A DNA stretch of 50,647 nt from Lachnospiraceae bacterium (GTDB lineage Bacteria; Bacillota; Clostridia; Lachnospirales; Lachnospiraceae). The notes beneath the pieces were generated by a model. The model saw only the letters and a list, made by a program, of their open reading frames with translations, made no database searches and had not been told where the DNA came from. Location: NCBI GenBank assembly GCA_017634065.1, contig JAGBOC010000026.1:1-50647 (forward strand). Reading direction: 5' to 3'. The position numbers were made by a program, and so were the translations under genes. Shown one piece after another: positions 1-50,647 of this stretch. How positions within the stretch are numbered: position 1 is the stretch's first letter; each line of letters starts with the position of its first letter.

Positions 1-94
1 GCTAAATAAAATTTCAGCATATCTTATGATACCTTATTTGCTTTGGATAACCTTTGCTGGATATTTAAATGTTGCTATTGCGATATTAAATTAA
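1..94 (+). CDS. TspO/MBR family protein, C-terminal end (5' truncated by window)
   Basis: The only open frame from base 2 encodes about 30 residues ending at TAA 92-94, with a core reading PYLLWITFAGYLNVAIAILN. This matches the last transmembrane helix of TspO/MBR (tryptophan-rich sensory protein / peripheral benzodiazepine receptor) proteins, which end with a PYLLWxxFAxYLN segment. TspO proteins are five-helix membrane proteins that bind porphyrins and related ligands. Only the tail is visible, so the assignment rests on one motif. Confidence 0.6.
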   Translation, partial: LNKISAYLMIPYLLWITFAGYLNVAIAILN

Positions 95-116
95 TATTAA
101 AAATAAAATAATGGGA

Positions 117-193
117 AATAATGAGGTCCGTCCCCATTATTCTAAATGTGTTCAAAATGTGAAAAAAATAATGAGGTCCGTCCCCATTATTCT
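117..193. repeat. Two direct copies of a 27-bp REP-like hairpin repeat
   Basis: A 27-bp sequence occurs identically at 117-143 and 167-193 (50-bp period). Each copy is itself an imperfect inverted repeat: arm AATAATGAGG, loop TCCGT, arm CCCCATTATT, with one A/C mismatch. The pair lies between the tspO-like stop and the MATE promoter. There is no T-run, so it is not a classical terminator. It resembles extragenic palindromic (REP-type) repeats. Confidence 0.7.
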
Positions 194-272
194 TGAAATA
201 ATAAGGGTTATGTTATTTGCCTTTATAGTTTTTAACTGCTAAACTTTTGACCTGTCAATTAACTCAATTCAT

Positions 273-301
273 TTGAAAACTTTTTAATTATTTGTTATAA
301 T
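273..301 (+). promoter_or_regulatory. Sigma-A promoter of the MATE gene
   Basis: TTGAAA at 273-278 and a perfect TATAAT at 296-301 are separated by 17 bp. Transcription should start near 308, only about 15 nt before the hairpin at 322-362, so the whole leader is short. Confidence 0.8.
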
Positions 302-321
302 AAAAAGAAAAAAAAGTATTA

Positions 322-368
322 GCGAGTAGCCGTTGGCGTAAATCCAGCTAAGGGCATCTCGCTTTTTT
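322..368 (+). terminator. Leader terminator hairpin upstream of MATE gene (candidate attenuator)
   Basis: GCGAG 322-326 pairs with CTCGC 358-362. After a 2x2 internal loop, GCC 329-331 pairs with GGC 353-355, then GTTGG 332-336 pairs with CCAGC 344-348 around loop CGTAAAT. A run of six T follows at 363-368. Because the hairpin lies between a strong promoter and the gene, it should stop most transcripts unless something prevents folding. I do not recognise a known riboswitch class in so short a leader. A simple terminator for other transcripts is the alternative. Confidence 0.65.
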
Positions 369-396
369 ATTGCATAGATGTCTGAAAGGAAAGGTT

Positions 397-1800
397 ATGG
401 AGTTAAATGGAAATTTAGCAAGAGAAAAAGTAAGTAAATTATTAATGAGTTATTCAGTGCCTTGTATTATTTCATTGCTTGTAGGAGCATTATATAACAT
501 TGTTGACCAAATTTTTATAGCAAATGCAAGTTATCTTGGTTCTTATGGTAATGCGGCGAATACTGTAGTATTTCCACTTACTGTTATAGCATTAGCAGTT
601 GCAGTTATGATTGGAGATGGATGTTGCACATATGTTAGTATCAATCTTGGCATGAATAAAAAAGAAAATGTCAAATTAAGTATTGGAAATTCAATAATAA
701 TAACTATTTTTAGTAGTGTTGTTATAATGCTTACTTATTTAATATTTTCAAATCAAATAATTACAATGTTTGGTGGTACTGTTAATAATGAAACATTTGA
801 ATTTGCAAAAGAGTATTTTTATTATATAACAATTGGAATACCATTTTATATGTTTGGACAAGCTATGAATCCGATAATAAGAGCAGATGGTAGTCCTAAG
901 TTTGCAATGTTATCAACTGTGGCAGGTGCAATTACAAATCTCATTTTAGATCCAGTATTTATTTATATGTTTAGATGGGGAATGATGGGGGCAGCAGTTG
1001 CGACAGTAATAGGACAAATTGTAACAGTAATATTGGCTATATATTATTTGTGCAATATGAAAATTGTTAAACTTGAAAAACAAAGTTTTGTTTTAAATAT
1101 AAGTATTGTAAAAAATACCATAATACTTGGTGTAACAAGTTTCTTATCACAAATTTCACTTGTAGCTGCAATGGCTGCAGTTAATAATATGATAAGAAAG
1201 TATAGTTTACAGGATCAAGTATTTAGTCAAGTGCAATATGCACAAATACCAATGGCAGTAGTTGGTATAGTAATGAAGTTTTTTCAAATTGTAATATCTA
1301 TTGTAGTTGGTATGGCTGCTGGTTCTATTCCTGTTGTAGGATATAATATTGGAGCAAAATTATATAAAAGAGTCAAAGATATATTTATACTATTATTAAA
1401 AGCTGAAACTATAGTTGGGATTATTTCATTTATAATAGTTGAAGTATTCCCTAAGTTTTTAATAAATATTTTTGGAGCAACAAACGAAAGCATTTATTAT
1501 ACAGAGTTTGCTATAAAATCGTTTAGAATATATTTATGCATGATAATTTTTGCTTGTATAAATAAAGCCACATTTATATTTTTACAAGCAATGGGAAAAG
1601 CAAAAGAGTCAATGATTTTGTCGATGGTAAGAGAAATTGTATTTGGTGTTGGATTTGCTTTATTACTACCACAATATTTTGGGCTTGATGGAGTTTTATA
1701 TTCTATGCCTTTATCAGATTTACTCACTTTTATTATAGCAATTTATTTGATTTGTAAAGTGATGAAAGAATTTAATAAAAACTTATTACTGAATAGATAA
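397..1800 (+). CDS. MATE family efflux transporter
   Basis: The 467-residue polytopic membrane protein has about twelve hydrophobic segments, the usual length for MATE (multidrug and toxic compound extrusion) exporters, which use Na+ or H+ gradients. Family-typical features are the SVPCIISLLVGALYNIVDQIFI segment near residue 20 and the repeated GxxxxPxxGYNIGA motif in the second half. An upstream TTG at 370 is in frame, but the ATG at 397 has AAAGGA at a good distance and is preferred. The gene stands alone behind its own promoter and leader hairpin, suggesting inducible expression. The substrate cannot be told. Confidence 0.88.
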   Translation: MELNGNLAREKVSKLLMSYSVPCIISLLVGALYNIVDQIFIANASYLGSYGNAANTVVFPLTVIALAVAVMIGDGCCTYVSINLGMNKKENVKLSIGNSIIITIFSSVVIMLTYLIFSNQIITMFGGTVNNETFEFAKEYFYYITIGIPFYMFGQAMNPIIRADGSPKFAMLSTVAGAITNLILDPVFIYMFRWGMMGAAVATVIGQIVTVILAIYYLCNMKIVKLEKQSFVLNISIVKNTIILGVTSFLSQISLVAAMAAVNNMIRKYSLQDQVFSQVQYAQIPMAVVGIVMKFFQIVISIVVGMAAGSIPVVGYNIGAKLYKRVKDIFILLLKAETIVGIISFIIVEVFPKFLINIFGATNESIYYTEFAIKSFRIYLCMIIFACINKATFIFLQAMGKAKESMILSMVREIVFGVGFALLLPQYFGLDGVLYSMPLSDLLTFIIAIYLICKVMKEFNKNLLLNR

Positions 1801-1830
1801 ATATTTCATTTTACCGACCTACTTTATTGA

Positions 1831-1938
1831 CTTTTATTTAAACTAATTGCTATAACTAAAGAATTAACAGAAACATTAAGGCGAAATAAAACTATAGATT
1901 GGCAAAAGCGTGAATCAGTGCGAGTTATGGGTGGATAA
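1831..1938 (+). pseudogene. Remnant of type I restriction enzyme HsdR (C-terminal fragment)
   Basis: An open frame without a start, ending at TAA 1936-1938, encodes LIAITKELTETLRRNK followed by TIDWQKRESVRV. The LxxxIRxNxTIDWxxRESVRxxxR pattern is the signature near the C-terminus of HsdR (R subunit of type I restriction-modification). Nothing else of the gene remains, and the normal tail after ESVR is lost, so this is a decayed fragment. Confidence 0.65.
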
Positions 1939-1953
1939 TCAGGAAAATCAAGT

Positions 1954-1988
1954 AAGCCGTTAAATCATTGATTTTCAAGGCTTTTTTT
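1954..1988 (+). terminator. Rho-independent terminator
   Basis: AAGCC 1954-1958 pairs with GGCTT 1979-1983, with further A/T pairing inside (AAATCA against TGATTT). A run of seven T follows at 1982-1988. It lies just after the hsdR remnant and before the lipoprotein gene. Confidence 0.65.
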
Positions 1989-2021
1989 GGTATTATTATA
2001 GTATTTATATAGTAATAAGTA

Positions 2022-2040
2022 AGTGTGGCTAGGCCACACT
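2022..2040. promoter_or_regulatory. Perfect 8-bp inverted repeat, possible operator or leader hairpin
   Basis: AGTGTGGC at 2022-2029 and GCCACACT at 2033-2040 flank a 3-nt TAG spacer. It sits about 100 bp upstream of the lipoprotein ATG and just after a weak TATAGT-like -10 at 2008-2013. It could be an operator or a short RNA hairpin. There is no T-run. Confidence 0.4.
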
Positions 2041-2139
2041 GCTTTTGATATGGAAAAATATTCAATTTGGCAAGTTTTCAGATATAGCAGAGATTTGATG
2101 CTTTTGATGTGCCAAAAAAATTATAAAGAGGTATTAGAA

Positions 2140-3201
2140 ATGAGAAGATTTTTAAGTATTTTATTTTTAGCGGTATTTGCATTAACAGCTTGTAGTACAA
2201 ATGTTAATGAAAAAAAGGCGAGTGATGAAAATGTAGAGCCAGTTTTATCAAATGGTATTTTTAAAGTAGTGGTGCCAGATAGATTTGATGGACTTTTTAA
2301 TACTGAAGTAAAAGATAACGCAATAGACTTTTATGACAAGGAATGTATAAGTGAAGGAAATCCAGGATGGATTTTTGGTTTGTATGTCTATCAAAATCCA
2401 AGTGAGTGGGCTGGTGGACCGATAGAAAAAGTTGGTGAACTAACACTTCAAGATGGAAAACTTTATGATGTAGTCATCGCTTATCCAACCGAGACACAGT
2501 TTGGTGTGGATAGAGAGATGCCAGAAAAATATAAAAACTTTTATGATGCACGTTATGACATAGCATCAAATGTCACAGGCCTTAAAGATGAGAAGGTGTT
2601 AATTGGTGCAGGAGCAAAGGGAGAAGGACTTTATGATGAAATCTTAAAGAGACATCTGACTGCACTTAAAGAAAATTGGGATGCAAATAAATACGAATCT
2701 GAAAATATGAGTCCAATGTATGTAGCGATGGCGATGGGAGATAATAAAGAAGATAAAGTTGGATATGCATATTGTGATTTGAATCTTGATGGGATAGAAG
2801 AATTACTTATAGGTGAAGTAACAGATAGTGAATGGAAAAATGTCATTTATGATATATACACGATGGTGGATAGAAAACCTATGCATGTAGTAAGTGGTTG
2901 GGATAGAAATAGATATTATGCTGTAGAAGGTGGTCTCATCGCAAATGAATATTCAAATGGTGCAAGTGAAAGTGGAGTCCACATCTATGCACTCACTACT
3001 AATGAGACAGAGTTGATGCCACAGATTGCTTTTAAGTATGATCAATATGCAAATGAAGAAAATCCTTGGTTCATCGCATATAGTAATACAGGCGATGAGT
3101 GGAATTATGAAAATGTAGAAGAGAGTAGATATAGTGAATTAGAAAAGAGATTTGAAAAACATTTAGAGCTTAATTATAAATCATTTTCAACTATAGAATA
3201 A
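2140..3201 (+). CDS. Lipoprotein of unknown function
   Basis: The 353-residue protein has a lipoprotein signal peptide: MRRFLSILFLAVFALTAC, with the lipidated Cys at residue 18. The frame stays open upstream to a GTG at 2023, but AAAGAGG lies just before ATG 2140 and the signal peptide starts there. Two parts are visible. One is an N-terminal domain of about 150 residues (IFKVVVPDRFDGLF onward). The other contains CDLNLDGIEELLIG, a D-x-N-x-D-G calcium-loop-like motif common in Gram-positive exported proteins. It is probably cotranscribed with the two MFS genes that follow 18 bp downstream, so it may assist them. No specific function is claimed. Confidence 0.75.
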   Translation: MRRFLSILFLAVFALTACSTNVNEKKASDENVEPVLSNGIFKVVVPDRFDGLFNTEVKDNAIDFYDKECISEGNPGWIFGLYVYQNPSEWAGGPIEKVGELTLQDGKLYDVVIAYPTETQFGVDREMPEKYKNFYDARYDIASNVTGLKDEKVLIGAGAKGEGLYDEILKRHLTALKENWDANKYESENMSPMYVAMAMGDNKEDKVGYAYCDLNLDGIEELLIGEVTDSEWKNVIYDIYTMVDRKPMHVVSGWDRNRYYAVEGGLIANEYSNGASESGVHIYALTTNETELMPQIAFKYDQYANEENPWFIAYSNTGDEWNYENVEESRYSELEKRFEKHLELNYKSFSTIE

Positions 3202-3219
3202 TTATTTAGAGGTATCATT

Positions 3220-4428
3220 ATGTCAATGAATAATTTCTTATTTATGATTTTTGGTGGCTATGTGCTTTATGGACTATCAGGAAACTTGCTAAATAGCGTG
3301 TGGCCAGAGGTAGCAAATGACATATCAGCAGAAGTAGCACTTCTCGGTATTGTAGCGACATTTTGCAACCTTGCGTCAGGCATTACCAGTGCTTTAGTTC
3401 ATAGGATAAGGAGACATCTTGGAACTAATAGGACTATTTCAATAGGACTTTTGTGTATGACGATTTGTCTTATTATGTTTTGCTTTTCGACAAATATAAT
3501 TACTATTGGGATAGCATTTGTAATTCTTGGCATAGGAAATGCCATAGTTGATATCGCATCAAATAGCTATATAGTAAAGGCATATGATGCTAAAGTTGGT
3601 TCTATGCTTCATGCCTGTTGGGGAATTGGTTCAGCAGTTGGACCAATAATAATGGTATTTGCAATGACATTTCTAAATAGTTATAGACTTGGCTTTGCGA
3701 TTGGTGCTGGATTTAATATATTGGTGATTCTCATATTAAGATTTATGAAGAGAAATTGGGAAGCACATAAGGGTGAGTTATCAGAAGAGTTGGTAAAACT
3801 ACATTCAGTATCAGAGACAGAGAAAGCTTCCCTAATAAAGTTTAGTGATGTAATAAAAATAAAACTTGTGCCAGTTGTTATGATATGTTTCTTTTTTGCA
3901 AATGGTTTCAATGGACTTATAAACACTTGGATTGCAACTATATTTGTGACACAAAGAAATATATCAGTGGTTGAAGGTGCTAACACGGCGACTGTGTTTT
4001 TTGCTACCTTAACTATCACAAGAATTATTTTAGGGTTCATAGCAGGTAATTCTAAAACAAAGACAGTAATTATAAGAGGCATCATAATTTCCCTTCTCGG
4101 TGTCGCAATGATGTTTGTACAAGAAAAAAATATTATGTTTATATATGCAAATGCAATGCTTTTAGGTATTGGTATAGCACCACTTATTCCATTCCTTATT
4201 CATTATCTAAAAGAATTATTTGGTTCAGATATTATAGGAGCCATAATAAGTTATTGTGCTGTGTTTAGTATGACAGGTGTAGCAGTTACATCACTTGTTG
4301 CCACATTTATAGTTAGAACCTTTGGTGTGGGAGTTATACAATGGTTTATAATTCTTATAGTCATAGTTTTGCTTGTGCTTTATTTATATATAGTTGGTAA
4401 AGTGGAAAATAAAAGATCAGAAGGGTAA
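3220..4428 (+). CDS. MFS transporter (first of a tandem pair)
   Basis: The 402-residue protein has about twelve hydrophobic segments. ATG 3220 follows AGAGG at 3208-3212. The central segment SNSYIVKAYDAKVGSMLHACWGIGSAVGPIIM resembles the FHS (fucose/H+ symporter-like) branch of the major facilitator superfamily, which has N-x-Y and M-L-H-x-x-x-G-x-G-x-x-x-GP motifs. It is 3 bp from a second MFS gene with the same motif, indicating local duplication. The substrate is unknown. Confidence 0.8.
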   Translation: MSMNNFLFMIFGGYVLYGLSGNLLNSVWPEVANDISAEVALLGIVATFCNLASGITSALVHRIRRHLGTNRTISIGLLCMTICLIMFCFSTNIITIGIAFVILGIGNAIVDIASNSYIVKAYDAKVGSMLHACWGIGSAVGPIIMVFAMTFLNSYRLGFAIGAGFNILVILILRFMKRNWEAHKGELSEELVKLHSVSETEKASLIKFSDVIKIKLVPVVMICFFFANGFNGLINTWIATIFVTQRNISVVEGANTATVFFATLTITRIILGFIAGNSKTKTVIIRGIIISLLGVAMMFVQEKNIMFIYANAMLLGIGIAPLIPFLIHYLKELFGSDIIGAIISYCAVFSMTGVAVTSLVATFIVRTFGVGVIQWFIILIVIVLLVLYLYIVGKVENKRSEG

Positions 4429-4431
4429 CGT

Positions 4432-5613
4432 ATGAAAAAATTCTTATTTACAATTTATCTATGCTATGCAATTTTAGGTCTTTGTTCGCCAATCGTCACA
4501 AGTATTTGGCCAGAGATCTCAAAAGAGTTTGCTGTTAGTGCATCATTTCTTGGTCTGGCAGTTACAATCAATTATCTTGCATCGGGTTTCTCAAGTTTAG
4601 TGACATTTATGGTCAGAAAAAAACTTGGTACAAATTATACCAATGTTTTTGGTTTATCGTTTTTCGTAATAGGGTTGATTATTTTTGCTAATTTAAGAAA
4701 TCCAATTATGATTATAATTGCGATGGCTATACTTGGTCTTGGAAATGGTTTTGTAGATACTAATTCAAATAGTTATGTTGTGAAGGCTTATGATGCAAAG
4801 TGGGTATCACTTATGCACTCTTGTTGGGGACTTGCTTCATCAGTAGGACCAATAATAATGAGCGTTGCAATTGTCTATACATCATCATATAGAAATGGTT
4901 TTAAGTTTGTCTTGGCGATAATTGTCATAACGATTATTTTGCTTCTATACCTAAAGCAAAATTGGATAAAGCAGAGGGAACATATAGATAAAGATGTACT
5001 CGCTCTTCATTCAGTGACGGAAGAAGAAAAAAATAGTGATATAAAGATGATAGATGTACTTAAGATGAAGGGAGTCCTCAGAATGCTATTTTGCTTTACT
5101 TTTGCAAATGGCTCGAGCTGCGCTGTCTATGCATGGCTTGCCACTATTATGGTAGCTACAAGAGGTATAAGTGTAGTTGAAGGTGCTACGGCAGTTAGTA
5201 TATATTTATTTTCATTAACTATCGGAAGAATAGTTATGGGCTTTGTCGCTGATAAAATAGGAATTGATAAGTCTGTGAAGTTCCTTGCATTTGTTGGCAC
5301 TTTGTTTGTGTATGCATTATTTATACCATATAAAAGTTTGGGACTTATATATTTAAACTCTGCAGTGCTTGGATTTATGTCAGGACCAACAATCCCACTT
5401 CTCACAGCTGACTTAAAAAATAAGTTTGATAAAAAAATGCTTGGTGAATTAGTAAGTTTTGCAGGAGTATTTGGACTTCTTGGAGTGGCATCTCTATCTG
5501 CTCTTATGACCCTTGCTTCAACAGTGTTATCAATTAATTATATACATATAATACCAGCGATAGGGTCTACACTGCTTTGCATATTATATAGTAGCTTGGA
5601 AACAAATAAGTAG
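4432..5613 (+). CDS. MFS transporter (second of a tandem pair)
   Basis: The 393-residue protein has twelve predicted membrane segments and is a clear paralogue of the upstream gene: SNSYVVKAYDAKWVSLMHSC here against SNSYIVKAYDAKVGSMLHAC there. The pair also shares EISKEF/EVANDI near the start and ISVVEGA in the middle. The start ATG lies 3 bp after the previous stop, with AAGGG as ribosome site, so the two are translationally coupled. Two divergent copies in one operon could be two specificities or a heterodimer. It is followed by hairpins at 5634-5745. Confidence 0.8.
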   Translation: MKKFLFTIYLCYAILGLCSPIVTSIWPEISKEFAVSASFLGLAVTINYLASGFSSLVTFMVRKKLGTNYTNVFGLSFFVIGLIIFANLRNPIMIIIAMAILGLGNGFVDTNSNSYVVKAYDAKWVSLMHSCWGLASSVGPIIMSVAIVYTSSYRNGFKFVLAIIVITIILLLYLKQNWIKQREHIDKDVLALHSVTEEEKNSDIKMIDVLKMKGVLRMLFCFTFANGSSCAVYAWLATIMVATRGISVVEGATAVSIYLFSLTIGRIVMGFVADKIGIDKSVKFLAFVGTLFVYALFIPYKSLGLIYLNSAVLGFMSGPTIPLLTADLKNKFDKKMLGELVSFAGVFGLLGVASLSALMTLASTVLSINYIHIIPAIGSTLLCILYSSLETNK

Positions 5614-5633
5614 TGTGCATATTTGTAATAATG

Positions 5634-5698
5634 GGAACCTCTAAAAAGTGAGCACTTGAAAAACTTGTTTTTCAAAAGTGCGAACTTTTAGGGGTTCC
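5634..5698. terminator. Long imperfect hairpin after the MFS operon
   Basis: GGAACC at 5634-5639 pairs with GGTTCC near 5693-5698. CTAAAA pairs with TTTTAG, GCACTT with AAGTGC, and GAAAAAC with GTTTTTC around a 2-nt loop. The result is a stem of about 30 bp with a few bulges. It has no proper T-run. It may act as a bidirectional terminator or transcript stabiliser, or be a miniature mobile element remnant. Confidence 0.5.
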
Positions 5699-5712
5699 TG
5701 CGGCCACCATAA

Positions 5713-5745
5713 CTCGAAAAAGTCAAAAATTATGACTTTTTCGAG
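5713..5745. terminator. Perfect 13-bp stem hairpin
   Basis: CTCGAAAAAGTCA at 5713-5725 and TGACTTTTTCGAG at 5733-5745 form a perfect 13-bp stem with a 7-nt A/T loop. It is the second strong hairpin between the MFS operon and the giant surface protein gene. The stem is A/T-rich without a downstream T-run, so a terminator role is likely but unproven. Confidence 0.5.
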
Positions 5746-5811
5746 GTGCCCTAATATTAAAAATATTTTAAAAAAGTATAAAAAACTTAATCTAACACTT
5801 TAGGAGGCAAT

Positions 5812-8800
5812 ATGAAAATGGTGAAAAGAATTATCGCTATCGTCTTGATGGTAAGTATGATGTTTTCTACAAGGGGCATCATGTTATTTGCTGATAGCAT
5901 AGATGATTATGCTGAAACAAGCATAATCACATCAAGTAGCGAGGAAGCGGAAGTAGTCACGAAAGAAACGGTTACGGAAGAAGCGGTTGCGGAAGAAACT
6001 TCAAACACTCTGGATGAAAGTTCTAGTTTTGATGAGAAAACCATTCTAAGTGATGATGGTAGTGAAGAGTATGAGGAGGAAACTTCTGATACTTCTGAAA
6101 CAACGACTATACAAAGTATAGTTGAGACTGTGTCATCAAGTGATGAAAGTGAGACTACGGATGTAGTCACAGAAAATGTCAAGACACAAGAAGAAGTTTC
6201 TGAAACTATTGAGACTGAAATAAGTGATACAAGTGATGAGATAGTTATAAGTTCTGATAGCGAGATAATTGAGGATGAAGAAATTGTAAAAGAAGATATT
6301 GCCATGACAAGTGAGATTTTGAATATAGAAAATGATGATGAAGAACTTCTTAATATCGCTACAGATAGTGAAGTGAAGAAAGACATACTCTTTGGTGAGA
6401 CAGATAATGTAGCAAGTGAAAGTGAAGTTCCAAAAGTATATAGATATAAAGAAATTAATGATGAGCATCTTACATATATAGATGATAATTATGTAGCGCC
6501 AGAAGTTGACGAAACGATAGATAGTGGCTTATATACCACTAGCCCATTGCCAACAAGGTATGATGCAAGAGAATATACAAATGCTACAACGGGCTTAAAC
6601 TATGTGCCACCAATTAGATGTCAGAATCCTTATGGTATATGCTGGGCATTTTCTACTATAGGTATGATAGAAACTTCCATTAGAAAAAAAGGGCTTGTAG
6701 ATAATGAGTCAAGTTCTAACTTAAGTGAGTTAGCACTTGCATATTTTGGATATCATTTGAAGGATACAACAAATAGTTCAGATTATGACAATCTCGGCGG
6801 TATCGCAGGAAATGATTATCATGCAATTAATATAAGTCATTACTCAAATCCAGCTAAAGCAGTATGGTATGACTGTGGTGGAAATCAAATTAATTCAACC
6901 AAGATGATGAGCGCATATCTTGGTGCTGTCATAGAAGATTCAATTACAGAGTTTTCAAATGATGGAACAAAAACCCCAGCGATGATATCTGCAGAGACTT
7001 CTGGGTTGCCTTCAGATTATGCTTATAAGAAAAATGCTTTTGTAACAAATAACATAAGATACATAAATAAAAATAATAAAAATGCTATCAAACAAGCAAT
7101 TATGGATAATGGTTCAGTAGGATTTGCATATTTTTCAGAACCAAGTGTAAAAGATTCTGAAGGCTACTGGGCTGATTCTCCTGCTTTCCACTGGGAAGGT
7201 AGTGGTGCTGATAAGAAAAGTTATTATTTTTCAAATGCAAGAACTGATTCAAACCATGCAATTATGATTATAGGATGGGATGATGATATAGATGCGAAGA
7301 AGTTCTATTATGGTGGAGCACAACCTACACATGATGCTTCTTATACTTATTATAAAGCACCAACAGATGCAGAGTGGACATCTGCTACAAGGAAGGCGAC
7401 ACATAATGGTGCTTGGCTTTGCAGAAACAGCTGGGATACAGATCCACCTTACCTTGCTGATGGATATTTCTATATTTCTTATGATGAGACAAGTTTATCA
7501 GATACATTTTATTCTATTGATGCGATAAAGGCTGACACATATAAATACAATTATCATTATGATTCAACAGGAGCATCAGATTGTGTAGCACCTTATGCTG
7601 ACGAAACACAATATGCAAATATATTTAAAGTTAGTGGGACTGAAGATCAGGTTTTGGAAGCAGTAAATGTAGGTGTCAATTCTACAAATGCTACATATGA
7701 TATAAAGATATATACTAAAGCCACTGCTATGTCTAATCCATCAGATGGCACACTTGCTTCTACAAAGAGATGCTCAAATGAACTTGCAGGTTTCTATACA
7801 TTTGAGCTTGACACTAAAGTTAGTCTTGCAAAAGATACTTATTTTTCTATAGTGATAGAACCTGTATCTTGTGATGGAGATACTTTATTCGTATTTATGG
7901 ACTATTTAGATGATGGTCATGCAGGATATTATTATACATATAATGAAGCAGAATTAGGACAGAGCTATTTTAAACATAAGGATGACACTGCAGATTATTG
8001 GTGTGATATAAATGTTAATAACCCTGCTTATGCAGGAGCTTTCTACAGCATAAGAACAATAGATGGTAAACTCTATGGTAATAACTGGAGAATAAAAGCA
8101 TTAACTAACCCTGCCACTGGTATCACATTTAATGCTAATGGTGGTGTAGGAAGTATGGCTTTCCAAAAAATATCTACAGGGACCGCTACTCCAATTAGTA
8201 AATGTACATTTAAAAAAGATGGCTATAGATTCTCTCACTGGGTTGATAACTTGGGAAATGAATATGAAGATGAGGCAGATATAACTCTCACAGGTTCTGT
8301 AACTCTTACAGCAGAGTGGGAAGAGAATATATATAATTTTAATGGTCAGTGGTATAACAATACTGCATCAGGTATGGAAGCAAAAGATGTGACAAGTATA
8401 AAAATACTGATGTATCCAGATACTCTTCCAGCAGACCTTGATGCTTCATATGAAGCAGTAAATAGTGCAGGAGGTATTAGCCCAAGAGGTAAGGGTCTTA
8501 CTATCGCAAGGAAGGGAACAGAAGTATATATTTATGCTCCTGATAAAACTGCATCAGGTAAGATACAAGTCAATGCACTTCCTTATGGACTATTTGCTGG
8601 AGGTACAGAAGATACTGATTGGGACCATGGAATATTTGCAAAGTGTGAAAAGATAGAAGGACTAGACTTACTTGATATGAGCACTGCAACGACAATGCAT
8701 AGGATGTTTGCAGGTTTCGGTCGTGATCTCATTTGTGACACTTCGGTTTTACCAATGTTTGTGCTCTCATCAAGTCCAAAAGCAGTGGAAATAGATTTAT

Positions 8801-11800
8801 CAAGTTTTGATACAAGTAATGTAAGAGCAATGTCTTATACATTTGAGAGATCAGCGATTAGAAATATAAATATTAGCACTCTAAATACACATAGTCTTGA
8901 GAACACAGATTTTATGTTTTCAGAGAGTGCATATCTTCAAAGCATTGATTTAAATGGTTTTAGAACTGCGACTGTATCAAGTGCAAAAGGTATGTTTACT
9001 TGTTGCGAGTCACTTGAAAGTATAAACTTTGGAAATGCAACATTTGAAAATACAAGAGATATGTCATATATGTTTAGTTCTTGCCCTAATATAGAGACAC
9101 TTGATTTAAGAAGTTTTAGCACATTAAATGTAACGAGTGTGACAAGTATGTTTAGTGATTGTCCAAGGCTTGAGAAAATAATAGTTAATGAAGATAAGTT
9201 TAAACTTGATGGTGTAAATAGAACAAACCCTGAACTTGTGAATTATGGAATATTTGATGGCTCTACAGCTCTTACAGGACAAAATGGTACTACGATAGCA
9301 AGTCTTGAGGCGAGTGGTGTATCAAGCAGTGATGCAATAGGAATAACATATGCAAGAATTGATAAGGCAGGGGCTCCAGGATTTTTCACAGAAGCACCAG
9401 CAAAAGAGTATACATTACCTACAAATTGGTTTAATGCTACAAGTGCAGGTATATCAAAATCTTTAGTTACAAGAATTACATTATCTTTATACCCTGATGC
9501 AGTACCAGCAGGAACAAGTTGGAACATACCTTCTAGTAATGGTCTTGTCGGATATACTGATGGAGCAGAGATAACTATCTATGGACCAGAAAAAGGTGCC
9601 ATCTATGCACCAGCAGATAGTTCATACTTATTTAGTAGTAGCACATCAGGTGGTGGCTACTTTAATAATGTGCATGAAATAATTGATTTGAATAAATTAG
9701 ATACAAGCAGAGTTACTAATATGAAAGGTATGTTTGAGTCTTGTAACTCCCTTGCATCTGCTAATTTATCTAATTTTGATACAAGTCATGTAGAGAATAT
9801 GAGTTCGTTATTTTCAAATTGCTCATCACTTGCATCTGTAGATATATCAAACTTTAATACAGCAAATGTAACAAACATGACTAAAATGTTTTATGAATGT
9901 ACAATGCTTAATACTATATTAGTTTCTGATTCATTTGTTACTACAAATCTTACTGGAAGTTCAAGTGATCTTCAAATGTTCTCTGGTTGTACTCATTTAG
10001 TAGGTGGCAATGACACTGCATACAATAGTAGTATTGTTAATAAGACATATGCAAAGATAGATGGAAAGAATAATACAGCAGGATACTTTAGTGGCAAAAA
10101 TATGTTGGCTGTGACATTTGACTATGATGGCAAAGGAACAAATCATGTAGAAGTATTTACAAAGGGAAATGCAGTTACTGAACCTACAAGTCCATTAGCC
10201 TTAGGTTATACTTTCTCTCACTGGTATAAAGAAGGAACAAGCGATACAGTTGCATATAATTTTGCTAATGTTTTGCCAGTTGATAATACAAGAAAGATGA
10301 AACTCATAGTTAAATGGGTACCAGTAGAGTATACAATTAATTATGATGCAGGGACTGATGCTACAGTAAGTCCGACATCATTTAATAAAACTTATGGCAC
10401 TGAAATTACAGCTGATTTAGCAGTTCCAACAAAGTTAGGTCATACTTTTGTAAATTGGTATACTGACTCTACATTTGGAACAGTATATGATAAGACAAGA
10501 GATGATATCTATGTAGCAGGAACAAGCACTTATACAATTTATGCGAAGTTTACTGTCAATGAATATACAGTTAATTATAATTTAGGTGGAGTGGGAGCGA
10601 CTGCGCCAACAAGTGTTATAACAAAGAAGTTTGATGAGCCACTTGCGACAGGGGTTCTTAAAAATCCAACTAATATTCCTACTGGATATGCATTTGCAGG
10701 TTGGTATAAAGAATCTACATATGCTACACCTTGGATAGGAGATGATGATTTAACAGATGGGACTGATGCTCAAACTATCTATGCAAGATGGAAGGCAACT
10801 ATCACTTATAGTGCAAATGGACATGGGACAGCACCAGAAGCAGTGGCAGCTTTCTTAAATGATTCTATCACACTTCCAAGTTTGACAAATGTTACTGGCT
10901 ATACATTTGACACAACTGATAGCTGGTATGATGATTCTGATATAACTACCGCAACTCGCATTGGTAAAGCAGGAGATAGTTATACTGTCGTAGCACCAAA
11001 GACACTTTATGCAAAGTGGAAAGCACATATGTATACAGTTGACTATGTATTAGGAACTGAAGCAAGTAGTGCAGGTGCAGCGGCACCAACTTCAACTATC
11101 ACAAAAACTTTTGATAAAGATCTTACTGCTGGAGAACTTGCAAATCCATCTGTGATACCATCAGGATATGAGTTCATGGGTTGGTATAAGGAGTCTACAC
11201 TTGAGCATGAGTGGACAGGTGATGAGGATTTGACATCAGATGATGGTGTGACTGTCTACATATATGCAAAGTGGAAGAGAGCAGTAGTATTTAGCGTTTT
11301 ATATAATGGAAATGACATACATGCAAGTGTCCCAGCATCTAAAGAAATCACAGGACCTACAGATATAACACTTCCAAGCACAACAGCTACTGGATATGTT
11401 TTTGGTGGTTGGTATAGAAGTGATAGTGATTTTTCAGATACAAATAGAGCAGGAGGAGTGAGCGATACTGTAAATGTCGCAGTGCCTACGACATTCTATG
11501 CGAAGTGGACACCAATAACATATAAGATCTACTATAAAAATATAGATGATTCATCAATTACTGATGGTGAGTATGTAGATAAAACTTATGATGTAACTGT
11601 CACACTCAATACAACTCCTACAAAGACTGGATATGATTTTGATGGTTGGTATAAAGATAATACTACATTTAGTGACCCTTATGATGGGACATCTGACTTA
11701 AGTACAAGTAATGGTGTGGATAAAGATATATATGCAAAGTGGAATCCACATAAGTACAATATAAATTATGAATTGTCAGGTCATGCTACAAGTATGACTG

Positions 11801-14433
11801 CAAAAGAAAAGACATATGACGTTCCATATACTGTGCCAACTCCAACAGGTATAGTAGCAGGATATAAGTTTGATGGTTGGTTTAAGGAAGCTACATACAC
11901 GACACCATATACAGGAGATGATTTGACAGATGGAACTGATGCACAAACTATCTATGCAAGATGGAAGGCTACAGTGACTTATGATGCAAATGGTCACGGT
12001 ACAAATCCTTCTTCTGTTGATGTAGTTCTTGGCGAGAGAACAAATCTCCCAAGTATAGCAAATGTCACTGGATATACATTTGATTTAGTTAATAGCTGGT
12101 ATGATGGTTCAGATATAGTTGCAGCGACACTCATCGGTTCAGCTGGAGCAGAATATACAGTAAGTGAACCAAAGAAACTTTATGCAAAGTGGAATGAAAA
12201 TGAGCACACAATAACTTATAATAGAGATGGTGGTGACTGGGCTAGTACTTATGACCCTGTGACAGAAGGTGTAACTAATAGAAAGTATACAGCTGAAAAA
12301 ATACTCCCAACAGCAATCAATATAACAAAGACAGGTTATACTTTCCTTGGTTGGTATAAAGATGGTGATACTACTAAAACTGTGATTACAAAGATTAATG
12401 CAAATACTGATGCGGATGTAACAGTAGTAGCTAAATGGTTAGAGAATACATACAACATAATACTTAATAGAAATGGTGGAAGCTTTGTGACAGGCTATGA
12501 AATACCAAGTACAAGAAAGTATACAGAAGCAAAAACTCTTCCAACAAATGATAATATAAAGAACACTGGATATAGATTAGAGGGTTGGCACGAGCAGGAG
12601 AACTTTTCAGATACAGCAGTAACGGATGTTCTTGCCAATACAGCAAGTCACAAGACCTTCTATGCTAAATGGGTTCCAGAGAATTACACTGTCACATTAC
12701 ATACAGATGGTGGAACAATCAATTCAGGAGATGTGACAGGATATACATATGGCACTGGAGCAACTCTTCCTACAAATGTGACGAAAGCAAATTCAGTGTT
12801 TAAAGGTTGGTGGACTCTTGATGGGACAAATGGTAACTGGGGAGTGCAAGTTACAGAGATAAGTACAACTGACACGGAAAATAAAGAGTATTATGCAAGA
12901 TGGGCAGAGTCCTTTACAGTTAGCTTTAACTTGACTACAGGTACAGCTCCAGCAGAATCAGAAATCACACATAAGCCAGATGCTCAAAATGTAGAAAGTG
13001 GAAGTCCTGCAGTAAAACCTACTGTAAATCCACAAGCAAGTAATTTTGAGTTTGTAGGTTGGTATGATTCTACTCTCACAACAGAGTATAATTTCACAAC
13101 ACCAATAACTGCAAATACAACAATCTATGCAAAATGGAATAATGTGTCAACATGCGAAGTACTATTTAATTTAGTAAGTGGCACGATTCATCCATCTGCT
13201 ACTTCTGATATAACAAACGTTCCAGAAAAACAATATGTAGTGGTTGGAGGAACTATAACACCACCAGCTGTGCCTACTGCTACTGGTTATAAGTTTGTAG
13301 GCTGGTATACAGATGAAACATTTGAAACACCTTGGAACTTTGATACTGATGTAGTAAATACAGCAAAGTTCCTCTTTGGTAAATGGGAGTTTCAAAAATA
13401 TACTATCACATATATAAGAAATGATGGTGAGTGGGTGACAGGCTTTGACCCAACTGTTGAGAGATTGTATGGAACGGCCGTTACACTTCCAACAAATGCA
13501 GATATAAGTAAGTACGGATATACACTTGCTGGTTGGTTTGAGAATAGTGACTTCACTGGTCCTATAAATGAGATAGCAGGAGATTTTGCAGATAATAAAA
13601 AAGTGTATGCAAGTTGGACTAGACTTGATACAACAAAGATAATCACATTCTATGATAACTATAGTGGTGCCACAGCTGAACAAGCTTTTACTCTTGGTGA
13701 TGACACTGCGATTAGGACAGATGTATTTACAAGGTCAGGATATACATTCATAAGATGGAAAGATATATCTGGAAATGTATATCTAAATACAAATCAATTA
13801 ACTGGTGACATAGCCCTTTTCGCAGAGTGGCAACAGAACCCAACTCCAGCGCCAACACCTACTCCAAGTCGTAGAAATAATAATAGCAGAAGTTCTGGAA
13901 ATAGTAGTGGTAGAAGTGTAGGTGGTCCGATACCACAAAATCAGTTGCAACAACCAGTGCAGATGCAGACAGGAGCTACACAAGCGCCACAGAAAGCAGT
14001 TCCAACATATAAAAATGATCAAATAGTAGTTAATGGACTTACTACCCAGTGGCAATATGACCCAGTAAATAATAGTTGGAAACTATCAGCCCTTGATTTG
14101 ATGGGAGCTCCAACAGTTGCAGCAAATGGATTTTATATCTTAAATCAAACTACAGTGGTTATGGAAAATAATAACTTGGTTCCAAAGACAGTGCAAGAAA
14201 CATATTATTTTGACGAGACTGGAAATATGGTGACAGGATGGGTAAAGACAGGAGATAATAAATGGTATTTCTTTAATAATGAAAAGACTCTTGATGAAGG
14301 AAAACTTTGCATTGGCTGGAAGCAAATAGATGGTGCCTGGTATTTCTTCAGTAGTAATGATGGAAGTATGATGACAAATACTACGACATCAGACGGCTAT
14401 AGAGTCGGAGCAGATGGTAGGTGGGTGCAATAG
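5812..14433 (+). CDS. Giant secreted papain-like protease with BspA-like, InlB-type and cell-wall-binding repeats
   Basis: This is a 2,873-residue exported protein; AGGAGG 5802-5807 precedes ATG 5812. Order of parts: signal peptide (1-28); Ser/Thr/Glu-rich acidic linker (30-200); C1A papain-like peptidase (about 240-590) with Gln271, Cys277 (NPYGICWAFS), His482 (SNHAIMIIGWDDD) and Asn539 (CRNSWD), so all catalytic residues are present; a lectin-like domain (about 600-765) often seen after such proteases; one InlB-type repeat (about 770-840); and two BspA-type DUF285 blocks (about 950-1190 and 1280-1400, with repeated LSNFDTSxVxNMxxMF). Then follow about sixteen InlB/Flg_new repeats (1435-2675) of the form GYxFxGWYxxxxxxxxY, a Pro/Ser/Asn-rich linker (2676-2710), and C-terminal choline/glucan-binding-like repeats (GWVKTGDNKWYFF, GWKQIDGAWYFF; about 2808-2873). 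There is no LPXTG, so wall attachment is probably through the C-terminal repeats. Likely roles are adhesion and host-protein cleavage. Confidence 0.9.
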   Translation: MKMVKRIIAIVLMVSMMFSTRGIMLFADSIDDYAETSIITSSSEEAEVVTKETVTEEAVAEETSNTLDESSSFDEKTILSDDGSEEYEEETSDTSETTTIQSIVETVSSSDESETTDVVTENVKTQEEVSETIETEISDTSDEIVISSDSEIIEDEEIVKEDIAMTSEILNIENDDEELLNIATDSEVKKDILFGETDNVASESEVPKVYRYKEINDEHLTYIDDNYVAPEVDETIDSGLYTTSPLPTRYDAREYTNATTGLNYVPPIRCQNPYGICWAFSTIGMIETSIRKKGLVDNESSSNLSELALAYFGYHLKDTTNSSDYDNLGGIAGNDYHAINISHYSNPAKAVWYDCGGNQINSTKMMSAYLGAVIEDSITEFSNDGTKTPAMISAETSGLPSDYAYKKNAFVTNNIRYINKNNKNAIKQAIMDNGSVGFAYFSEPSVKDSEGYWADSPAFHWEGSGADKKSYYFSNARTDSNHAIMIIGWDDDIDAKKFYYGGAQPTHDASYTYYKAPTDAEWTSATRKATHNGAWLCRNSWDTDPPYLADGYFYISYDETSLSDTFYSIDAIKADTYKYNYHYDSTGASDCVAPYADETQYANIFKVSGTEDQVLEAVNVGVNSTNATYDIKIYTKATAMSNPSDGTLASTKRCSNELAGFYTFELDTKVSLAKDTYFSIVIEPVSCDGDTLFVFMDYLDDGHAGYYYTYNEAELGQSYFKHKDDTADYWCDINVNNPAYAGAFYSIRTIDGKLYGNNWRIKALTNPATGITFNANGGVGSMAFQKISTGTATPISKCTFKKDGYRFSHWVDNLGNEYEDEADITLTGSVTLTAEWEENIYNFNGQWYNNTASGMEAKDVTSIKILMYPDTLPADLDASYEAVNSAGGISPRGKGLTIARKGTEVYIYAPDKTASGKIQVNALPYGLFAGGTEDTDWDHGIFAKCEKIEGLDLLDMSTATTMHRMFAGFGRDLICDTSVLPMFVLSSSPKAVEIDLSSFDTSNVRAMSYTFERSAIRNINISTLNTHSLENTDFMFSESAYLQSIDLNGFRTATVSSAKGMFTCCESLESINFGNATFENTRDMSYMFSSCPNIETLDLRSFSTLNVTSVTSMFSDCPRLEKIIVNEDKFKLDGVNRTNPELVNYGIFDGSTALTGQNGTTIASLEASGVSSSDAIGITYARIDKAGAPGFFTEAPAKEYTLPTNWFNATSAGISKSLVTRITLSLYPDAVPAGTSWNIPSSNGLVGYTDGAEITIYGPEKGAIYAPADSSYLFSSSTSGGGYFNNVHEIIDLNKLDTSRVTNMKGMFESCNSLASANLSNFDTSHVENMSSLFSNCSSLASVDISNFNTANVTNMTKMFYECTMLNTILVSDSFVTTNLTGSSSDLQMFSGCTHLVGGNDTAYNSSIVNKTYAKIDGKNNTAGYFSGKNMLAVTFDYDGKGTNHVEVFTKGNAVTEPTSPLALGYTFSHWYKEGTSDTVAYNFANVLPVDNTRKMKLIVKWVPVEYTINYDAGTDATVSPTSFNKTYGTEITADLAVPTKLGHTFVNWYTDSTFGTVYDKTRDDIYVAGTSTYTIYAKFTVNEYTVNYNLGGVGATAPTSVITKKFDEPLATGVLKNPTNIPTGYAFAGWYKESTYATPWIGDDDLTDGTDAQTIYARWKATITYSANGHGTAPEAVAAFLNDSITLPSLTNVTGYTFDTTDSWYDDSDITTATRIGKAGDSYTVVAPKTLYAKWKAHMYTVDYVLGTEASSAGAAAPTSTITKTFDKDLTAGELANPSVIPSGYEFMGWYKESTLEHEWTGDEDLTSDDGVTVYIYAKWKRAVVFSVLYNGNDIHASVPASKEITGPTDITLPSTTATGYVFGGWYRSDSDFSDTNRAGGVSDTVNVAVPTTFYAKWTPITYKIYYKNIDDSSITDGEYVDKTYDVTVTLNTTPTKTGYDFDGWYKDNTTFSDPYDGTSDLSTSNGVDKDIYAKWNPHKYNINYELSGHATSMTAKEKTYDVPYTVPTPTGIVAGYKFDGWFKEATYTTPYTGDDLTDGTDAQTIYARWKATVTYDANGHGTNPSSVDVVLGERTNLPSIANVTGYTFDLVNSWYDGSDIVAATLIGSAGAEYTVSEPKKLYAKWNENEHTITYNRDGGDWASTYDPVTEGVTNRKYTAEKILPTAINITKTGYTFLGWYKDGDTTKTVITKINANTDADVTVVAKWLENTYNIILNRNGGSFVTGYEIPSTRKYTEAKTLPTNDNIKNTGYRLEGWHEQENFSDTAVTDVLANTASHKTFYAKWVPENYTVTLHTDGGTINSGDVTGYTYGTGATLPTNVTKANSVFKGWWTLDGTNGNWGVQVTEISTTDTENKEYYARWAESFTVSFNLTTGTAPAESEITHKPDAQNVESGSPAVKPTVNPQASNFEFVGWYDSTLTTEYNFTTPITANTTIYAKWNNVSTCEVLFNLVSGTIHPSATSDITNVPEKQYVVVGGTITPPAVPTATGYKFVGWYTDETFETPWNFDTDVVNTAKFLFGKWEFQKYTITYIRNDGEWVTGFDPTVERLYGTAVTLPTNADISKYGYTLAGWFENSDFTGPINEIAGDFADNKKVYASWTRLDTTKIITFYDNYSGATAEQAFTLGDDTAIRTDVFTRSGYTFIRWKDISGNVYLNTNQLTGDIALFAEWQQNPTPAPTPTPSRRNNNSRSSGNSSGRSVGGPIPQNQLQQPVQMQTGATQAPQKAVPTYKNDQIVVNGLTTQWQYDPVNNSWKLSALDLMGAPTVAANGFYILNQTTVVMENNNLVPKTVQETYYFDETGNMVTGWVKTGDNKWYFFNNEKTLDEGKLCIGWKQIDGAWYFFSSNDGSMMTNTTTSDGYRVGADGRWVQ

Positions 14434-14444
14434 GAGGTATAAAA

Positions 14445-16343
14445 GTGAAAAGAATTAGTAGTTTATTGGTGTGCATCTTACTTATAATAATGTTGTTTTC
14501 ATGTAGTGCTGAAAAAGATGATATCAATGTAAGAGAAAATGAAAGTACAAGCGCATATTTAGAAACAGAAAGTGTCATTGATATATCAAGTTTAACATCA
14601 AAAGTTGTAAATAAAACAATAGACCCAGAGATTTATCTTAATTACAAGAAGGGCATTGAAGAGAAAGTGTATAAATGGATAAAGAGTGATGACGGAAAGT
14701 ATTATACATTTGTCTACATTGATGAGAGTGGAAATCCTGTAAAGTCACAAGAAGCAAGCATTAATGTTGGTGCTAATAATGCTGAAAGAATTGATAATAA
14801 AAAAAGTCCAATAGGTGAAATACCAAAAGGTGATAATGTTAAAATGTCGGAAGGTATTCCTGGTGGACTGATGATGATGAAAAATACTGAAGTTATGAGA
14901 GGAGTGTATATTAATGCAAATATAACAAATCTTGAAAATCAAACTATGCTTATATATGCTCCTTCAGAATATTTTAATACTGATGAAAATGGAAATGTCG
15001 AAAGCATCAATTATGATAATGTTAAAAATGGTTATACAGCAAAAACTGCTCCAATTATTTTCTTAAATGAATGTGGTGGATGGCGATCAAGTAGCCCAAG
15101 GTCTTGCGAGACTTCGTATATTGATGAAGGATTTGTCTATGTCACCTGTGGTGCAAGAAGTAGAGATGCCATGAGTAGTGATGGAAGTATCCACACTGGA
15201 AAAGCACCTATGCAGATGGCTGATTTAAAATCCGGTGTTGTAGAACTTCGTGCAAACGATGAAGTGATACCAGGAGATAAGAATAAAATCATCTCTATTG
15301 GTACATCTGGTGGTGGGCAGATGAGTTCAATCCTCGGTGCAAGTGGCGATATGAAAGAGTATTATCCTTATATGTATGAGGCAGGAACTCTTGGAGTAAC
15401 AAAAAATGCAGATGGAACTTATGAGAGTGCATATAAAGATAATATTTTTGCAGCACAAAACTATTGTCCGATAGCAGATATAGAAAATGCAGACCTTGCA
15501 TATGCTTGGTGGTGGGTTGACCTTGTAGATGATGGTGGCATATATAATGATAGCATTACTTTATTTGAGAAAAGACTTCAAGAGTTGGAAGCAGAAGAAT
15601 ATATAAAATATTTGAATTCACTCAATTTGAAGGATGAAAATGGGACAAGTTTAACTTTGACAGGTTTAAGAAGTGGCACATATTATGATGAGATATTACG
15701 TAATATCTCAGATGCATTAAATGCATTAGTCCTTGCTGGAGAAATAAATGTTGAAGATACTTATGAAGATTATAATTCTTGGCTTACAAAAAATAAAGAT
15801 GGTGAATATAGTGTTACGGATTTACGAGGATTTATGATTGGAACGGGACTAGCGAAGAATAGAAATAAAGCAATTCCGGGGTTTGATTCAAAAGATAAAT
15901 CGGCAGAGAATAATGCATTTGGAAGAGCAGAGGTTGATACAGTTCATTTTTCAAAATCAGTTGCAGCTATTCTCAAAAATAATTATGAGGAATTATCAAA
16001 ACTTGAGGGTTTTGACAAAGAGCAAGTAGATGCATACATAGAAGATACACTTGATGGTGTAGATGCAAGTTTCATAAGTAATCAGACAGCTCTATTAAAT
16101 GCGACCCATATATTGCTTGGAACAGATGGATTAAATGCAGTTAATCCAGTGAAGTATTATAGAAATAGAAGCGGCACAGCAGATCAACATACATCATTTG
16201 GTATAGGTTTTAATATTTTGACTGCAGCCGCTATGAGAGGAATAAATGTTGATTATTCATTAGTATGGAATATGACACATGGAAATAATGAGGGGACGTC
16301 TACAGGAACATTTATTGATTGGGTGAATAGAATATCAAAATAA
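14445..16343 (+). CDS. Tannase/feruloyl-esterase-like alpha/beta-hydrolase lipoprotein
   Basis: The 632-residue lipoprotein starts at GTG 14445, preceded at 7 nt by AGGAGG (14432-14437), which overlaps the stop of the giant protease gene. A GTG at 14421 is open in frame but lies upstream of that ribosome site. The signal peptide ends LLIIMLFSC, with the lipidated Cys at residue 20. The hydrolase core shows IIFLNECGGWRSSS, the nucleophile elbow GTSGGGQ, KAPMQMADLKSGV, and a His-bearing end (WNMTHGNNEG, TGTFIDW). These match bacterial tannase/feruloyl-esterase-type alpha/beta-hydrolases. It probably removes gallate or hydroxycinnamate esters from plant polyphenols at the cell surface, but the substrate is inference. 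Tight coupling to the protease gene suggests joint expression. Confidence 0.72.
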   Translation: MKRISSLLVCILLIIMLFSCSAEKDDINVRENESTSAYLETESVIDISSLTSKVVNKTIDPEIYLNYKKGIEEKVYKWIKSDDGKYYTFVYIDESGNPVKSQEASINVGANNAERIDNKKSPIGEIPKGDNVKMSEGIPGGLMMMKNTEVMRGVYINANITNLENQTMLIYAPSEYFNTDENGNVESINYDNVKNGYTAKTAPIIFLNECGGWRSSSPRSCETSYIDEGFVYVTCGARSRDAMSSDGSIHTGKAPMQMADLKSGVVELRANDEVIPGDKNKIISIGTSGGGQMSSILGASGDMKEYYPYMYEAGTLGVTKNADGTYESAYKDNIFAAQNYCPIADIENADLAYAWWWVDLVDDGGIYNDSITLFEKRLQELEAEEYIKYLNSLNLKDENGTSLTLTGLRSGTYYDEILRNISDALNALVLAGEINVEDTYEDYNSWLTKNKDGEYSVTDLRGFMIGTGLAKNRNKAIPGFDSKDKSAENNAFGRAEVDTVHFSKSVAAILKNNYEELSKLEGFDKEQVDAYIEDTLDGVDASFISNQTALLNATHILLGTDGLNAVNPVKYYRNRSGTADQHTSFGIGFNILTAAAMRGINVDYSLVWNMTHGNNEGTSTGTFIDWVNRISK

Positions 16344-16365
16344 AGTGTAATAGATATTCTTTTAT

Positions 16366-16400
16366 AATTAAGCCAGTGTATGAAACACTGGCTTTTTTAA
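16366..16400. terminator. Bidirectional terminator between convergent genes
   Basis: AAGCCAGTGT 16370-16379 pairs with ACACTGGCTT 16385-16394 (10-bp perfect stem, 5-nt loop). T-runs lie on both sides. It serves the esterase gene on plus and malQ on minus. Confidence 0.9.
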
Positions 16401-16422
16401 TTAAATATTTATTATATTGTTT

Positions 16423-17910
16423 CTATGCTCTTCCGGTATTTGTAGTTAGGTCGCGAAGAAAGTTTTTCACATCATCATCAAGTTCATATTGAAGGAGACG
16501 ATAACTCCAGTTCATAGGGCTAAGTGTAGATGGGACATTCATTCTCCCTACACTTCCTGTGCCAAGTAGGTCTTGAAACTGAACAACTGCAAGATTTGAT
16601 TTGCTTTCATATAAAACTTTTAGTGCTTCTTTATAGTAATTAGCTGGGTCAGTCAGATGTAAGTATTCTATAGCATAGTTTCTATCATTTTCATCTATGG
16701 AATAAATCCAACCCATAAAAGTATCATTGTCGTGAGTGCCAAGATATGCAGTGCTATTTTCAGTATATGTGTGTGGAAGATATTCTGTGTTGCTTTTATC
16801 TCTTGAGTCAAAGGCAAATTCAAGAACTTTCATACCAGGGAAGCCTGTCTCTTCCAATAATTCTTTTACAGACTCGGTTAAAAATCCAAGGTCTTCAACT
16901 ATTATATTTACATCACCAAGCACTTCTTTAACTTTTGCAAATAGTTTTTTACCTGGGGCATCAACCCATCTGCCATTAGTTGCATCAGTACTTCCATAAG
17001 GGATAGCATAGTAAGCATCAAATCCTCTAAAGTGGTCGATTCTCAAAACATCATAGAGATTTAATAAGTGTGTAAACTTATTGATGAAATATTCAAAGCC
17101 TTTTTCTTCAAGATATTTGTAGTTATATACAGGATTGCCCCACAACTGACCTTTTGCAGAGTATCCATCTGGTGGGCAACCAGAAACATCAATTGGTTTC
17201 TTTTCGTGGTCAAGTAAGAAGTTATTTGGGTGAGCCCACACTTCTGAACTATCATAAGCACTATAGATAGGAGAGTCACCTATGATTTTAATTCCCTTAT
17301 CATTTGCATACTTTTTTAGATTAAACCACTGTTTGAAAAATAAGTGTTGCACAATTTTGTAGAACTCAATAGTATCTTTATTTTCTTTTGAAAACTTATT
17401 TAATGTATTTGGGTCACAGAGTTTAAACTCATTTGGCCATACATCAAATGAAGCACCATGGAAAAAATCTTTTATCGTAAGAAATAATGCATAGTCATTA
17501 ATAGAAATGCGTGTATTTTCAAGTACTTCGTTATATTCATTTTTATTATGTTTCTTTAGATTATCACAGGCAATTTTTAATATTTTGAATTTATGCTCAA
17601 ATTGTTTTTCGTAATCAACTCTTCTTGGATTCTTATCAGTGATTAAGAAATCATAATCAGATTTTTGCAAAAGCCCATCATCTTTTAGCATATCGAAATC
17701 AATAAAGAAAGGATTACCAGCAAAACTTGATACAGCAGAATAAGGTGAGTTACCAAAACTTGTCTGCATTATGGGAAGCATCTGCCAATAAGTTTGCTTT
17801 GTATCTGCCAAAAAATCGACAAACTCATAAGCTTCTTTCCCAAGAGTTCCTATACCATATTTAGATGGTAGGGAAAAAATTGGCATTAAAACACCACTAC
17901 TTCTTTTCAT
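16423..17910 (-). CDS. malQ: 4-alpha-glucanotransferase (amylomaltase, GH77)
   Basis: The 495-residue cytoplasmic enzyme transfers alpha-1,4-glucan segments between maltodextrins. Family motifs are complete: N-terminal SSGVLMPIFSLPSKYGIGTLG; the WQMLPI and SPYS segments; nucleophile Asp292 in RIDHFRGF; acid/base Glu339 in IIVEDLG; and Asp394 in GTHDND. Length is normal. AGAGG precedes ATG 17910. The gene starts 8 bp after the sulP-like stop, so the two form an operon read from the divergent promoter near 19.2 kb. Confidence 0.95.
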   Translation of the reverse strand: MKRSSGVLMPIFSLPSKYGIGTLGKEAYEFVDFLADTKQTYWQMLPIMQTSFGNSPYSAVSSFAGNPFFIDFDMLKDDGLLQKSDYDFLITDKNPRRVDYEKQFEHKFKILKIACDNLKKHNKNEYNEVLENTRISINDYALFLTIKDFFHGASFDVWPNEFKLCDPNTLNKFSKENKDTIEFYKIVQHLFFKQWFNLKKYANDKGIKIIGDSPIYSAYDSSEVWAHPNNFLLDHEKKPIDVSGCPPDGYSAKGQLWGNPVYNYKYLEEKGFEYFINKFTHLLNLYDVLRIDHFRGFDAYYAIPYGSTDATNGRWVDAPGKKLFAKVKEVLGDVNIIVEDLGFLTESVKELLEETGFPGMKVLEFAFDSRDKSNTEYLPHTYTENSTAYLGTHDNDTFMGWIYSIDENDRNYAIEYLHLTDPANYYKEALKVLYESKSNLAVVQFQDLLGTGSVGRMNVPSTLSPMNWSYRLLQYELDDDVKNFLRDLTTNTGRA

Positions 17911-17918
17911 AAAAACCT

Positions 17919-19175
17919 CTATTTCATAATTTTATAAAGTATAAACCAAAGTACTAAAGATATCGCGATACCAACGACAAGATTTATAATAAATGTAAAT
18001 ATAAAACAAACAAAGATAATGAGTAGATCTTTTTTATTTCCTATTTTGATATATTCTCTTATAGCATTTATTTGCGACATATTGTAGGCAACTATGAAAA
18101 GAAGAGAAGCGACAGTAGGCATAGGTATCATGCCCACATACTTCATAAGTCCTATCAAGATAAGAAATAAAACTATAGAATGTATCATTCCTGATACGGG
18201 AGTCTTTCCGCCATTTTTCACATTTGCTGTTGTCCTTGCGAGAGCACCAGTTGCAGGGATTCCACCAAATAGCACTGATGCTATACTTCCTACACCTTGA
18301 GCTATGAGCTCTGCATTTGAATGATGTTTGTCATTTATCATTTTGTCAGAAACCATACATGCAAGAAGCGACTCTATGGCAGTAAGTGCCGCTATAGTGA
18401 AGCCAGTCATATATACTGTGGGACTTTTTAAGAGTATGAAGTCTGGCATATGAAATGTCATAGGTTTATTAGTGATGACATATAAATCATTTATTTTTAA
18501 AACATTTAACTTAAATATAATTACTATAAATGTCGCTACAAGAATTGATATAAGAGATTCAGGAATCTCAGGAATCTTCTTAAATATTTTTGGGAAAATG
18601 ATTATCACAAGAAGTGAAACAAAACCAGTTAGTAGTGCAAGTGGGTTAATAGTATGTATATTTCTAAAAAACTCTATCAACTTATCGACACTTCCTATGG
18701 GGTTCGCACCATTTAGATATGTGATGCCACAAAAATCTTTTAGCTGTCCTACAAAGATATTAAGTGCTATTCCAGCAGTGAAACCGATGACTATTGTGTT
18801 AGGGATTCTTGTTATATATTTACCGAGTTTAAGCAATCCAAAAATTATAAGTAGGATTCCTGCCACAATTGTTGAGACAATTAAAGTTTCCATACCATGG
18901 TTTATCACTGTGGATGCTACTATAGATGAAAATGCAGCAGTTGGACCAGATATCTGTATGCGAGTTCCACCGAGAAAAGAAACTATGAAACCTGCAACTA
19001 TTGCCGTGTATAGTCCTTCGTTTGGACCGACTCCTGATGCTATGGCAAGAGCGATAGAAAGTGGGAGGGCAATTATAGCCACTATAATTCCAGCAACCAA
19101 ATCACTTGTGAAGGTGCTAAAATTATATCCTTTCATAGTGTCAAATAATTTAGGTTTTTGAGAATTGTCAAACAT
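17919..19175 (-). CDS. SulP family inorganic anion transporter, STAS-less
   Basis: The 418-residue membrane protein has the SulP signature: SDLVAGIIVAIIALPLSIALAIASG, GLYTAIVAGFIVSFLGG and SGPTAAFSSIV near the start. Full-length SulP proteins have a cytoplasmic STAS domain of about 100 residues after the membrane core. This one stops right after the last helix (LVLWFILYKIMK), so STAS is absent. AAAGGA lies 5' of ATG 19175. SulP members carry sulfate, bicarbonate or other anions; the substrate here is unknown. It is the first gene of an operon with malQ, an unusual pairing. Confidence 0.85.
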   Translation of the reverse strand: MFDNSQKPKLFDTMKGYNFSTFTSDLVAGIIVAIIALPLSIALAIASGVGPNEGLYTAIVAGFIVSFLGGTRIQISGPTAAFSSIVASTVINHGMETLIVSTIVAGILLIIFGLLKLGKYITRIPNTIVIGFTAGIALNIFVGQLKDFCGITYLNGANPIGSVDKLIEFFRNIHTINPLALLTGFVSLLVIIIFPKIFKKIPEIPESLISILVATFIVIIFKLNVLKINDLYVITNKPMTFHMPDFILLKSPTVYMTGFTIAALTAIESLLACMVSDKMINDKHHSNAELIAQGVGSIASVLFGGIPATGALARTTANVKNGGKTPVSGMIHSIVLFLILIGLMKYVGMIPMPTVASLLFIVAYNMSQINAIREYIKIGNKKDLLIIFVCFIFTFIINLVVGIAISLVLWFILYKIMK

Positions 19176-19204
19176 ATCAATGGTCCTTTCAAGCTTTTCG
19201 ACTA

Positions 19205-19233
19205 ATTATAGTATAATTATTTACAATAGTCAA
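19205..19233 (-). promoter_or_regulatory. Sigma-A promoter of the sulP-malQ operon
   Basis: Read on minus: TTGACT (19233-19228), 17-bp spacer, TATAAT (19210-19205). It is a near-consensus promoter 30 bp upstream of the SulP start codon, divergent from the purine nucleoside phosphorylase promoter. Confidence 0.85.
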
Positions 19234-19265
19234 AGATAACTTGACAATTCATATTATTGTTCTGT

Positions 19266-19293
19266 TTGAGATTATCAAAAAATATGTTATAAT
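19266..19293 (+). promoter_or_regulatory. Sigma-A promoter of the PNP operon
   Basis: TTGAGA 19266-19271, 16-bp spacer and TATAAT 19288-19293. The predicted leader of about 50 nt before ATG 19352 shows no clear riboswitch. Confidence 0.8.
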
Positions 19294-19351
19294 TTAGTCA
19301 AACAAGAAAAATATAGTTTTAGGGACATTGCCTAATTAAGAAGGAGGAACT

Positions 19352-20176
19352 ATGTCAAAAGAATACAAATTACTTAAGGAAGCATACGATAGTTTTAAGA
19401 AGAAAATTCCATATGTGCCAGAGATTGCCATAACACTTGGTTCGGGGCTTGGAGATTTTGTTAATAATTTGAAAATTGACTTTGCTATTGATTATGCAAA
19501 AATCAAGAACTTCCCTAAAGCTACGAATAGTAGCCATAAGGGTAGATTTATTTTTACAAAGATTAATGGCAAAAAAGTTCTTATAATGCAAGGTAGGATT
19601 CATATGTATGAAGGATATAGTGCAGCTGAAGCAGTGAGACCTGTGAGACTTCTTTCTTTGATGGGTGTAAAGAAATTAATTGTGACTAATGCGGCAGGAA
19701 CTCCAAATAAGAATTACAGACCTGGTGATATAATGATTATTAGAGATCACATATCATTTTTTATACCAAACCCACTTCTTGGTGAAAATGTCGAGGAACT
19801 TGGGACAAGATTTCCTGATATGACAGATGTCTATGATAATGATATGATAAAGGATATAAAAAAATCGGCAGCAAAGAATAAAATAAAACTTAAAGAAGGT
19901 GTCTATTGTCAGTTAATGGGACCTTCATATGAAACGAAAGAAGAGATAAAACTTCTGACAAAACTTGGAGTTGATGCAGTAGGTATGAGTACTGTTATTG
20001 AAGTGATAGCAGCTCATCATGCAGGGCTTAAGGTAGCTGGTATTAGTGTGATAACTAATATGGGGACAGGACTTTCAAAAAAGAAACTTAGTGATGATGA
20101 TGTGAGAGAAACGGCATCTAAAATATCAAGTAAGTTTGAAAAACTTTTGAAAGGAACATTGGAAGGTGAGATATGA
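19352..20176 (+). CDS. punA: Purine-nucleoside phosphorylase (trimeric type)
   Basis: The 274-residue enzyme cleaves purine (deoxy)nucleosides with phosphate to free base plus (deoxy)ribose-1-phosphate in salvage. Family motifs appear in order: TLGSGLGDF, SSHKGRF, MQGRIHMYEGYS, TNAAGTPN, LMGPSYET, GMSTVIEVIAAHHAG and SVITNMGTG. The base-binding AAGGLN region reads AAGTPN here, a small deviation. AAGGAGG precedes the ATG. Its stop overlaps the start of the DUF3800 gene (ATGA). Confidence 0.93.
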   Translation: MSKEYKLLKEAYDSFKKKIPYVPEIAITLGSGLGDFVNNLKIDFAIDYAKIKNFPKATNSSHKGRFIFTKINGKKVLIMQGRIHMYEGYSAAEAVRPVRLLSLMGVKKLIVTNAAGTPNKNYRPGDIMIIRDHISFFIPNPLLGENVEELGTRFPDMTDVYDNDMIKDIKKSAAKNKIKLKEGVYCQLMGPSYETKEEIKLLTKLGVDAVGMSTVIEVIAAHHAGLKVAGISVITNMGTGLSKKKLSDDDVRETASKISSKFEKLLKGTLEGEI

Positions 20177-21099
20177 TAAACGAATACACACTGTATTTAG
20201 ACGAGAGTAAATCAGTTGACAATATTTTTGTAATCGGTGGTTTTGCTTGTCATATAAGTAGAGAAAATGAAATTGAAGAAAAACTTGCAGCATTAAAAAA
20301 TAAAGTTTGGAAGGACTCAAAGAATAAAGATAGTAAAGTTTTTCATGCGACTGATTATATAAAGAGATATCCACAGGCTTTTGTAGACTTAATTAAAATT
20401 GTCCGTGAAGTTGATGGAAATATATTTGCTACAGTGATAAAACTTGATGAACTTGTAGAACTTTTTGGTACTTCATTTACAAAAAATGAAAAGATAAACT
20501 TTGCTCTTGTGGATAATCCATTCAATATAGCACTTGAAAAAGTCATAGAAAATTATACTCATTATCTTTTTTACCGAAATGCTTATGGAAAGACTATTTA
20601 TGAAGCAAGAAATGCAGAAGGTCAGCAGTGGAATGTAAGCCCTGACTTTTTGCTAAAGAAAGATTATTTGAGAATCATTTCCAATAATAAAGGTATAACT
20701 TATATAAATGATGAAGCATTAAAACTTTGCAACACTCATTTCTCTGTTAGAAAAAAGAAAGAGGACTTGGCAGGTCTTCAGATAGCAGATAATATCGCCT
20801 ATATCATTGCAAGGTCTATGAGCCATTCTCTAAAAGAAGATAACACCATTGAAAAAATATTTGATGAGATATTTGATCTCGCATACAATGGAAACTTCAA
20901 AAGAGAGAAAAAAGATTTAAGGCATTTCTATGGTATAAGAATCTTACCTGAAATGTTTAGAACTATACCTATGGAAAGAAAGAGTCGTGAACAAATTAAA
21001 TACTATAATCATATGATTAAAGCACTTGAAAAGCAAATTAAAGTTCTTGAAGACCCAAATAGTAAGAATAATTTTATACAAGGTGAGATTCAGGAGTAA
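20173..21099 (+). CDS. DUF3800 domain-containing protein
   Basis: This 308-residue protein has an N-terminal YLDESKS motif (Asp10, Glu11), FHATDYI near residue 57, and a C-terminal DLAGLQIADNIAY motif. These three acidic motifs define the DUF3800 family, predicted to have an RNase H-like fold. Many members lie in mobile or defence contexts, yet this one overlaps the punA stop by 4 bp and precedes a HAD phosphatase, suggesting housekeeping or nucleotide-linked work. The last 25 residues look helical. Confidence 0.8.
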   Translation: MINEYTLYLDESKSVDNIFVIGGFACHISRENEIEEKLAALKNKVWKDSKNKDSKVFHATDYIKRYPQAFVDLIKIVREVDGNIFATVIKLDELVELFGTSFTKNEKINFALVDNPFNIALEKVIENYTHYLFYRNAYGKTIYEARNAEGQQWNVSPDFLLKKDYLRIISNNKGITYINDEALKLCNTHFSVRKKKEDLAGLQIADNIAYIIARSMSHSLKEDNTIEKIFDEIFDLAYNGNFKREKKDLRHFYGIRILPEMFRTIPMERKSREQIKYYNHMIKALEKQIKVLEDPNSKNNFIQGEIQE

Positions 21100-21102
21100 A
21101 AA

Positions 21103-21765
21103 ATGAAACATAAGTATGATTTAATATTATTTGATTTAGATGGGACTGTTTTTGATACGGCAAAAACAATACTTGATTCACTTGCTGCAACTATTAAGAT
21201 GGCAGGACTTCGAGAGTTGACAGAGGATGAGATTAGTACATTTATAGGACCACCCGTAGTAAAATCTTTTGCGAGATATTATCCAGAGTTGACTACTGAT
21301 GAAATTAATGGGCTTTTAGAGTTGTATAGAAAGTACTATATTGATAATGAACTCTTGAAAGCAAAACCATTTCCAGGGATGGAGGAAGTTATAATCACAC
21401 TTAAGGAAAATGGATATAAAATAGCACTCGCAACTTATAAACTTATGAGATGTGTGACTCCACTCTTTGAACACTATGATATGGCAAAATACTTTGATAG
21501 TTTAAGAGGTTCAATTAAAGAAAGTGGTCTCACTAAAACTGATATTATGAAATTAGCTATAGAAGATTGTAATATATCTGATTATAGTAGAGTGTGTATG
21601 ATTGGAGACACCGAGCACGATATCCGTGGTGCAATTAATCTTGATATTGCATTCATCGCAGTGACTTATGGTGCTGGAATGAAGGGATTAACGGATGATG
21701 AAAAGAAATATGAAAAGTTTGTTGGTTTCGTTGATAGTCCAAAAGGAATACTTGATTTAGTTTAG
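21103..21765 (+). CDS. HAD superfamily hydrolase (phosphoglycolate phosphatase-like)
   Basis: The 220-residue protein has motif I FDLDGTVFD (Asp11 nucleophile, Asp13 acid), a helical cap with the GPPVVKSF segment, motif II around IALATYK, and motif III/IV IGDTEHDIRGA. It resembles PGP/5'-nucleotidase-type HAD phosphatases. As part of a purine-salvage operon it may act on a nucleotide or sugar phosphate; this is inference from context. Confidence 0.88.
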   Translation: MKHKYDLILFDLDGTVFDTAKTILDSLAATIKMAGLRELTEDEISTFIGPPVVKSFARYYPELTTDEINGLLELYRKYYIDNELLKAKPFPGMEEVIITLKENGYKIALATYKLMRCVTPLFEHYDMAKYFDSLRGSIKESGLTKTDIMKLAIEDCNISDYSRVCMIGDTEHDIRGAINLDIAFIAVTYGAGMKGLTDDEKKYEKFVGFVDSPKGILDLV

Positions 21766-21774
21766 AGGTTTTTG

Positions 21775-22662
21775 ATGAATGATTATTATGTAGGTCCAGG
21801 TGAATATGATTTTTTCTATCTAAATAAAAATGGTAAGCTTGAAAAGTTCACTAAAACTGTTGGGGAAGGAATTAGAATCAAAATCGCAAAAGCTGCTCCG
21901 ACTAGAAGAGACAATGAAAAGTATAATAAGTTTTTGTATATGATGAAAACAAATGATAAGAGTTACGCTTACCTTGGCGGTGAACATTATGACTGTGTTT
22001 GTATGGACAAAAATGGTAAATTAAGTGTTCAGCGTCATATGTTTTCACCTGGAGACATAAGTGGATCTTTATTTGAGTTTTGTTCCTACAGAGATAAAAA
22101 CCTTTATAAAGTATTAAAAGTAACTGATGCAAGTAACGATATTGAAATTACAGGACTTACAGAACAAGTCATAAGTGAAGGTGAATATGAGGTTTACTAT
22201 CTTGGAAATTATCATGAAACCAAAGTTTTTGATTATAAATTGGAACATGAAAGACCGTGCCCCTTTGTGATACAATATTTGGAAGATAATGTAGTTAATT
22301 CCGATGTCATGTGCTTGATAGAGAAAAAAACGGGCGAGATGTTTATGTGTGCTGCGGACTATAGAGTGGAGTATATAGATGTTAACGATCGAAAAGCATG
22401 GACAATAGTTCAGTCCTGCAGAGGTGATAGAATTGACGAGGTACTTATAAATATTTATCTAACAATTAAATACACACGTAATTCCGCTGGAATAAAAAGA
22501 TTAGTGTCGCTTAAGTTTTTAGGAGAAGGATACGATCAAAGTATATTGCCATTAAGTGAAGAAAGGCTTGATTTAAAAAATATAGGACCTTTTACTGGCG
22601 ACTTCGAAAAAGAGTTTGCAGAGGAAATCAAGGAACTTAATGAAAAGGGGGAAGATGAATAA
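21775..22662 (+). CDS. Hypothetical protein
   Basis: The 295-residue soluble protein is not recognised. ATG 21775 follows AGAGG by 6 nt and is preferred over the TTG at 21772. Two related pieces are visible: GPGEYDFFYLNKNGKL at the N-terminus and SEGEYEVYYLGNYHET about 130 residues later, suggesting an internal duplication of a beta-rich domain. There is no signal peptide or membrane helix. It is last in the punA operon, 9 bp after the HAD gene. Confidence 0.7.
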   Translation: MNDYYVGPGEYDFFYLNKNGKLEKFTKTVGEGIRIKIAKAAPTRRDNEKYNKFLYMMKTNDKSYAYLGGEHYDCVCMDKNGKLSVQRHMFSPGDISGSLFEFCSYRDKNLYKVLKVTDASNDIEITGLTEQVISEGEYEVYYLGNYHETKVFDYKLEHERPCPFVIQYLEDNVVNSDVMCLIEKKTGEMFMCAADYRVEYIDVNDRKAWTIVQSCRGDRIDEVLINIYLTIKYTRNSAGIKRLVSLKFLGEGYDQSILPLSEERLDLKNIGPFTGDFEKEFAEEIKELNEKGEDE

Positions 22663-22689
22663 AAGATTGCGATACTAAATTAATGCTGA

Positions 22690-23991
22690 TTACACATCAT
22701 TCTGAATTAAGTTTTCAAAAGTTTCAGCTTTGACAACTATGAAATCTTTATCATCTTTTAGCATTACGACTGCAGGTCGTGGCAATCTATTATAATTTGA
22801 AGCCATAGAATAGTTGTATGCTCCAGTAGTAGCTACTGCAACTATATCATATCTTTTAACTGATGATGGGAACATCACATCTTTCTGAATTATGTCTCCA
22901 GATTCACAGCATCTTCCTACAAGGTCAGCCTTAAAATCAAGAGGTTCATTCATTTTATTAGCAACCATACAAGTGTAATTTGCACCATATAGAGCAAATC
23001 TTGGGTTATCAGCCATTCCACCATCTATTGATACATAATTTTTATAACCAGGTATTTTTTTGATTGTCCCAACAGTATAAATTGTCATACCAGCATCAGC
23101 CACTATGCTTCTGCCTGGCTCCATCCTAAATGCAGGAACTATGATGTTTAACTCTTTACATTTTGATTTTATATAATCTGAAAGCTCTTTTAGTTTTTTA
23201 TCAATATTAAGTACAGAATCTGATTCTACATATCTGACACCAAGACCACCACCTATGTCATATTCCAAAGTATCAAAACCATAGACATCTTTTACTTTAG
23301 AAAAGAAACCAAGCATAATTTCAGAAGTTCTCTCGTAGACATCTTCTTCAAATACTTGCGAACCCACATGACAATGAAATCCCATAAGTTTAATATGTGG
23401 AAGTTTTAGGACATCTCCTACAAGTGAGAGTGCTTGACCTGTCTCAATAGCAGTTCCAAACTTAGAATCTATTTTTCCAGTCTGGTCAGCCTCATAAGTA
23501 TGAGTGTCAATGCCAGGGGTTAGCCTAAGAAGTATTTTTTGTACTTTATCAAGTTTAGCACATTCTCTTTCTATCACATTTACTTCTTCTATATTATCTG
23601 CGACAAAATATCCTACATTATTCTCTATGCCATAACTAATATCAAAATCCGTTTTATTGTTGCTATGGAAATATGCTTTTGACAAATCAAAGCCTGTTTT
23701 TTTTGCTGTATACAATTCACCACTTGAGACAAGATCTATTCCTACATTTTCTTCTTGCATAATTTTGTAAATGTATTTAAAAGAACAGGCTTTACTAGCA
23801 TAGAGCATCATAGCACTATCACCAAAATAATTTTTGAGTGCAGATTTATATATATTAATATTTTCTCTTATGCGATTTTCATCCATAAGATATAGAGGTG
23901 TGCCATATTTTTTTGCAAGGTCAGTTACCTTAAAATTATTAAAATATAATTCATTATCAATTACTTTTATGTTTTTGCAGATAGTGCTCAT
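22690..23991 (-). CDS. lysA: Diaminopimelate decarboxylase
   Basis: The 433-residue PLP enzyme converts meso-diaminopimelate to L-lysine plus CO2, the last step of lysine synthesis. Motifs: PLP-binding Lys67 in LYASKACS; GFHCHVGSQ; DIGGGLGVRY; EPGRSIVADAG; CCESGD, which supplies the Cys from the partner subunit; and TTGAYNYSMASNYNR. Its ATG overlaps the stop of the upstream symporter gene by one base (TAATG), so the two are coupled. Confidence 0.96.
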   Translation of the reverse strand: MSTICKNIKVIDNELYFNNFKVTDLAKKYGTPLYLMDENRIRENINIYKSALKNYFGDSAMMLYASKACSFKYIYKIMQEENVGIDLVSSGELYTAKKTGFDLSKAYFHSNNKTDFDISYGIENNVGYFVADNIEEVNVIERECAKLDKVQKILLRLTPGIDTHTYEADQTGKIDSKFGTAIETGQALSLVGDVLKLPHIKLMGFHCHVGSQVFEEDVYERTSEIMLGFFSKVKDVYGFDTLEYDIGGGLGVRYVESDSVLNIDKKLKELSDYIKSKCKELNIIVPAFRMEPGRSIVADAGMTIYTVGTIKKIPGYKNYVSIDGGMADNPRFALYGANYTCMVANKMNEPLDFKADLVGRCCESGDIIQKDVMFPSSVKRYDIVAVATTGAYNYSMASNYNRLPRPAVVMLKDDKDFIVVKAETFENLIQNDV

Positions 23992-25319
23992 TATTTTTTC
24001 TTAGTTGATTTATTTGCCTTCTTTGAGATTTTTGTTTTTACTTCATTTACTCTTGCTGATACTGGATGAAGTTTCTTCTGAAGCCAATCTTTACCATCTA
24101 CAAATCTTGATACTATATAAGAAACTACATAGTCACCAGAAGCATTTATCATTGTAGCAGGTGGGTCAACTAAGTTTCCTATAGCAACAAGTATTGGGAA
24201 AGCAAGTTCCATTCTTGTAGGGAAGAAAACTGAACAGATGATATATTCGCCAATGTATCCTCCGCCAGGGACTCCAGACATACCAACTGATGAAAATACA
24301 GCAAGTAGTGTGATAGGTATGAGACTGCTCCAAGAGAGTGGTTGGCCAAAGACACCGAGAACAAATGCGATTTTAAGAACGCATGAGAAGCAAGAACCAT
24401 CCATATGCATTGTAGCACCAAGTGGCACAACTATATTTGATACATCTTTTGAGATGCCAGTTTCTTCAGCAACATTTAAATTGGTTGGGATAGTAGCAAC
24501 TGAAGAACAAGTACCAAGTGATACAATGGCAGGTCTTGCAAGTTTATTGAACATTAATTTTACTGCACCTTTACCACCTCCAAAGTATGCAAAAAGTGGA
24601 AATGCAGTAAAAAGATATATAAAACAGAGAGGATAATATACAATCATTGCTCTAGCATAAGCTTCTGTAATCATATGTCCGTAGTCAGCCATCAGATTTG
24701 CAAATATTGCAAAGAATGCGACAGGAGCATAAAAAGTTACGATGTTGACAAACTTTACCATCACACGGCTAAGCCCAAGAATAATATTTGTCACAGGACC
24801 TTCACCATTTTCTACAAGGTTAGTTGCAAATCCAAATATGAGTGCAAAAACTATAAGTGGAAGCATCGCTCTACGAGTTAAGAGTCCAGTGAAATCACTT
24901 GTAGTTAAAAAGTTAGTTATCATTTGAGGAATAGTTGCATACTCACCAAGTTCTTCAGATGGTACATTTTCCCATGCTTTTAGAACAGGTGGAAATACTT
25001 TCATAAGCACAAACATTATGATAGCAGCAATCGCACCAGTTACTACAAATGTGAGAATAGTCCATCCGATAATTTTTCCTGCACGATGTCTATTCTTCAT
25101 ACCTGCAACTGCACCAGCTATTGATGCAAATACAAGTGGTACAACTATACAAAACATCATATTGATGAAAATTGTACCAAGGAAATTGATTTGCTTTGAA
25201 GCCTCGGGATTTATAGCACCAAAGACGCATCCGAGAACCATAGAAGCAATAAGTATTCCAAGAAATAAATAATTTTTAGCAATGTCAGAAGTTTTAAGAT
25301 TTAAATCACTACTTTTCAT
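23991..25319 (-). CDS. Dicarboxylate/amino acid:cation symporter (DAACS family)
   Basis: The 442-residue membrane protein has the glutamate-transporter fold: hairpin motif CSSVATIPTN, MHMDGSC in TM7, GMSGVPGGGYIG in the second hairpin, and DPPATMINASGD in TM8. It imports an acidic or small neutral amino acid with Na+ or H+. GGAG lies before ATG 25319. Coupling to lysA suggests it may supply aspartate or another lysine precursor; this is inference. It likely has its own promoter (TTTACT, 17 bp, TAAAAT on minus, just upstream). Confidence 0.9.
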   Translation of the reverse strand: MKSSDLNLKTSDIAKNYLFLGILIASMVLGCVFGAINPEASKQINFLGTIFINMMFCIVVPLVFASIAGAVAGMKNRHRAGKIIGWTILTFVVTGAIAAIIMFVLMKVFPPVLKAWENVPSEELGEYATIPQMITNFLTTSDFTGLLTRRAMLPLIVFALIFGFATNLVENGEGPVTNIILGLSRVMVKFVNIVTFYAPVAFFAIFANLMADYGHMITEAYARAMIVYYPLCFIYLFTAFPLFAYFGGGKGAVKLMFNKLARPAIVSLGTCSSVATIPTNLNVAEETGISKDVSNIVVPLGATMHMDGSCFSCVLKIAFVLGVFGQPLSWSSLIPITLLAVFSSVGMSGVPGGGYIGEYIICSVFFPTRMELAFPILVAIGNLVDPPATMINASGDYVVSYIVSRFVDGKDWLQKKLHPVSARVNEVKTKISKKANKSTKKK

Positions 25320-25390
25320 ATACCCATCTCCATATAATTAATATTTGTAAATATTTTATCAAAAAAGTAAATTATAGTAAAGAATATTAA

Positions 25391-25413
25391 AAGTCCCCAT
25401 TACTAGGGGACTT
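25391..25413. terminator. Hairpin terminator after ddh
   Basis: AAGTCCCC 25391-25398 pairs with GGGGACTT 25406-25413 (8 bp, 7-nt loop), only 4 bp beyond the ddh stop. The T-run on the minus side is short. It probably separates the dapA-dapB-ddh transcript from the symporter-lysA unit. Confidence 0.7.
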
Positions 25414-25416
25414 CTT

Positions 25417-26394
25417 TTATAGAGTATGTTTCAATAATTCATCATATGAGTTAATAGACAAATCTTTTGGCCGAATATCAAGCACAGTTAGGCAACCAGT
25501 GGTTCCACGCTTGTATTCTTTATAGAGTGCTCTTGAAAAAGAAACCAATGCTTCTGCTGTAAACTCTGGATTTGAATCAAGTTTGAGATTATACGAAATA
25601 GTATGTTTATGTTCGTTATCTTTACCAGTTGTGCCAGTCCTTATCACAAAACCAGCATGAGGCATACCACTATGATTTTTATTTAATTCATCAAGTGTTA
25701 CGAAGTTTACAATCGTGTCATACTCATCGAAATAATTTGGCATAGTTTTGATTTTCTTTTCAATTTCATCTTTGTCATAACCATCTTTCACTACGACATA
25801 GCATTCTCTTATGTGCTTTTGTCTTGTAGTGAGTTCTGGCATTTCTCCATCAAGTATTCTTTTTACAGCGCTCTCAACTGGGACAGTATATTGTTTTGCA
25901 TCAAGAACTCCTTCAATTCTTCTTATAGCATCACTATGACCTTGACTTATGCCACGCCCCCAGAAGGTATAGTCTTTACCATTTGGAAGTAAGACATTTG
26001 CATAGAGACGATTTAGCGAAAACATTCCAGGGTCCCATCCACAAGATATGAGAGCAACATGTTTACTTTCTTTTGCTTCTTTATCTACATTATGAAAATG
26101 TTCAGGTATTTTTGCATGAGTGTCAAATGTATCAATGACATTAAAATCTCTTGCAAGTTTTGGTGTCATAGTTGGAAGTTCAGTCGCAGAACCACCGCAT
26201 ATTGCAAGGACATCAATTTTATCTTTAAAATCCATTACTTCATCTGCACTATAAACTTTGGTGCCAAGTATTGATTTGACAGAGCTTTTATCTCTTCTTG
26301 TAAATATTCCAAAGAGTTCTATATCTTTATTTTGTGAACAGGCAAGTTCTACACCTTTACCTATATTTCCGTACCCATAGATTCCTAGTTTCAT
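25417..26394 (-). CDS. ddh: meso-Diaminopimelate dehydrogenase
   Basis: The 325-residue NADPH enzyme makes meso-diaminopimelate from tetrahydrodipicolinate, ammonia and NADPH in one step, bypassing the succinylase or acetylase branch. Visible: N-terminal Rossmann GIYGYGNIGKG; FTRRD for NADP; DTFDTHAKIPEHF; SCGWDPGMFSLNR; and FWGRGISQGHSDAIRR. Length is normal. AAAGGA precedes the ATG, 17 bp from dapB. It yields both cell-wall DAP and the LysA substrate. Confidence 0.95.
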   Translation of the reverse strand: MKLGIYGYGNIGKGVELACSQNKDIELFGIFTRRDKSSVKSILGTKVYSADEVMDFKDKIDVLAICGGSATELPTMTPKLARDFNVIDTFDTHAKIPEHFHNVDKEAKESKHVALISCGWDPGMFSLNRLYANVLLPNGKDYTFWGRGISQGHSDAIRRIEGVLDAKQYTVPVESAVKRILDGEMPELTTRQKHIRECYVVVKDGYDKDEIEKKIKTMPNYFDEYDTIVNFVTLDELNKNHSGMPHAGFVIRTGTTGKDNEHKHTISYNLKLDSNPEFTAEALVSFSRALYKEYKRGTTGCLTVLDIRPKDLSINSYDELLKHTL

Positions 26395-26411
26395 AATTTG
26401 TCCTTTCTACT

Positions 26412-27152
26412 TCATATGTTAATCATATCGTCCATAGTATAAAACCCTTTAGGTTTTCCGTTCATAAACTTGATTGCATTTATAGCACCTTCTGCAAAAA
26501 GTCTTCTGTCATATGCTTCATGTTTTAGACTTATGCACTCGTGTTCTGTTGATATAAGCACTTCGTGTATACCAACGACATTTCCAAGTCTTATAGAACT
26601 AATGCAAATGTCATTTTTTTCTCTTTTCGTATTTCCACTTCGCCCTAAAACAAGATTAGCATCTGGTCTAACTCCCTTTAAGCTTTCTGCGATTTTTAAT
26701 GCAGTGCCACTTGGTGCATCAAGTTTTCTATTGTGATGTGTCTCGACAATTTCTATGTCGGCATTTTTGAAACGACTTGCTACTTGTTTAGCAGATTCAA
26801 TTAAAGTTGCTATACCCATAGAGTAGTTTGATGCAAAGAAAATAGGGATAGTATTTGAAGCCTCTTTAATTATTTTTTTCTCATCATCAGTCTGCCCAGT
26901 AGTAGCAATCACAAGTGCTATATTTTTCTTGATTGCAAAATCTACCATCTCTTTTGTGAGAGAATGGTGAGAGAAGTCAACTACAATGTCGACATCAACA
27001 TTTATATCACTAAAACTATGAAAGCATTTAATATTTGTATCATTTTGATTTTTGCTGACACCACAGGTAACTTCTAAATCATTATCTTGACTTATCATAT
27101 CAGACAGGATTTTTCCCATGTGTCCAGTTATACCACTTATCAATACTTTCAT
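26412..27152 (-). CDS. dapB: 4-hydroxy-tetrahydrodipicolinate reductase
   Basis: The 246-residue NAD(P)H-dependent enzyme forms tetrahydrodipicolinate. Motifs: GITGHMGK at the N-terminus (nucleotide binding), VDFSHH, ATTGQTDDE, and the catalytic IVETHHNRKLDAPSGTA. AAAGGA precedes the ATG. It is separated from dapA by the tandem hairpin repeats at 27165-27291. Confidence 0.95.
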   Translation of the reverse strand: MKVLISGITGHMGKILSDMISQDNDLEVTCGVSKNQNDTNIKCFHSFSDINVDVDIVVDFSHHSLTKEMVDFAIKKNIALVIATTGQTDDEKKIIKEASNTIPIFFASNYSMGIATLIESAKQVASRFKNADIEIVETHHNRKLDAPSGTALKIAESLKGVRPDANLVLGRSGNTKREKNDICISSIRLGNVVGIHEVLISTEHECISLKHEAYDRRLFAEGAINAIKFMNGKPKGFYTMDDMINI

Positions 27153-27164
27153 AGAATCCTTTCG

Positions 27165-27291
27165 GGCTCGCAGTGCTCGCCCCTACAAAGGCTCACAGTG
27201 CTCGCCCCTACAAAGGCTCACAGTGCTCACCCCTACAAGGCTATCGCAGTGCTCGCCCCTATAAGGCTACCGCAGTGCTCGCCCCTACAAA
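27165..27291. repeat. Five tandem copies of a 24-27 bp hairpin repeat between dapB and dapA
   Basis: Units are 27165-27189, 27190-27214, 27215-27238, 27239-27264 and 27265-27291. Read on minus, each begins TTTGTAGGGGCGAGCACTGC and ends GAGCC, with small changes. The core GGGC-GA-GC-act-GC-GA-GCCC can fold into a hairpin with two adjacent G-A mismatches. The same unit occurs at 42266, 44484 and 48544 in the variable-protein array. Here it lies within the lysine operon transcript. Confidence 0.85.
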
Positions 27292-27310
27292 GGCTTGCAT
27301 GGAAGCCTTT
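27289..27310. terminator. Short hairpin at the dapA stop
   Basis: AAAGGCTT 27289-27296 and AAGCCTTT 27303-27310 form an 8-bp stem that touches the dapA stop codon. No real T-run follows on minus, so at most partial termination or 3'-end protection is expected before the hairpin repeats. Confidence 0.45.
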
Positions 27311-28200
27311 TAATAGATAATTCCTAAACCTTTCATTATACTAAACATTTTTTCTTCTTTTGCTTTATCCATCGGAGTGAGTGGTAGTCGCATAAAGTTT
27401 TTGCAATAACCAAGTTTAGCCATAGCAGATTTTATTGGTATAGGATTTACTTCTGAAAATAGTGCCCTTATAAGTGGCAAATATTTAAGCTGTAAGTCAC
27501 TACTCTTTTTTACATCTCCTGCAAAAAATGAGTCACATATTTCTACAGTTTCTTTTGGCAACATATTTGATAAAACTGAAATGACTCCATATCCACCCAT
27601 TGATAAGAATGGTGTTATCTCATCATCATTTCCAGAATAGATATAAAGTTTATCACCTACCAAATTAAAAGCATCCATAATTTTAGATAAATTGCCATTA
27701 GCTTCTTTTATACCAACTATGTTATCTACTTTTGATAATTCAAGATAAGTTTCAGGTTCTATATTCACACCTGTTCTTGATGGCACATTATAAAGAATTA
27801 TAGGTTTAGTAGATGCCTTTGCGATAGCAGTATAACTCTGTACTAGACCATACTGTGTGGCCTTATTATAGTAAGGAGTTACAACCAAAAGACCACCAAC
27901 ATCAATTTCACAAGCATACTTTGTAAGAGAGATAGCATAGTTTGTATCATTTGAACCAACACCAGCTATCATAGGAACACGATTTCTAATTTTTTCTTTT
28001 GAAAAGCGAAGTAAGTCTTTATGTTCCTTATCATTTAGAGTTGAGCCTTCACCGGTTGTCCCAGCAATGATTAATGCATTGATACCTTTATCTATCTGAA
28101 AATCAATAAGTTTTTCAAGATTTTCATAATCAATACCATTTTCAGTTGTTGGTGTGATGAGGGCAGTACCGACACCCTTAAAAATCAATTCTTTATTCAT
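27310..28200 (-). CDS. dapA: 4-hydroxy-tetrahydrodipicolinate synthase
   Basis: The 296-residue TIM-barrel lyase condenses pyruvate with aspartate semialdehyde, the first committed step of DAP/lysine synthesis. Motifs: GVGTALITP at the start, AGTTGEGSTL, Tyr137 in LYNVPSRTG, the Schiff-base Lys165 in VGIKEANGN, and YSGNDDEITPFLSMGG. AAAGGA precedes the ATG. It lies 60 bp downstream of the LysW-type transporter, with no strong terminator between, so it is probably under the lysine riboswitch. Confidence 0.96.
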   Translation of the reverse strand: MNKELIFKGVGTALITPTTENGIDYENLEKLIDFQIDKGINALIIAGTTGEGSTLNDKEHKDLLRFSKEKIRNRVPMIAGVGSNDTNYAISLTKYACEIDVGGLLVVTPYYNKATQYGLVQSYTAIAKASTKPIILYNVPSRTGVNIEPETYLELSKVDNIVGIKEANGNLSKIMDAFNLVGDKLYIYSGNDDEITPFLSMGGYGVISVLSNMLPKETVEICDSFFAGDVKKSSDLQLKYLPLIRALFSEVNPIPIKSAMAKLGYCKNFMRLPLTPMDKAKEEKMFSIMKGLGIIY

Positions 28201-28260
28201 ACATTCCTTTCGAGTTTTTACCTAAATGTTTTACTAGGTTACTCTTATTAGAAAAAGTAT

Positions 28261-29787
28261 TTATGCAGAAACATTTTTATTTTTAAGAACAAATAGTCCT
28301 ACTAATAATACAACTACGCCAACGATGAGTGGTATGAAAGGACTTTTTGTGATACCTGCAACTATGTAGCAGATAAATGATACTACAGCTACATATACTG
28401 CATAAGAGAGCTGTGTAGATACGTGGAGCAAATGTTCACATTGTGCACCAGCACTTGACATTATAGTAGTGTCAGAAATTGGTGAGCAGTGATCTCCAAA
28501 CACAGAACCAGCCATAGCTGCAGAGATTCCTATAATCATAAGTTGTGGATCTATTGCTTTAAGTATATAGACAACTATAGGTATAAGTATTCCAAAAGTT
28601 CCCCAAGATGTGCCAGTTGCAAATGATATACCAGCACCAAGTAAGAAAATAATTGCTGGAAGGAAAGTGCTCATAGTTGCTACATTACTACGAACGATAC
28701 CATCTATAAATGCAGTTGCCTCAAGTGAATCTATCATTGCTTTAAGTGTCCAAGCAAATGTGAGAATTAATATCGCTGGGACCATATTCTTAAATCCTTC
28801 TGTTAGGCTACTCATAATCTCGTTAAATGATAAAACTTTTTTTACCAAGTAATAAATCATAGTGAGAATGAGAGCAAACATTGAGCCTAGGGCAAGACCT
28901 ACTGATGCATCAGCATTTGAAAATGCAACTACGAAATTGCCAAAGCTTTCACTATCAGATGAATAAAAACCACCACTATAGATAAGGCCGATTATGCAGA
29001 GAACTACAAGTGTGATTATAGGGATGACAAGGTCTATAACTTTACCTGGACCAAGTATCTTTTCTTCATTGTAAGAAGTCTCTCTATTTACAACTTGTTC
29101 TCCATAAAATAAATCACCATTAGTTGCTGCGTCTTCACATTTTTTCATTTTGCCGAAATTAACACCAAGTAATGTTGTGGCAATTATGAATATCATAGTG
29201 AATATGGCATAATAGTTATAAGGGATAGCTTTCATAAATAGTGCGAGACCATCTTCACCCTCTACAAATCCAGTGACTGCAGCAGCCCAAGATGAGATAG
29301 GTGCTATGATACATATTGGTGCAGCAGTAGCATCAATAATGTATGCAAGTTTTGCTCTTGATATTTTATATTTGTCTGTAACAGGTCTCATAACACTACC
29401 AACTGTTAGGCAGTTAAAATAGTCATCTACAAATATGAGAACGCCAAAGAACCAAGTTGCGAGAAGTGCTCCTGCTTTAGATTTTATATTTTTAGAAGCC
29501 CATTCGCCAAATGCTTTTGAACCACCACTTTTATTTAAGAGTGAGACCATAGCACCAAGGACAACAAGGAAGATGAGTATTCCTACATTGTAAGAGTCAG
29601 ATAAAACTTTGATAAGACCACCTTGTACGACTTGGTCAAAAGCTGCTACAGGATTGAAACCTGTGAAAAATAATGCACCGATAACAATACCGATAAATAA
29701 AGAAGAATAAACTTCTTTTGTGATGAGCGCAAGAATGATAGCAACGAGTGCTGGAACTAACGCCCAAAATGTTCCTATAAATGTCAT
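28261..29787 (-). CDS. NhaC-family transporter, predicted lysine transporter (LysW type)
   Basis: The 508-residue protein has about eleven to twelve membrane segments. NhaC-superfamily features: FVDDYFNCLTVGSVMRP, APISSWAAAVTG, GTSWGTFGILIPI and GDHCSPISDTTIMSS. The frame opens at a TTG (29799), but the ATG at 29787 follows GGAGG at 29792-29796 and is the likely start. NhaC-superfamily transporters under lysine riboswitches have been predicted to move lysine (LysW) rather than exchange Na+/H+. The riboswitch directly upstream supports that reading here. Confidence 0.88.
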   Translation of the reverse strand: MTFIGTFWALVPALVAIILALITKEVYSSLFIGIVIGALFFTGFNPVAAFDQVVQGGLIKVLSDSYNVGILIFLVVLGAMVSLLNKSGGSKAFGEWASKNIKSKAGALLATWFFGVLIFVDDYFNCLTVGSVMRPVTDKYKISRAKLAYIIDATAAPICIIAPISSWAAAVTGFVEGEDGLALFMKAIPYNYYAIFTMIFIIATTLLGVNFGKMKKCEDAATNGDLFYGEQVVNRETSYNEEKILGPGKVIDLVIPIITLVVLCIIGLIYSGGFYSSDSESFGNFVVAFSNADASVGLALGSMFALILTMIYYLVKKVLSFNEIMSSLTEGFKNMVPAILILTFAWTLKAMIDSLEATAFIDGIVRSNVATMSTFLPAIIFLLGAGISFATGTSWGTFGILIPIVVYILKAIDPQLMIIGISAAMAGSVFGDHCSPISDTTIMSSAGAQCEHLLHVSTQLSYAVYVAVVSFICYIVAGITKSPFIPLIVGVVVLLVGLFVLKNKNVSA

Positions 29788-29862
29788 AAAGTCCTCCAAA
29801 TAATTAGTTAGAGTGCCACCACTTTTTACGTATAAGCTTTAGTAAATATTGGTGTTCATAAT

Positions 29863-29896
29863 AAAAAAGTGTTAGTCGTGGCTACACAACTAACAC
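29863..29896 (-). terminator. Riboswitch expression-platform terminator
   Basis: On minus, GTGTTAGT pairs with ACTAACAC with inner GTG/CAC pairing, followed by TTTTTT. It lies 25 nt downstream of the lysine aptamer and 75 nt before the transporter start. The sequence TAACACTG at the 3' edge of the aptamer can compete for the terminator arm, giving a simple on/off switch. Confidence 0.85.
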
Positions 29897-29917
29897 AAAT
29901 ATTAATAACAGTGTTAA

Positions 29918-30078
29918 ATTATGATAGCCCTCCGCGATATTCGCGACAGTGTTCATGATATTCTCGTGAACCCCATAGATACTAGGTGCCCCTATGTATC
30001 TATTCGGCGGTTTGACCTTGGTTTCAGATGCCTCTTTTATTAAAACCTATATTCGCACCGCGCCTCTACCTATTAATG
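29918..30078 (-). ncRNA. Lysine riboswitch (L-box)
   Basis: The reverse complement contains the L-box core in order: GGTAGAGGCGCGGTGCGAA (5' arm with the conserved GAGGxGC), AAGAGGCATCTGAA, AAGGTCAAACCGCCGAA (conserved GCCGAA), a hairpin with GGGG loop, and GAACACTGTCGCG with the closing GGAGGGCTATCAT. P1 arms are near 30072 and 29921. Lysine binding should favour the downstream terminator and shut off the transporter and dapA-dapB-ddh. Confidence 0.95.
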
Positions 30079-30083
30079 CAAAA

Positions 30084-30112
30084 ATCATATCAAAGTATTA
30101 TAAATAAGTCAA
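30084..30112 (-). promoter_or_regulatory. Sigma-A promoter of the lysine regulon
   Basis: Read on minus: TTGACT (30112-30107), 17-bp spacer, TATGAT (30089-30084). The start point near 30077 coincides with the 5' end of the riboswitch. Confidence 0.85.
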
Positions 30113-30294
30113 TATATGGGGAGATAAATATTATGCAAGTTTTATGGCATATAACTATATTATAGAAAAAATCTATTAAAAATATTATTTATAAAAATCA
30201 ATAAAAATAGTATAATAAAGGAAGCGCTGATTATAAACTTGCGATAAGGGGTGATATTAAGATAGTAAATGCCCGATAGTAAAGGGGAATGTTT

Positions 30295-30771
30295 ATGTTT
30301 AGGAAAATGAGAAGGTTTAAGCAAGAGATAAGTAATGAAGAATGTATAGAAATCTTAATAAATGAAAAAAGGGGAGTGCTATCTGTTATTGGAGATGATG
30401 GGTATCCTTATGGTATACCAATTAATCACTACTATAATAAAGATGACAACTGTATTTATTTTCATGGCGCAAAAGAGGGTCACAAAGTAGATGCTATAAA
30501 GAGAAATAACAAAGTATCATTTACTATATTTGAAAAAGGAATTAAAAGAGAGAATCATTGGTCGTATGATGTTAGAAGTGTCATTGTATTTGGTAAGGCA
30601 TATTTCATTGAAGATTTAGAAGAATGTAAAAAAATATGTAGTGACCTCTGGTGGAAATTTGGCACAGATGAAAAAGAGTTAGAAGATGAGATTAATAGGG
30701 CACTTTCACGTGTACTATGTATCAAAATTGAAATCGACCATATGACTGGAAAGAAAGTTAATGAGTCTTAA
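30295..30771 (+). CDS. Pyridoxamine 5'-phosphate oxidase family (FMN-binding, NimA-like) protein
   Basis: The 158-residue split-barrel protein shows LINEKRGVLSVIGDDGYPYG, the NHYYNKDDNCIYFHGAKEGHK segment typical of flavin-binding PNPOx-like/Nim proteins, and KVSFTIFEKG. ATG 30289 sits against the AAAGGGG site; the ATG at 30295 is 7 nt from it and is preferred. Nim-type members can reduce nitroimidazoles, but most relatives have unknown substrates. Confidence 0.82.
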   Translation: MFRKMRRFKQEISNEECIEILINEKRGVLSVIGDDGYPYGIPINHYYNKDDNCIYFHGAKEGHKVDAIKRNNKVSFTIFEKGIKRENHWSYDVRSVIVFGKAYFIEDLEECKKICSDLWWKFGTDEKELEDEINRALSRVLCIKIEIDHMTGKKVNES

Positions 30772-30804
30772 AGTGTAAATAAAAAATATTAATTAGGAGC
30801 AAAG

Positions 30805-32250
30805 ATGGTAACTTTTTTATTAAGCATAGTTTTACTGATAGTTGGTTATATTTTTTATGGTAGATTTATTGAAAATGCATTCGGACCAGATCAAAGGAAA
30901 ACTGTAGCATTTGTAAAGATGGATAATGTTGATTATGTTCCTTTGCCACTTTGGAAAACATATCTTATTCAACTTCTCAACATAGCAGGTACGGGTCCGA
31001 TATTTGGTGCACTTTCAGGTGCGATATTTGGTCCCATAGTATATATATGGATTGTCTTTGGTTGTATTTTTGCTGGAGCAGTACACGATTATTTTTGCGG
31101 AATGCTTTCAGAAAGAAATGGCGGTGTAAGTGTATCAGAAATAGTTGGACAATATCTTGGAAAGAGTATGAAAAATGTCATGAGAGTATTTTCAGTTATA
31201 CTACTCGTGATGTGTGGTGTGGTATTTACAAAAGGACCAGCAGATTTGATTGCAAGGCTAACACCTAGTAAAAATGATACAGAGCTTTGGGCAATCATTG
31301 TTATGATTTACTATTTTATAGCGACATTTGTCCCAATTAATAAAATTATTGGAAAGATTTATCCGATTTTTGGCATATGCCTTCTCATTATGGCATTTGG
31401 TGTTGGCGGTGTGATGGTCATAAGCCCAGAGTTCAATATGCCAGAGTTATGGGATAATATGTATAATCAACACCCAGCATTACCTTGGTGGCCATTTATG
31501 CTTATAACAGTAGCTTGTGGGGCTATATCAGGTTTTCACGCAACGCAGTCGCCACTTATGGCGAGATGTCTCGCAGATGAAAGGCAAGGTAGAAAAGTAT
31601 TTTATGGAGCAATGATTTCAGAGGGTGTCATAGCACTTGTGTGGGCTGCAGCAGGAGTTACTTGTTATGAGACAAGACAGGCATTACTTGATGCAGGTTC
31701 AGGATGTAGTAATGTTGTTTATGATATATGCATGAGGACGATGGGAAATATCGGTGGCTTTATAGCAATACTTGGTATAATCGTATGTCCTATATCATCA
31801 GGTGATACTGCATATAGGTCAGCAAGACTTATAGTTGCAGACTGGTTTAAGATAAATCAGTCTAACTGGAGAAATAGATTACTTATAACTACAGTTCTAC
31901 TTACTGCCGGAGAATTAATATTAAATCTTGACTATACTACAGTTTGGAGATATTTTTCATTTTCTAATCAGGCACTTGCCACGATTGTTTTATGGGCAGA
32001 AAGTGTCTATCTGCTAAATAATAAAAAGAATTATTTTATCACCGTGATTCCAGCCATATTTATGTCAGTAGTTGTGATAACTTATTTTATGATAGCACCA
32101 GAATGTTTGGGACATCTGAATGTGCCTTATGAATTTGGAGTATGCATTGGTATGGTATTTGCGATTATTTTAATGTTTTTGTTTATAATGTATAAATATA
32201 AAAATAGCAAGAGAAAACTTTTTTCTTTAAGGGGGATTTCTAAAAGGTAA
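30805..32250 (+). CDS. CstA family carbon-starvation transporter (short form)
   Basis: The 481-residue polytopic protein has CstA landmarks: YFxYGRFIE-like start (IFYGRFIENAFGPD), NIAGTGPIFGALSGAIFGP, AGAVHDYFCGMLSERNGGVS, CGAISGFHATQSPLMARC and PISSGDTAYRSARLI. CstA members import peptides or pyruvate. This copy is much shorter than the 701-residue E. coli form, as is common in clostridia. AGGAGC precedes the ATG. Confidence 0.92.
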   Translation: MVTFLLSIVLLIVGYIFYGRFIENAFGPDQRKTVAFVKMDNVDYVPLPLWKTYLIQLLNIAGTGPIFGALSGAIFGPIVYIWIVFGCIFAGAVHDYFCGMLSERNGGVSVSEIVGQYLGKSMKNVMRVFSVILLVMCGVVFTKGPADLIARLTPSKNDTELWAIIVMIYYFIATFVPINKIIGKIYPIFGICLLIMAFGVGGVMVISPEFNMPELWDNMYNQHPALPWWPFMLITVACGAISGFHATQSPLMARCLADERQGRKVFYGAMISEGVIALVWAAAGVTCYETRQALLDAGSGCSNVVYDICMRTMGNIGGFIAILGIIVCPISSGDTAYRSARLIVADWFKINQSNWRNRLLITTVLLTAGELILNLDYTTVWRYFSFSNQALATIVLWAESVYLLNNKKNYFITVIPAIFMSVVVITYFMIAPECLGHLNVPYEFGVCIGMVFAIILMFLFIMYKYKNSKRKLFSLRGISKR

Positions 32251-32297
32251 ATGATTACAAACTTGCTTTTAAAGTATTAGTAGAAAGGATATTACTT

Positions 32298-33113
32298 ATG
32301 TATAGCACTGCACATATTATTTTCATTATAATAAGTTTACTGATGGCATTTGTTGGAGTACTGATTGTTGAAAAGAAAAAAATAATAGTTCCGGATTTGA
32401 TTAAGGTCTGTTTCATAATTGCTTTATTTTGTGAGATAGTTAAGATTTTTACGATTATTGAGATAGTACCAATAGTTGAATCAGTAATTGAAAATGGATC
32501 CATCGTATATAAAGAGACTGGTAGATTTTCACCATATATTAAAGCGGAACATTTGCCATTTGAATTATGTTCGTATCAAATTATCTTTTTGTTTTTAGCA
32601 AGAGTAGTAAAAAATGAAGTGTGGAAAAGACGTATTTACTCATTTATCTATGTCACAGCTCTTATAGGCGGGGCTCTTGCTATATTTATTTCTCCTATCG
32701 CACCCGGGTTTAAATCAACAAGTGAGTTTTTATTATCTTTAAGAGCCTGGGAGTTTTACATATATCATGCTATGCTCATAGTAATTGCTATATCGATAGC
32801 AAGAGATAAAAATAATTATATTCGTTTCACTGATGTCAAGTGGACCTGCATTATTTTACTTTTATTAGACTTACTTTCTTTTTATATGAACTCAATATTT
32901 AGCGTCCCAGTTTATAAAAATAATAATTTGATTGGCCTTCAATATGCTGTGAATTATTTTTCTTCATATAATAATCAGTTCGGCATAGTGATGGCTACAA
33001 AATCACAATACATAATTTATATAGTGTTTAGGTTTGTATTAGCAATAATTTGTATCTTTGCTATATACCTTCCATTTTTATTTAAGGAGAAAAAGCATAG
33101 ACATGGAAAGTAA
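32298..33113 (+). CDS. YwaF-like integral membrane protein
   Basis: The 271-residue protein has about seven hydrophobic helices and the sequence AEHLPFELCSYQIIFLF followed by a YHAMLIVIAI helix. This is the HLPFELC...H pattern of the YwaF/TIGR02206 family of unknown function. GAAAGGAT precedes the ATG. Its last 11 bp overlap the start of the next membrane protein gene, indicating a coupled pair. Confidence 0.7.
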   Translation: MYSTAHIIFIIISLLMAFVGVLIVEKKKIIVPDLIKVCFIIALFCEIVKIFTIIEIVPIVESVIENGSIVYKETGRFSPYIKAEHLPFELCSYQIIFLFLARVVKNEVWKRRIYSFIYVTALIGGALAIFISPIAPGFKSTSEFLLSLRAWEFYIYHAMLIVIAISIARDKNNYIRFTDVKWTCIILLLLDLLSFYMNSIFSVPVYKNNNLIGLQYAVNYFSSYNNQFGIVMATKSQYIIYIVFRFVLAIICIFAIYLPFLFKEKKHRHGK

Positions 33114-34023
33114 AAATACAAAAACAAGTAACAATACTTGTGAGAGACAATATATCATCAATTTACAAAAGAATAGAAGTTTATTTGCAGTAATATCAAG
33201 TTTCATCTCATTATTTACAGCAATATATGCCATAACTTCTGGGCTAATACTTTATGCAAGGAATGGTGAACTTCCTATAAACTTATTTCAGTATTTCACT
33301 ATTGATACAAATTCAATCACTGCACTTGCATCTGCGATGATTATTCCATATGCTATAGAGGGCTTCCGCAAAAAAAGATTTTATTGTCCGAAATGGGCAC
33401 TCATCTTTTACTATAGTGGAACGATGTGTACGACTCTTATAATGATTTTTGCTGTTTTTGTAATTAGTCGAGTTGATATTGTAAATGCGTTTGGTGGTTA
33501 CAATTTTTATCTGCATTTGATATGTCCGACGTTAATACTAATATCATTTTTCCTTATGGAGTCAAATTATAGATTTACTATCAAAGATGCTGCATTAACT
33601 GTCATCCCAGTTTTTATCTATGCGATTATTTATATATATGAAGTTGTAATTAAAGGAGAAAGTGCTGGTGGCTGGGAAGACATATACTATTTTACAATAT
33701 ATGCGCATTTTATGGTTTCGTTTGTCGCTATGCTTACCATTTCATTTTTATTAGCAAATATACTGAGATTTTTATATAATAAATTAAATGACATACGTAT
33801 GAGAAAATTAGTAAATGGGCTATGGGGAAATGATGTAAGTTTGATTGAAATAAAAATAGAGTTTTTTGGGCTTGGAAGATATTTTGGGAAAAAAGAATAC
33901 AAATCACACGTGACACTTCCACTTGATATAATGACGATAGTGTCGGATAAGTATAATATTGAGATTAATGAATTGATTAGACCATTTATCAGAGGAATGC
34001 TTGATAGCCTTAATAATAGATGA
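33103..34023 (+). CDS. Pr6Pr-like (FAR-17a/AIG1-like) membrane protein
   Basis: The 306-residue protein has about seven membrane segments. FQYFTIDTNSITALASAM matches the F-x-Y-F-T-x-x-(S/T)N pattern of the bacterial Pr6Pr family. The open frame begins at 33058, but AAGGAG at 33085-33090 points to ATG 33103, which overlaps the YwaF gene end. After the helices, a soluble tail of about 75 residues (from KLVNGLWGND) is added. Function unknown. Confidence 0.6.
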   Translation: MESKNTKTSNNTCERQYIINLQKNRSLFAVISSFISLFTAIYAITSGLILYARNGELPINLFQYFTIDTNSITALASAMIIPYAIEGFRKKRFYCPKWALIFYYSGTMCTTLIMIFAVFVISRVDIVNAFGGYNFYLHLICPTLILISFFLMESNYRFTIKDAALTVIPVFIYAIIYIYEVVIKGESAGGWEDIYYFTIYAHFMVSFVAMLTISFLLANILRFLYNKLNDIRMRKLVNGLWGNDVSLIEIKIEFFGLGRYFGKKEYKSHVTLPLDIMTIVSDKYNIEINELIRPFIRGMLDSLNNR

Positions 34024-34049
34024 TATTAAAATATAGAAAGGAAATGACT

Positions 34050-34595
34050 ATGAGAAAAAGAATAATTGAAATAAGTTTGGTAATGATGATGGCAGTAGTT
34101 TTTACTTCGTGCACAAATGAAAGTAGAAATGAAGGCTTAAATCAGGTAATGTCTGTGCTTGAATCTGGCATTAATTCAAATAGTGAAAATATAGAAGAAA
34201 CAAGTGAAAAGGATGAAGTTAAAAGCATTGAAAGTCCATATGAAAATATTGATTTTGATTTGACTGCTATGCCAAAGCAACTTGCATATTCTACAGCAAG
34301 TCGTATGAATATGATGTCAGAAGAATATCTTGGTAAGATAGTAAAGATGAATGGGATTTGTTCTATTTTCCATGACGAAAAGAGAGACATTTACTTTTTT
34401 ACTTGCGAAATAAATGATGAGACAGCGTGTTGCACTCTTGGGATTGAGTTTGAACTTGATGACAAATATAAGTTCCCAGATGATTTTCCTAAAGAGAAAG
34501 ATGAAGTCACAGTTGTCGGAGTTTTTGACACATATAAGGAAGGGGTGAGAACTTATAAGACTTTGAGAAAAGCATATATGTGTGATGCAGTGTAG
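34050..34595 (+). CDS. Lipoprotein with OB-fold-like domain
   Basis: The 181-residue exported lipoprotein has a signal peptide ending MMAVVFTSC (lipobox). GAAAGG is well spaced from ATG 34050; the earlier ATGs at 34020 and 34044 lack a usable site. The mature part has an acidic linker and then YLGKIVKMNGICSIF to EVTVVGVFDTYKEG, a strand pattern seen in OB-fold (tRNA_anti-like) lipoproteins. It follows two membrane protein genes and probably forms one operon with them. Confidence 0.65.
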   Translation: MRKRIIEISLVMMMAVVFTSCTNESRNEGLNQVMSVLESGINSNSENIEETSEKDEVKSIESPYENIDFDLTAMPKQLAYSTASRMNMMSEEYLGKIVKMNGICSIFHDEKRDIYFFTCEINDETACCTLGIEFELDDKYKFPDDFPKEKDEVTVVGVFDTYKEGVRTYKTLRKAYMCDAV

Positions 34596-34656
34596 GGTTA
34601 AAGTAAAATAATTATGTTAGCAATTTAAAATATATAATTGTCTGATAGTTTTTATT

Positions 34657-34684
34657 TTTACTAAATTGGGAATAATAGTATAAT
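34657..34684 (+). promoter_or_regulatory. Promoter of the zinc-ribbon gene
   Basis: TTTACT 34657-34662, 16-bp spacer and a perfect TATAAT 34679-34684, placed 30 bp before ATG 34715. Confidence 0.6.
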
Positions 34685-34714
34685 TTAAGTATATTAATTA
34701 CTTAGGAGGTAGTT

Positions 34715-35725
34715 ATGTTTTGTGGGAAATGTGGAACTAAAATTATTGATGGGGATAGTTACTGCACTAATTGTGGGGCGAAAGTTAATAACAAAAAAGA
34801 AATCAGGTTTTGTTATGAATGTGGTGAGAAACTAGATAAAATTGGAGCAGATTGCGATAAATGTAATGCTCTACCATTAAGTTTTTTTTATGATGAAATT
34901 GAAGAAAAAAAAGGTTTATACAATGTTGAATGCGATGTATGTAATGCAAAGTTCCCTGAAAGCATAAATTATTGTGTGTATTGTGGCAATAAACTTATTA
35001 CAGACGAATTCATTTTTGAAGAAGATGAAGAAGAATTTGATTTTAGTGATTCTGAGGATGAAAATATTCATAACAAAACAGATGATTTAAATAATGCAAA
35101 ATGTGTTAGTGAATATGATAATGAAACAGATCCTAATGAAATGGACTATATTACTACTAATAATAAAGAAAGAAAAATTGAATGGCTTGTGCTAAAAAAA
35201 GAAGAGGACAAAGTTTTATTAATAAGTAAAAAAATACTTTATTATACTAGTTTTGGAACTACAAGATACTTGCAAAATAGTTGGTTAGGAGATGGTGCAT
35301 ATGAGACTAATTCACAAGGTGATTGGGGAGTTAGTGATGCTCGTAAATATTTGAATGATGATTTATTTAACACTTTTGATGATAATTTTAGAAATAGAAT
35401 TTTAAGAAATGTTCCAAGCAAGACCTTTGAAGTAGAAGAAGATAATTTATTTATACTCTCGGCATTTGAATATACTAAATATTTTGGCGATATTGATAAT
35501 GTTGAGAATAAGAGAATTATCAGCAGAGATAATGAGACTAATGAAATCAAGGATATATGGTGTCTAGAAGCAGAGTATAAATATGATGATCATATGGACA
35601 TAATTACTGAATCATACAATCGTAAGTATATTACCATAGATAAAAACAACATATGCCATATGGGGTCAGAAAGTAGCGGCTTCACTATTAGAGGAATTAG
35701 ACCTGCTATGTGGATAAAGCTTTAA
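34715..35725 (+). CDS. Zinc-ribbon protein with C-terminal DUF6273 domain
   Basis: The 336-residue protein starts with three zinc-ribbon units of the CxxC...CxxC kind: CGKCG/CTNCG, CYECG/CDKCN and CDVCN/CVYCG, residues 3-93. An acidic linker follows, then a domain of about 180 residues from IEWLVLKKEEDKVLLIS to TIRGIRPAMWIKL. The DUF6273 hallmark WxVL...LLIS, SDARKYLN and the RPAxWI ending are visible. These are common in Lachnospiraceae; function unknown. AGGAGG precedes the ATG. Confidence 0.85.
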   Translation: MFCGKCGTKIIDGDSYCTNCGAKVNNKKEIRFCYECGEKLDKIGADCDKCNALPLSFFYDEIEEKKGLYNVECDVCNAKFPESINYCVYCGNKLITDEFIFEEDEEEFDFSDSEDENIHNKTDDLNNAKCVSEYDNETDPNEMDYITTNNKERKIEWLVLKKEEDKVLLISKKILYYTSFGTTRYLQNSWLGDGAYETNSQGDWGVSDARKYLNDDLFNTFDDNFRNRILRNVPSKTFEVEEDNLFILSAFEYTKYFGDIDNVENKRIISRDNETNEIKDIWCLEAEYKYDDHMDIITESYNRKYITIDKNNICHMGSESSGFTIRGIRPAMWIKL

Positions 35726-35833
35726 TTAAATATAATAAACAACTTATATTTAATCATAAATTTGCTTGTAATAAGGATGGCTATAAAAATGGTATCCCTT
35801 GTAAATATGAAAGAAAAGTGATTTTTCACACTA

Positions 35834-35886
35834 AAAACGAGCGAAAATGCGAACGAAAACTTTGCGATTGCATTTTTGCTCGTTTT
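35834..35886 (+). terminator. Terminator after the zinc-ribbon gene
   Basis: AAAACGAGCGAAAATGC 35834-35850 pairs with GCATTTTTGCTCGTTTT 35870-35886 (17 bp with one G-U) around a 19-nt loop that itself has inverted repeats. The arm ends in TTTT. Confidence 0.7.
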
Positions 35887-35936
35887 ATGGTAGGATAAAG
35901 ACAAATCCTAGATGCCCGTAAAGTATTTTTGGTAAT

Positions 35937-37196
35937 ATGAGAGAGAATAAATATATAGAATTAAAAGAGAAAATGACAGATACCTTTTTAAAGACGGTTA
36001 GCGCTTATGCAAATTATGGAACAGGTATCATTATTTTTGGTGTAAGAGATGATGGTAAAGAAATAGGTGTGGAAGACCCTAAAAACTTTTGTGCTGCGAT
36101 AGAGAATAAAATTAATGATACAATAGTGCCGATTCCTGATTACTCTTTAGAGGTAGACGATAAGAACAAAATAGTCACATTAAAAGTTTACAAAGGAATG
36201 AAACAACCATACTTTTATAAATCTAAAGCATACAAGAGAAATGATGCTTCGACAAGAGAAATTGATAATATTGAATTGAAAAGATTGATACTTGAAGGAG
36301 AAAATATAACTTATGATAGAATTATAACTAAGAATCAAGATTTACAATTTGAAGTTTTATCAAAAAAAATAATCAAAGAATTGGGAATAGAAAAGTTTTC
36401 AAATGATACTTTGATTTCGCTTGGATTGTATAATAAAAATGAAGGTTACAATATTGCTGCAGAATGTTTAGCGGATAAAAACAATTTACCAGGTATAGAT
36501 TTAGTCAGATTTGGCGAAGATATCAATACTATTTTAGATAGAAAAACAAGTGAGAACATATCAATATTGAAACAATATGATGATGCCATTGAAAAATATA
36601 AAATATATTATCAATATGAAGAAATAAAAGAAGGAAAAAGAACATTTAAAGAGAAAATACCATATAATGCATATAGAGAAGCATTAGCAAATGCGCTTGT
36701 ACACAGAACTTGGGATGTAAATAATAATATAAAAATCTCTATGTATGATAAGTATATAGAAATAATTTCTCCAGGGGGTTTGCCAAGCAATATCTCAAAA
36801 GAAGAATATTTGTATTCAGACATTTCTGAACTTAGGAATCCTATCATTGCGAATATATTTTTTAGATTGCATATGATTGAAAAGTTAGGCACGGGAATAG
36901 GAAGAATTAACAAAGAGTATGAGAATAGTTTCAATAAGCCTAAATACGAAATATTTGAAAATAGTATTAAAACCATTTTGCCAATAAAGAGCAGTATCAA
37001 AATCACAAACGATGATGAAAAAAAAGTGTATGAGACATTAAATAAAGTCAATCTTATGTCGGCAACAGAATTATCACTTGAACTTGGAATGGGAAAGACA
37101 AAAACAACTAAACTTTTAAATAGTCTTATACAACAGGGTTTTGTAAAAAGCCATGGTGTAGGAAGAAGTACTAAGTATTGTAGGGTGGAATATTAA
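35937..37196 (+). CDS. AlbA_2 (Schlafen-like) DNA-binding / HATPase-like winged-helix protein
   Basis: The 419-residue protein has an AlbA_2 domain at residues 1-100 (YIELKEK, LKTVSAYANYGTGIIIFGVRDDG, then KPYFYKSKAYKRNDASTREID). A linker follows. The HATPase_c_4 part near 240-340 contains ANALVHRTWDVNNNIKIS, IEIISPGGLP and EKLGTGIGRI. A C-terminal winged helix occupies about 360-419 (SATELSLELGMGKTKTTKLLNSLIQQGFVK). Such proteins are annotated as RecG-like or putative DNA-binding and may be transcriptional regulators or defence components. No clear Shine-Dalgarno precedes the ATG, and no earlier start is open. Confidence 0.82.
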   Translation: MRENKYIELKEKMTDTFLKTVSAYANYGTGIIIFGVRDDGKEIGVEDPKNFCAAIENKINDTIVPIPDYSLEVDDKNKIVTLKVYKGMKQPYFYKSKAYKRNDASTREIDNIELKRLILEGENITYDRIITKNQDLQFEVLSKKIIKELGIEKFSNDTLISLGLYNKNEGYNIAAECLADKNNLPGIDLVRFGEDINTILDRKTSENISILKQYDDAIEKYKIYYQYEEIKEGKRTFKEKIPYNAYREALANALVHRTWDVNNNIKISMYDKYIEIISPGGLPSNISKEEYLYSDISELRNPIIANIFFRLHMIEKLGTGIGRINKEYENSFNKPKYEIFENSIKTILPIKSSIKITNDDEKKVYETLNKVNLMSATELSLELGMGKTKTTKLLNSLIQQGFVKSHGVGRSTKYCRVEY

Positions 37197-37329
37197 ATGA
37201 ACTAGAAAGATGGTGAACAAAGAATATTTAATTCCGATAAAAGATGAAACTTTATAATAATAAGTGCTAAATAGTTTTAGAGCAGTTATAAAAGCAAATA
37301 TAACTTGGAATTAAATTAAATAAGCATAA

Positions 37330-37485
37330 GTATGCAATATTATTATAAATGGAACTATAAAAGAATATCAAGGCTGTGGCGGATCCCCTAATAATTATCA
37401 TGAATTTTTAGACTATATGGAAAGAAATGGGAAACCATTTAAACAAAAAATTGTGTATAAAGGGAGTAAAATAGAGTTGCCGTAA
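37330..37485 (+). pseudogene. Unidentified gene fragment without start
   Basis: A startless open frame after a TAA at 37327 encodes INGTIKEYQGCGGSPNNYHE then FLDYMERNGKPFKQKIVYKG and ends at 37485. It looks like the C-terminal end of a protein whose upstream part is lost. I do not recognise the family. The rest of 37197-37528 shows no gene, only A/T-rich sequence. Confidence 0.3.
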
Positions 37486-37528
37486 TAAAAATAATTAATA
37501 TAAATATTATTATATGAGGAGAACAATT

Positions 37529-39484
37529 ATGGGCATTAGTGCACAAGCAAAAAAAATTGAAGAATATTTTAAGTTAGAGCCAAACGAATATTTTAATATT
37601 CCAAAATATCAAAGAGCTTATAAATGGGGAAAAGATGAATGCGATAGATTATGGAATGATATTACTGATTATATTAAACTAAATTATAATGAGAACTATT
37701 TTTTTGGCTCTGTTATTATAGATCAAAAAGAAGATGGAAATGTAAGAAATTTGATAGATGGTCAGCAAAGAACAACAACCTTTTTGTTATTATTAAAAGC
37801 GTTACTAATAATAGTTAATGATAAATTAACAAAACTATTTGGTGTTAATGCACAAGGTGTAGATGAAGTAAGAAGAGGGCTACAGGAAATAAGAAAAAGT
37901 ATAATGATTATTCTATATCAGGTTCCAGCAAAGCAAATAGAGGTTGAAAAAGTAAGTGATTTTGTTAATTTAGATAAACCGATAATTGCTAATTGTAATA
38001 TATTAAAAAATGAATCAATAAATGAACAATATTGTGATGAATTATTAATAATTCTCAAAAGTTATGATTATGAAGAAGTTAAGAATAGAACGACAGTAAT
38101 TAAATATAAGAAAGGCGACAACAGATATACAAATTATTTTAGAAATTTTAAATTTTTTTATGAAAAGTTAAAGGATTTAGATGCGGGAGTATTACTTGAA
38201 TTCTCAGAAGGCTTTATGTGTAAATGCGAAATTTTGAAAATTAGGAGTACTAATGAGGAACAAGCTATTACGATGTTTAATTCGTTAAATTCAGCTGGAA
38301 TGCCATTGAATGATGCAGATATAATTTCTGCCATGTTGTCAAATGAAGCTATTAAAAATAATTACTATAATGATTTTAATATGAAATGGCAGAACCTTAT
38401 TAAACGAGTTGAGAATTTGGAAAAACTAAATATAGGAAATATTGATACAATATTGATGCAATATATGTATTTTTTAAGAACAATTAATGGTGAAACTAGA
38501 ACAAGTAGTGGTGGTGTAGATGTAACGACACCTGGAGTAAAGTACTATTTTATGACGTTAAATAATAAATTTACTCAAATTTCAAAAATTGGTAATTATA
38601 ATAAAACTAACCCTGTAAGCAAAAATCCAATATCTTTTGTTGATGACTTATTGTATTTGGTTGAAATGTGGTCGAGAGTGTATGAACTGCCATTGGCAAA
38701 AGTTCTTTTTAAGTTTAATCAGAACTTTAAACTTTTTTTAGCTAGTTATTTATTTAGATATAGAAATCAGTATACGAGTATTATAGGGCAATCTACTAAT
38801 GAAGAAAACTCGCTAGATAAACTATTTAAAGACCAACACTTTGTAGATAATTTGAATAAAATTATAAGTAGTCTGTTAAAACTATTTGTAATTCTTGAAT
38901 TAGTTGATATAGGATATTCAAGTAGTAAATTTAAGACATTTTTGTTTGAAGAAGAGATGAAATTAGTTGATATAAATATATCTGAATCAATAATTGAAAC
39001 TGATTTCAAAAATCATATCGCTGTAAACTGGGGAAACAATGTAAACGCTTTAAAACAATATATTACTGAGTATAAAGGTGGTTCAATAGTTTATCTAAAT
39101 GAGTATTTATTTGATAAACAACGATTTAATATATATGATAGATGTGATATTGAACATATAATGCCAGATAGTGGAAGAAATATAAAATCCATTCAAAATG
39201 ATGCTGGAATATCTAATAAAGAGGAATTTGAAGAATATGTAAATAAAGTTGGGAATAAAATATTATTAGAATCAGAAATCAATAGAGGGATAGGAAATGA
39301 TTGGTTTAGAAATAAATTATTAAAATATAATAATAGTAATTACTTGATGGCGAAGGATTTGTTCAATAAAAATAATCTGTCAAATAATAATCAAGGAAAT
39401 AGTAAGCCTGAATGGAAAAAAATTGATATTGAAAATGCAACAAATAATGCAGCAGATAGAATGGCAGATTATATATTTTCATAA
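37529..39484 (+). CDS. DUF262-DUF1524 protein (GmrSD-like type IV restriction nuclease)
   Basis: The 651-residue fusion has an N-terminal DUF262 (ParB-like) with NIPKYQRAYKWG (residues 23-34) and DGQQRTTT (77-84). These correspond to the NTPase-like motifs of GmrS. The C-terminal DUF1524 HNH-type region has RCDIEHIMPD with His543 and downstream LLESEIN, matching GmrD. Single-chain GmrSD enzymes restrict modified phage DNA. The frame opens at 37514, but AGGAGA 37517-37522 lies inside that extension and points to ATG 37529. The helical middle (about 180-500) is variable. Confidence 0.88.
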   Translation: MGISAQAKKIEEYFKLEPNEYFNIPKYQRAYKWGKDECDRLWNDITDYIKLNYNENYFFGSVIIDQKEDGNVRNLIDGQQRTTTFLLLLKALLIIVNDKLTKLFGVNAQGVDEVRRGLQEIRKSIMIILYQVPAKQIEVEKVSDFVNLDKPIIANCNILKNESINEQYCDELLIILKSYDYEEVKNRTTVIKYKKGDNRYTNYFRNFKFFYEKLKDLDAGVLLEFSEGFMCKCEILKIRSTNEEQAITMFNSLNSAGMPLNDADIISAMLSNEAIKNNYYNDFNMKWQNLIKRVENLEKLNIGNIDTILMQYMYFLRTINGETRTSSGGVDVTTPGVKYYFMTLNNKFTQISKIGNYNKTNPVSKNPISFVDDLLYLVEMWSRVYELPLAKVLFKFNQNFKLFLASYLFRYRNQYTSIIGQSTNEENSLDKLFKDQHFVDNLNKIISSLLKLFVILELVDIGYSSSKFKTFLFEEEMKLVDINISESIIETDFKNHIAVNWGNNVNALKQYITEYKGGSIVYLNEYLFDKQRFNIYDRCDIEHIMPDSGRNIKSIQNDAGISNKEEFEEYVNKVGNKILLESEINRGIGNDWFRNKLLKYNNSNYLMAKDLFNKNNLSNNNQGNSKPEWKKIDIENATNNAADRMADYIFS

Positions 39485-39500
39485 GGTTAAGGATAAACTG

Positions 39501-39560
39501 ATGAATATATTATTTGATATCCTAATAGTCGGCATTATACTTTTCTTTTACTTAAAGTGA
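39501..39560 (+). CDS. Possible 19-residue hydrophobic peptide
   Basis: An ATG at 39501 preceded by AAGGA (7-nt spacing) encodes MNILFDILIVGIILFFYLK and stops at TGA 39558-39560. It is almost entirely one membrane helix with a C-terminal Lys. It lies between the DUF262-DUF1524 gene and the HD-RyR gene. It could be a type I toxin-like or small regulatory membrane peptide, or a chance ORF in A/T-rich DNA. Confidence 0.35.
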   Translation: MNILFDILIVGIILFFYLK

Positions 39561-39625
39561 AACAAGGATACCGAAAGTATTTGAATTAATTTATATAATT
39601 ATTTTAGTAGTGGAGATTATATAAT

Positions 39626-41869
39626 ATGTCATATTCTTATTTAGATAGTAATAGGTTAAGGGATTTGGAGAGCATAAAAATGAAGTTTGGAGAAAACTCT
39701 TTTGAGTTTTCTGCTGTTGATTTTATTAGAAATAAATGCGAAAAACTAAGATTTGATATTTCTAAAGAGAATGAGAAAGATAATCCTAAATCATATACTG
39801 GTAAATGCACGAAAGTCGGTCAGATCCCATTCAATATGGAAAAAGACCTCGATAGATATACTTTAGAAAACTCTATAATTAACTTTTTATATACAGGCAA
39901 TAAAGAAGACGCCTACAATATTTTCTATTGTTTCCTTGAGATGTTTATAGGTGATTATAGTAGAACTGAAAGTATGGTGGAACTTCTATCTGAATATGAG
40001 TCAAATGGCAGTAGACTTCTTATGAAGCATAGAGATCATTATTCGCATAGTGCATTTGTATTTATATTAGGACTTGCTATCTATAATTCAAATAAGTTCT
40101 TCCGTGATACATATAATAGTTTTTATAAGGTGAGTGGCAATGTGGCAGACAATCATTTCTTGGAATACTGGGGTCTAACATCATTATTTCACGACATAGG
40201 TTATCCTTTTGAACTTCCATTTGAGCAACTTGAATCATATTTTGAAGTTGATAATAAAAAAAGAAAAGATGCACCATTTTTGTCATATTCAAACCTAAAT
40301 AATCTCATAAAAATTGATAGAAAAATAGCACGAAGAATAAATGATATTTATAAAGATGATATATTTGCTGTATTTGAAAATACGAATGAACTTTTTGCTT
40401 ATGCCATAACTGATAGACTTGCGAAAACATATTATTTTACAAAAGAGCAAATGACAAGAATACTATCAAGAAAACCTTGTAATCCCGATGAGTACAATTA
40501 CTATATGGATCATGCATATTTTAGTGCAAACTTAGTATTTCAAAAACTATTTGCTAACATAGAGGATACATCTAAGTTTACAATAGAACATATAGATGCA
40601 ATGACAGCTATAATATTACATAATAGTCTTTATAAGTTCAGCGTGGCTGATTATAATGACCCTGAGATAAACATACCATTAAAGCCAGATTTACACCCTT
40701 TGGCATACTTGCTTATGCTATGTGATGAAATGCAATGTTGGGATAGAACTGCATATGGTAGAGTTTCAACAAAAGAGTTGCATCCTGTAGATGTTAATAT
40801 CACTTTTGATGAAGATAGAATTAATGCTTCCTACATATTTGACTTTAATAAAAGTAAGAAAAAAATTGATGAATATAAAGAAAAATATGTTGAATGGTTA
40901 AATAAGAAACCAAGTGATAAAGAAAAAGATGAAATTGATAATAAGGGTAAAACTACAATAGAAAATTGGTATGATAGTAGACCAAAACTTAAATCTTTTG
41001 CTTCTTTTTATGAAGGAAGTTTAGGATTGGATTTAGATGAAAAGATAGAAAGATTTAATACAAGAAAACACATTTTTATCAAAGAAAAAAATAAGTTTCA
41101 AAGTGATATAGAAAGAATTATTGATACTGATAGAATTAAAATTAATGTGTTAATAGAAAATGAGAGCAAGTCAAGTGAAATAATTGACAGTTTTAATGAA
41201 TATTCTTCAGGATATCTTTCTGATAGCAATTTTACAAATATGAATAATTTTGCTGAAATACTTAATTATGTTTACTCGATAAAAGAAGAAGAAATAGAAA
41301 CTTTTCTTGATAAGATAAATGATAAGAATACATTGTTGGACATTGAAAATAAGTTTAAAGGTTTATCACTTGAATATAAAATGTTTAACATAAATAAAGC
41401 AAAAGCATTTCCGGGTTTTTTAGAAAAAGTAAATTGCTTTTATACAAATAAAACTGTATCTAATAGTGAAGTTCAAAGTTTTTATGATGATGAGATAAAG
41501 AAAATTGCAATTTTGTCTCACAGAAGATGGCTCATAGAGAAATATCAAATGGGGTGGAGATATGGCAATCCAAAAGATTCTATAGAAAAGTATTGTAGCA
41601 GACTTCACGATGAACTTATAGAAAATTATGAGTTTAATTCATATGAAGATGTATATGGTAATAGAAGAAAAGAGTTTAACGAAAAAGTAAAAATCAATTA
41701 TAATAGATTGCTTAAAGACCCAAATATTAATTATAAGAATAGAGAATTAAAACATATTAACTTAATTATACCGCTCCTTAAACTATATGAAGGTGTAGGA
41801 ATATACTGTCTTAAAAAAAGAGGAAAAGATAATTATATTGATGAAATTGAGGATAGTTTATTGAATTAA
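39626..41869 (+). CDS. HD phosphohydrolase-like protein with C-terminal RyR-like domain
   Basis: In this 747-residue protein, residues 130-380 carry an HD-domain pattern: His138/His141 (HRDHYSHS), His189-Asp190 (SLFHDIGYPFE), His296 (DHAYFSA), His332 (IILHNSL) and Asp367 (LMLCDEM). The metal-binding set H-HD-H-H-D appears complete. A charged helical middle follows (about 400-600). The end (about 625-747) has SHRRWLIEKYQMGWRYGN and later ELKHINLIIPLLKLYEGVGIYCLKK, matching the RyR (ryanodine receptor) domain pattern W...GWxYG...R...IP.LL...G. It may hydrolyse or sense a nucleotide as part of antiphage defence. GGAG lies 10 nt before the ATG. Fusion of these two parts is uncommon. Confidence 0.68.
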   Translation: MSYSYLDSNRLRDLESIKMKFGENSFEFSAVDFIRNKCEKLRFDISKENEKDNPKSYTGKCTKVGQIPFNMEKDLDRYTLENSIINFLYTGNKEDAYNIFYCFLEMFIGDYSRTESMVELLSEYESNGSRLLMKHRDHYSHSAFVFILGLAIYNSNKFFRDTYNSFYKVSGNVADNHFLEYWGLTSLFHDIGYPFELPFEQLESYFEVDNKKRKDAPFLSYSNLNNLIKIDRKIARRINDIYKDDIFAVFENTNELFAYAITDRLAKTYYFTKEQMTRILSRKPCNPDEYNYYMDHAYFSANLVFQKLFANIEDTSKFTIEHIDAMTAIILHNSLYKFSVADYNDPEINIPLKPDLHPLAYLLMLCDEMQCWDRTAYGRVSTKELHPVDVNITFDEDRINASYIFDFNKSKKKIDEYKEKYVEWLNKKPSDKEKDEIDNKGKTTIENWYDSRPKLKSFASFYEGSLGLDLDEKIERFNTRKHIFIKEKNKFQSDIERIIDTDRIKINVLIENESKSSEIIDSFNEYSSGYLSDSNFTNMNNFAEILNYVYSIKEEEIETFLDKINDKNTLLDIENKFKGLSLEYKMFNINKAKAFPGFLEKVNCFYTNKTVSNSEVQSFYDDEIKKIAILSHRRWLIEKYQMGWRYGNPKDSIEKYCSRLHDELIENYEFNSYEDVYGNRRKEFNEKVKINYNRLLKDPNINYKNRELKHINLIIPLLKLYEGVGIYCLKKRGKDNYIDEIEDSLLN

Positions 41870-41935
41870 TGGTAGCTAAAAGGCTTCCATTGTATGTATA
41901 TGAAAAAGTAAAGAGAGAGTATAAGATTCACTCTT

Positions 41936-41960
41936 GGTTCCCTATACAGGGAACCTTTTT
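41936..41960 (+). terminator. Terminator after the HD-RyR gene
   Basis: GGTTCCC 41936-41942 and GGGAACC 41949-41955 form a perfect 7-bp stem with a 6-nt loop, followed by five T. Confidence 0.85.
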
Positions 41961-42030
41961 GTTTTGTATTTTTAGTTGCCACGTCTATCGTCGGTTTTGT
42001 ATTGTAAATGCATAATTAACGATATCAGCC

Positions 42031-42088
42031 GAACCCCCTATGCCAACCCCCTATCTTTTTAAATTTGTAGGTGGTTGGTACTGGGGAG
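42031..42088 (+). promoter_or_regulatory. Conserved structured element, copy 1
   Basis: The 58-nt element is repeated before all four array genes. It can fold as CCCC (42035-42038), TATG, CCAACC (42043-42048), CCTA (42050-42053), loop of about 14 nt, TAGG (42068-42071), GGTTGG (42073-42078), TACT, GGGG (42083-42086). The TATG/TACT faces form a symmetrical internal loop. It lies 225 bp before the first array gene. It could be a cis-acting RNA or a DNA-level operator. Confidence 0.75.
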
Positions 42089-42265
42089 CATCGCGTTCGC
42101 CGGATTTCGCTATCGTGGAACCGCGAAATCGCGATTCCACTAACGCTTCATCGGCTCCGCTCTTCAAAAAATGCTAAAAAGAAGCATTTTTTGAGATTGC
42201 TAGGGTAGGCAAGAGAGCGTTTGAAACAGTGAATTAGTATAAAGGGGCATCTGTAGGAGAGTAGC
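42089..42265. repeat. GC-rich insert with nested inverted repeats (copy 1 spacer)
   Basis: This spacer is richer in G+C than its surroundings in its first half. It holds GTGGAA-CCGCG...CGCG-ATTCCAC (42115-42140) and a perfect 11-bp stem CAAAAAATGCT / AGCATTTTTTG (42165-42193). It has no convincing ORF. It separates the conserved element from the hairpin repeat at 42266. It is absent before array gene 3. Confidence 0.55.
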
Positions 42266-42290
42266 TTGTAGGGGCGAGCATTGCGAGCCC
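42266..42290 (+). repeat. Hairpin repeat (dap-operon type)
   Basis: TTGTAGGGGCGAGCATTGCG followed by AGCCC, the same unit as in the tandem block at 27165-27291. It is placed 22 bp before the first array gene start. Confidence 0.8.
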
Positions 42291-42312
42291 GTAGGTCGTA
42301 AGATACACATTT

Positions 42313-43875
42313 ATGAGAAAAAGCACAAGAATAGTAAAAAGAGCCTTGGCACTATTTTTAATTGTGCTTATGAGTATAGAGAACTTTGCTGCCGTAGTCA
42401 GCGACAACGACGGAGCAGCGTTTATAACTAAGGCGGAGTTTGATAGTTTGAAAAATAACTTTCAGGCTCAGATAGATCAGTATAATACTTCTATAGATAG
42501 TAAGATAGATGGGGCAATAGCGAGTTATCTTGCGGGAATAAATCTCACAAAAGTTAGTATATTAACAAATGAATTAAAAAAAGCTGAAGAAGATAGTGTT
42601 AATAATGTTACATTTCAATATTGGAATACACCTGTGGCAACATCAGATGTGCCAGATGTGCGTGCTGGATTTTTCTTAAGTGCTAACTTCGGATGTGGGT
42701 ATCATGTGCAGGGTACGCGGACTGTTCATGGTTATCATATTGTAAGTAATGTTAATGCTGGCGGTGCTTTCAACTGGTCGTATTATCCAGATGGAAGTAC
42801 AGAAAATCCAAACTACACTTCTTCTTATTATTGGTCGAAGTTACCTTTTGCGAAATTTGATGATGTCGGAACAGTGACTGCTGGTAATAGTGATCCCTGG
42901 GTACTTGATAATCTTGCTCGACATCGATTAAAAATTTCACTAAAAACAGTTAGTAATTCTTTCGGTGAGAGTCCGCAAAATGTGGTTTGGCCGACCGGCA
43001 TTACTCATGTGACAGGAAATGTAGTAACTGACTTTAGTACACGCTCTGAAACAATGAATGGTCCTGGTGTATTTGATTGGACTTCGACATTCAACTTAGT
43101 TGGATATTCTGCCAGACCTGAATCTACAATATCACACATATGGTCATATAATGACCTGTCTGGCGATGAGGCTAACAACGAATTTTTAAAATACCAATTG
43201 TCTGGTACGATTCCGGATACCTACACTGATACTGTCGTTTTTGACTATAGAGATGTTTATAGTTCATTAAATCAAAAAAATTACACAATAGAAACAAGTA
43301 CGACATCAAAAGGTTCGACTATTTCAGTTTTTAACCGCCAATCTGATGGAAGTGATATTTCTTGGTATACTGTCGCTGGTCAGCCTCGTATTAACACTGG
43401 TGCCACTTTTATATGGACTTGGAATCAGCAGATTGTGCGACAACAGAAGTGGTCCAATTTAACAACTCAGTATTGGAACAATAGATTTAATATACCTTTT
43501 TATAAATATTATGGAATACCAATTTGCAAAACTGAAAATAAGCCAGGAAAACTTAAATTTAAATTAAAAATCACTAATTCAAGAACTGATGGAAATACAG
43601 ATCCATTAAAATATATTTTCAGAATTATGGATCGACCTTTCCCAAATTCGGGTGTCCCTGATTCACTTATTGAAGATGGTGTTGAGCGTGTTTTGTATAA
43701 AAAAAGAGTGGACCCAGGAGTTGAAGTATATGAAACAGATATAGAAATTGATAAAGAAAAGATATGGAATACTTCTGATGGTGATTATATTTATATAAAA
43801 CCTGAACACAATACATTATATCAGCGATTAAAGATAGAAGTAGTTGGAGATATAAAATATGAAGTTGAAAGTTAA
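42313..43875 (+). CDS. Variable secreted protein, array gene 1
   Basis: The 520-residue protein has a signal peptide (MRKSTRIVKRALALFLIVLM, cleavage likely after NFAA). A helical segment shared by all four paralogues follows (AFITKAEFDSLKNNFQAQID to GAIASYLAGI, residues 36-76). After residue 78 the sequence is unique: Trp/Tyr/Asn-rich and beta-rich. The end, IYIKPEHNTLYQRLKIEVVG, resembles the last strands of the paralogues. There is no wall anchor, catalytic motif or membrane helix beyond the signal. No normal Shine-Dalgarno precedes the ATG; the leader GTAGGTCGTAAGAT is conserved instead. Likely surface or secreted; function unknown. Confidence 0.82.
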   Translation: MRKSTRIVKRALALFLIVLMSIENFAAVVSDNDGAAFITKAEFDSLKNNFQAQIDQYNTSIDSKIDGAIASYLAGINLTKVSILTNELKKAEEDSVNNVTFQYWNTPVATSDVPDVRAGFFLSANFGCGYHVQGTRTVHGYHIVSNVNAGGAFNWSYYPDGSTENPNYTSSYYWSKLPFAKFDDVGTVTAGNSDPWVLDNLARHRLKISLKTVSNSFGESPQNVVWPTGITHVTGNVVTDFSTRSETMNGPGVFDWTSTFNLVGYSARPESTISHIWSYNDLSGDEANNEFLKYQLSGTIPDTYTDTVVFDYRDVYSSLNQKNYTIETSTTSKGSTISVFNRQSDGSDISWYTVAGQPRINTGATFIWTWNQQIVRQQKWSNLTTQYWNNRFNIPFYKYYGIPICKTENKPGKLKFKLKITNSRTDGNTDPLKYIFRIMDRPFPNSGVPDSLIEDGVERVLYKKRVDPGVEVYETDIEIDKEKIWNTSDGDYIYIKPEHNTLYQRLKIEVVGDIKYEVES

Positions 43876-44010
43876 CAGATAGTTCATTTTCATATCGTTC
43901 GTATGTTGTGAAAATTATATTAAATTAACAGGAACTGTAAAATTATTTTCAAGTATTGCACCATTCATAGCATCATTTAGTAAGACTACTGGACTACTTC
44001 GCCTTGTAAT

Positions 44011-44100
44011 ATGTTTAAGAAAGGTATCATCAAAATAACTGATGCAGCGAAAGAACTTGGTGTTAGTGAAAAAGAATTTATGAAACTTATTAAGGCATAA
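44011..44100 (+). pseudogene. Small fragment resembling the C-terminus of an Rpn-type protein
   Basis: The short open frame MFKKGIIKITDAAKELGVSE / KEFMKLIKA ends at TAA 44098-44100. The GIIKIxDAAKELGxSEEEF pattern is typical of the helix-turn-helix-like C-terminal tail of Rpn/PD-(D/E)XK transposase-like proteins. Nothing of the nuclease remains, so it is a decayed remnant. The preceding 43876-44010 shows no gene. Confidence 0.45.
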
Positions 44101-44116
44101 TCATTAGCGTAATATG

Positions 44117-44145
44117 AATGTAGGGGAAAGAACCCTGCATTTTTA
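44117..44145 (+). terminator. Terminator preceding array gene 2 module
   Basis: ATGTAGGG 44118-44125 pairs with CCCTGCAT 44133-44140 (one T-G), followed by a T-run. The GxAGGG/CCCTGx core recurs before array genes 3 and 4. Confidence 0.75.
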
Positions 44146-44211
44146 TTTGCGTTAATTCGCTACATGAATATATTTATGCTTAATATGTCTACTTTTTGAA
44201 GTCTATTCATT

Positions 44212-44269
44212 AACCCCCCTATGCTAACCCCCTAACTTTTTAGATTTGTAGGTGGTTGGTACTGGGGAG
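44212..44269 (+). promoter_or_regulatory. Conserved structured element, copy 2
   Basis: Same fold as copy 1 with loop changes (CTAACTTTTTAGATTTG). The stem arm reads CTAACC instead of CCAACC and still pairs with GGTTGG through a T-G pair. It is followed by TACTGGGGAG as in the other copies. It lies 265 bp before the gene 2 start. Confidence 0.75.
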
Positions 44270-44483
44270 GTGCGAACACCGCGAACCCGAACGTAGGTAG
44301 ATGTTGTACTTGCGAACGTATTTTGTGAGCCTAGTACAACACTATGCCAGATTTCCGTGAAGATGCGAAGCATCTGAACGCTTTTCGGAAATCGGCTGGC
44401 GAGCACGCGCCCGAGCGTTTTTTCCGAGCGTAGCGAAGGAAGTGCGACAAAGCACCCTTGGGGTGCGAACCCGAGTGGTAGAG
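44270..44483. repeat. GC-rich insert with nested inverted repeats (copy 2 spacer)
   Basis: Clearly GC-richer than its surroundings. Visible pairings: GTTGTACT 44303-44310 with AGTACAAC 44333-44340; a cruciform-like nest GCCAG-ATTTCCG (44346-44357), AGATGC/GCATCT (44361-44375), CGGAAAT and CTGGC (44386-44400); and GCACCC/GGGTGC near 44450-44466. It looks like a structured mobile or regulatory DNA insert, not a gene. Confidence 0.6.
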
Positions 44484-44505
44484 TAGGGGCGAGCACTGCG
44501 AGCCC
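44484..44505 (+). repeat. Hairpin repeat (dap-operon type)
   Basis: TAGGGGCGAGCACTGCGAGC followed by CC, identical in its core to units of the dap tandem block. It lies 28 bp before array gene 2. Confidence 0.8.
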
Positions 44506-44533
44506 TAACTAAATAGGTCGTAAGTCATAAATT

Positions 44534-46285
44534 ATGAGAAAAAGCACAAGAATAGTTAAGAGATTATTAGCACTATTTTTAGTTGTGCTTATGAGTATAA
44601 ATACATTTGGAGCGGTGGTTGGTGACAATGATGGTTCGGCCTTCATCACGAAAGCAGAATTTGATTCACTTAAAAATGATTTCCAAAGTCAAATTGACAA
44701 TTATAATACGAGTATTGATAGTAAGATAGATGGTGCGATAGCATCATATTTATCTGGAATACAAGTTGCAAAGGAAACCCAAGCCAAATGTCCAGTTACG
44801 AATTATGAAGATATGAAATGGGTTAAAAAATGGTTTATAAAAGGCGATTACATAAAATGGGTTGATGATACCGCTGCTAATACTGTAAAAGAAACTGACG
44901 TATGGTTTGAACCAGTTTGGAATACTTTATTTGGTTTTAGAAATCGTGATTTTTCAATAAATGTGAGTGGTGGACGTGGAAACTATACATTGTGGTCAAT
45001 TTATTTGGGGGGTAAATGGTATGTTGAGGATAATCAAACGGTATCAATCCTAAATACTGTCGAGAGACAAAATGGAACACCGGCTGCTGCTTATTTGGAC
45101 TGCAAATATGATACAGTAAAAGATGTGATTGTTTTAACAGATACTGATGTTCTTGGTTGGTTTGATTGTGCTATTGAAAGATATTTTGGTGGGTTCATAC
45201 AATTAAATCCTTACTCGTCAACTGATGGTGGAACAACTTGGAGTGGACCAGGTGGCCAAGGCCAACCTATAAGGCCTTTACCTGATACACATGCGATGGT
45301 TGGTGATTGGTTGAAATTCAATGAACTATCTGATAATGAGGTCTTAAACTTAGAGGTTCTCCTTGAGGGGGCTGGTACAAATCAAGTATATAAGGTGCCA
45401 ATATCATATAAATATTGGGAAATGGCTTTTAACATAGTGTGGTGGGCACAGCAGTGGACGAAAAATGGACCTCATGGGCCAAATCTTTCACCAAGAAATT
45501 TAAATAGTTGTTCGCCTGGTGTTTGGACTAAAAATCCAACAGGCTTATATAACTGGGGAACTGATAACGATGTTGCGATAAATCAAATTAAACATTTGGC
45601 GCTATCTTCAGATGATGAAAAAATTGTAAATATTAGAAGACACCACGACTATAGAACAGTTGGCTCAAATGAATCGTTTGAAGTAAGAAATGACTTGTCT
45701 GAATCATTTGATTTTTATGTACGCGTATCAACATGTGCTGCAAATGCTATGAGAGATTGGACAATTAATGACCATAATTGGGCTGTACCTTATTCTGAAA
45801 GTAATATAAAAACAATGAAGGTAAAACTTTATTATCCAGAAAAAATTGATTTGCGAAAGATTTCAAATGGTAGTTTTTATAATGGAGAAGTTCCTTTGAA
45901 GATTGGTGAGGGGTTACCGTTGATAAGTACTTTAGGGAAGAATGAAGGATTTGTAATTGAATTCGATTATGAGTTTAGTCGTCCTTGGGATACTGTTCCT
46001 TCAACTGCTACGACGGAAGGAATTAGAGTAGATATTAAAAAAAGTAATTATTTGAATAGTACAAATGATTATTATAGTGGTACTATCAATGATGGAACTT
46101 CAGTTACTACTTTGAAAAATGCATTAAGCAATAAAACATCTAATCACTGCATTATTACGGTGGATAAGGAAAACATAACAAGCAGAACCGATACTGATGG
46201 TGTTTGGTTGAGAATAAAGCCAGAAGATGACACAGAAGGATTGGCAGTAAGTATAAAGAATTTAAAAATTAAAACAGTTGCATAA
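44534..46285 (+). CDS. Variable secreted protein, array gene 2
   Basis: The 583-residue protein has the shared cap: MRKSTRIVKRLLALFLVVLM, cleavage after TFGA, then AFITKAEFDSLKNDFQSQID to GAIASYLSGI. The rest (80-583) is unlike the other three: Trp-rich with Asn/Asp-rich loops. A long Gly/Pro stretch occurs near residue 235 (GGTTWSGPGGQGQPIRPLP). The end VWLRIKPEDDTEGLAVSIKN parallels the ends of genes 1 and 3. Leader TAGGTCGTAAGTCATAAATT, no normal Shine-Dalgarno. Function unknown. Confidence 0.82.
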   Translation: MRKSTRIVKRLLALFLVVLMSINTFGAVVGDNDGSAFITKAEFDSLKNDFQSQIDNYNTSIDSKIDGAIASYLSGIQVAKETQAKCPVTNYEDMKWVKKWFIKGDYIKWVDDTAANTVKETDVWFEPVWNTLFGFRNRDFSINVSGGRGNYTLWSIYLGGKWYVEDNQTVSILNTVERQNGTPAAAYLDCKYDTVKDVIVLTDTDVLGWFDCAIERYFGGFIQLNPYSSTDGGTTWSGPGGQGQPIRPLPDTHAMVGDWLKFNELSDNEVLNLEVLLEGAGTNQVYKVPISYKYWEMAFNIVWWAQQWTKNGPHGPNLSPRNLNSCSPGVWTKNPTGLYNWGTDNDVAINQIKHLALSSDDEKIVNIRRHHDYRTVGSNESFEVRNDLSESFDFYVRVSTCAANAMRDWTINDHNWAVPYSESNIKTMKVKLYYPEKIDLRKISNGSFYNGEVPLKIGEGLPLISTLGKNEGFVIEFDYEFSRPWDTVPSTATTEGIRVDIKKSNYLNSTNDYYSGTINDGTSVTTLKNALSNKTSNHCIITVDKENITSRTDTDGVWLRIKPEDDTEGLAVSIKNLKIKTVA

Positions 46286-46352
46286 ATGGATATGAAAAAA
46301 TGTGATGTAGCTGAATAGTTTTTAAGTCTAGGGTGTGTATTATAAACTTTAA

Positions 46353-46700
46353 TTTATTAGTAGAAATTATATATTGGGAATTGCCAATAGAGACTTAGGA
46401 AGGATACTTGAAAACATAGTATATCTTGAACTATTGAGAAGAGAGTATAAAGTATATATTGGTAAAATGGGTGACACAGAAATTGATTTTGTAGCAGAAA
46501 AGTCAGGTATAAAAAAGTATTATCAAGTAGCGAGTTCGGTTCTTGATGAGAATACTTTTTTAAGAGAAATAAGGCCGTTAAAAATGATTAAAGATAATTA
46601 TGAAAAATATATAATATCATATGATAAAATGCCAACTACAGATAGTGATGGAATTAAGGTGATAAATGTAATAGATTTTTTACTAGAAAATAGCATTTAA
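46353..46700 (+). pseudogene. 5'-truncated ATPase fragment (DUF4143 end of an AAA_14-type protein)
   Basis: An open frame without an ATG encodes IANRDLGRILENIVYLELLR, then VYIGKMGDTEIDFVAEKSGI, YYQVASSVLDENTFLREI and KVINVIDFLLENS. This is the C-terminal DUF4143 part of bacterial AAA_14/DUF4143 ATPases (DxGRxxENIVYLELxRRGYxVYxGK, E-DFVA). The ATPase half is missing. The fragment keeps an intact frame to its natural end. It lies between array genes 2 and 3. Confidence 0.75.
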
Positions 46701-46737
46701 TTTTCATCATAATTATTGACAATGGTTTTTTAAATAT

Positions 46738-46766
46738 TGCAGGGCAAATGATGGCCCTGTATTTTA
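46738..46766 (+). terminator. Terminator preceding array gene 3 module
   Basis: TGCAGGGC 46738-46745 pairs with GCCCTGTA 46754-46761 (one G-T), loop 8 nt, short T-run TTTTATT after. Confidence 0.75.
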
Positions 46767-46822
46767 TTGTGTTTGTAAGAAATACATTTATGTAAAATTT
46801 GCCTAGATTTTTAAAGTTTGGC

Positions 46823-46879
46823 GAACCCCCTATGCCAACCCCTATCTTTTTTGATTTGTAGGTGGTTGGTACTGGGGAG
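46823..46879 (+). promoter_or_regulatory. Conserved structured element, copy 3
   Basis: Same arms as copy 1 (CCCCC, TATG, CCAACC, CCTA, TAGG, GGTTGG, TACT, GGGG), with one C lost between CCAACC and CCTA and a changed loop (TCTTTTTTGATTTG). Here the leader follows directly, with neither GC-rich insert nor hairpin repeat: 34 bp to ATG 46914. This is the minimal form of the module. Confidence 0.78.
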
Positions 46880-46913
46880 CGTCTTAACTAAATAGGTCGT
46901 AAGATACATATTT

Positions 46914-48209
46914 ATGAGAAAAAGCACAATAATAGTAAAGAGAACTTTAGCACTATTTTTAGTTGTGCTTATGAGTATAAATACAATGGGAGCAATAGTT
47001 AGTGATAATGATGGTTCAGCATTTATCACAAAAGCCGAATTTGATAGTTTAAAGAATGACTTCCAATCTCAGATTGATCAATATAACACATCAATAGATA
47101 GCAAGATTGATGGAGCCATTGCATCATATCTTGGAGGAATACAAATTGCAACAACAGAGAACATGGATTCTTTATATGATAATTCTTGGAAGTGGTCAAG
47201 TGATACCACTTATTCTTATGATAATGTATCTGACAAAAAGTTTTACTTTAACTTATTATTTTATACGCGTACTGCTGTGGATCTTAAAGATAGAACGCTC
47301 GAGCCGTACCCTGCTTTTTATTCCCACTGGTTTTTTGAACCAATTGCAAAAGCTGACCGTACATACAACACGATGGTGATTGATAATGGTCAATACAAAT
47401 ATAAGCAGCTTGTTTTCCGTTGGGAAGGTCTACTTTACTTTGGTCGTACTGGCTCCCAGGTAACTTTGGGGGGCGACTGTGGAGTTATTCAATGGTATAA
47501 CTTTTGGCCTAACTCTATGGCTGAAAAAACCACTGTTCATACGGCTATCACTCAAGGACAAATATGGTGGTATGATGGTCATAATACTTTGTATGTTGAT
47601 CAAAGCGATATTAGTTGGACGCCAATAATCGCACCAGTCTCAACAGCTGAAACATATTATTATGAGGAAAAACATGAATTGCAAAATGCCTCTGATAAAG
47701 GAGTACGAGCTACTTTGGCAAAAGGGAATATCGGTGAAAGTGGCGATCTTGATACTACATGGAGTAGATCAGATTACGTAAGTCTAACCTACTATCCGAA
47801 CCAAACTGTTTCTTTAGAATCAAATAAACACCTTAAATCTCAAGATTTGGTATTATACGATTTGAAACAAAAATCAACTTATAATGAACAACTGAAATAT
47901 GGGGTTTGCATTGGAAGTACAAATGCAAAATTTGATACAGAGGCATCTGTTGCAGTAAAATTAAAAACAAGTGTAAAGGGAGATGTTCTTATTGCACTTG
48001 GCGATTCTGCTAAGAATGCTTGGGATAATAGTAAATCATATGGTTCTAAAACACAAACAATTAACACAGCAAATACAGAAACGACTATTAATGTGCAGGT
48101 AACAAAAGATTCAAAAAATGGTTGCAAAGTTTTTTTGATTTTTAAACCGACATCAACAAGTGATTTAGGAACAGTTAATATTTCATCAATAATTTTAACA
48201 AAACAATAA
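46914..48209 (+). CDS. Variable secreted protein, array gene 3
   Basis: The 431-residue protein is the shortest of the four. Shared cap: MRKSTIIVKRTLALFLVVLM, cleavage after TMGA, AFITKAEFDSLKNDFQSQID to GAIASYLGGI. The variable part starts at about residue 79 and is aromatic-rich with Gly/Asp/Thr. Its C-terminal region (about 330-431) looks like a beta-sandwich (ASVAVKLKTSVKGDVLIALG ... KVFLIFKPTSTSDLGTVNIS). Leader AACTAAATAGGTCGTAAGAT, no normal Shine-Dalgarno. Function unknown. Confidence 0.82.
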   Translation: MRKSTIIVKRTLALFLVVLMSINTMGAIVSDNDGSAFITKAEFDSLKNDFQSQIDQYNTSIDSKIDGAIASYLGGIQIATTENMDSLYDNSWKWSSDTTYSYDNVSDKKFYFNLLFYTRTAVDLKDRTLEPYPAFYSHWFFEPIAKADRTYNTMVIDNGQYKYKQLVFRWEGLLYFGRTGSQVTLGGDCGVIQWYNFWPNSMAEKTTVHTAITQGQIWWYDGHNTLYVDQSDISWTPIIAPVSTAETYYYEEKHELQNASDKGVRATLAKGNIGESGDLDTTWSRSDYVSLTYYPNQTVSLESNKHLKSQDLVLYDLKQKSTYNEQLKYGVCIGSTNAKFDTEASVAVKLKTSVKGDVLIALGDSAKNAWDNSKSYGSKTQTINTANTETTINVQVTKDSKNGCKVFLIFKPTSTSDLGTVNISSIILTKQ

Positions 48210-48454
48210 TATTTTTGTTATATAAAATTATAAGCATAAAAAACTTGACTTTATCATAAAAAGAAACATAGTTGATGTCCCATCCCATAAATCCACTAAA
48301 GATGGGGCAGAACATTAGAAATGATGGCTACATAGTTTTAACGAGCATAAAAAACAAGCCCTCTGATTTCGTATTTTTTAATGAATAAAGAATTTCACTA
48401 AAATAGATGTATATCTAAAAAAAAAAATATATAAATAGATATTATAATGAATAT

Positions 48455-48479
48455 TGCAGGGCAAAACCCTGTATTTTTT
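48455..48479 (+). terminator. Terminator preceding array gene 4 module
   Basis: TGCAGGG 48455-48461 pairs with CCCTGTA 48467-48473, then six T. The T-run touches the next structured element (48480), so little room remains for a promoter between them. The rest of 48210-48454 is A/T-rich and holds no gene I can see; an imperfect CCCATC...GATGGGG pair lies near 48280-48306. Confidence 0.8.
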
Positions 48480-48537
48480 GAACCCCCTATGCCGACCCTC
48501 TATCTTTTTAAACTTGTAGGTGGTTGGTACTGGGGAG
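48480..48537 (+). promoter_or_regulatory. Conserved structured element, copy 4
   Basis: Same fold; the stem arm is CCGACC in place of CCAACC and still pairs with GGTTGG (G-T). The inner CTCTA replaces CCCTA. Downstream TGGTTGGTACTGGGGAGCAT matches copy 1. It lies 59 bp before ATG 48596, with the hairpin repeat between. Confidence 0.77.
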
Positions 48538-48543
48538 CATCGC

Positions 48544-48567
48544 TGTAGGGGTGAGCATTGCGAACCC
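48544..48567 (+). repeat. Hairpin repeat (dap-operon type, compensated variant)
   Basis: TGTAGGGGTGAGCATTGCGA followed by ACCC. Relative to the other copies, C to T in the 5' arm is matched by G to A in the 3' arm, keeping a base pair in the GGGC/GCCC stem (now GGGT/ACCC). Confidence 0.78.
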
Positions 48568-48595
48568 TAACTAAATAGGTCATAAGTCATAAATT

Positions 48596-50359
48596 ATGAG
48601 AAAAAGCACAAGAATAGCAAAAAGAGCCTTGGCACTAATTTTAGTTGTGCTTATGAGTATAAATACATTAGGTGCAATTGTTTCTGATAATGATGGAAGT
48701 GCCTTTATCACGAAGGCCGAGTTTGACAGTATGAAGAATGATTTCCAAAGTCAAATAGATCAATATAATACTTCAATAGATAGTAAGATTGATGGAGCGA
48801 TAGCATCATATTTGGCTGGAATACAGACTTCAAGGTTTTCAAATTTTAATTCTTTACTTGATAAAAAAATTATCTGGTTAGAAATGATTGGCAAGGATGC
48901 GGCCCTAGGTTGGTGCAGACCCGAAATGGCTGTAAGTATGTATTCTTCAGCAAATGTATGGTGGTTCCAAACTAATATTGCTTCTACGGATAGTTGGCGA
49001 GATCAAGTGAGGAACGGAACCATTATATCCTCTTGGAGTCCAAAAAATTATAGTCCGAATCAAAAAGAACTTTATACTTTTGATAAAGTGACACAAGAAA
49101 CTAATGGCAATTTTTTAAATCCTAGAAAAACAAAACGATATTTGAATGGAAATGTTTCAGTAAATCTTAATTCTATAAATGCGACTACTTCTAGATATAT
49201 GACAACTAACTGGGGTTTAGCAATGTTTGGCTTTGGGAATATAATGTATAATCAGGAAAAAACAGTGAATGGGAATATTTATGATATTTATAAGGATGTG
49301 GATTGGCAATCTGGACTTTGTTGGGGACATAAACTGGATTCAATTCCATTTAGCTATAAAGCACCAAATGCATATCCGAACAATCCGCTTCAATATGCTT
49401 ATGCTACTGCTGATGGGGAAGATGCCGCCCTAGTTTGGTCGTCGCGCCCAAATGATGGGAATCTTGTTAACTTGACAGTAGCAACAGGCTTAAATTCAAA
49501 TTATATGATGGGTGCAGCTGGGACTCACATACAAAGTAGTTTGCAATGGGTGACTAATGAAGAGAATATGTCATTACTTGGGTTAGTTGGCACAGGGGAA
49601 GATCGTCCTTTGCAGTTTTTTGATAATGAAAGTAATAATTTAAGAGTGACACATGCGAGAACTGTTAAACATATTGCAAAAGAGGATTTAAAGTATAATA
49701 TAACAGGGAGAATGTTTCTTTATGGATTTGAGCTTCCTTATAAGAACGGATGGTATGAGACAAATAAACTTTATATGGACGTAACTAATTCATATGAAAC
49801 AAAAGACATTGTGCTAGATACAGGAATAACTCCTTGGTATAATGCTGCAGATACGAAATGGCCAAACACCATTCCTTATGATTTTTTAATATCTTCGGTT
49901 TATTTTAATAAAGCTCTTGATAAGTCAAAATTAGCATATTATAATAGGGACATAATTAATGTAGATGTTTCAACAACTTTAAGTAATTATTTAAAAAATT
50001 ATTCATGGAATCGTGGTTTTCCTATGTGGGAAGTTGATGATAGCGGAATATTATCATTTGAGCCAATTTTTAAAAATACGACAGACACATATTTAGTTTG
50101 GTGCTTAAAAGGTCCATCGGATTCAAATGTACCATTTGAAACAGCTCCTACTAATTATTATAGTAAGAATAGTAAATGTACACTTACTCAAATTACTTCT
50201 GGCGATGGTAAGGGAGCAATTAAGTGTAAAAGTGGAAATAAAATAATAATAGATGATGTAAATAAAGGCGATATTGTATATTTATATTTTACAACACTAG
50301 ATGGAAAGGCTGGAGTATCGTTGAAAAATGGAATACAAGCAACTTTAGAGATTATATAA
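48596..50359 (+). CDS. Variable secreted protein, array gene 4
   Basis: The 587-residue protein has the shared cap: MRKSTRIAKRALALILVVLM, cleavage after TLGA, AFITKAEFDSMKNDFQSQID to GAIASYLAGI. The remainder is unique and rich in Trp, Tyr, Asn and Ser (for example MYSSANVWWFQTNIASTDSW). The last segment VYLYFTTLDGKAGVSLKNGI parallels the ends of the other three. There is no anchor or recognised enzyme motif. Leader TAGGTCATAAGTCATAAATT. A terminator follows at 50382-50412, closing the array. Confidence 0.82.
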   Translation: MRKSTRIAKRALALILVVLMSINTLGAIVSDNDGSAFITKAEFDSMKNDFQSQIDQYNTSIDSKIDGAIASYLAGIQTSRFSNFNSLLDKKIIWLEMIGKDAALGWCRPEMAVSMYSSANVWWFQTNIASTDSWRDQVRNGTIISSWSPKNYSPNQKELYTFDKVTQETNGNFLNPRKTKRYLNGNVSVNLNSINATTSRYMTTNWGLAMFGFGNIMYNQEKTVNGNIYDIYKDVDWQSGLCWGHKLDSIPFSYKAPNAYPNNPLQYAYATADGEDAALVWSSRPNDGNLVNLTVATGLNSNYMMGAAGTHIQSSLQWVTNEENMSLLGLVGTGEDRPLQFFDNESNNLRVTHARTVKHIAKEDLKYNITGRMFLYGFELPYKNGWYETNKLYMDVTNSYETKDIVLDTGITPWYNAADTKWPNTIPYDFLISSVYFNKALDKSKLAYYNRDIINVDVSTTLSNYLKNYSWNRGFPMWEVDDSGILSFEPIFKNTTDTYLVWCLKGPSDSNVPFETAPTNYYSKNSKCTLTQITSGDGKGAIKCKSGNKIIIDDVNKGDIVYLYFTTLDGKAGVSLKNGIQATLEII

Positions 50360-50381
50360 AGTTGGTTGTCTTCAAAACTAT

Positions 50382-50412
50382 AAGCGGTGGTGAAAAAGCT
50401 ATCGCTTTTTTG
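50382..50412 (+). terminator. Terminator after array gene 4
   Basis: AAGCGGTGG 50382-50390 pairs with CTATCGCTT 50399-50407 (two G-T pairs), followed by TTTTT. Confidence 0.75.
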
Positions 50413-50462
50413 TTGAAATTGAATAATTTAGTATTTTGACTTTTTTTGTTTTGCTAAATCGA

Positions 50463-50491
50463 TTGCGATTTCCAACCGCTTATGTTATACT
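50463..50491 (+). promoter_or_regulatory. Promoter near the right end
   Basis: TTGCGA 50463-50468, 17-bp spacer and TATACT 50486-50491. The expected start near 50498 would put the two hairpins at 50502-50567 at the very 5' end of the RNA. Confidence 0.6.
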
Positions 50492-50501
50492 AATAAATGT
50501 A

Positions 50502-50567
50502 AATCACTTGTCAAGCGGACGCAAGTGATGGAACGGAATTATTTGAAGTTGTAGCGGACAACCTCAA
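50502..50567 (+). promoter_or_regulatory. Leader with two hairpins sharing an AGCGGAC core
   Basis: Hairpin 1: ATCACTTG and CAAGTGAT (8 bp) around TCAAGCGGACG. Hairpin 2: TTGAAGTTGT and ACAACCTCAA (one mismatch) around AGCGG. Both carry AGCGGAC at or beside the loop. The arrangement of paired hairpins with like loops resembles leaders that bind a protein or small ligand. I cannot name a class. Confidence 0.4.
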
Positions 50568-50575
50568 AAGTTTAA

Positions 50576-50647
50576 ATGAAAAATAGTATTGATAAAGTCA
50601 TCCTGATGAAGGATGATGAGTTAAAGATTAGTAATTATGCGAAAGTA
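50576..50647 (+). CDS. Possible start of a gene cut by the window end
   Basis: ATG 50576 opens a frame to the window edge (MKNSIDKVILMKDDELKISN, then YAKV). It follows the promoter and double-hairpin leader, but no clear Shine-Dalgarno is present. Too short to identify. Confidence 0.35.
   Translation, partial: MKNSIDKVILMKDDELKISNYAKV

What the first reader, a model, noticed from the sequence alone, without database searches (positions are those of the whole stretch)
42313..50359. Four tandem secreted proteins with one conserved N-terminal cap and unrelated remainders
All four proteins share about 75 residues: a signal peptide and the block FITKAEFDSLKN...SIDSKIDGAIASYL. They then diverge so far that I see no alignment until the last strands. 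In the block after the signal peptide, codons differ silently between copies (for example GATAGTTTG against GATTCACTT for Asp-Ser-Leu). Selection is therefore keeping the protein sequence, and it is not simply a recent DNA duplication. A fixed helical cap with exchangeable bodies suggests a common export, docking or assembly tag joined to diversified surface-exposed domains, such as adhesins, antigens or binding modules. I do not recognise a described family for the cap.
Basis: partly seen in the sequence, partly recalled or inferred. Interest (0 to 1): 0.88.

Follow-up and report, generated by a model that had tools for sequence, protein, structure and literature searches.

The report
Secreted protein family with pairing code
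An uncultured bacterium, probably from the stomachs of ruminants, carries about fifty secreted proteins that share one short helical head and fast-changing bodies, and the head comes in matched types that appear to decide whether a protein works alone or with a partner encoded next to it.

Summary
Observation mostly confirmed: four tandem genes share a signal peptide and a 46-residue helical cap. They are not unrelated elsewhere: an iterated profile links all four through a C-terminal domain. They belong to a family with 52 cap matches in this 1.6-Mb genome (named relatives: Lachnospiraceae MAGs, several from ruminant forestomachs), present in 12 of 12 genus genomes searched (three only in a divergent form) and in none of the other genomes searched; no convincing Pfam, NCBIfam, PHROG or PDB match.

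The new result is a pairing rule. Unsupervised clustering splits caps into alpha and beta. Of 58 tight neighbours with both caps classified and no evidence of separate operons, 57 are alpha+beta, in either order; none is beta+beta. Partners have sister bodies. Residue 67 tracks the state: Gly in 101 of 106 solo alphas, 2 of 57 paired alphas, 57 of 57 betas; supported contrasts on a body tree agree.

Best reading: the cap is a coiled-coil assembly domain. Solo alphas (as in the window) self-associate; pairs form obligate heteromers in which each cap keeps one of two sites. It works like, but is not, mycobacterial PE/PPE. The bodies' ligand is unknown.

The parts
42313..43875 (+). Gene 1, 520 aa, solo alpha-cap secreted protein (Gly67)
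42313..42402 (+). Gene 1 signal peptide (residues 1-30; cleavage before DNDG inferred by eye from V-x-S)
   Evidence: sequence
42403..42540 (+). Gene 1 cap (residues 31-76)
43162..43857 (+). Gene 1 shared C-terminal domain
   Evidence: E 1.1e-24 (in-sample)
44534..46285 (+). Gene 2, 583 aa, solo alpha-cap secreted protein (Gly67)
44624..44761 (+). Gene 2 cap
45389..46270 (+). Gene 2 shared C-terminal domain
   Evidence: E 1.9e-20 (in-sample)
46914..48209 (+). Gene 3, 431 aa, solo alpha-cap secreted protein (Gly67)
47004..47141 (+). Gene 3 cap
47628..48200 (+). Gene 3 shared C-terminal domain
   Evidence: E 4.9e-26 (in-sample)
48596..50359 (+). Gene 4, 587 aa, solo alpha-cap secreted protein (Gly67)
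48686..48823 (+). Gene 4 cap
49736..50326 (+). Gene 4 shared C-terminal domain
   Evidence: E 1.7e-14 (in-sample)
42034..42094 (+). Upstream element of gene 1 (regulatory role inferred)
44215..44269 (+). Upstream element of gene 2 (regulatory role inferred)
46826..46883 (+). Upstream element of gene 3 (regulatory role inferred)
48483..48543 (+). Upstream element of gene 4 (regulatory role inferred)
42292..42312 (+). Conserved 5' leader motif of gene 1 (TAGGTCGTAAG...)
44514..44533 (+). Conserved 5' leader motif of gene 2
46893..46913 (+). Conserved 5' leader motif of gene 3
48576..48595 (+). 5' leader motif of gene 4, one-base variant (TAGGTCATAAG)

Best explanation
The four genes are solo members of a large, genus-specific family of secreted proteins built as signal peptide - alpha-helical cap - variable middle - C-terminal domain. 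The cap is most likely a coiled-coil assembly domain. SHOWN: caps come in two types; tight gene pairs are alpha+beta in either order; partners carry sister bodies; residue 67 is Gly in solo alpha and in beta but rarely in paired alpha; cap identity within pairs (median 62%) does not follow body identity. INFERRED: solo alphas self-associate through their caps after Sec export; each alpha+beta operon makes an obligate heteromer; alpha keeps one site (with D44, S45, N48, Q51) and beta keeps another (Gly67), so two sites that a solo cap holds together are split between partners (subfunctionalisation). The assembled caps present two or more variable bodies outside the cell. A shared upstream element and leader put the units under common control.
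For: k-means with k=2 on 227 of 247 extracted caps gave alpha 163, beta 64 (the 20 dropped rows are 11 from G008/G003/G004 and 9 with gaps). Of 63 same-strand neighbours with stop-to-DNDG under 260 nt, 61 have both caps classified and 59 are alpha/beta (28 AB, 31 BA, 2 AA, 0 BB); label permutation mean 30.7, maximum 46 of 20000; re-pairing within genomes mean 32.4, maximum 49. The rule was noticed in the own genome; in the other seven genomes with such neighbours it holds in 48 of 49. Partners are reciprocal best body hits in their genome in 53 of 57 testable pairs; two failures are two pairs that duplicate each other, two are neighbours from different operons. Residue 67: Gly in 101/106 solo alpha, 2/57 paired alpha, 57/57 paired beta, Fisher 7e-35, not corrected for ancestry. 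On a tree of 124 of the 163 alpha bodies, 14 supported independent solo/paired contrasts go the predicted way in 13.9 on average and never the other way with strict labels (p 1.2e-4); 16 contrasts, 15.9, p 3e-5 with corrected labels. An earlier, smaller tree (62 rows) gave only 4 such contrasts, about 4 of 4, p 0.125. Alpha/beta differences and the conservation of each type show helical periodicity (p 0.0006, 0.0002, 0.0012). Partner caps covary more than within-genome re-pairings (summed mutual information 78.4 against 74.3, sd 1.4, 0 of 500), though shared ancestry could cause that.
Against: Hydrophobic periodicity of the cap alone is marginal (p 0.058, with Tyr given a core-like value by hand). 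The type-discriminating positions lie away from the presumed core, so they may contact a third party, not the partner. Exceptions: one genuine pair with two alpha caps (G000 C21; Gly67 + Ala67), and after looking for hidden partners 6 of 65 paired alphas carry Gly67 (by hand). Without residue 67 a cap profile tells paired from solo alpha poorly (33/57 and 100/106 correct), so the paired-alpha signature rests largely on that one position. In 48 of 55 pairs the cap is at least as alike as the body, so 'caps kept apart, bodies kept together' holds only for some pairs. No expression, localisation or interaction data.
Confidence: 0.6

Rival explanations
1. The caps do not touch each other; each binds a shared third component (wall, scaffold or secretion factor). 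Alpha and beta are two docking tags, and pairs are two-subunit complexes held by their bodies.
For: Type-discriminating positions lie on the face away from the presumed core; partner bodies are sisters and could themselves dimerise.
Against: Does not by itself explain why residue 67 of alpha differs when a beta is next door, nor why the three apparently solo betas away from contig ends all have an alpha partner.
Confidence: 0.22
2. The two cap types only keep adjacent copies different enough to avoid deletion by homologous recombination.
For: Near-identical leaders in tandem could recombine; several own-genome contigs end at these genes; some partner bodies show conversion-like patches, up to a 92-nt identical run.
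Against: Silent differences would suffice, and caps already differ silently at about as many codons as they share. Solo alpha arrays keep the same cap type a few hundred bases apart. It predicts no fixed amino-acid types shared across pairs and no rule at residue 67.
Confidence: 0.05
3. Antigen or phage-receptor variation system: the cap is a generic anchor and the repertoire, not the pairing, matters; one or few units are expressed at a time. (Compatible with pairing, so its odds overlap with those above.)
For: Bodies turn over fast: 34 of 48 own bodies have no full-length relative of 40% or more in the other genus genomes, while a GH77 enzyme is 63-76% identical in six of 11 of them (46% in one, no match in four). 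Dedicated leader and element.
Against: No switch was seen: by eye no invertible promoter or hypermutable tract stands out in the four intergenic stretches of the window, but none was searched for systematically. The same element precedes nearly all units.
Confidence: 0.3

Closest known systems
Mycobacterial PE/PPE proteins
   Same: Multigene families with a conserved N-terminal helical domain and highly variable C-terminal domains; partners, often encoded together, are secreted as heterodimers joined by the helical domains (passages of PMC7028111 seen).
   Different: PE/PPE use type VII secretion and two different partner domains; here both partners carry variants of one cap behind what looks like a Sec signal peptide, partner bodies are sisters, and no Pfam PE/PPE match appears.
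Keratin-type obligate heteropolymers (recalled, no call)
   Same: Two coiled-coil paralogue classes that assemble only as heteromers.
   Different: Here bacterial, secreted, with variable C-terminal bodies, and with solo members that keep both features.
Francisella RNA polymerase alpha1/alpha2 (title and start of abstract seen in the listing)
   Same: A subunit that is a homodimer elsewhere became a heterodimer of paralogues.
   Different: One case in a core enzyme; here the solo/paired difference recurs in 14 supported independent contrasts on a body tree.

Membership tests
PE/PPE | PE or PPE N-terminal domain (Pfam) | tested here: not met
   No PE/PPE match for the four proteins at E<=1 or for four caps at E<=10
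PE/PPE | Type VII export without a cleaved Sec signal | tested here: inconclusive
   The 50 own-genome rows printed show a leader with basic and hydrophobic parts before DNDG that looks Sec-like (by eye); no signal-peptide program was available and type VII machinery was not searched for
PE/PPE | Heterotypic gene pairs | tested here: met
   59 of 61 classified tight neighbours
Any described family in Pfam, NCBIfam or PHROGs | Score above the curated or usual cut-off | tested here: not met
   Searches (the four proteins; 37 proteins, Pfam; four caps, Pfam; 50 of 122 diverse C-terminal domains, Pfam): only isolated weak matches, best 1.4e-4 in one member (Golvesin_C). PADLOC was not searched
Sortase-anchored wall proteins | Sortase in the genome | tested here: not met
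   PF04203 absent from the 87%-complete genome, found in 3 of 14 controls
Phage tail or receptor-binding proteins | Relatives in viral sequence | tested here: not met
   No PHROG match; no relative in viral contigs (325 pattern matches, none confirmed) or phage records
Parallel coiled coil (hendecad) | Core periodicity and oligomerisation | tested here: inconclusive
   Conservation periodicity significant, hydrophobic periodicity p 0.058; oligomerisation not testable here

The most novel reading that the evidence does not exclude
A self-contained assembly code: one 46-residue secreted cap, specified by two separable sites, has switched many times between a self-assembling form and an obligate two-gene heteromer by exchange of cap cassettes, giving the cell some forty co-regulated units that display about fifty fast-evolving bodies on a common scaffold.
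Probability: 0.35. Interest if true: 0.85.

Novelty: new variant of a known kind. Interest (0 to 1): 0.7.

Why it matters
It offers a natural, replicated experiment on how homomers become obligate heteromers, largely readable at one residue and testable with short peptides. The family also fills 4.8% of a small genome without a family match in the libraries searched, so it is probably a main interface of this genus with its surroundings. The caps could serve as small orthogonal assembly tags.

Tried and rejected
PDB searches with three profiles gave nothing credible. A mobile or phage origin found no support. A conserved RNA hairpin was considered for the upstream element: the window copies fold well (z -3.2 to -4.8), but across the 38 own-genome copies the 3' arm is nearly fixed while three bases of the 5' arm change without compensation (by eye), so I read it as DNA (promoter or operator). 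The GC-rich 20-mer near several genes is an interspersed repeat also found elsewhere in the genome and was dropped. Rfam gave only a lysine riboswitch elsewhere. Literature: (listings of an open-licence library only) showed no report of the family; some looked for analogues.

Post-hoc choices: alpha and beta were first seen by eye in the own genome, then k was set to 2. The 260-nt limit was fixed in the script with the own-genome gaps in view, and was not varied. Residue 67 was noticed by eye in the output and tested on the same data; there was no held-out set. In one search I re-examined only four of the five solo alphas without Gly and the six solo betas; one search then applied one rule (related body within 500 nt) to all 106 solo alphas, which added two Gly exceptions. 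Combined by hand: Gly in 97 of 98 solo and 6 of 65 paired alphas. Odds: I lowered the best reading from 0.62 to 0.60 after rechecking how much rests on residue 67 and that caps are the more alike part in most pairs.
Full report
What is there. Four ORFs at the end of the window (42313-50359) each start with a Sec-like leader and the same cap. The leader ends V/I-V-S/G or the like before DNDG, so the mature protein probably starts there (by eye). No Pfam, NCBIfam or PHROG family matches them.

Size and spread. The own genome (1.61 Mb, 33 contigs, 87% complete) has 52 cap matches; 49 are 189 nt or longer and lie in open frames of 414-641 aa. The family frames fetched from it add up to 78 kb, 4.8%. 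Several contigs begin or end at these genes, so the number is probably a lower bound. In a search of 60 genomes (own genome included) 12 match, all 12 of the own genus, and 0 of 48 others; three of the 12 (G003, G004, G008) carry only a divergent cap on shorter proteins. With a broader profile, 2 of 397 genomes drawn from the family match, both of the genus (only up to 14 candidates per genome were scored). Titles of named records with close caps: Lachnospiraceae or Clostridiales MAGs, among them water deer reticulum, goat reticulum and sheep omasum; RUG bins are rumen MAGs as I recall; the UBA and SRR titles name no source. That the window comes from the same habitat is an inference. Nothing was found in viral contigs, phages or plasmids.

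Bodies are mostly one family. By blastp, 48 own bodies form one group of 27, one of 9, one of 5, two of 2 and three singletons. Profile search from copy 3 reached 171 of 229 bodies, all four window proteins included, through a C-terminal domain; 55 stay unmatched at E 1e-5 with the final profile. That profile matched no reversed body; of 318 non-cap ORFs the script listed its first 12 hits, and by coordinates all 12 lie beside cap genes or at contig ends, as body remnants would. The bodies change fast: 34 of 48 own bodies lack any full-length relative at 40% identity or more in the other genus stretches, against 63-76% for GH77 in six of 11 genomes; G004 gave 46% and four gave no match.

Pairs. 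Apart from solo genes there are tight pairs, with stop-to-DNDG distances mostly 88-171 nt. I extracted 247 cap ORFs from the stretches fetched from 12 genomes; from G008, G004 and G003 only 5 of 14, 5 of 7 and 1 of 2 matches were obtained. Unsupervised clustering of the 227 caps kept gave alpha (163; FITKAEFDSLKN-FQSQI) and beta (64; FVTKAEFEALK). Of 63 tight neighbours, 28 are AB, 31 BA, 2 AA, none BB, and 2 have one unclassified member; 59 of 61 classified against a permutation maximum of 46 in 20000; outside the own genome 48 of 49. Two of the 59, and one of the two AA, are neighbours with unrelated bodies, so probably separate operons; that leaves 57 of 58, of which two could not be tested by body. 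The other AA pair is genuine (bodies 41%). Both gene orders are common, so cap type does not follow position; the signal peptide does (identity to the first-gene leader 0.56-0.57 in first genes, 0.31-0.36 in second genes). Six betas looked solo: three lie at contig ends, three have an alpha partner with an interrupted frame or wider gap.

Partners share bodies. In 53 of 57 testable pairs the partners are each other's best body hit in the genome. Over 55 verified pairs body identity is 25-77%, median 45%; cap identity is 30-78%, median 62%, and does not follow it (r 0.18); the body is more alike than the cap in 7 of 55. In one orthologous set, partners resemble each other (73% and 63%) more than their counterparts in the other species (53-56%), while other sets keep the ancestral order. 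Conversion-like patches occur, for example a 92-nt identical run in G001 C6. So the bodies of some pairs evolve in concert while their caps stay distinct.

Residue 67. Comparing solo with paired alphas, one position stands out (divergence 0.77, next 0.26): Gly in 101 of 106 solo, 2 of 57 paired, and in 57 of 57 betas. Four of the five solo exceptions turned out to be pair members; the fifth lies at a contig end. A rule applied to all 106 found two further Gly alphas with a hidden partner; their caps are true alpha. The corrected count, by hand, is 97/98 solo and 6/65 paired. On the body tree the paired state needs at least 25 (strict labels) or 27 (corrected) changes; supported contrasts that differ all go the predicted way. 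Because caps and bodies recombine, this shows that cap type follows pairing state, not body ancestry; it does not count origins of the caps.

Reading of the cap. Under an 11-residue register (a,d,e,h = 43,46,47,50 and so on), hydrophobic positions cluster on one face (centre 335 degrees) and alpha/beta differences on the far side (134 degrees). Alpha keeps D44, S45, N48 and Q51 in at least 158 of 163 caps; beta has Glu44 in 60 of 64 and varies at 45, 48 and 51, but has Gly67 in 64 of 64. The simplest model is that a solo cap has two sites, and a pair divides them. That is inference.

Regulation. The leader TAGGTCGTDAG...ATG has 27 exact genome matches, and by position all 27 sit at cap genes (control 0). 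A 61-nt element has 38 matches; 37 lie upstream of a cap gene on the same strand, the 38th (C32:167-219) faces a contig end. Related motifs recur upstream in the other genomes, less uniformly: AGGTCGT in 4-12 of 8-28 upstream stretches each (33 of 37 in the own genome), and species-specific versions of the element in part of them. Variable, often GC-rich spacers follow.

What it is like. The logic resembles PE/PPE, where conserved N-terminal helical domains pair partners with variable C-termini (passages of PMC7028111). Membership fails on the domain, and the export route looks different. I rate it a new variant of a known kind: multigene secreted families with a fixed assembly head. The pair code and its one-residue correlate are, as far as the listings can tell, unreported.

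Noticed in passing
window 5812-14433 (+): 2873-aa secreted protein, Thr-rich (12.5%), with C-terminal repeats of the WKQIDGAWYFF kind that recall a choline-binding-type wall anchor; no family search was run on it.
   Followed up: no
window 46374-46700 (+): Short ORF resembling a DUF4143 ATPase C-terminus (Pfam E 2.1e-4, below the curated cut-off) lies between two cap genes, perhaps a decayed gene.
   Followed up: partly
window 29917-30076 (-): Lysine riboswitch (Rfam RF00168).
   Followed up: no
window 35937-41869 (+): Schlafen/AlbA_2 protein and GmrSD-type restriction gene upstream of the array; the 747-aa ORF at 39626-41869 has no Pfam match.
   Followed up: no
own genome, e.g. window 42271-42290, 44486-44505, 48548-48567, 27164-27233: GC-rich 20-mer interspersed repeat, 47 copies with up to 1 mismatch, many but not all in leaders of cap genes.
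   Followed up: partly
signal-peptide codons of solo and first genes, e.g. window 42313-42402: In the own genome signal-peptide DNA is conserved at synonymous sites (several codons invariant in 34 genes) more than the cap, hinting at a nucleotide-level role or recent homogenisation; weak in G001 and G009.
   Followed up: partly
L212-L218 (G008, G004, G003): Distant genus members carry other secreted families with a related N-terminus (SDGSAFVTKAEF... or ANDSNAFVT...) and, in the five G004 proteins printed, a C-terminus ending NGEIPILNE or close to it.
   Followed up: partly
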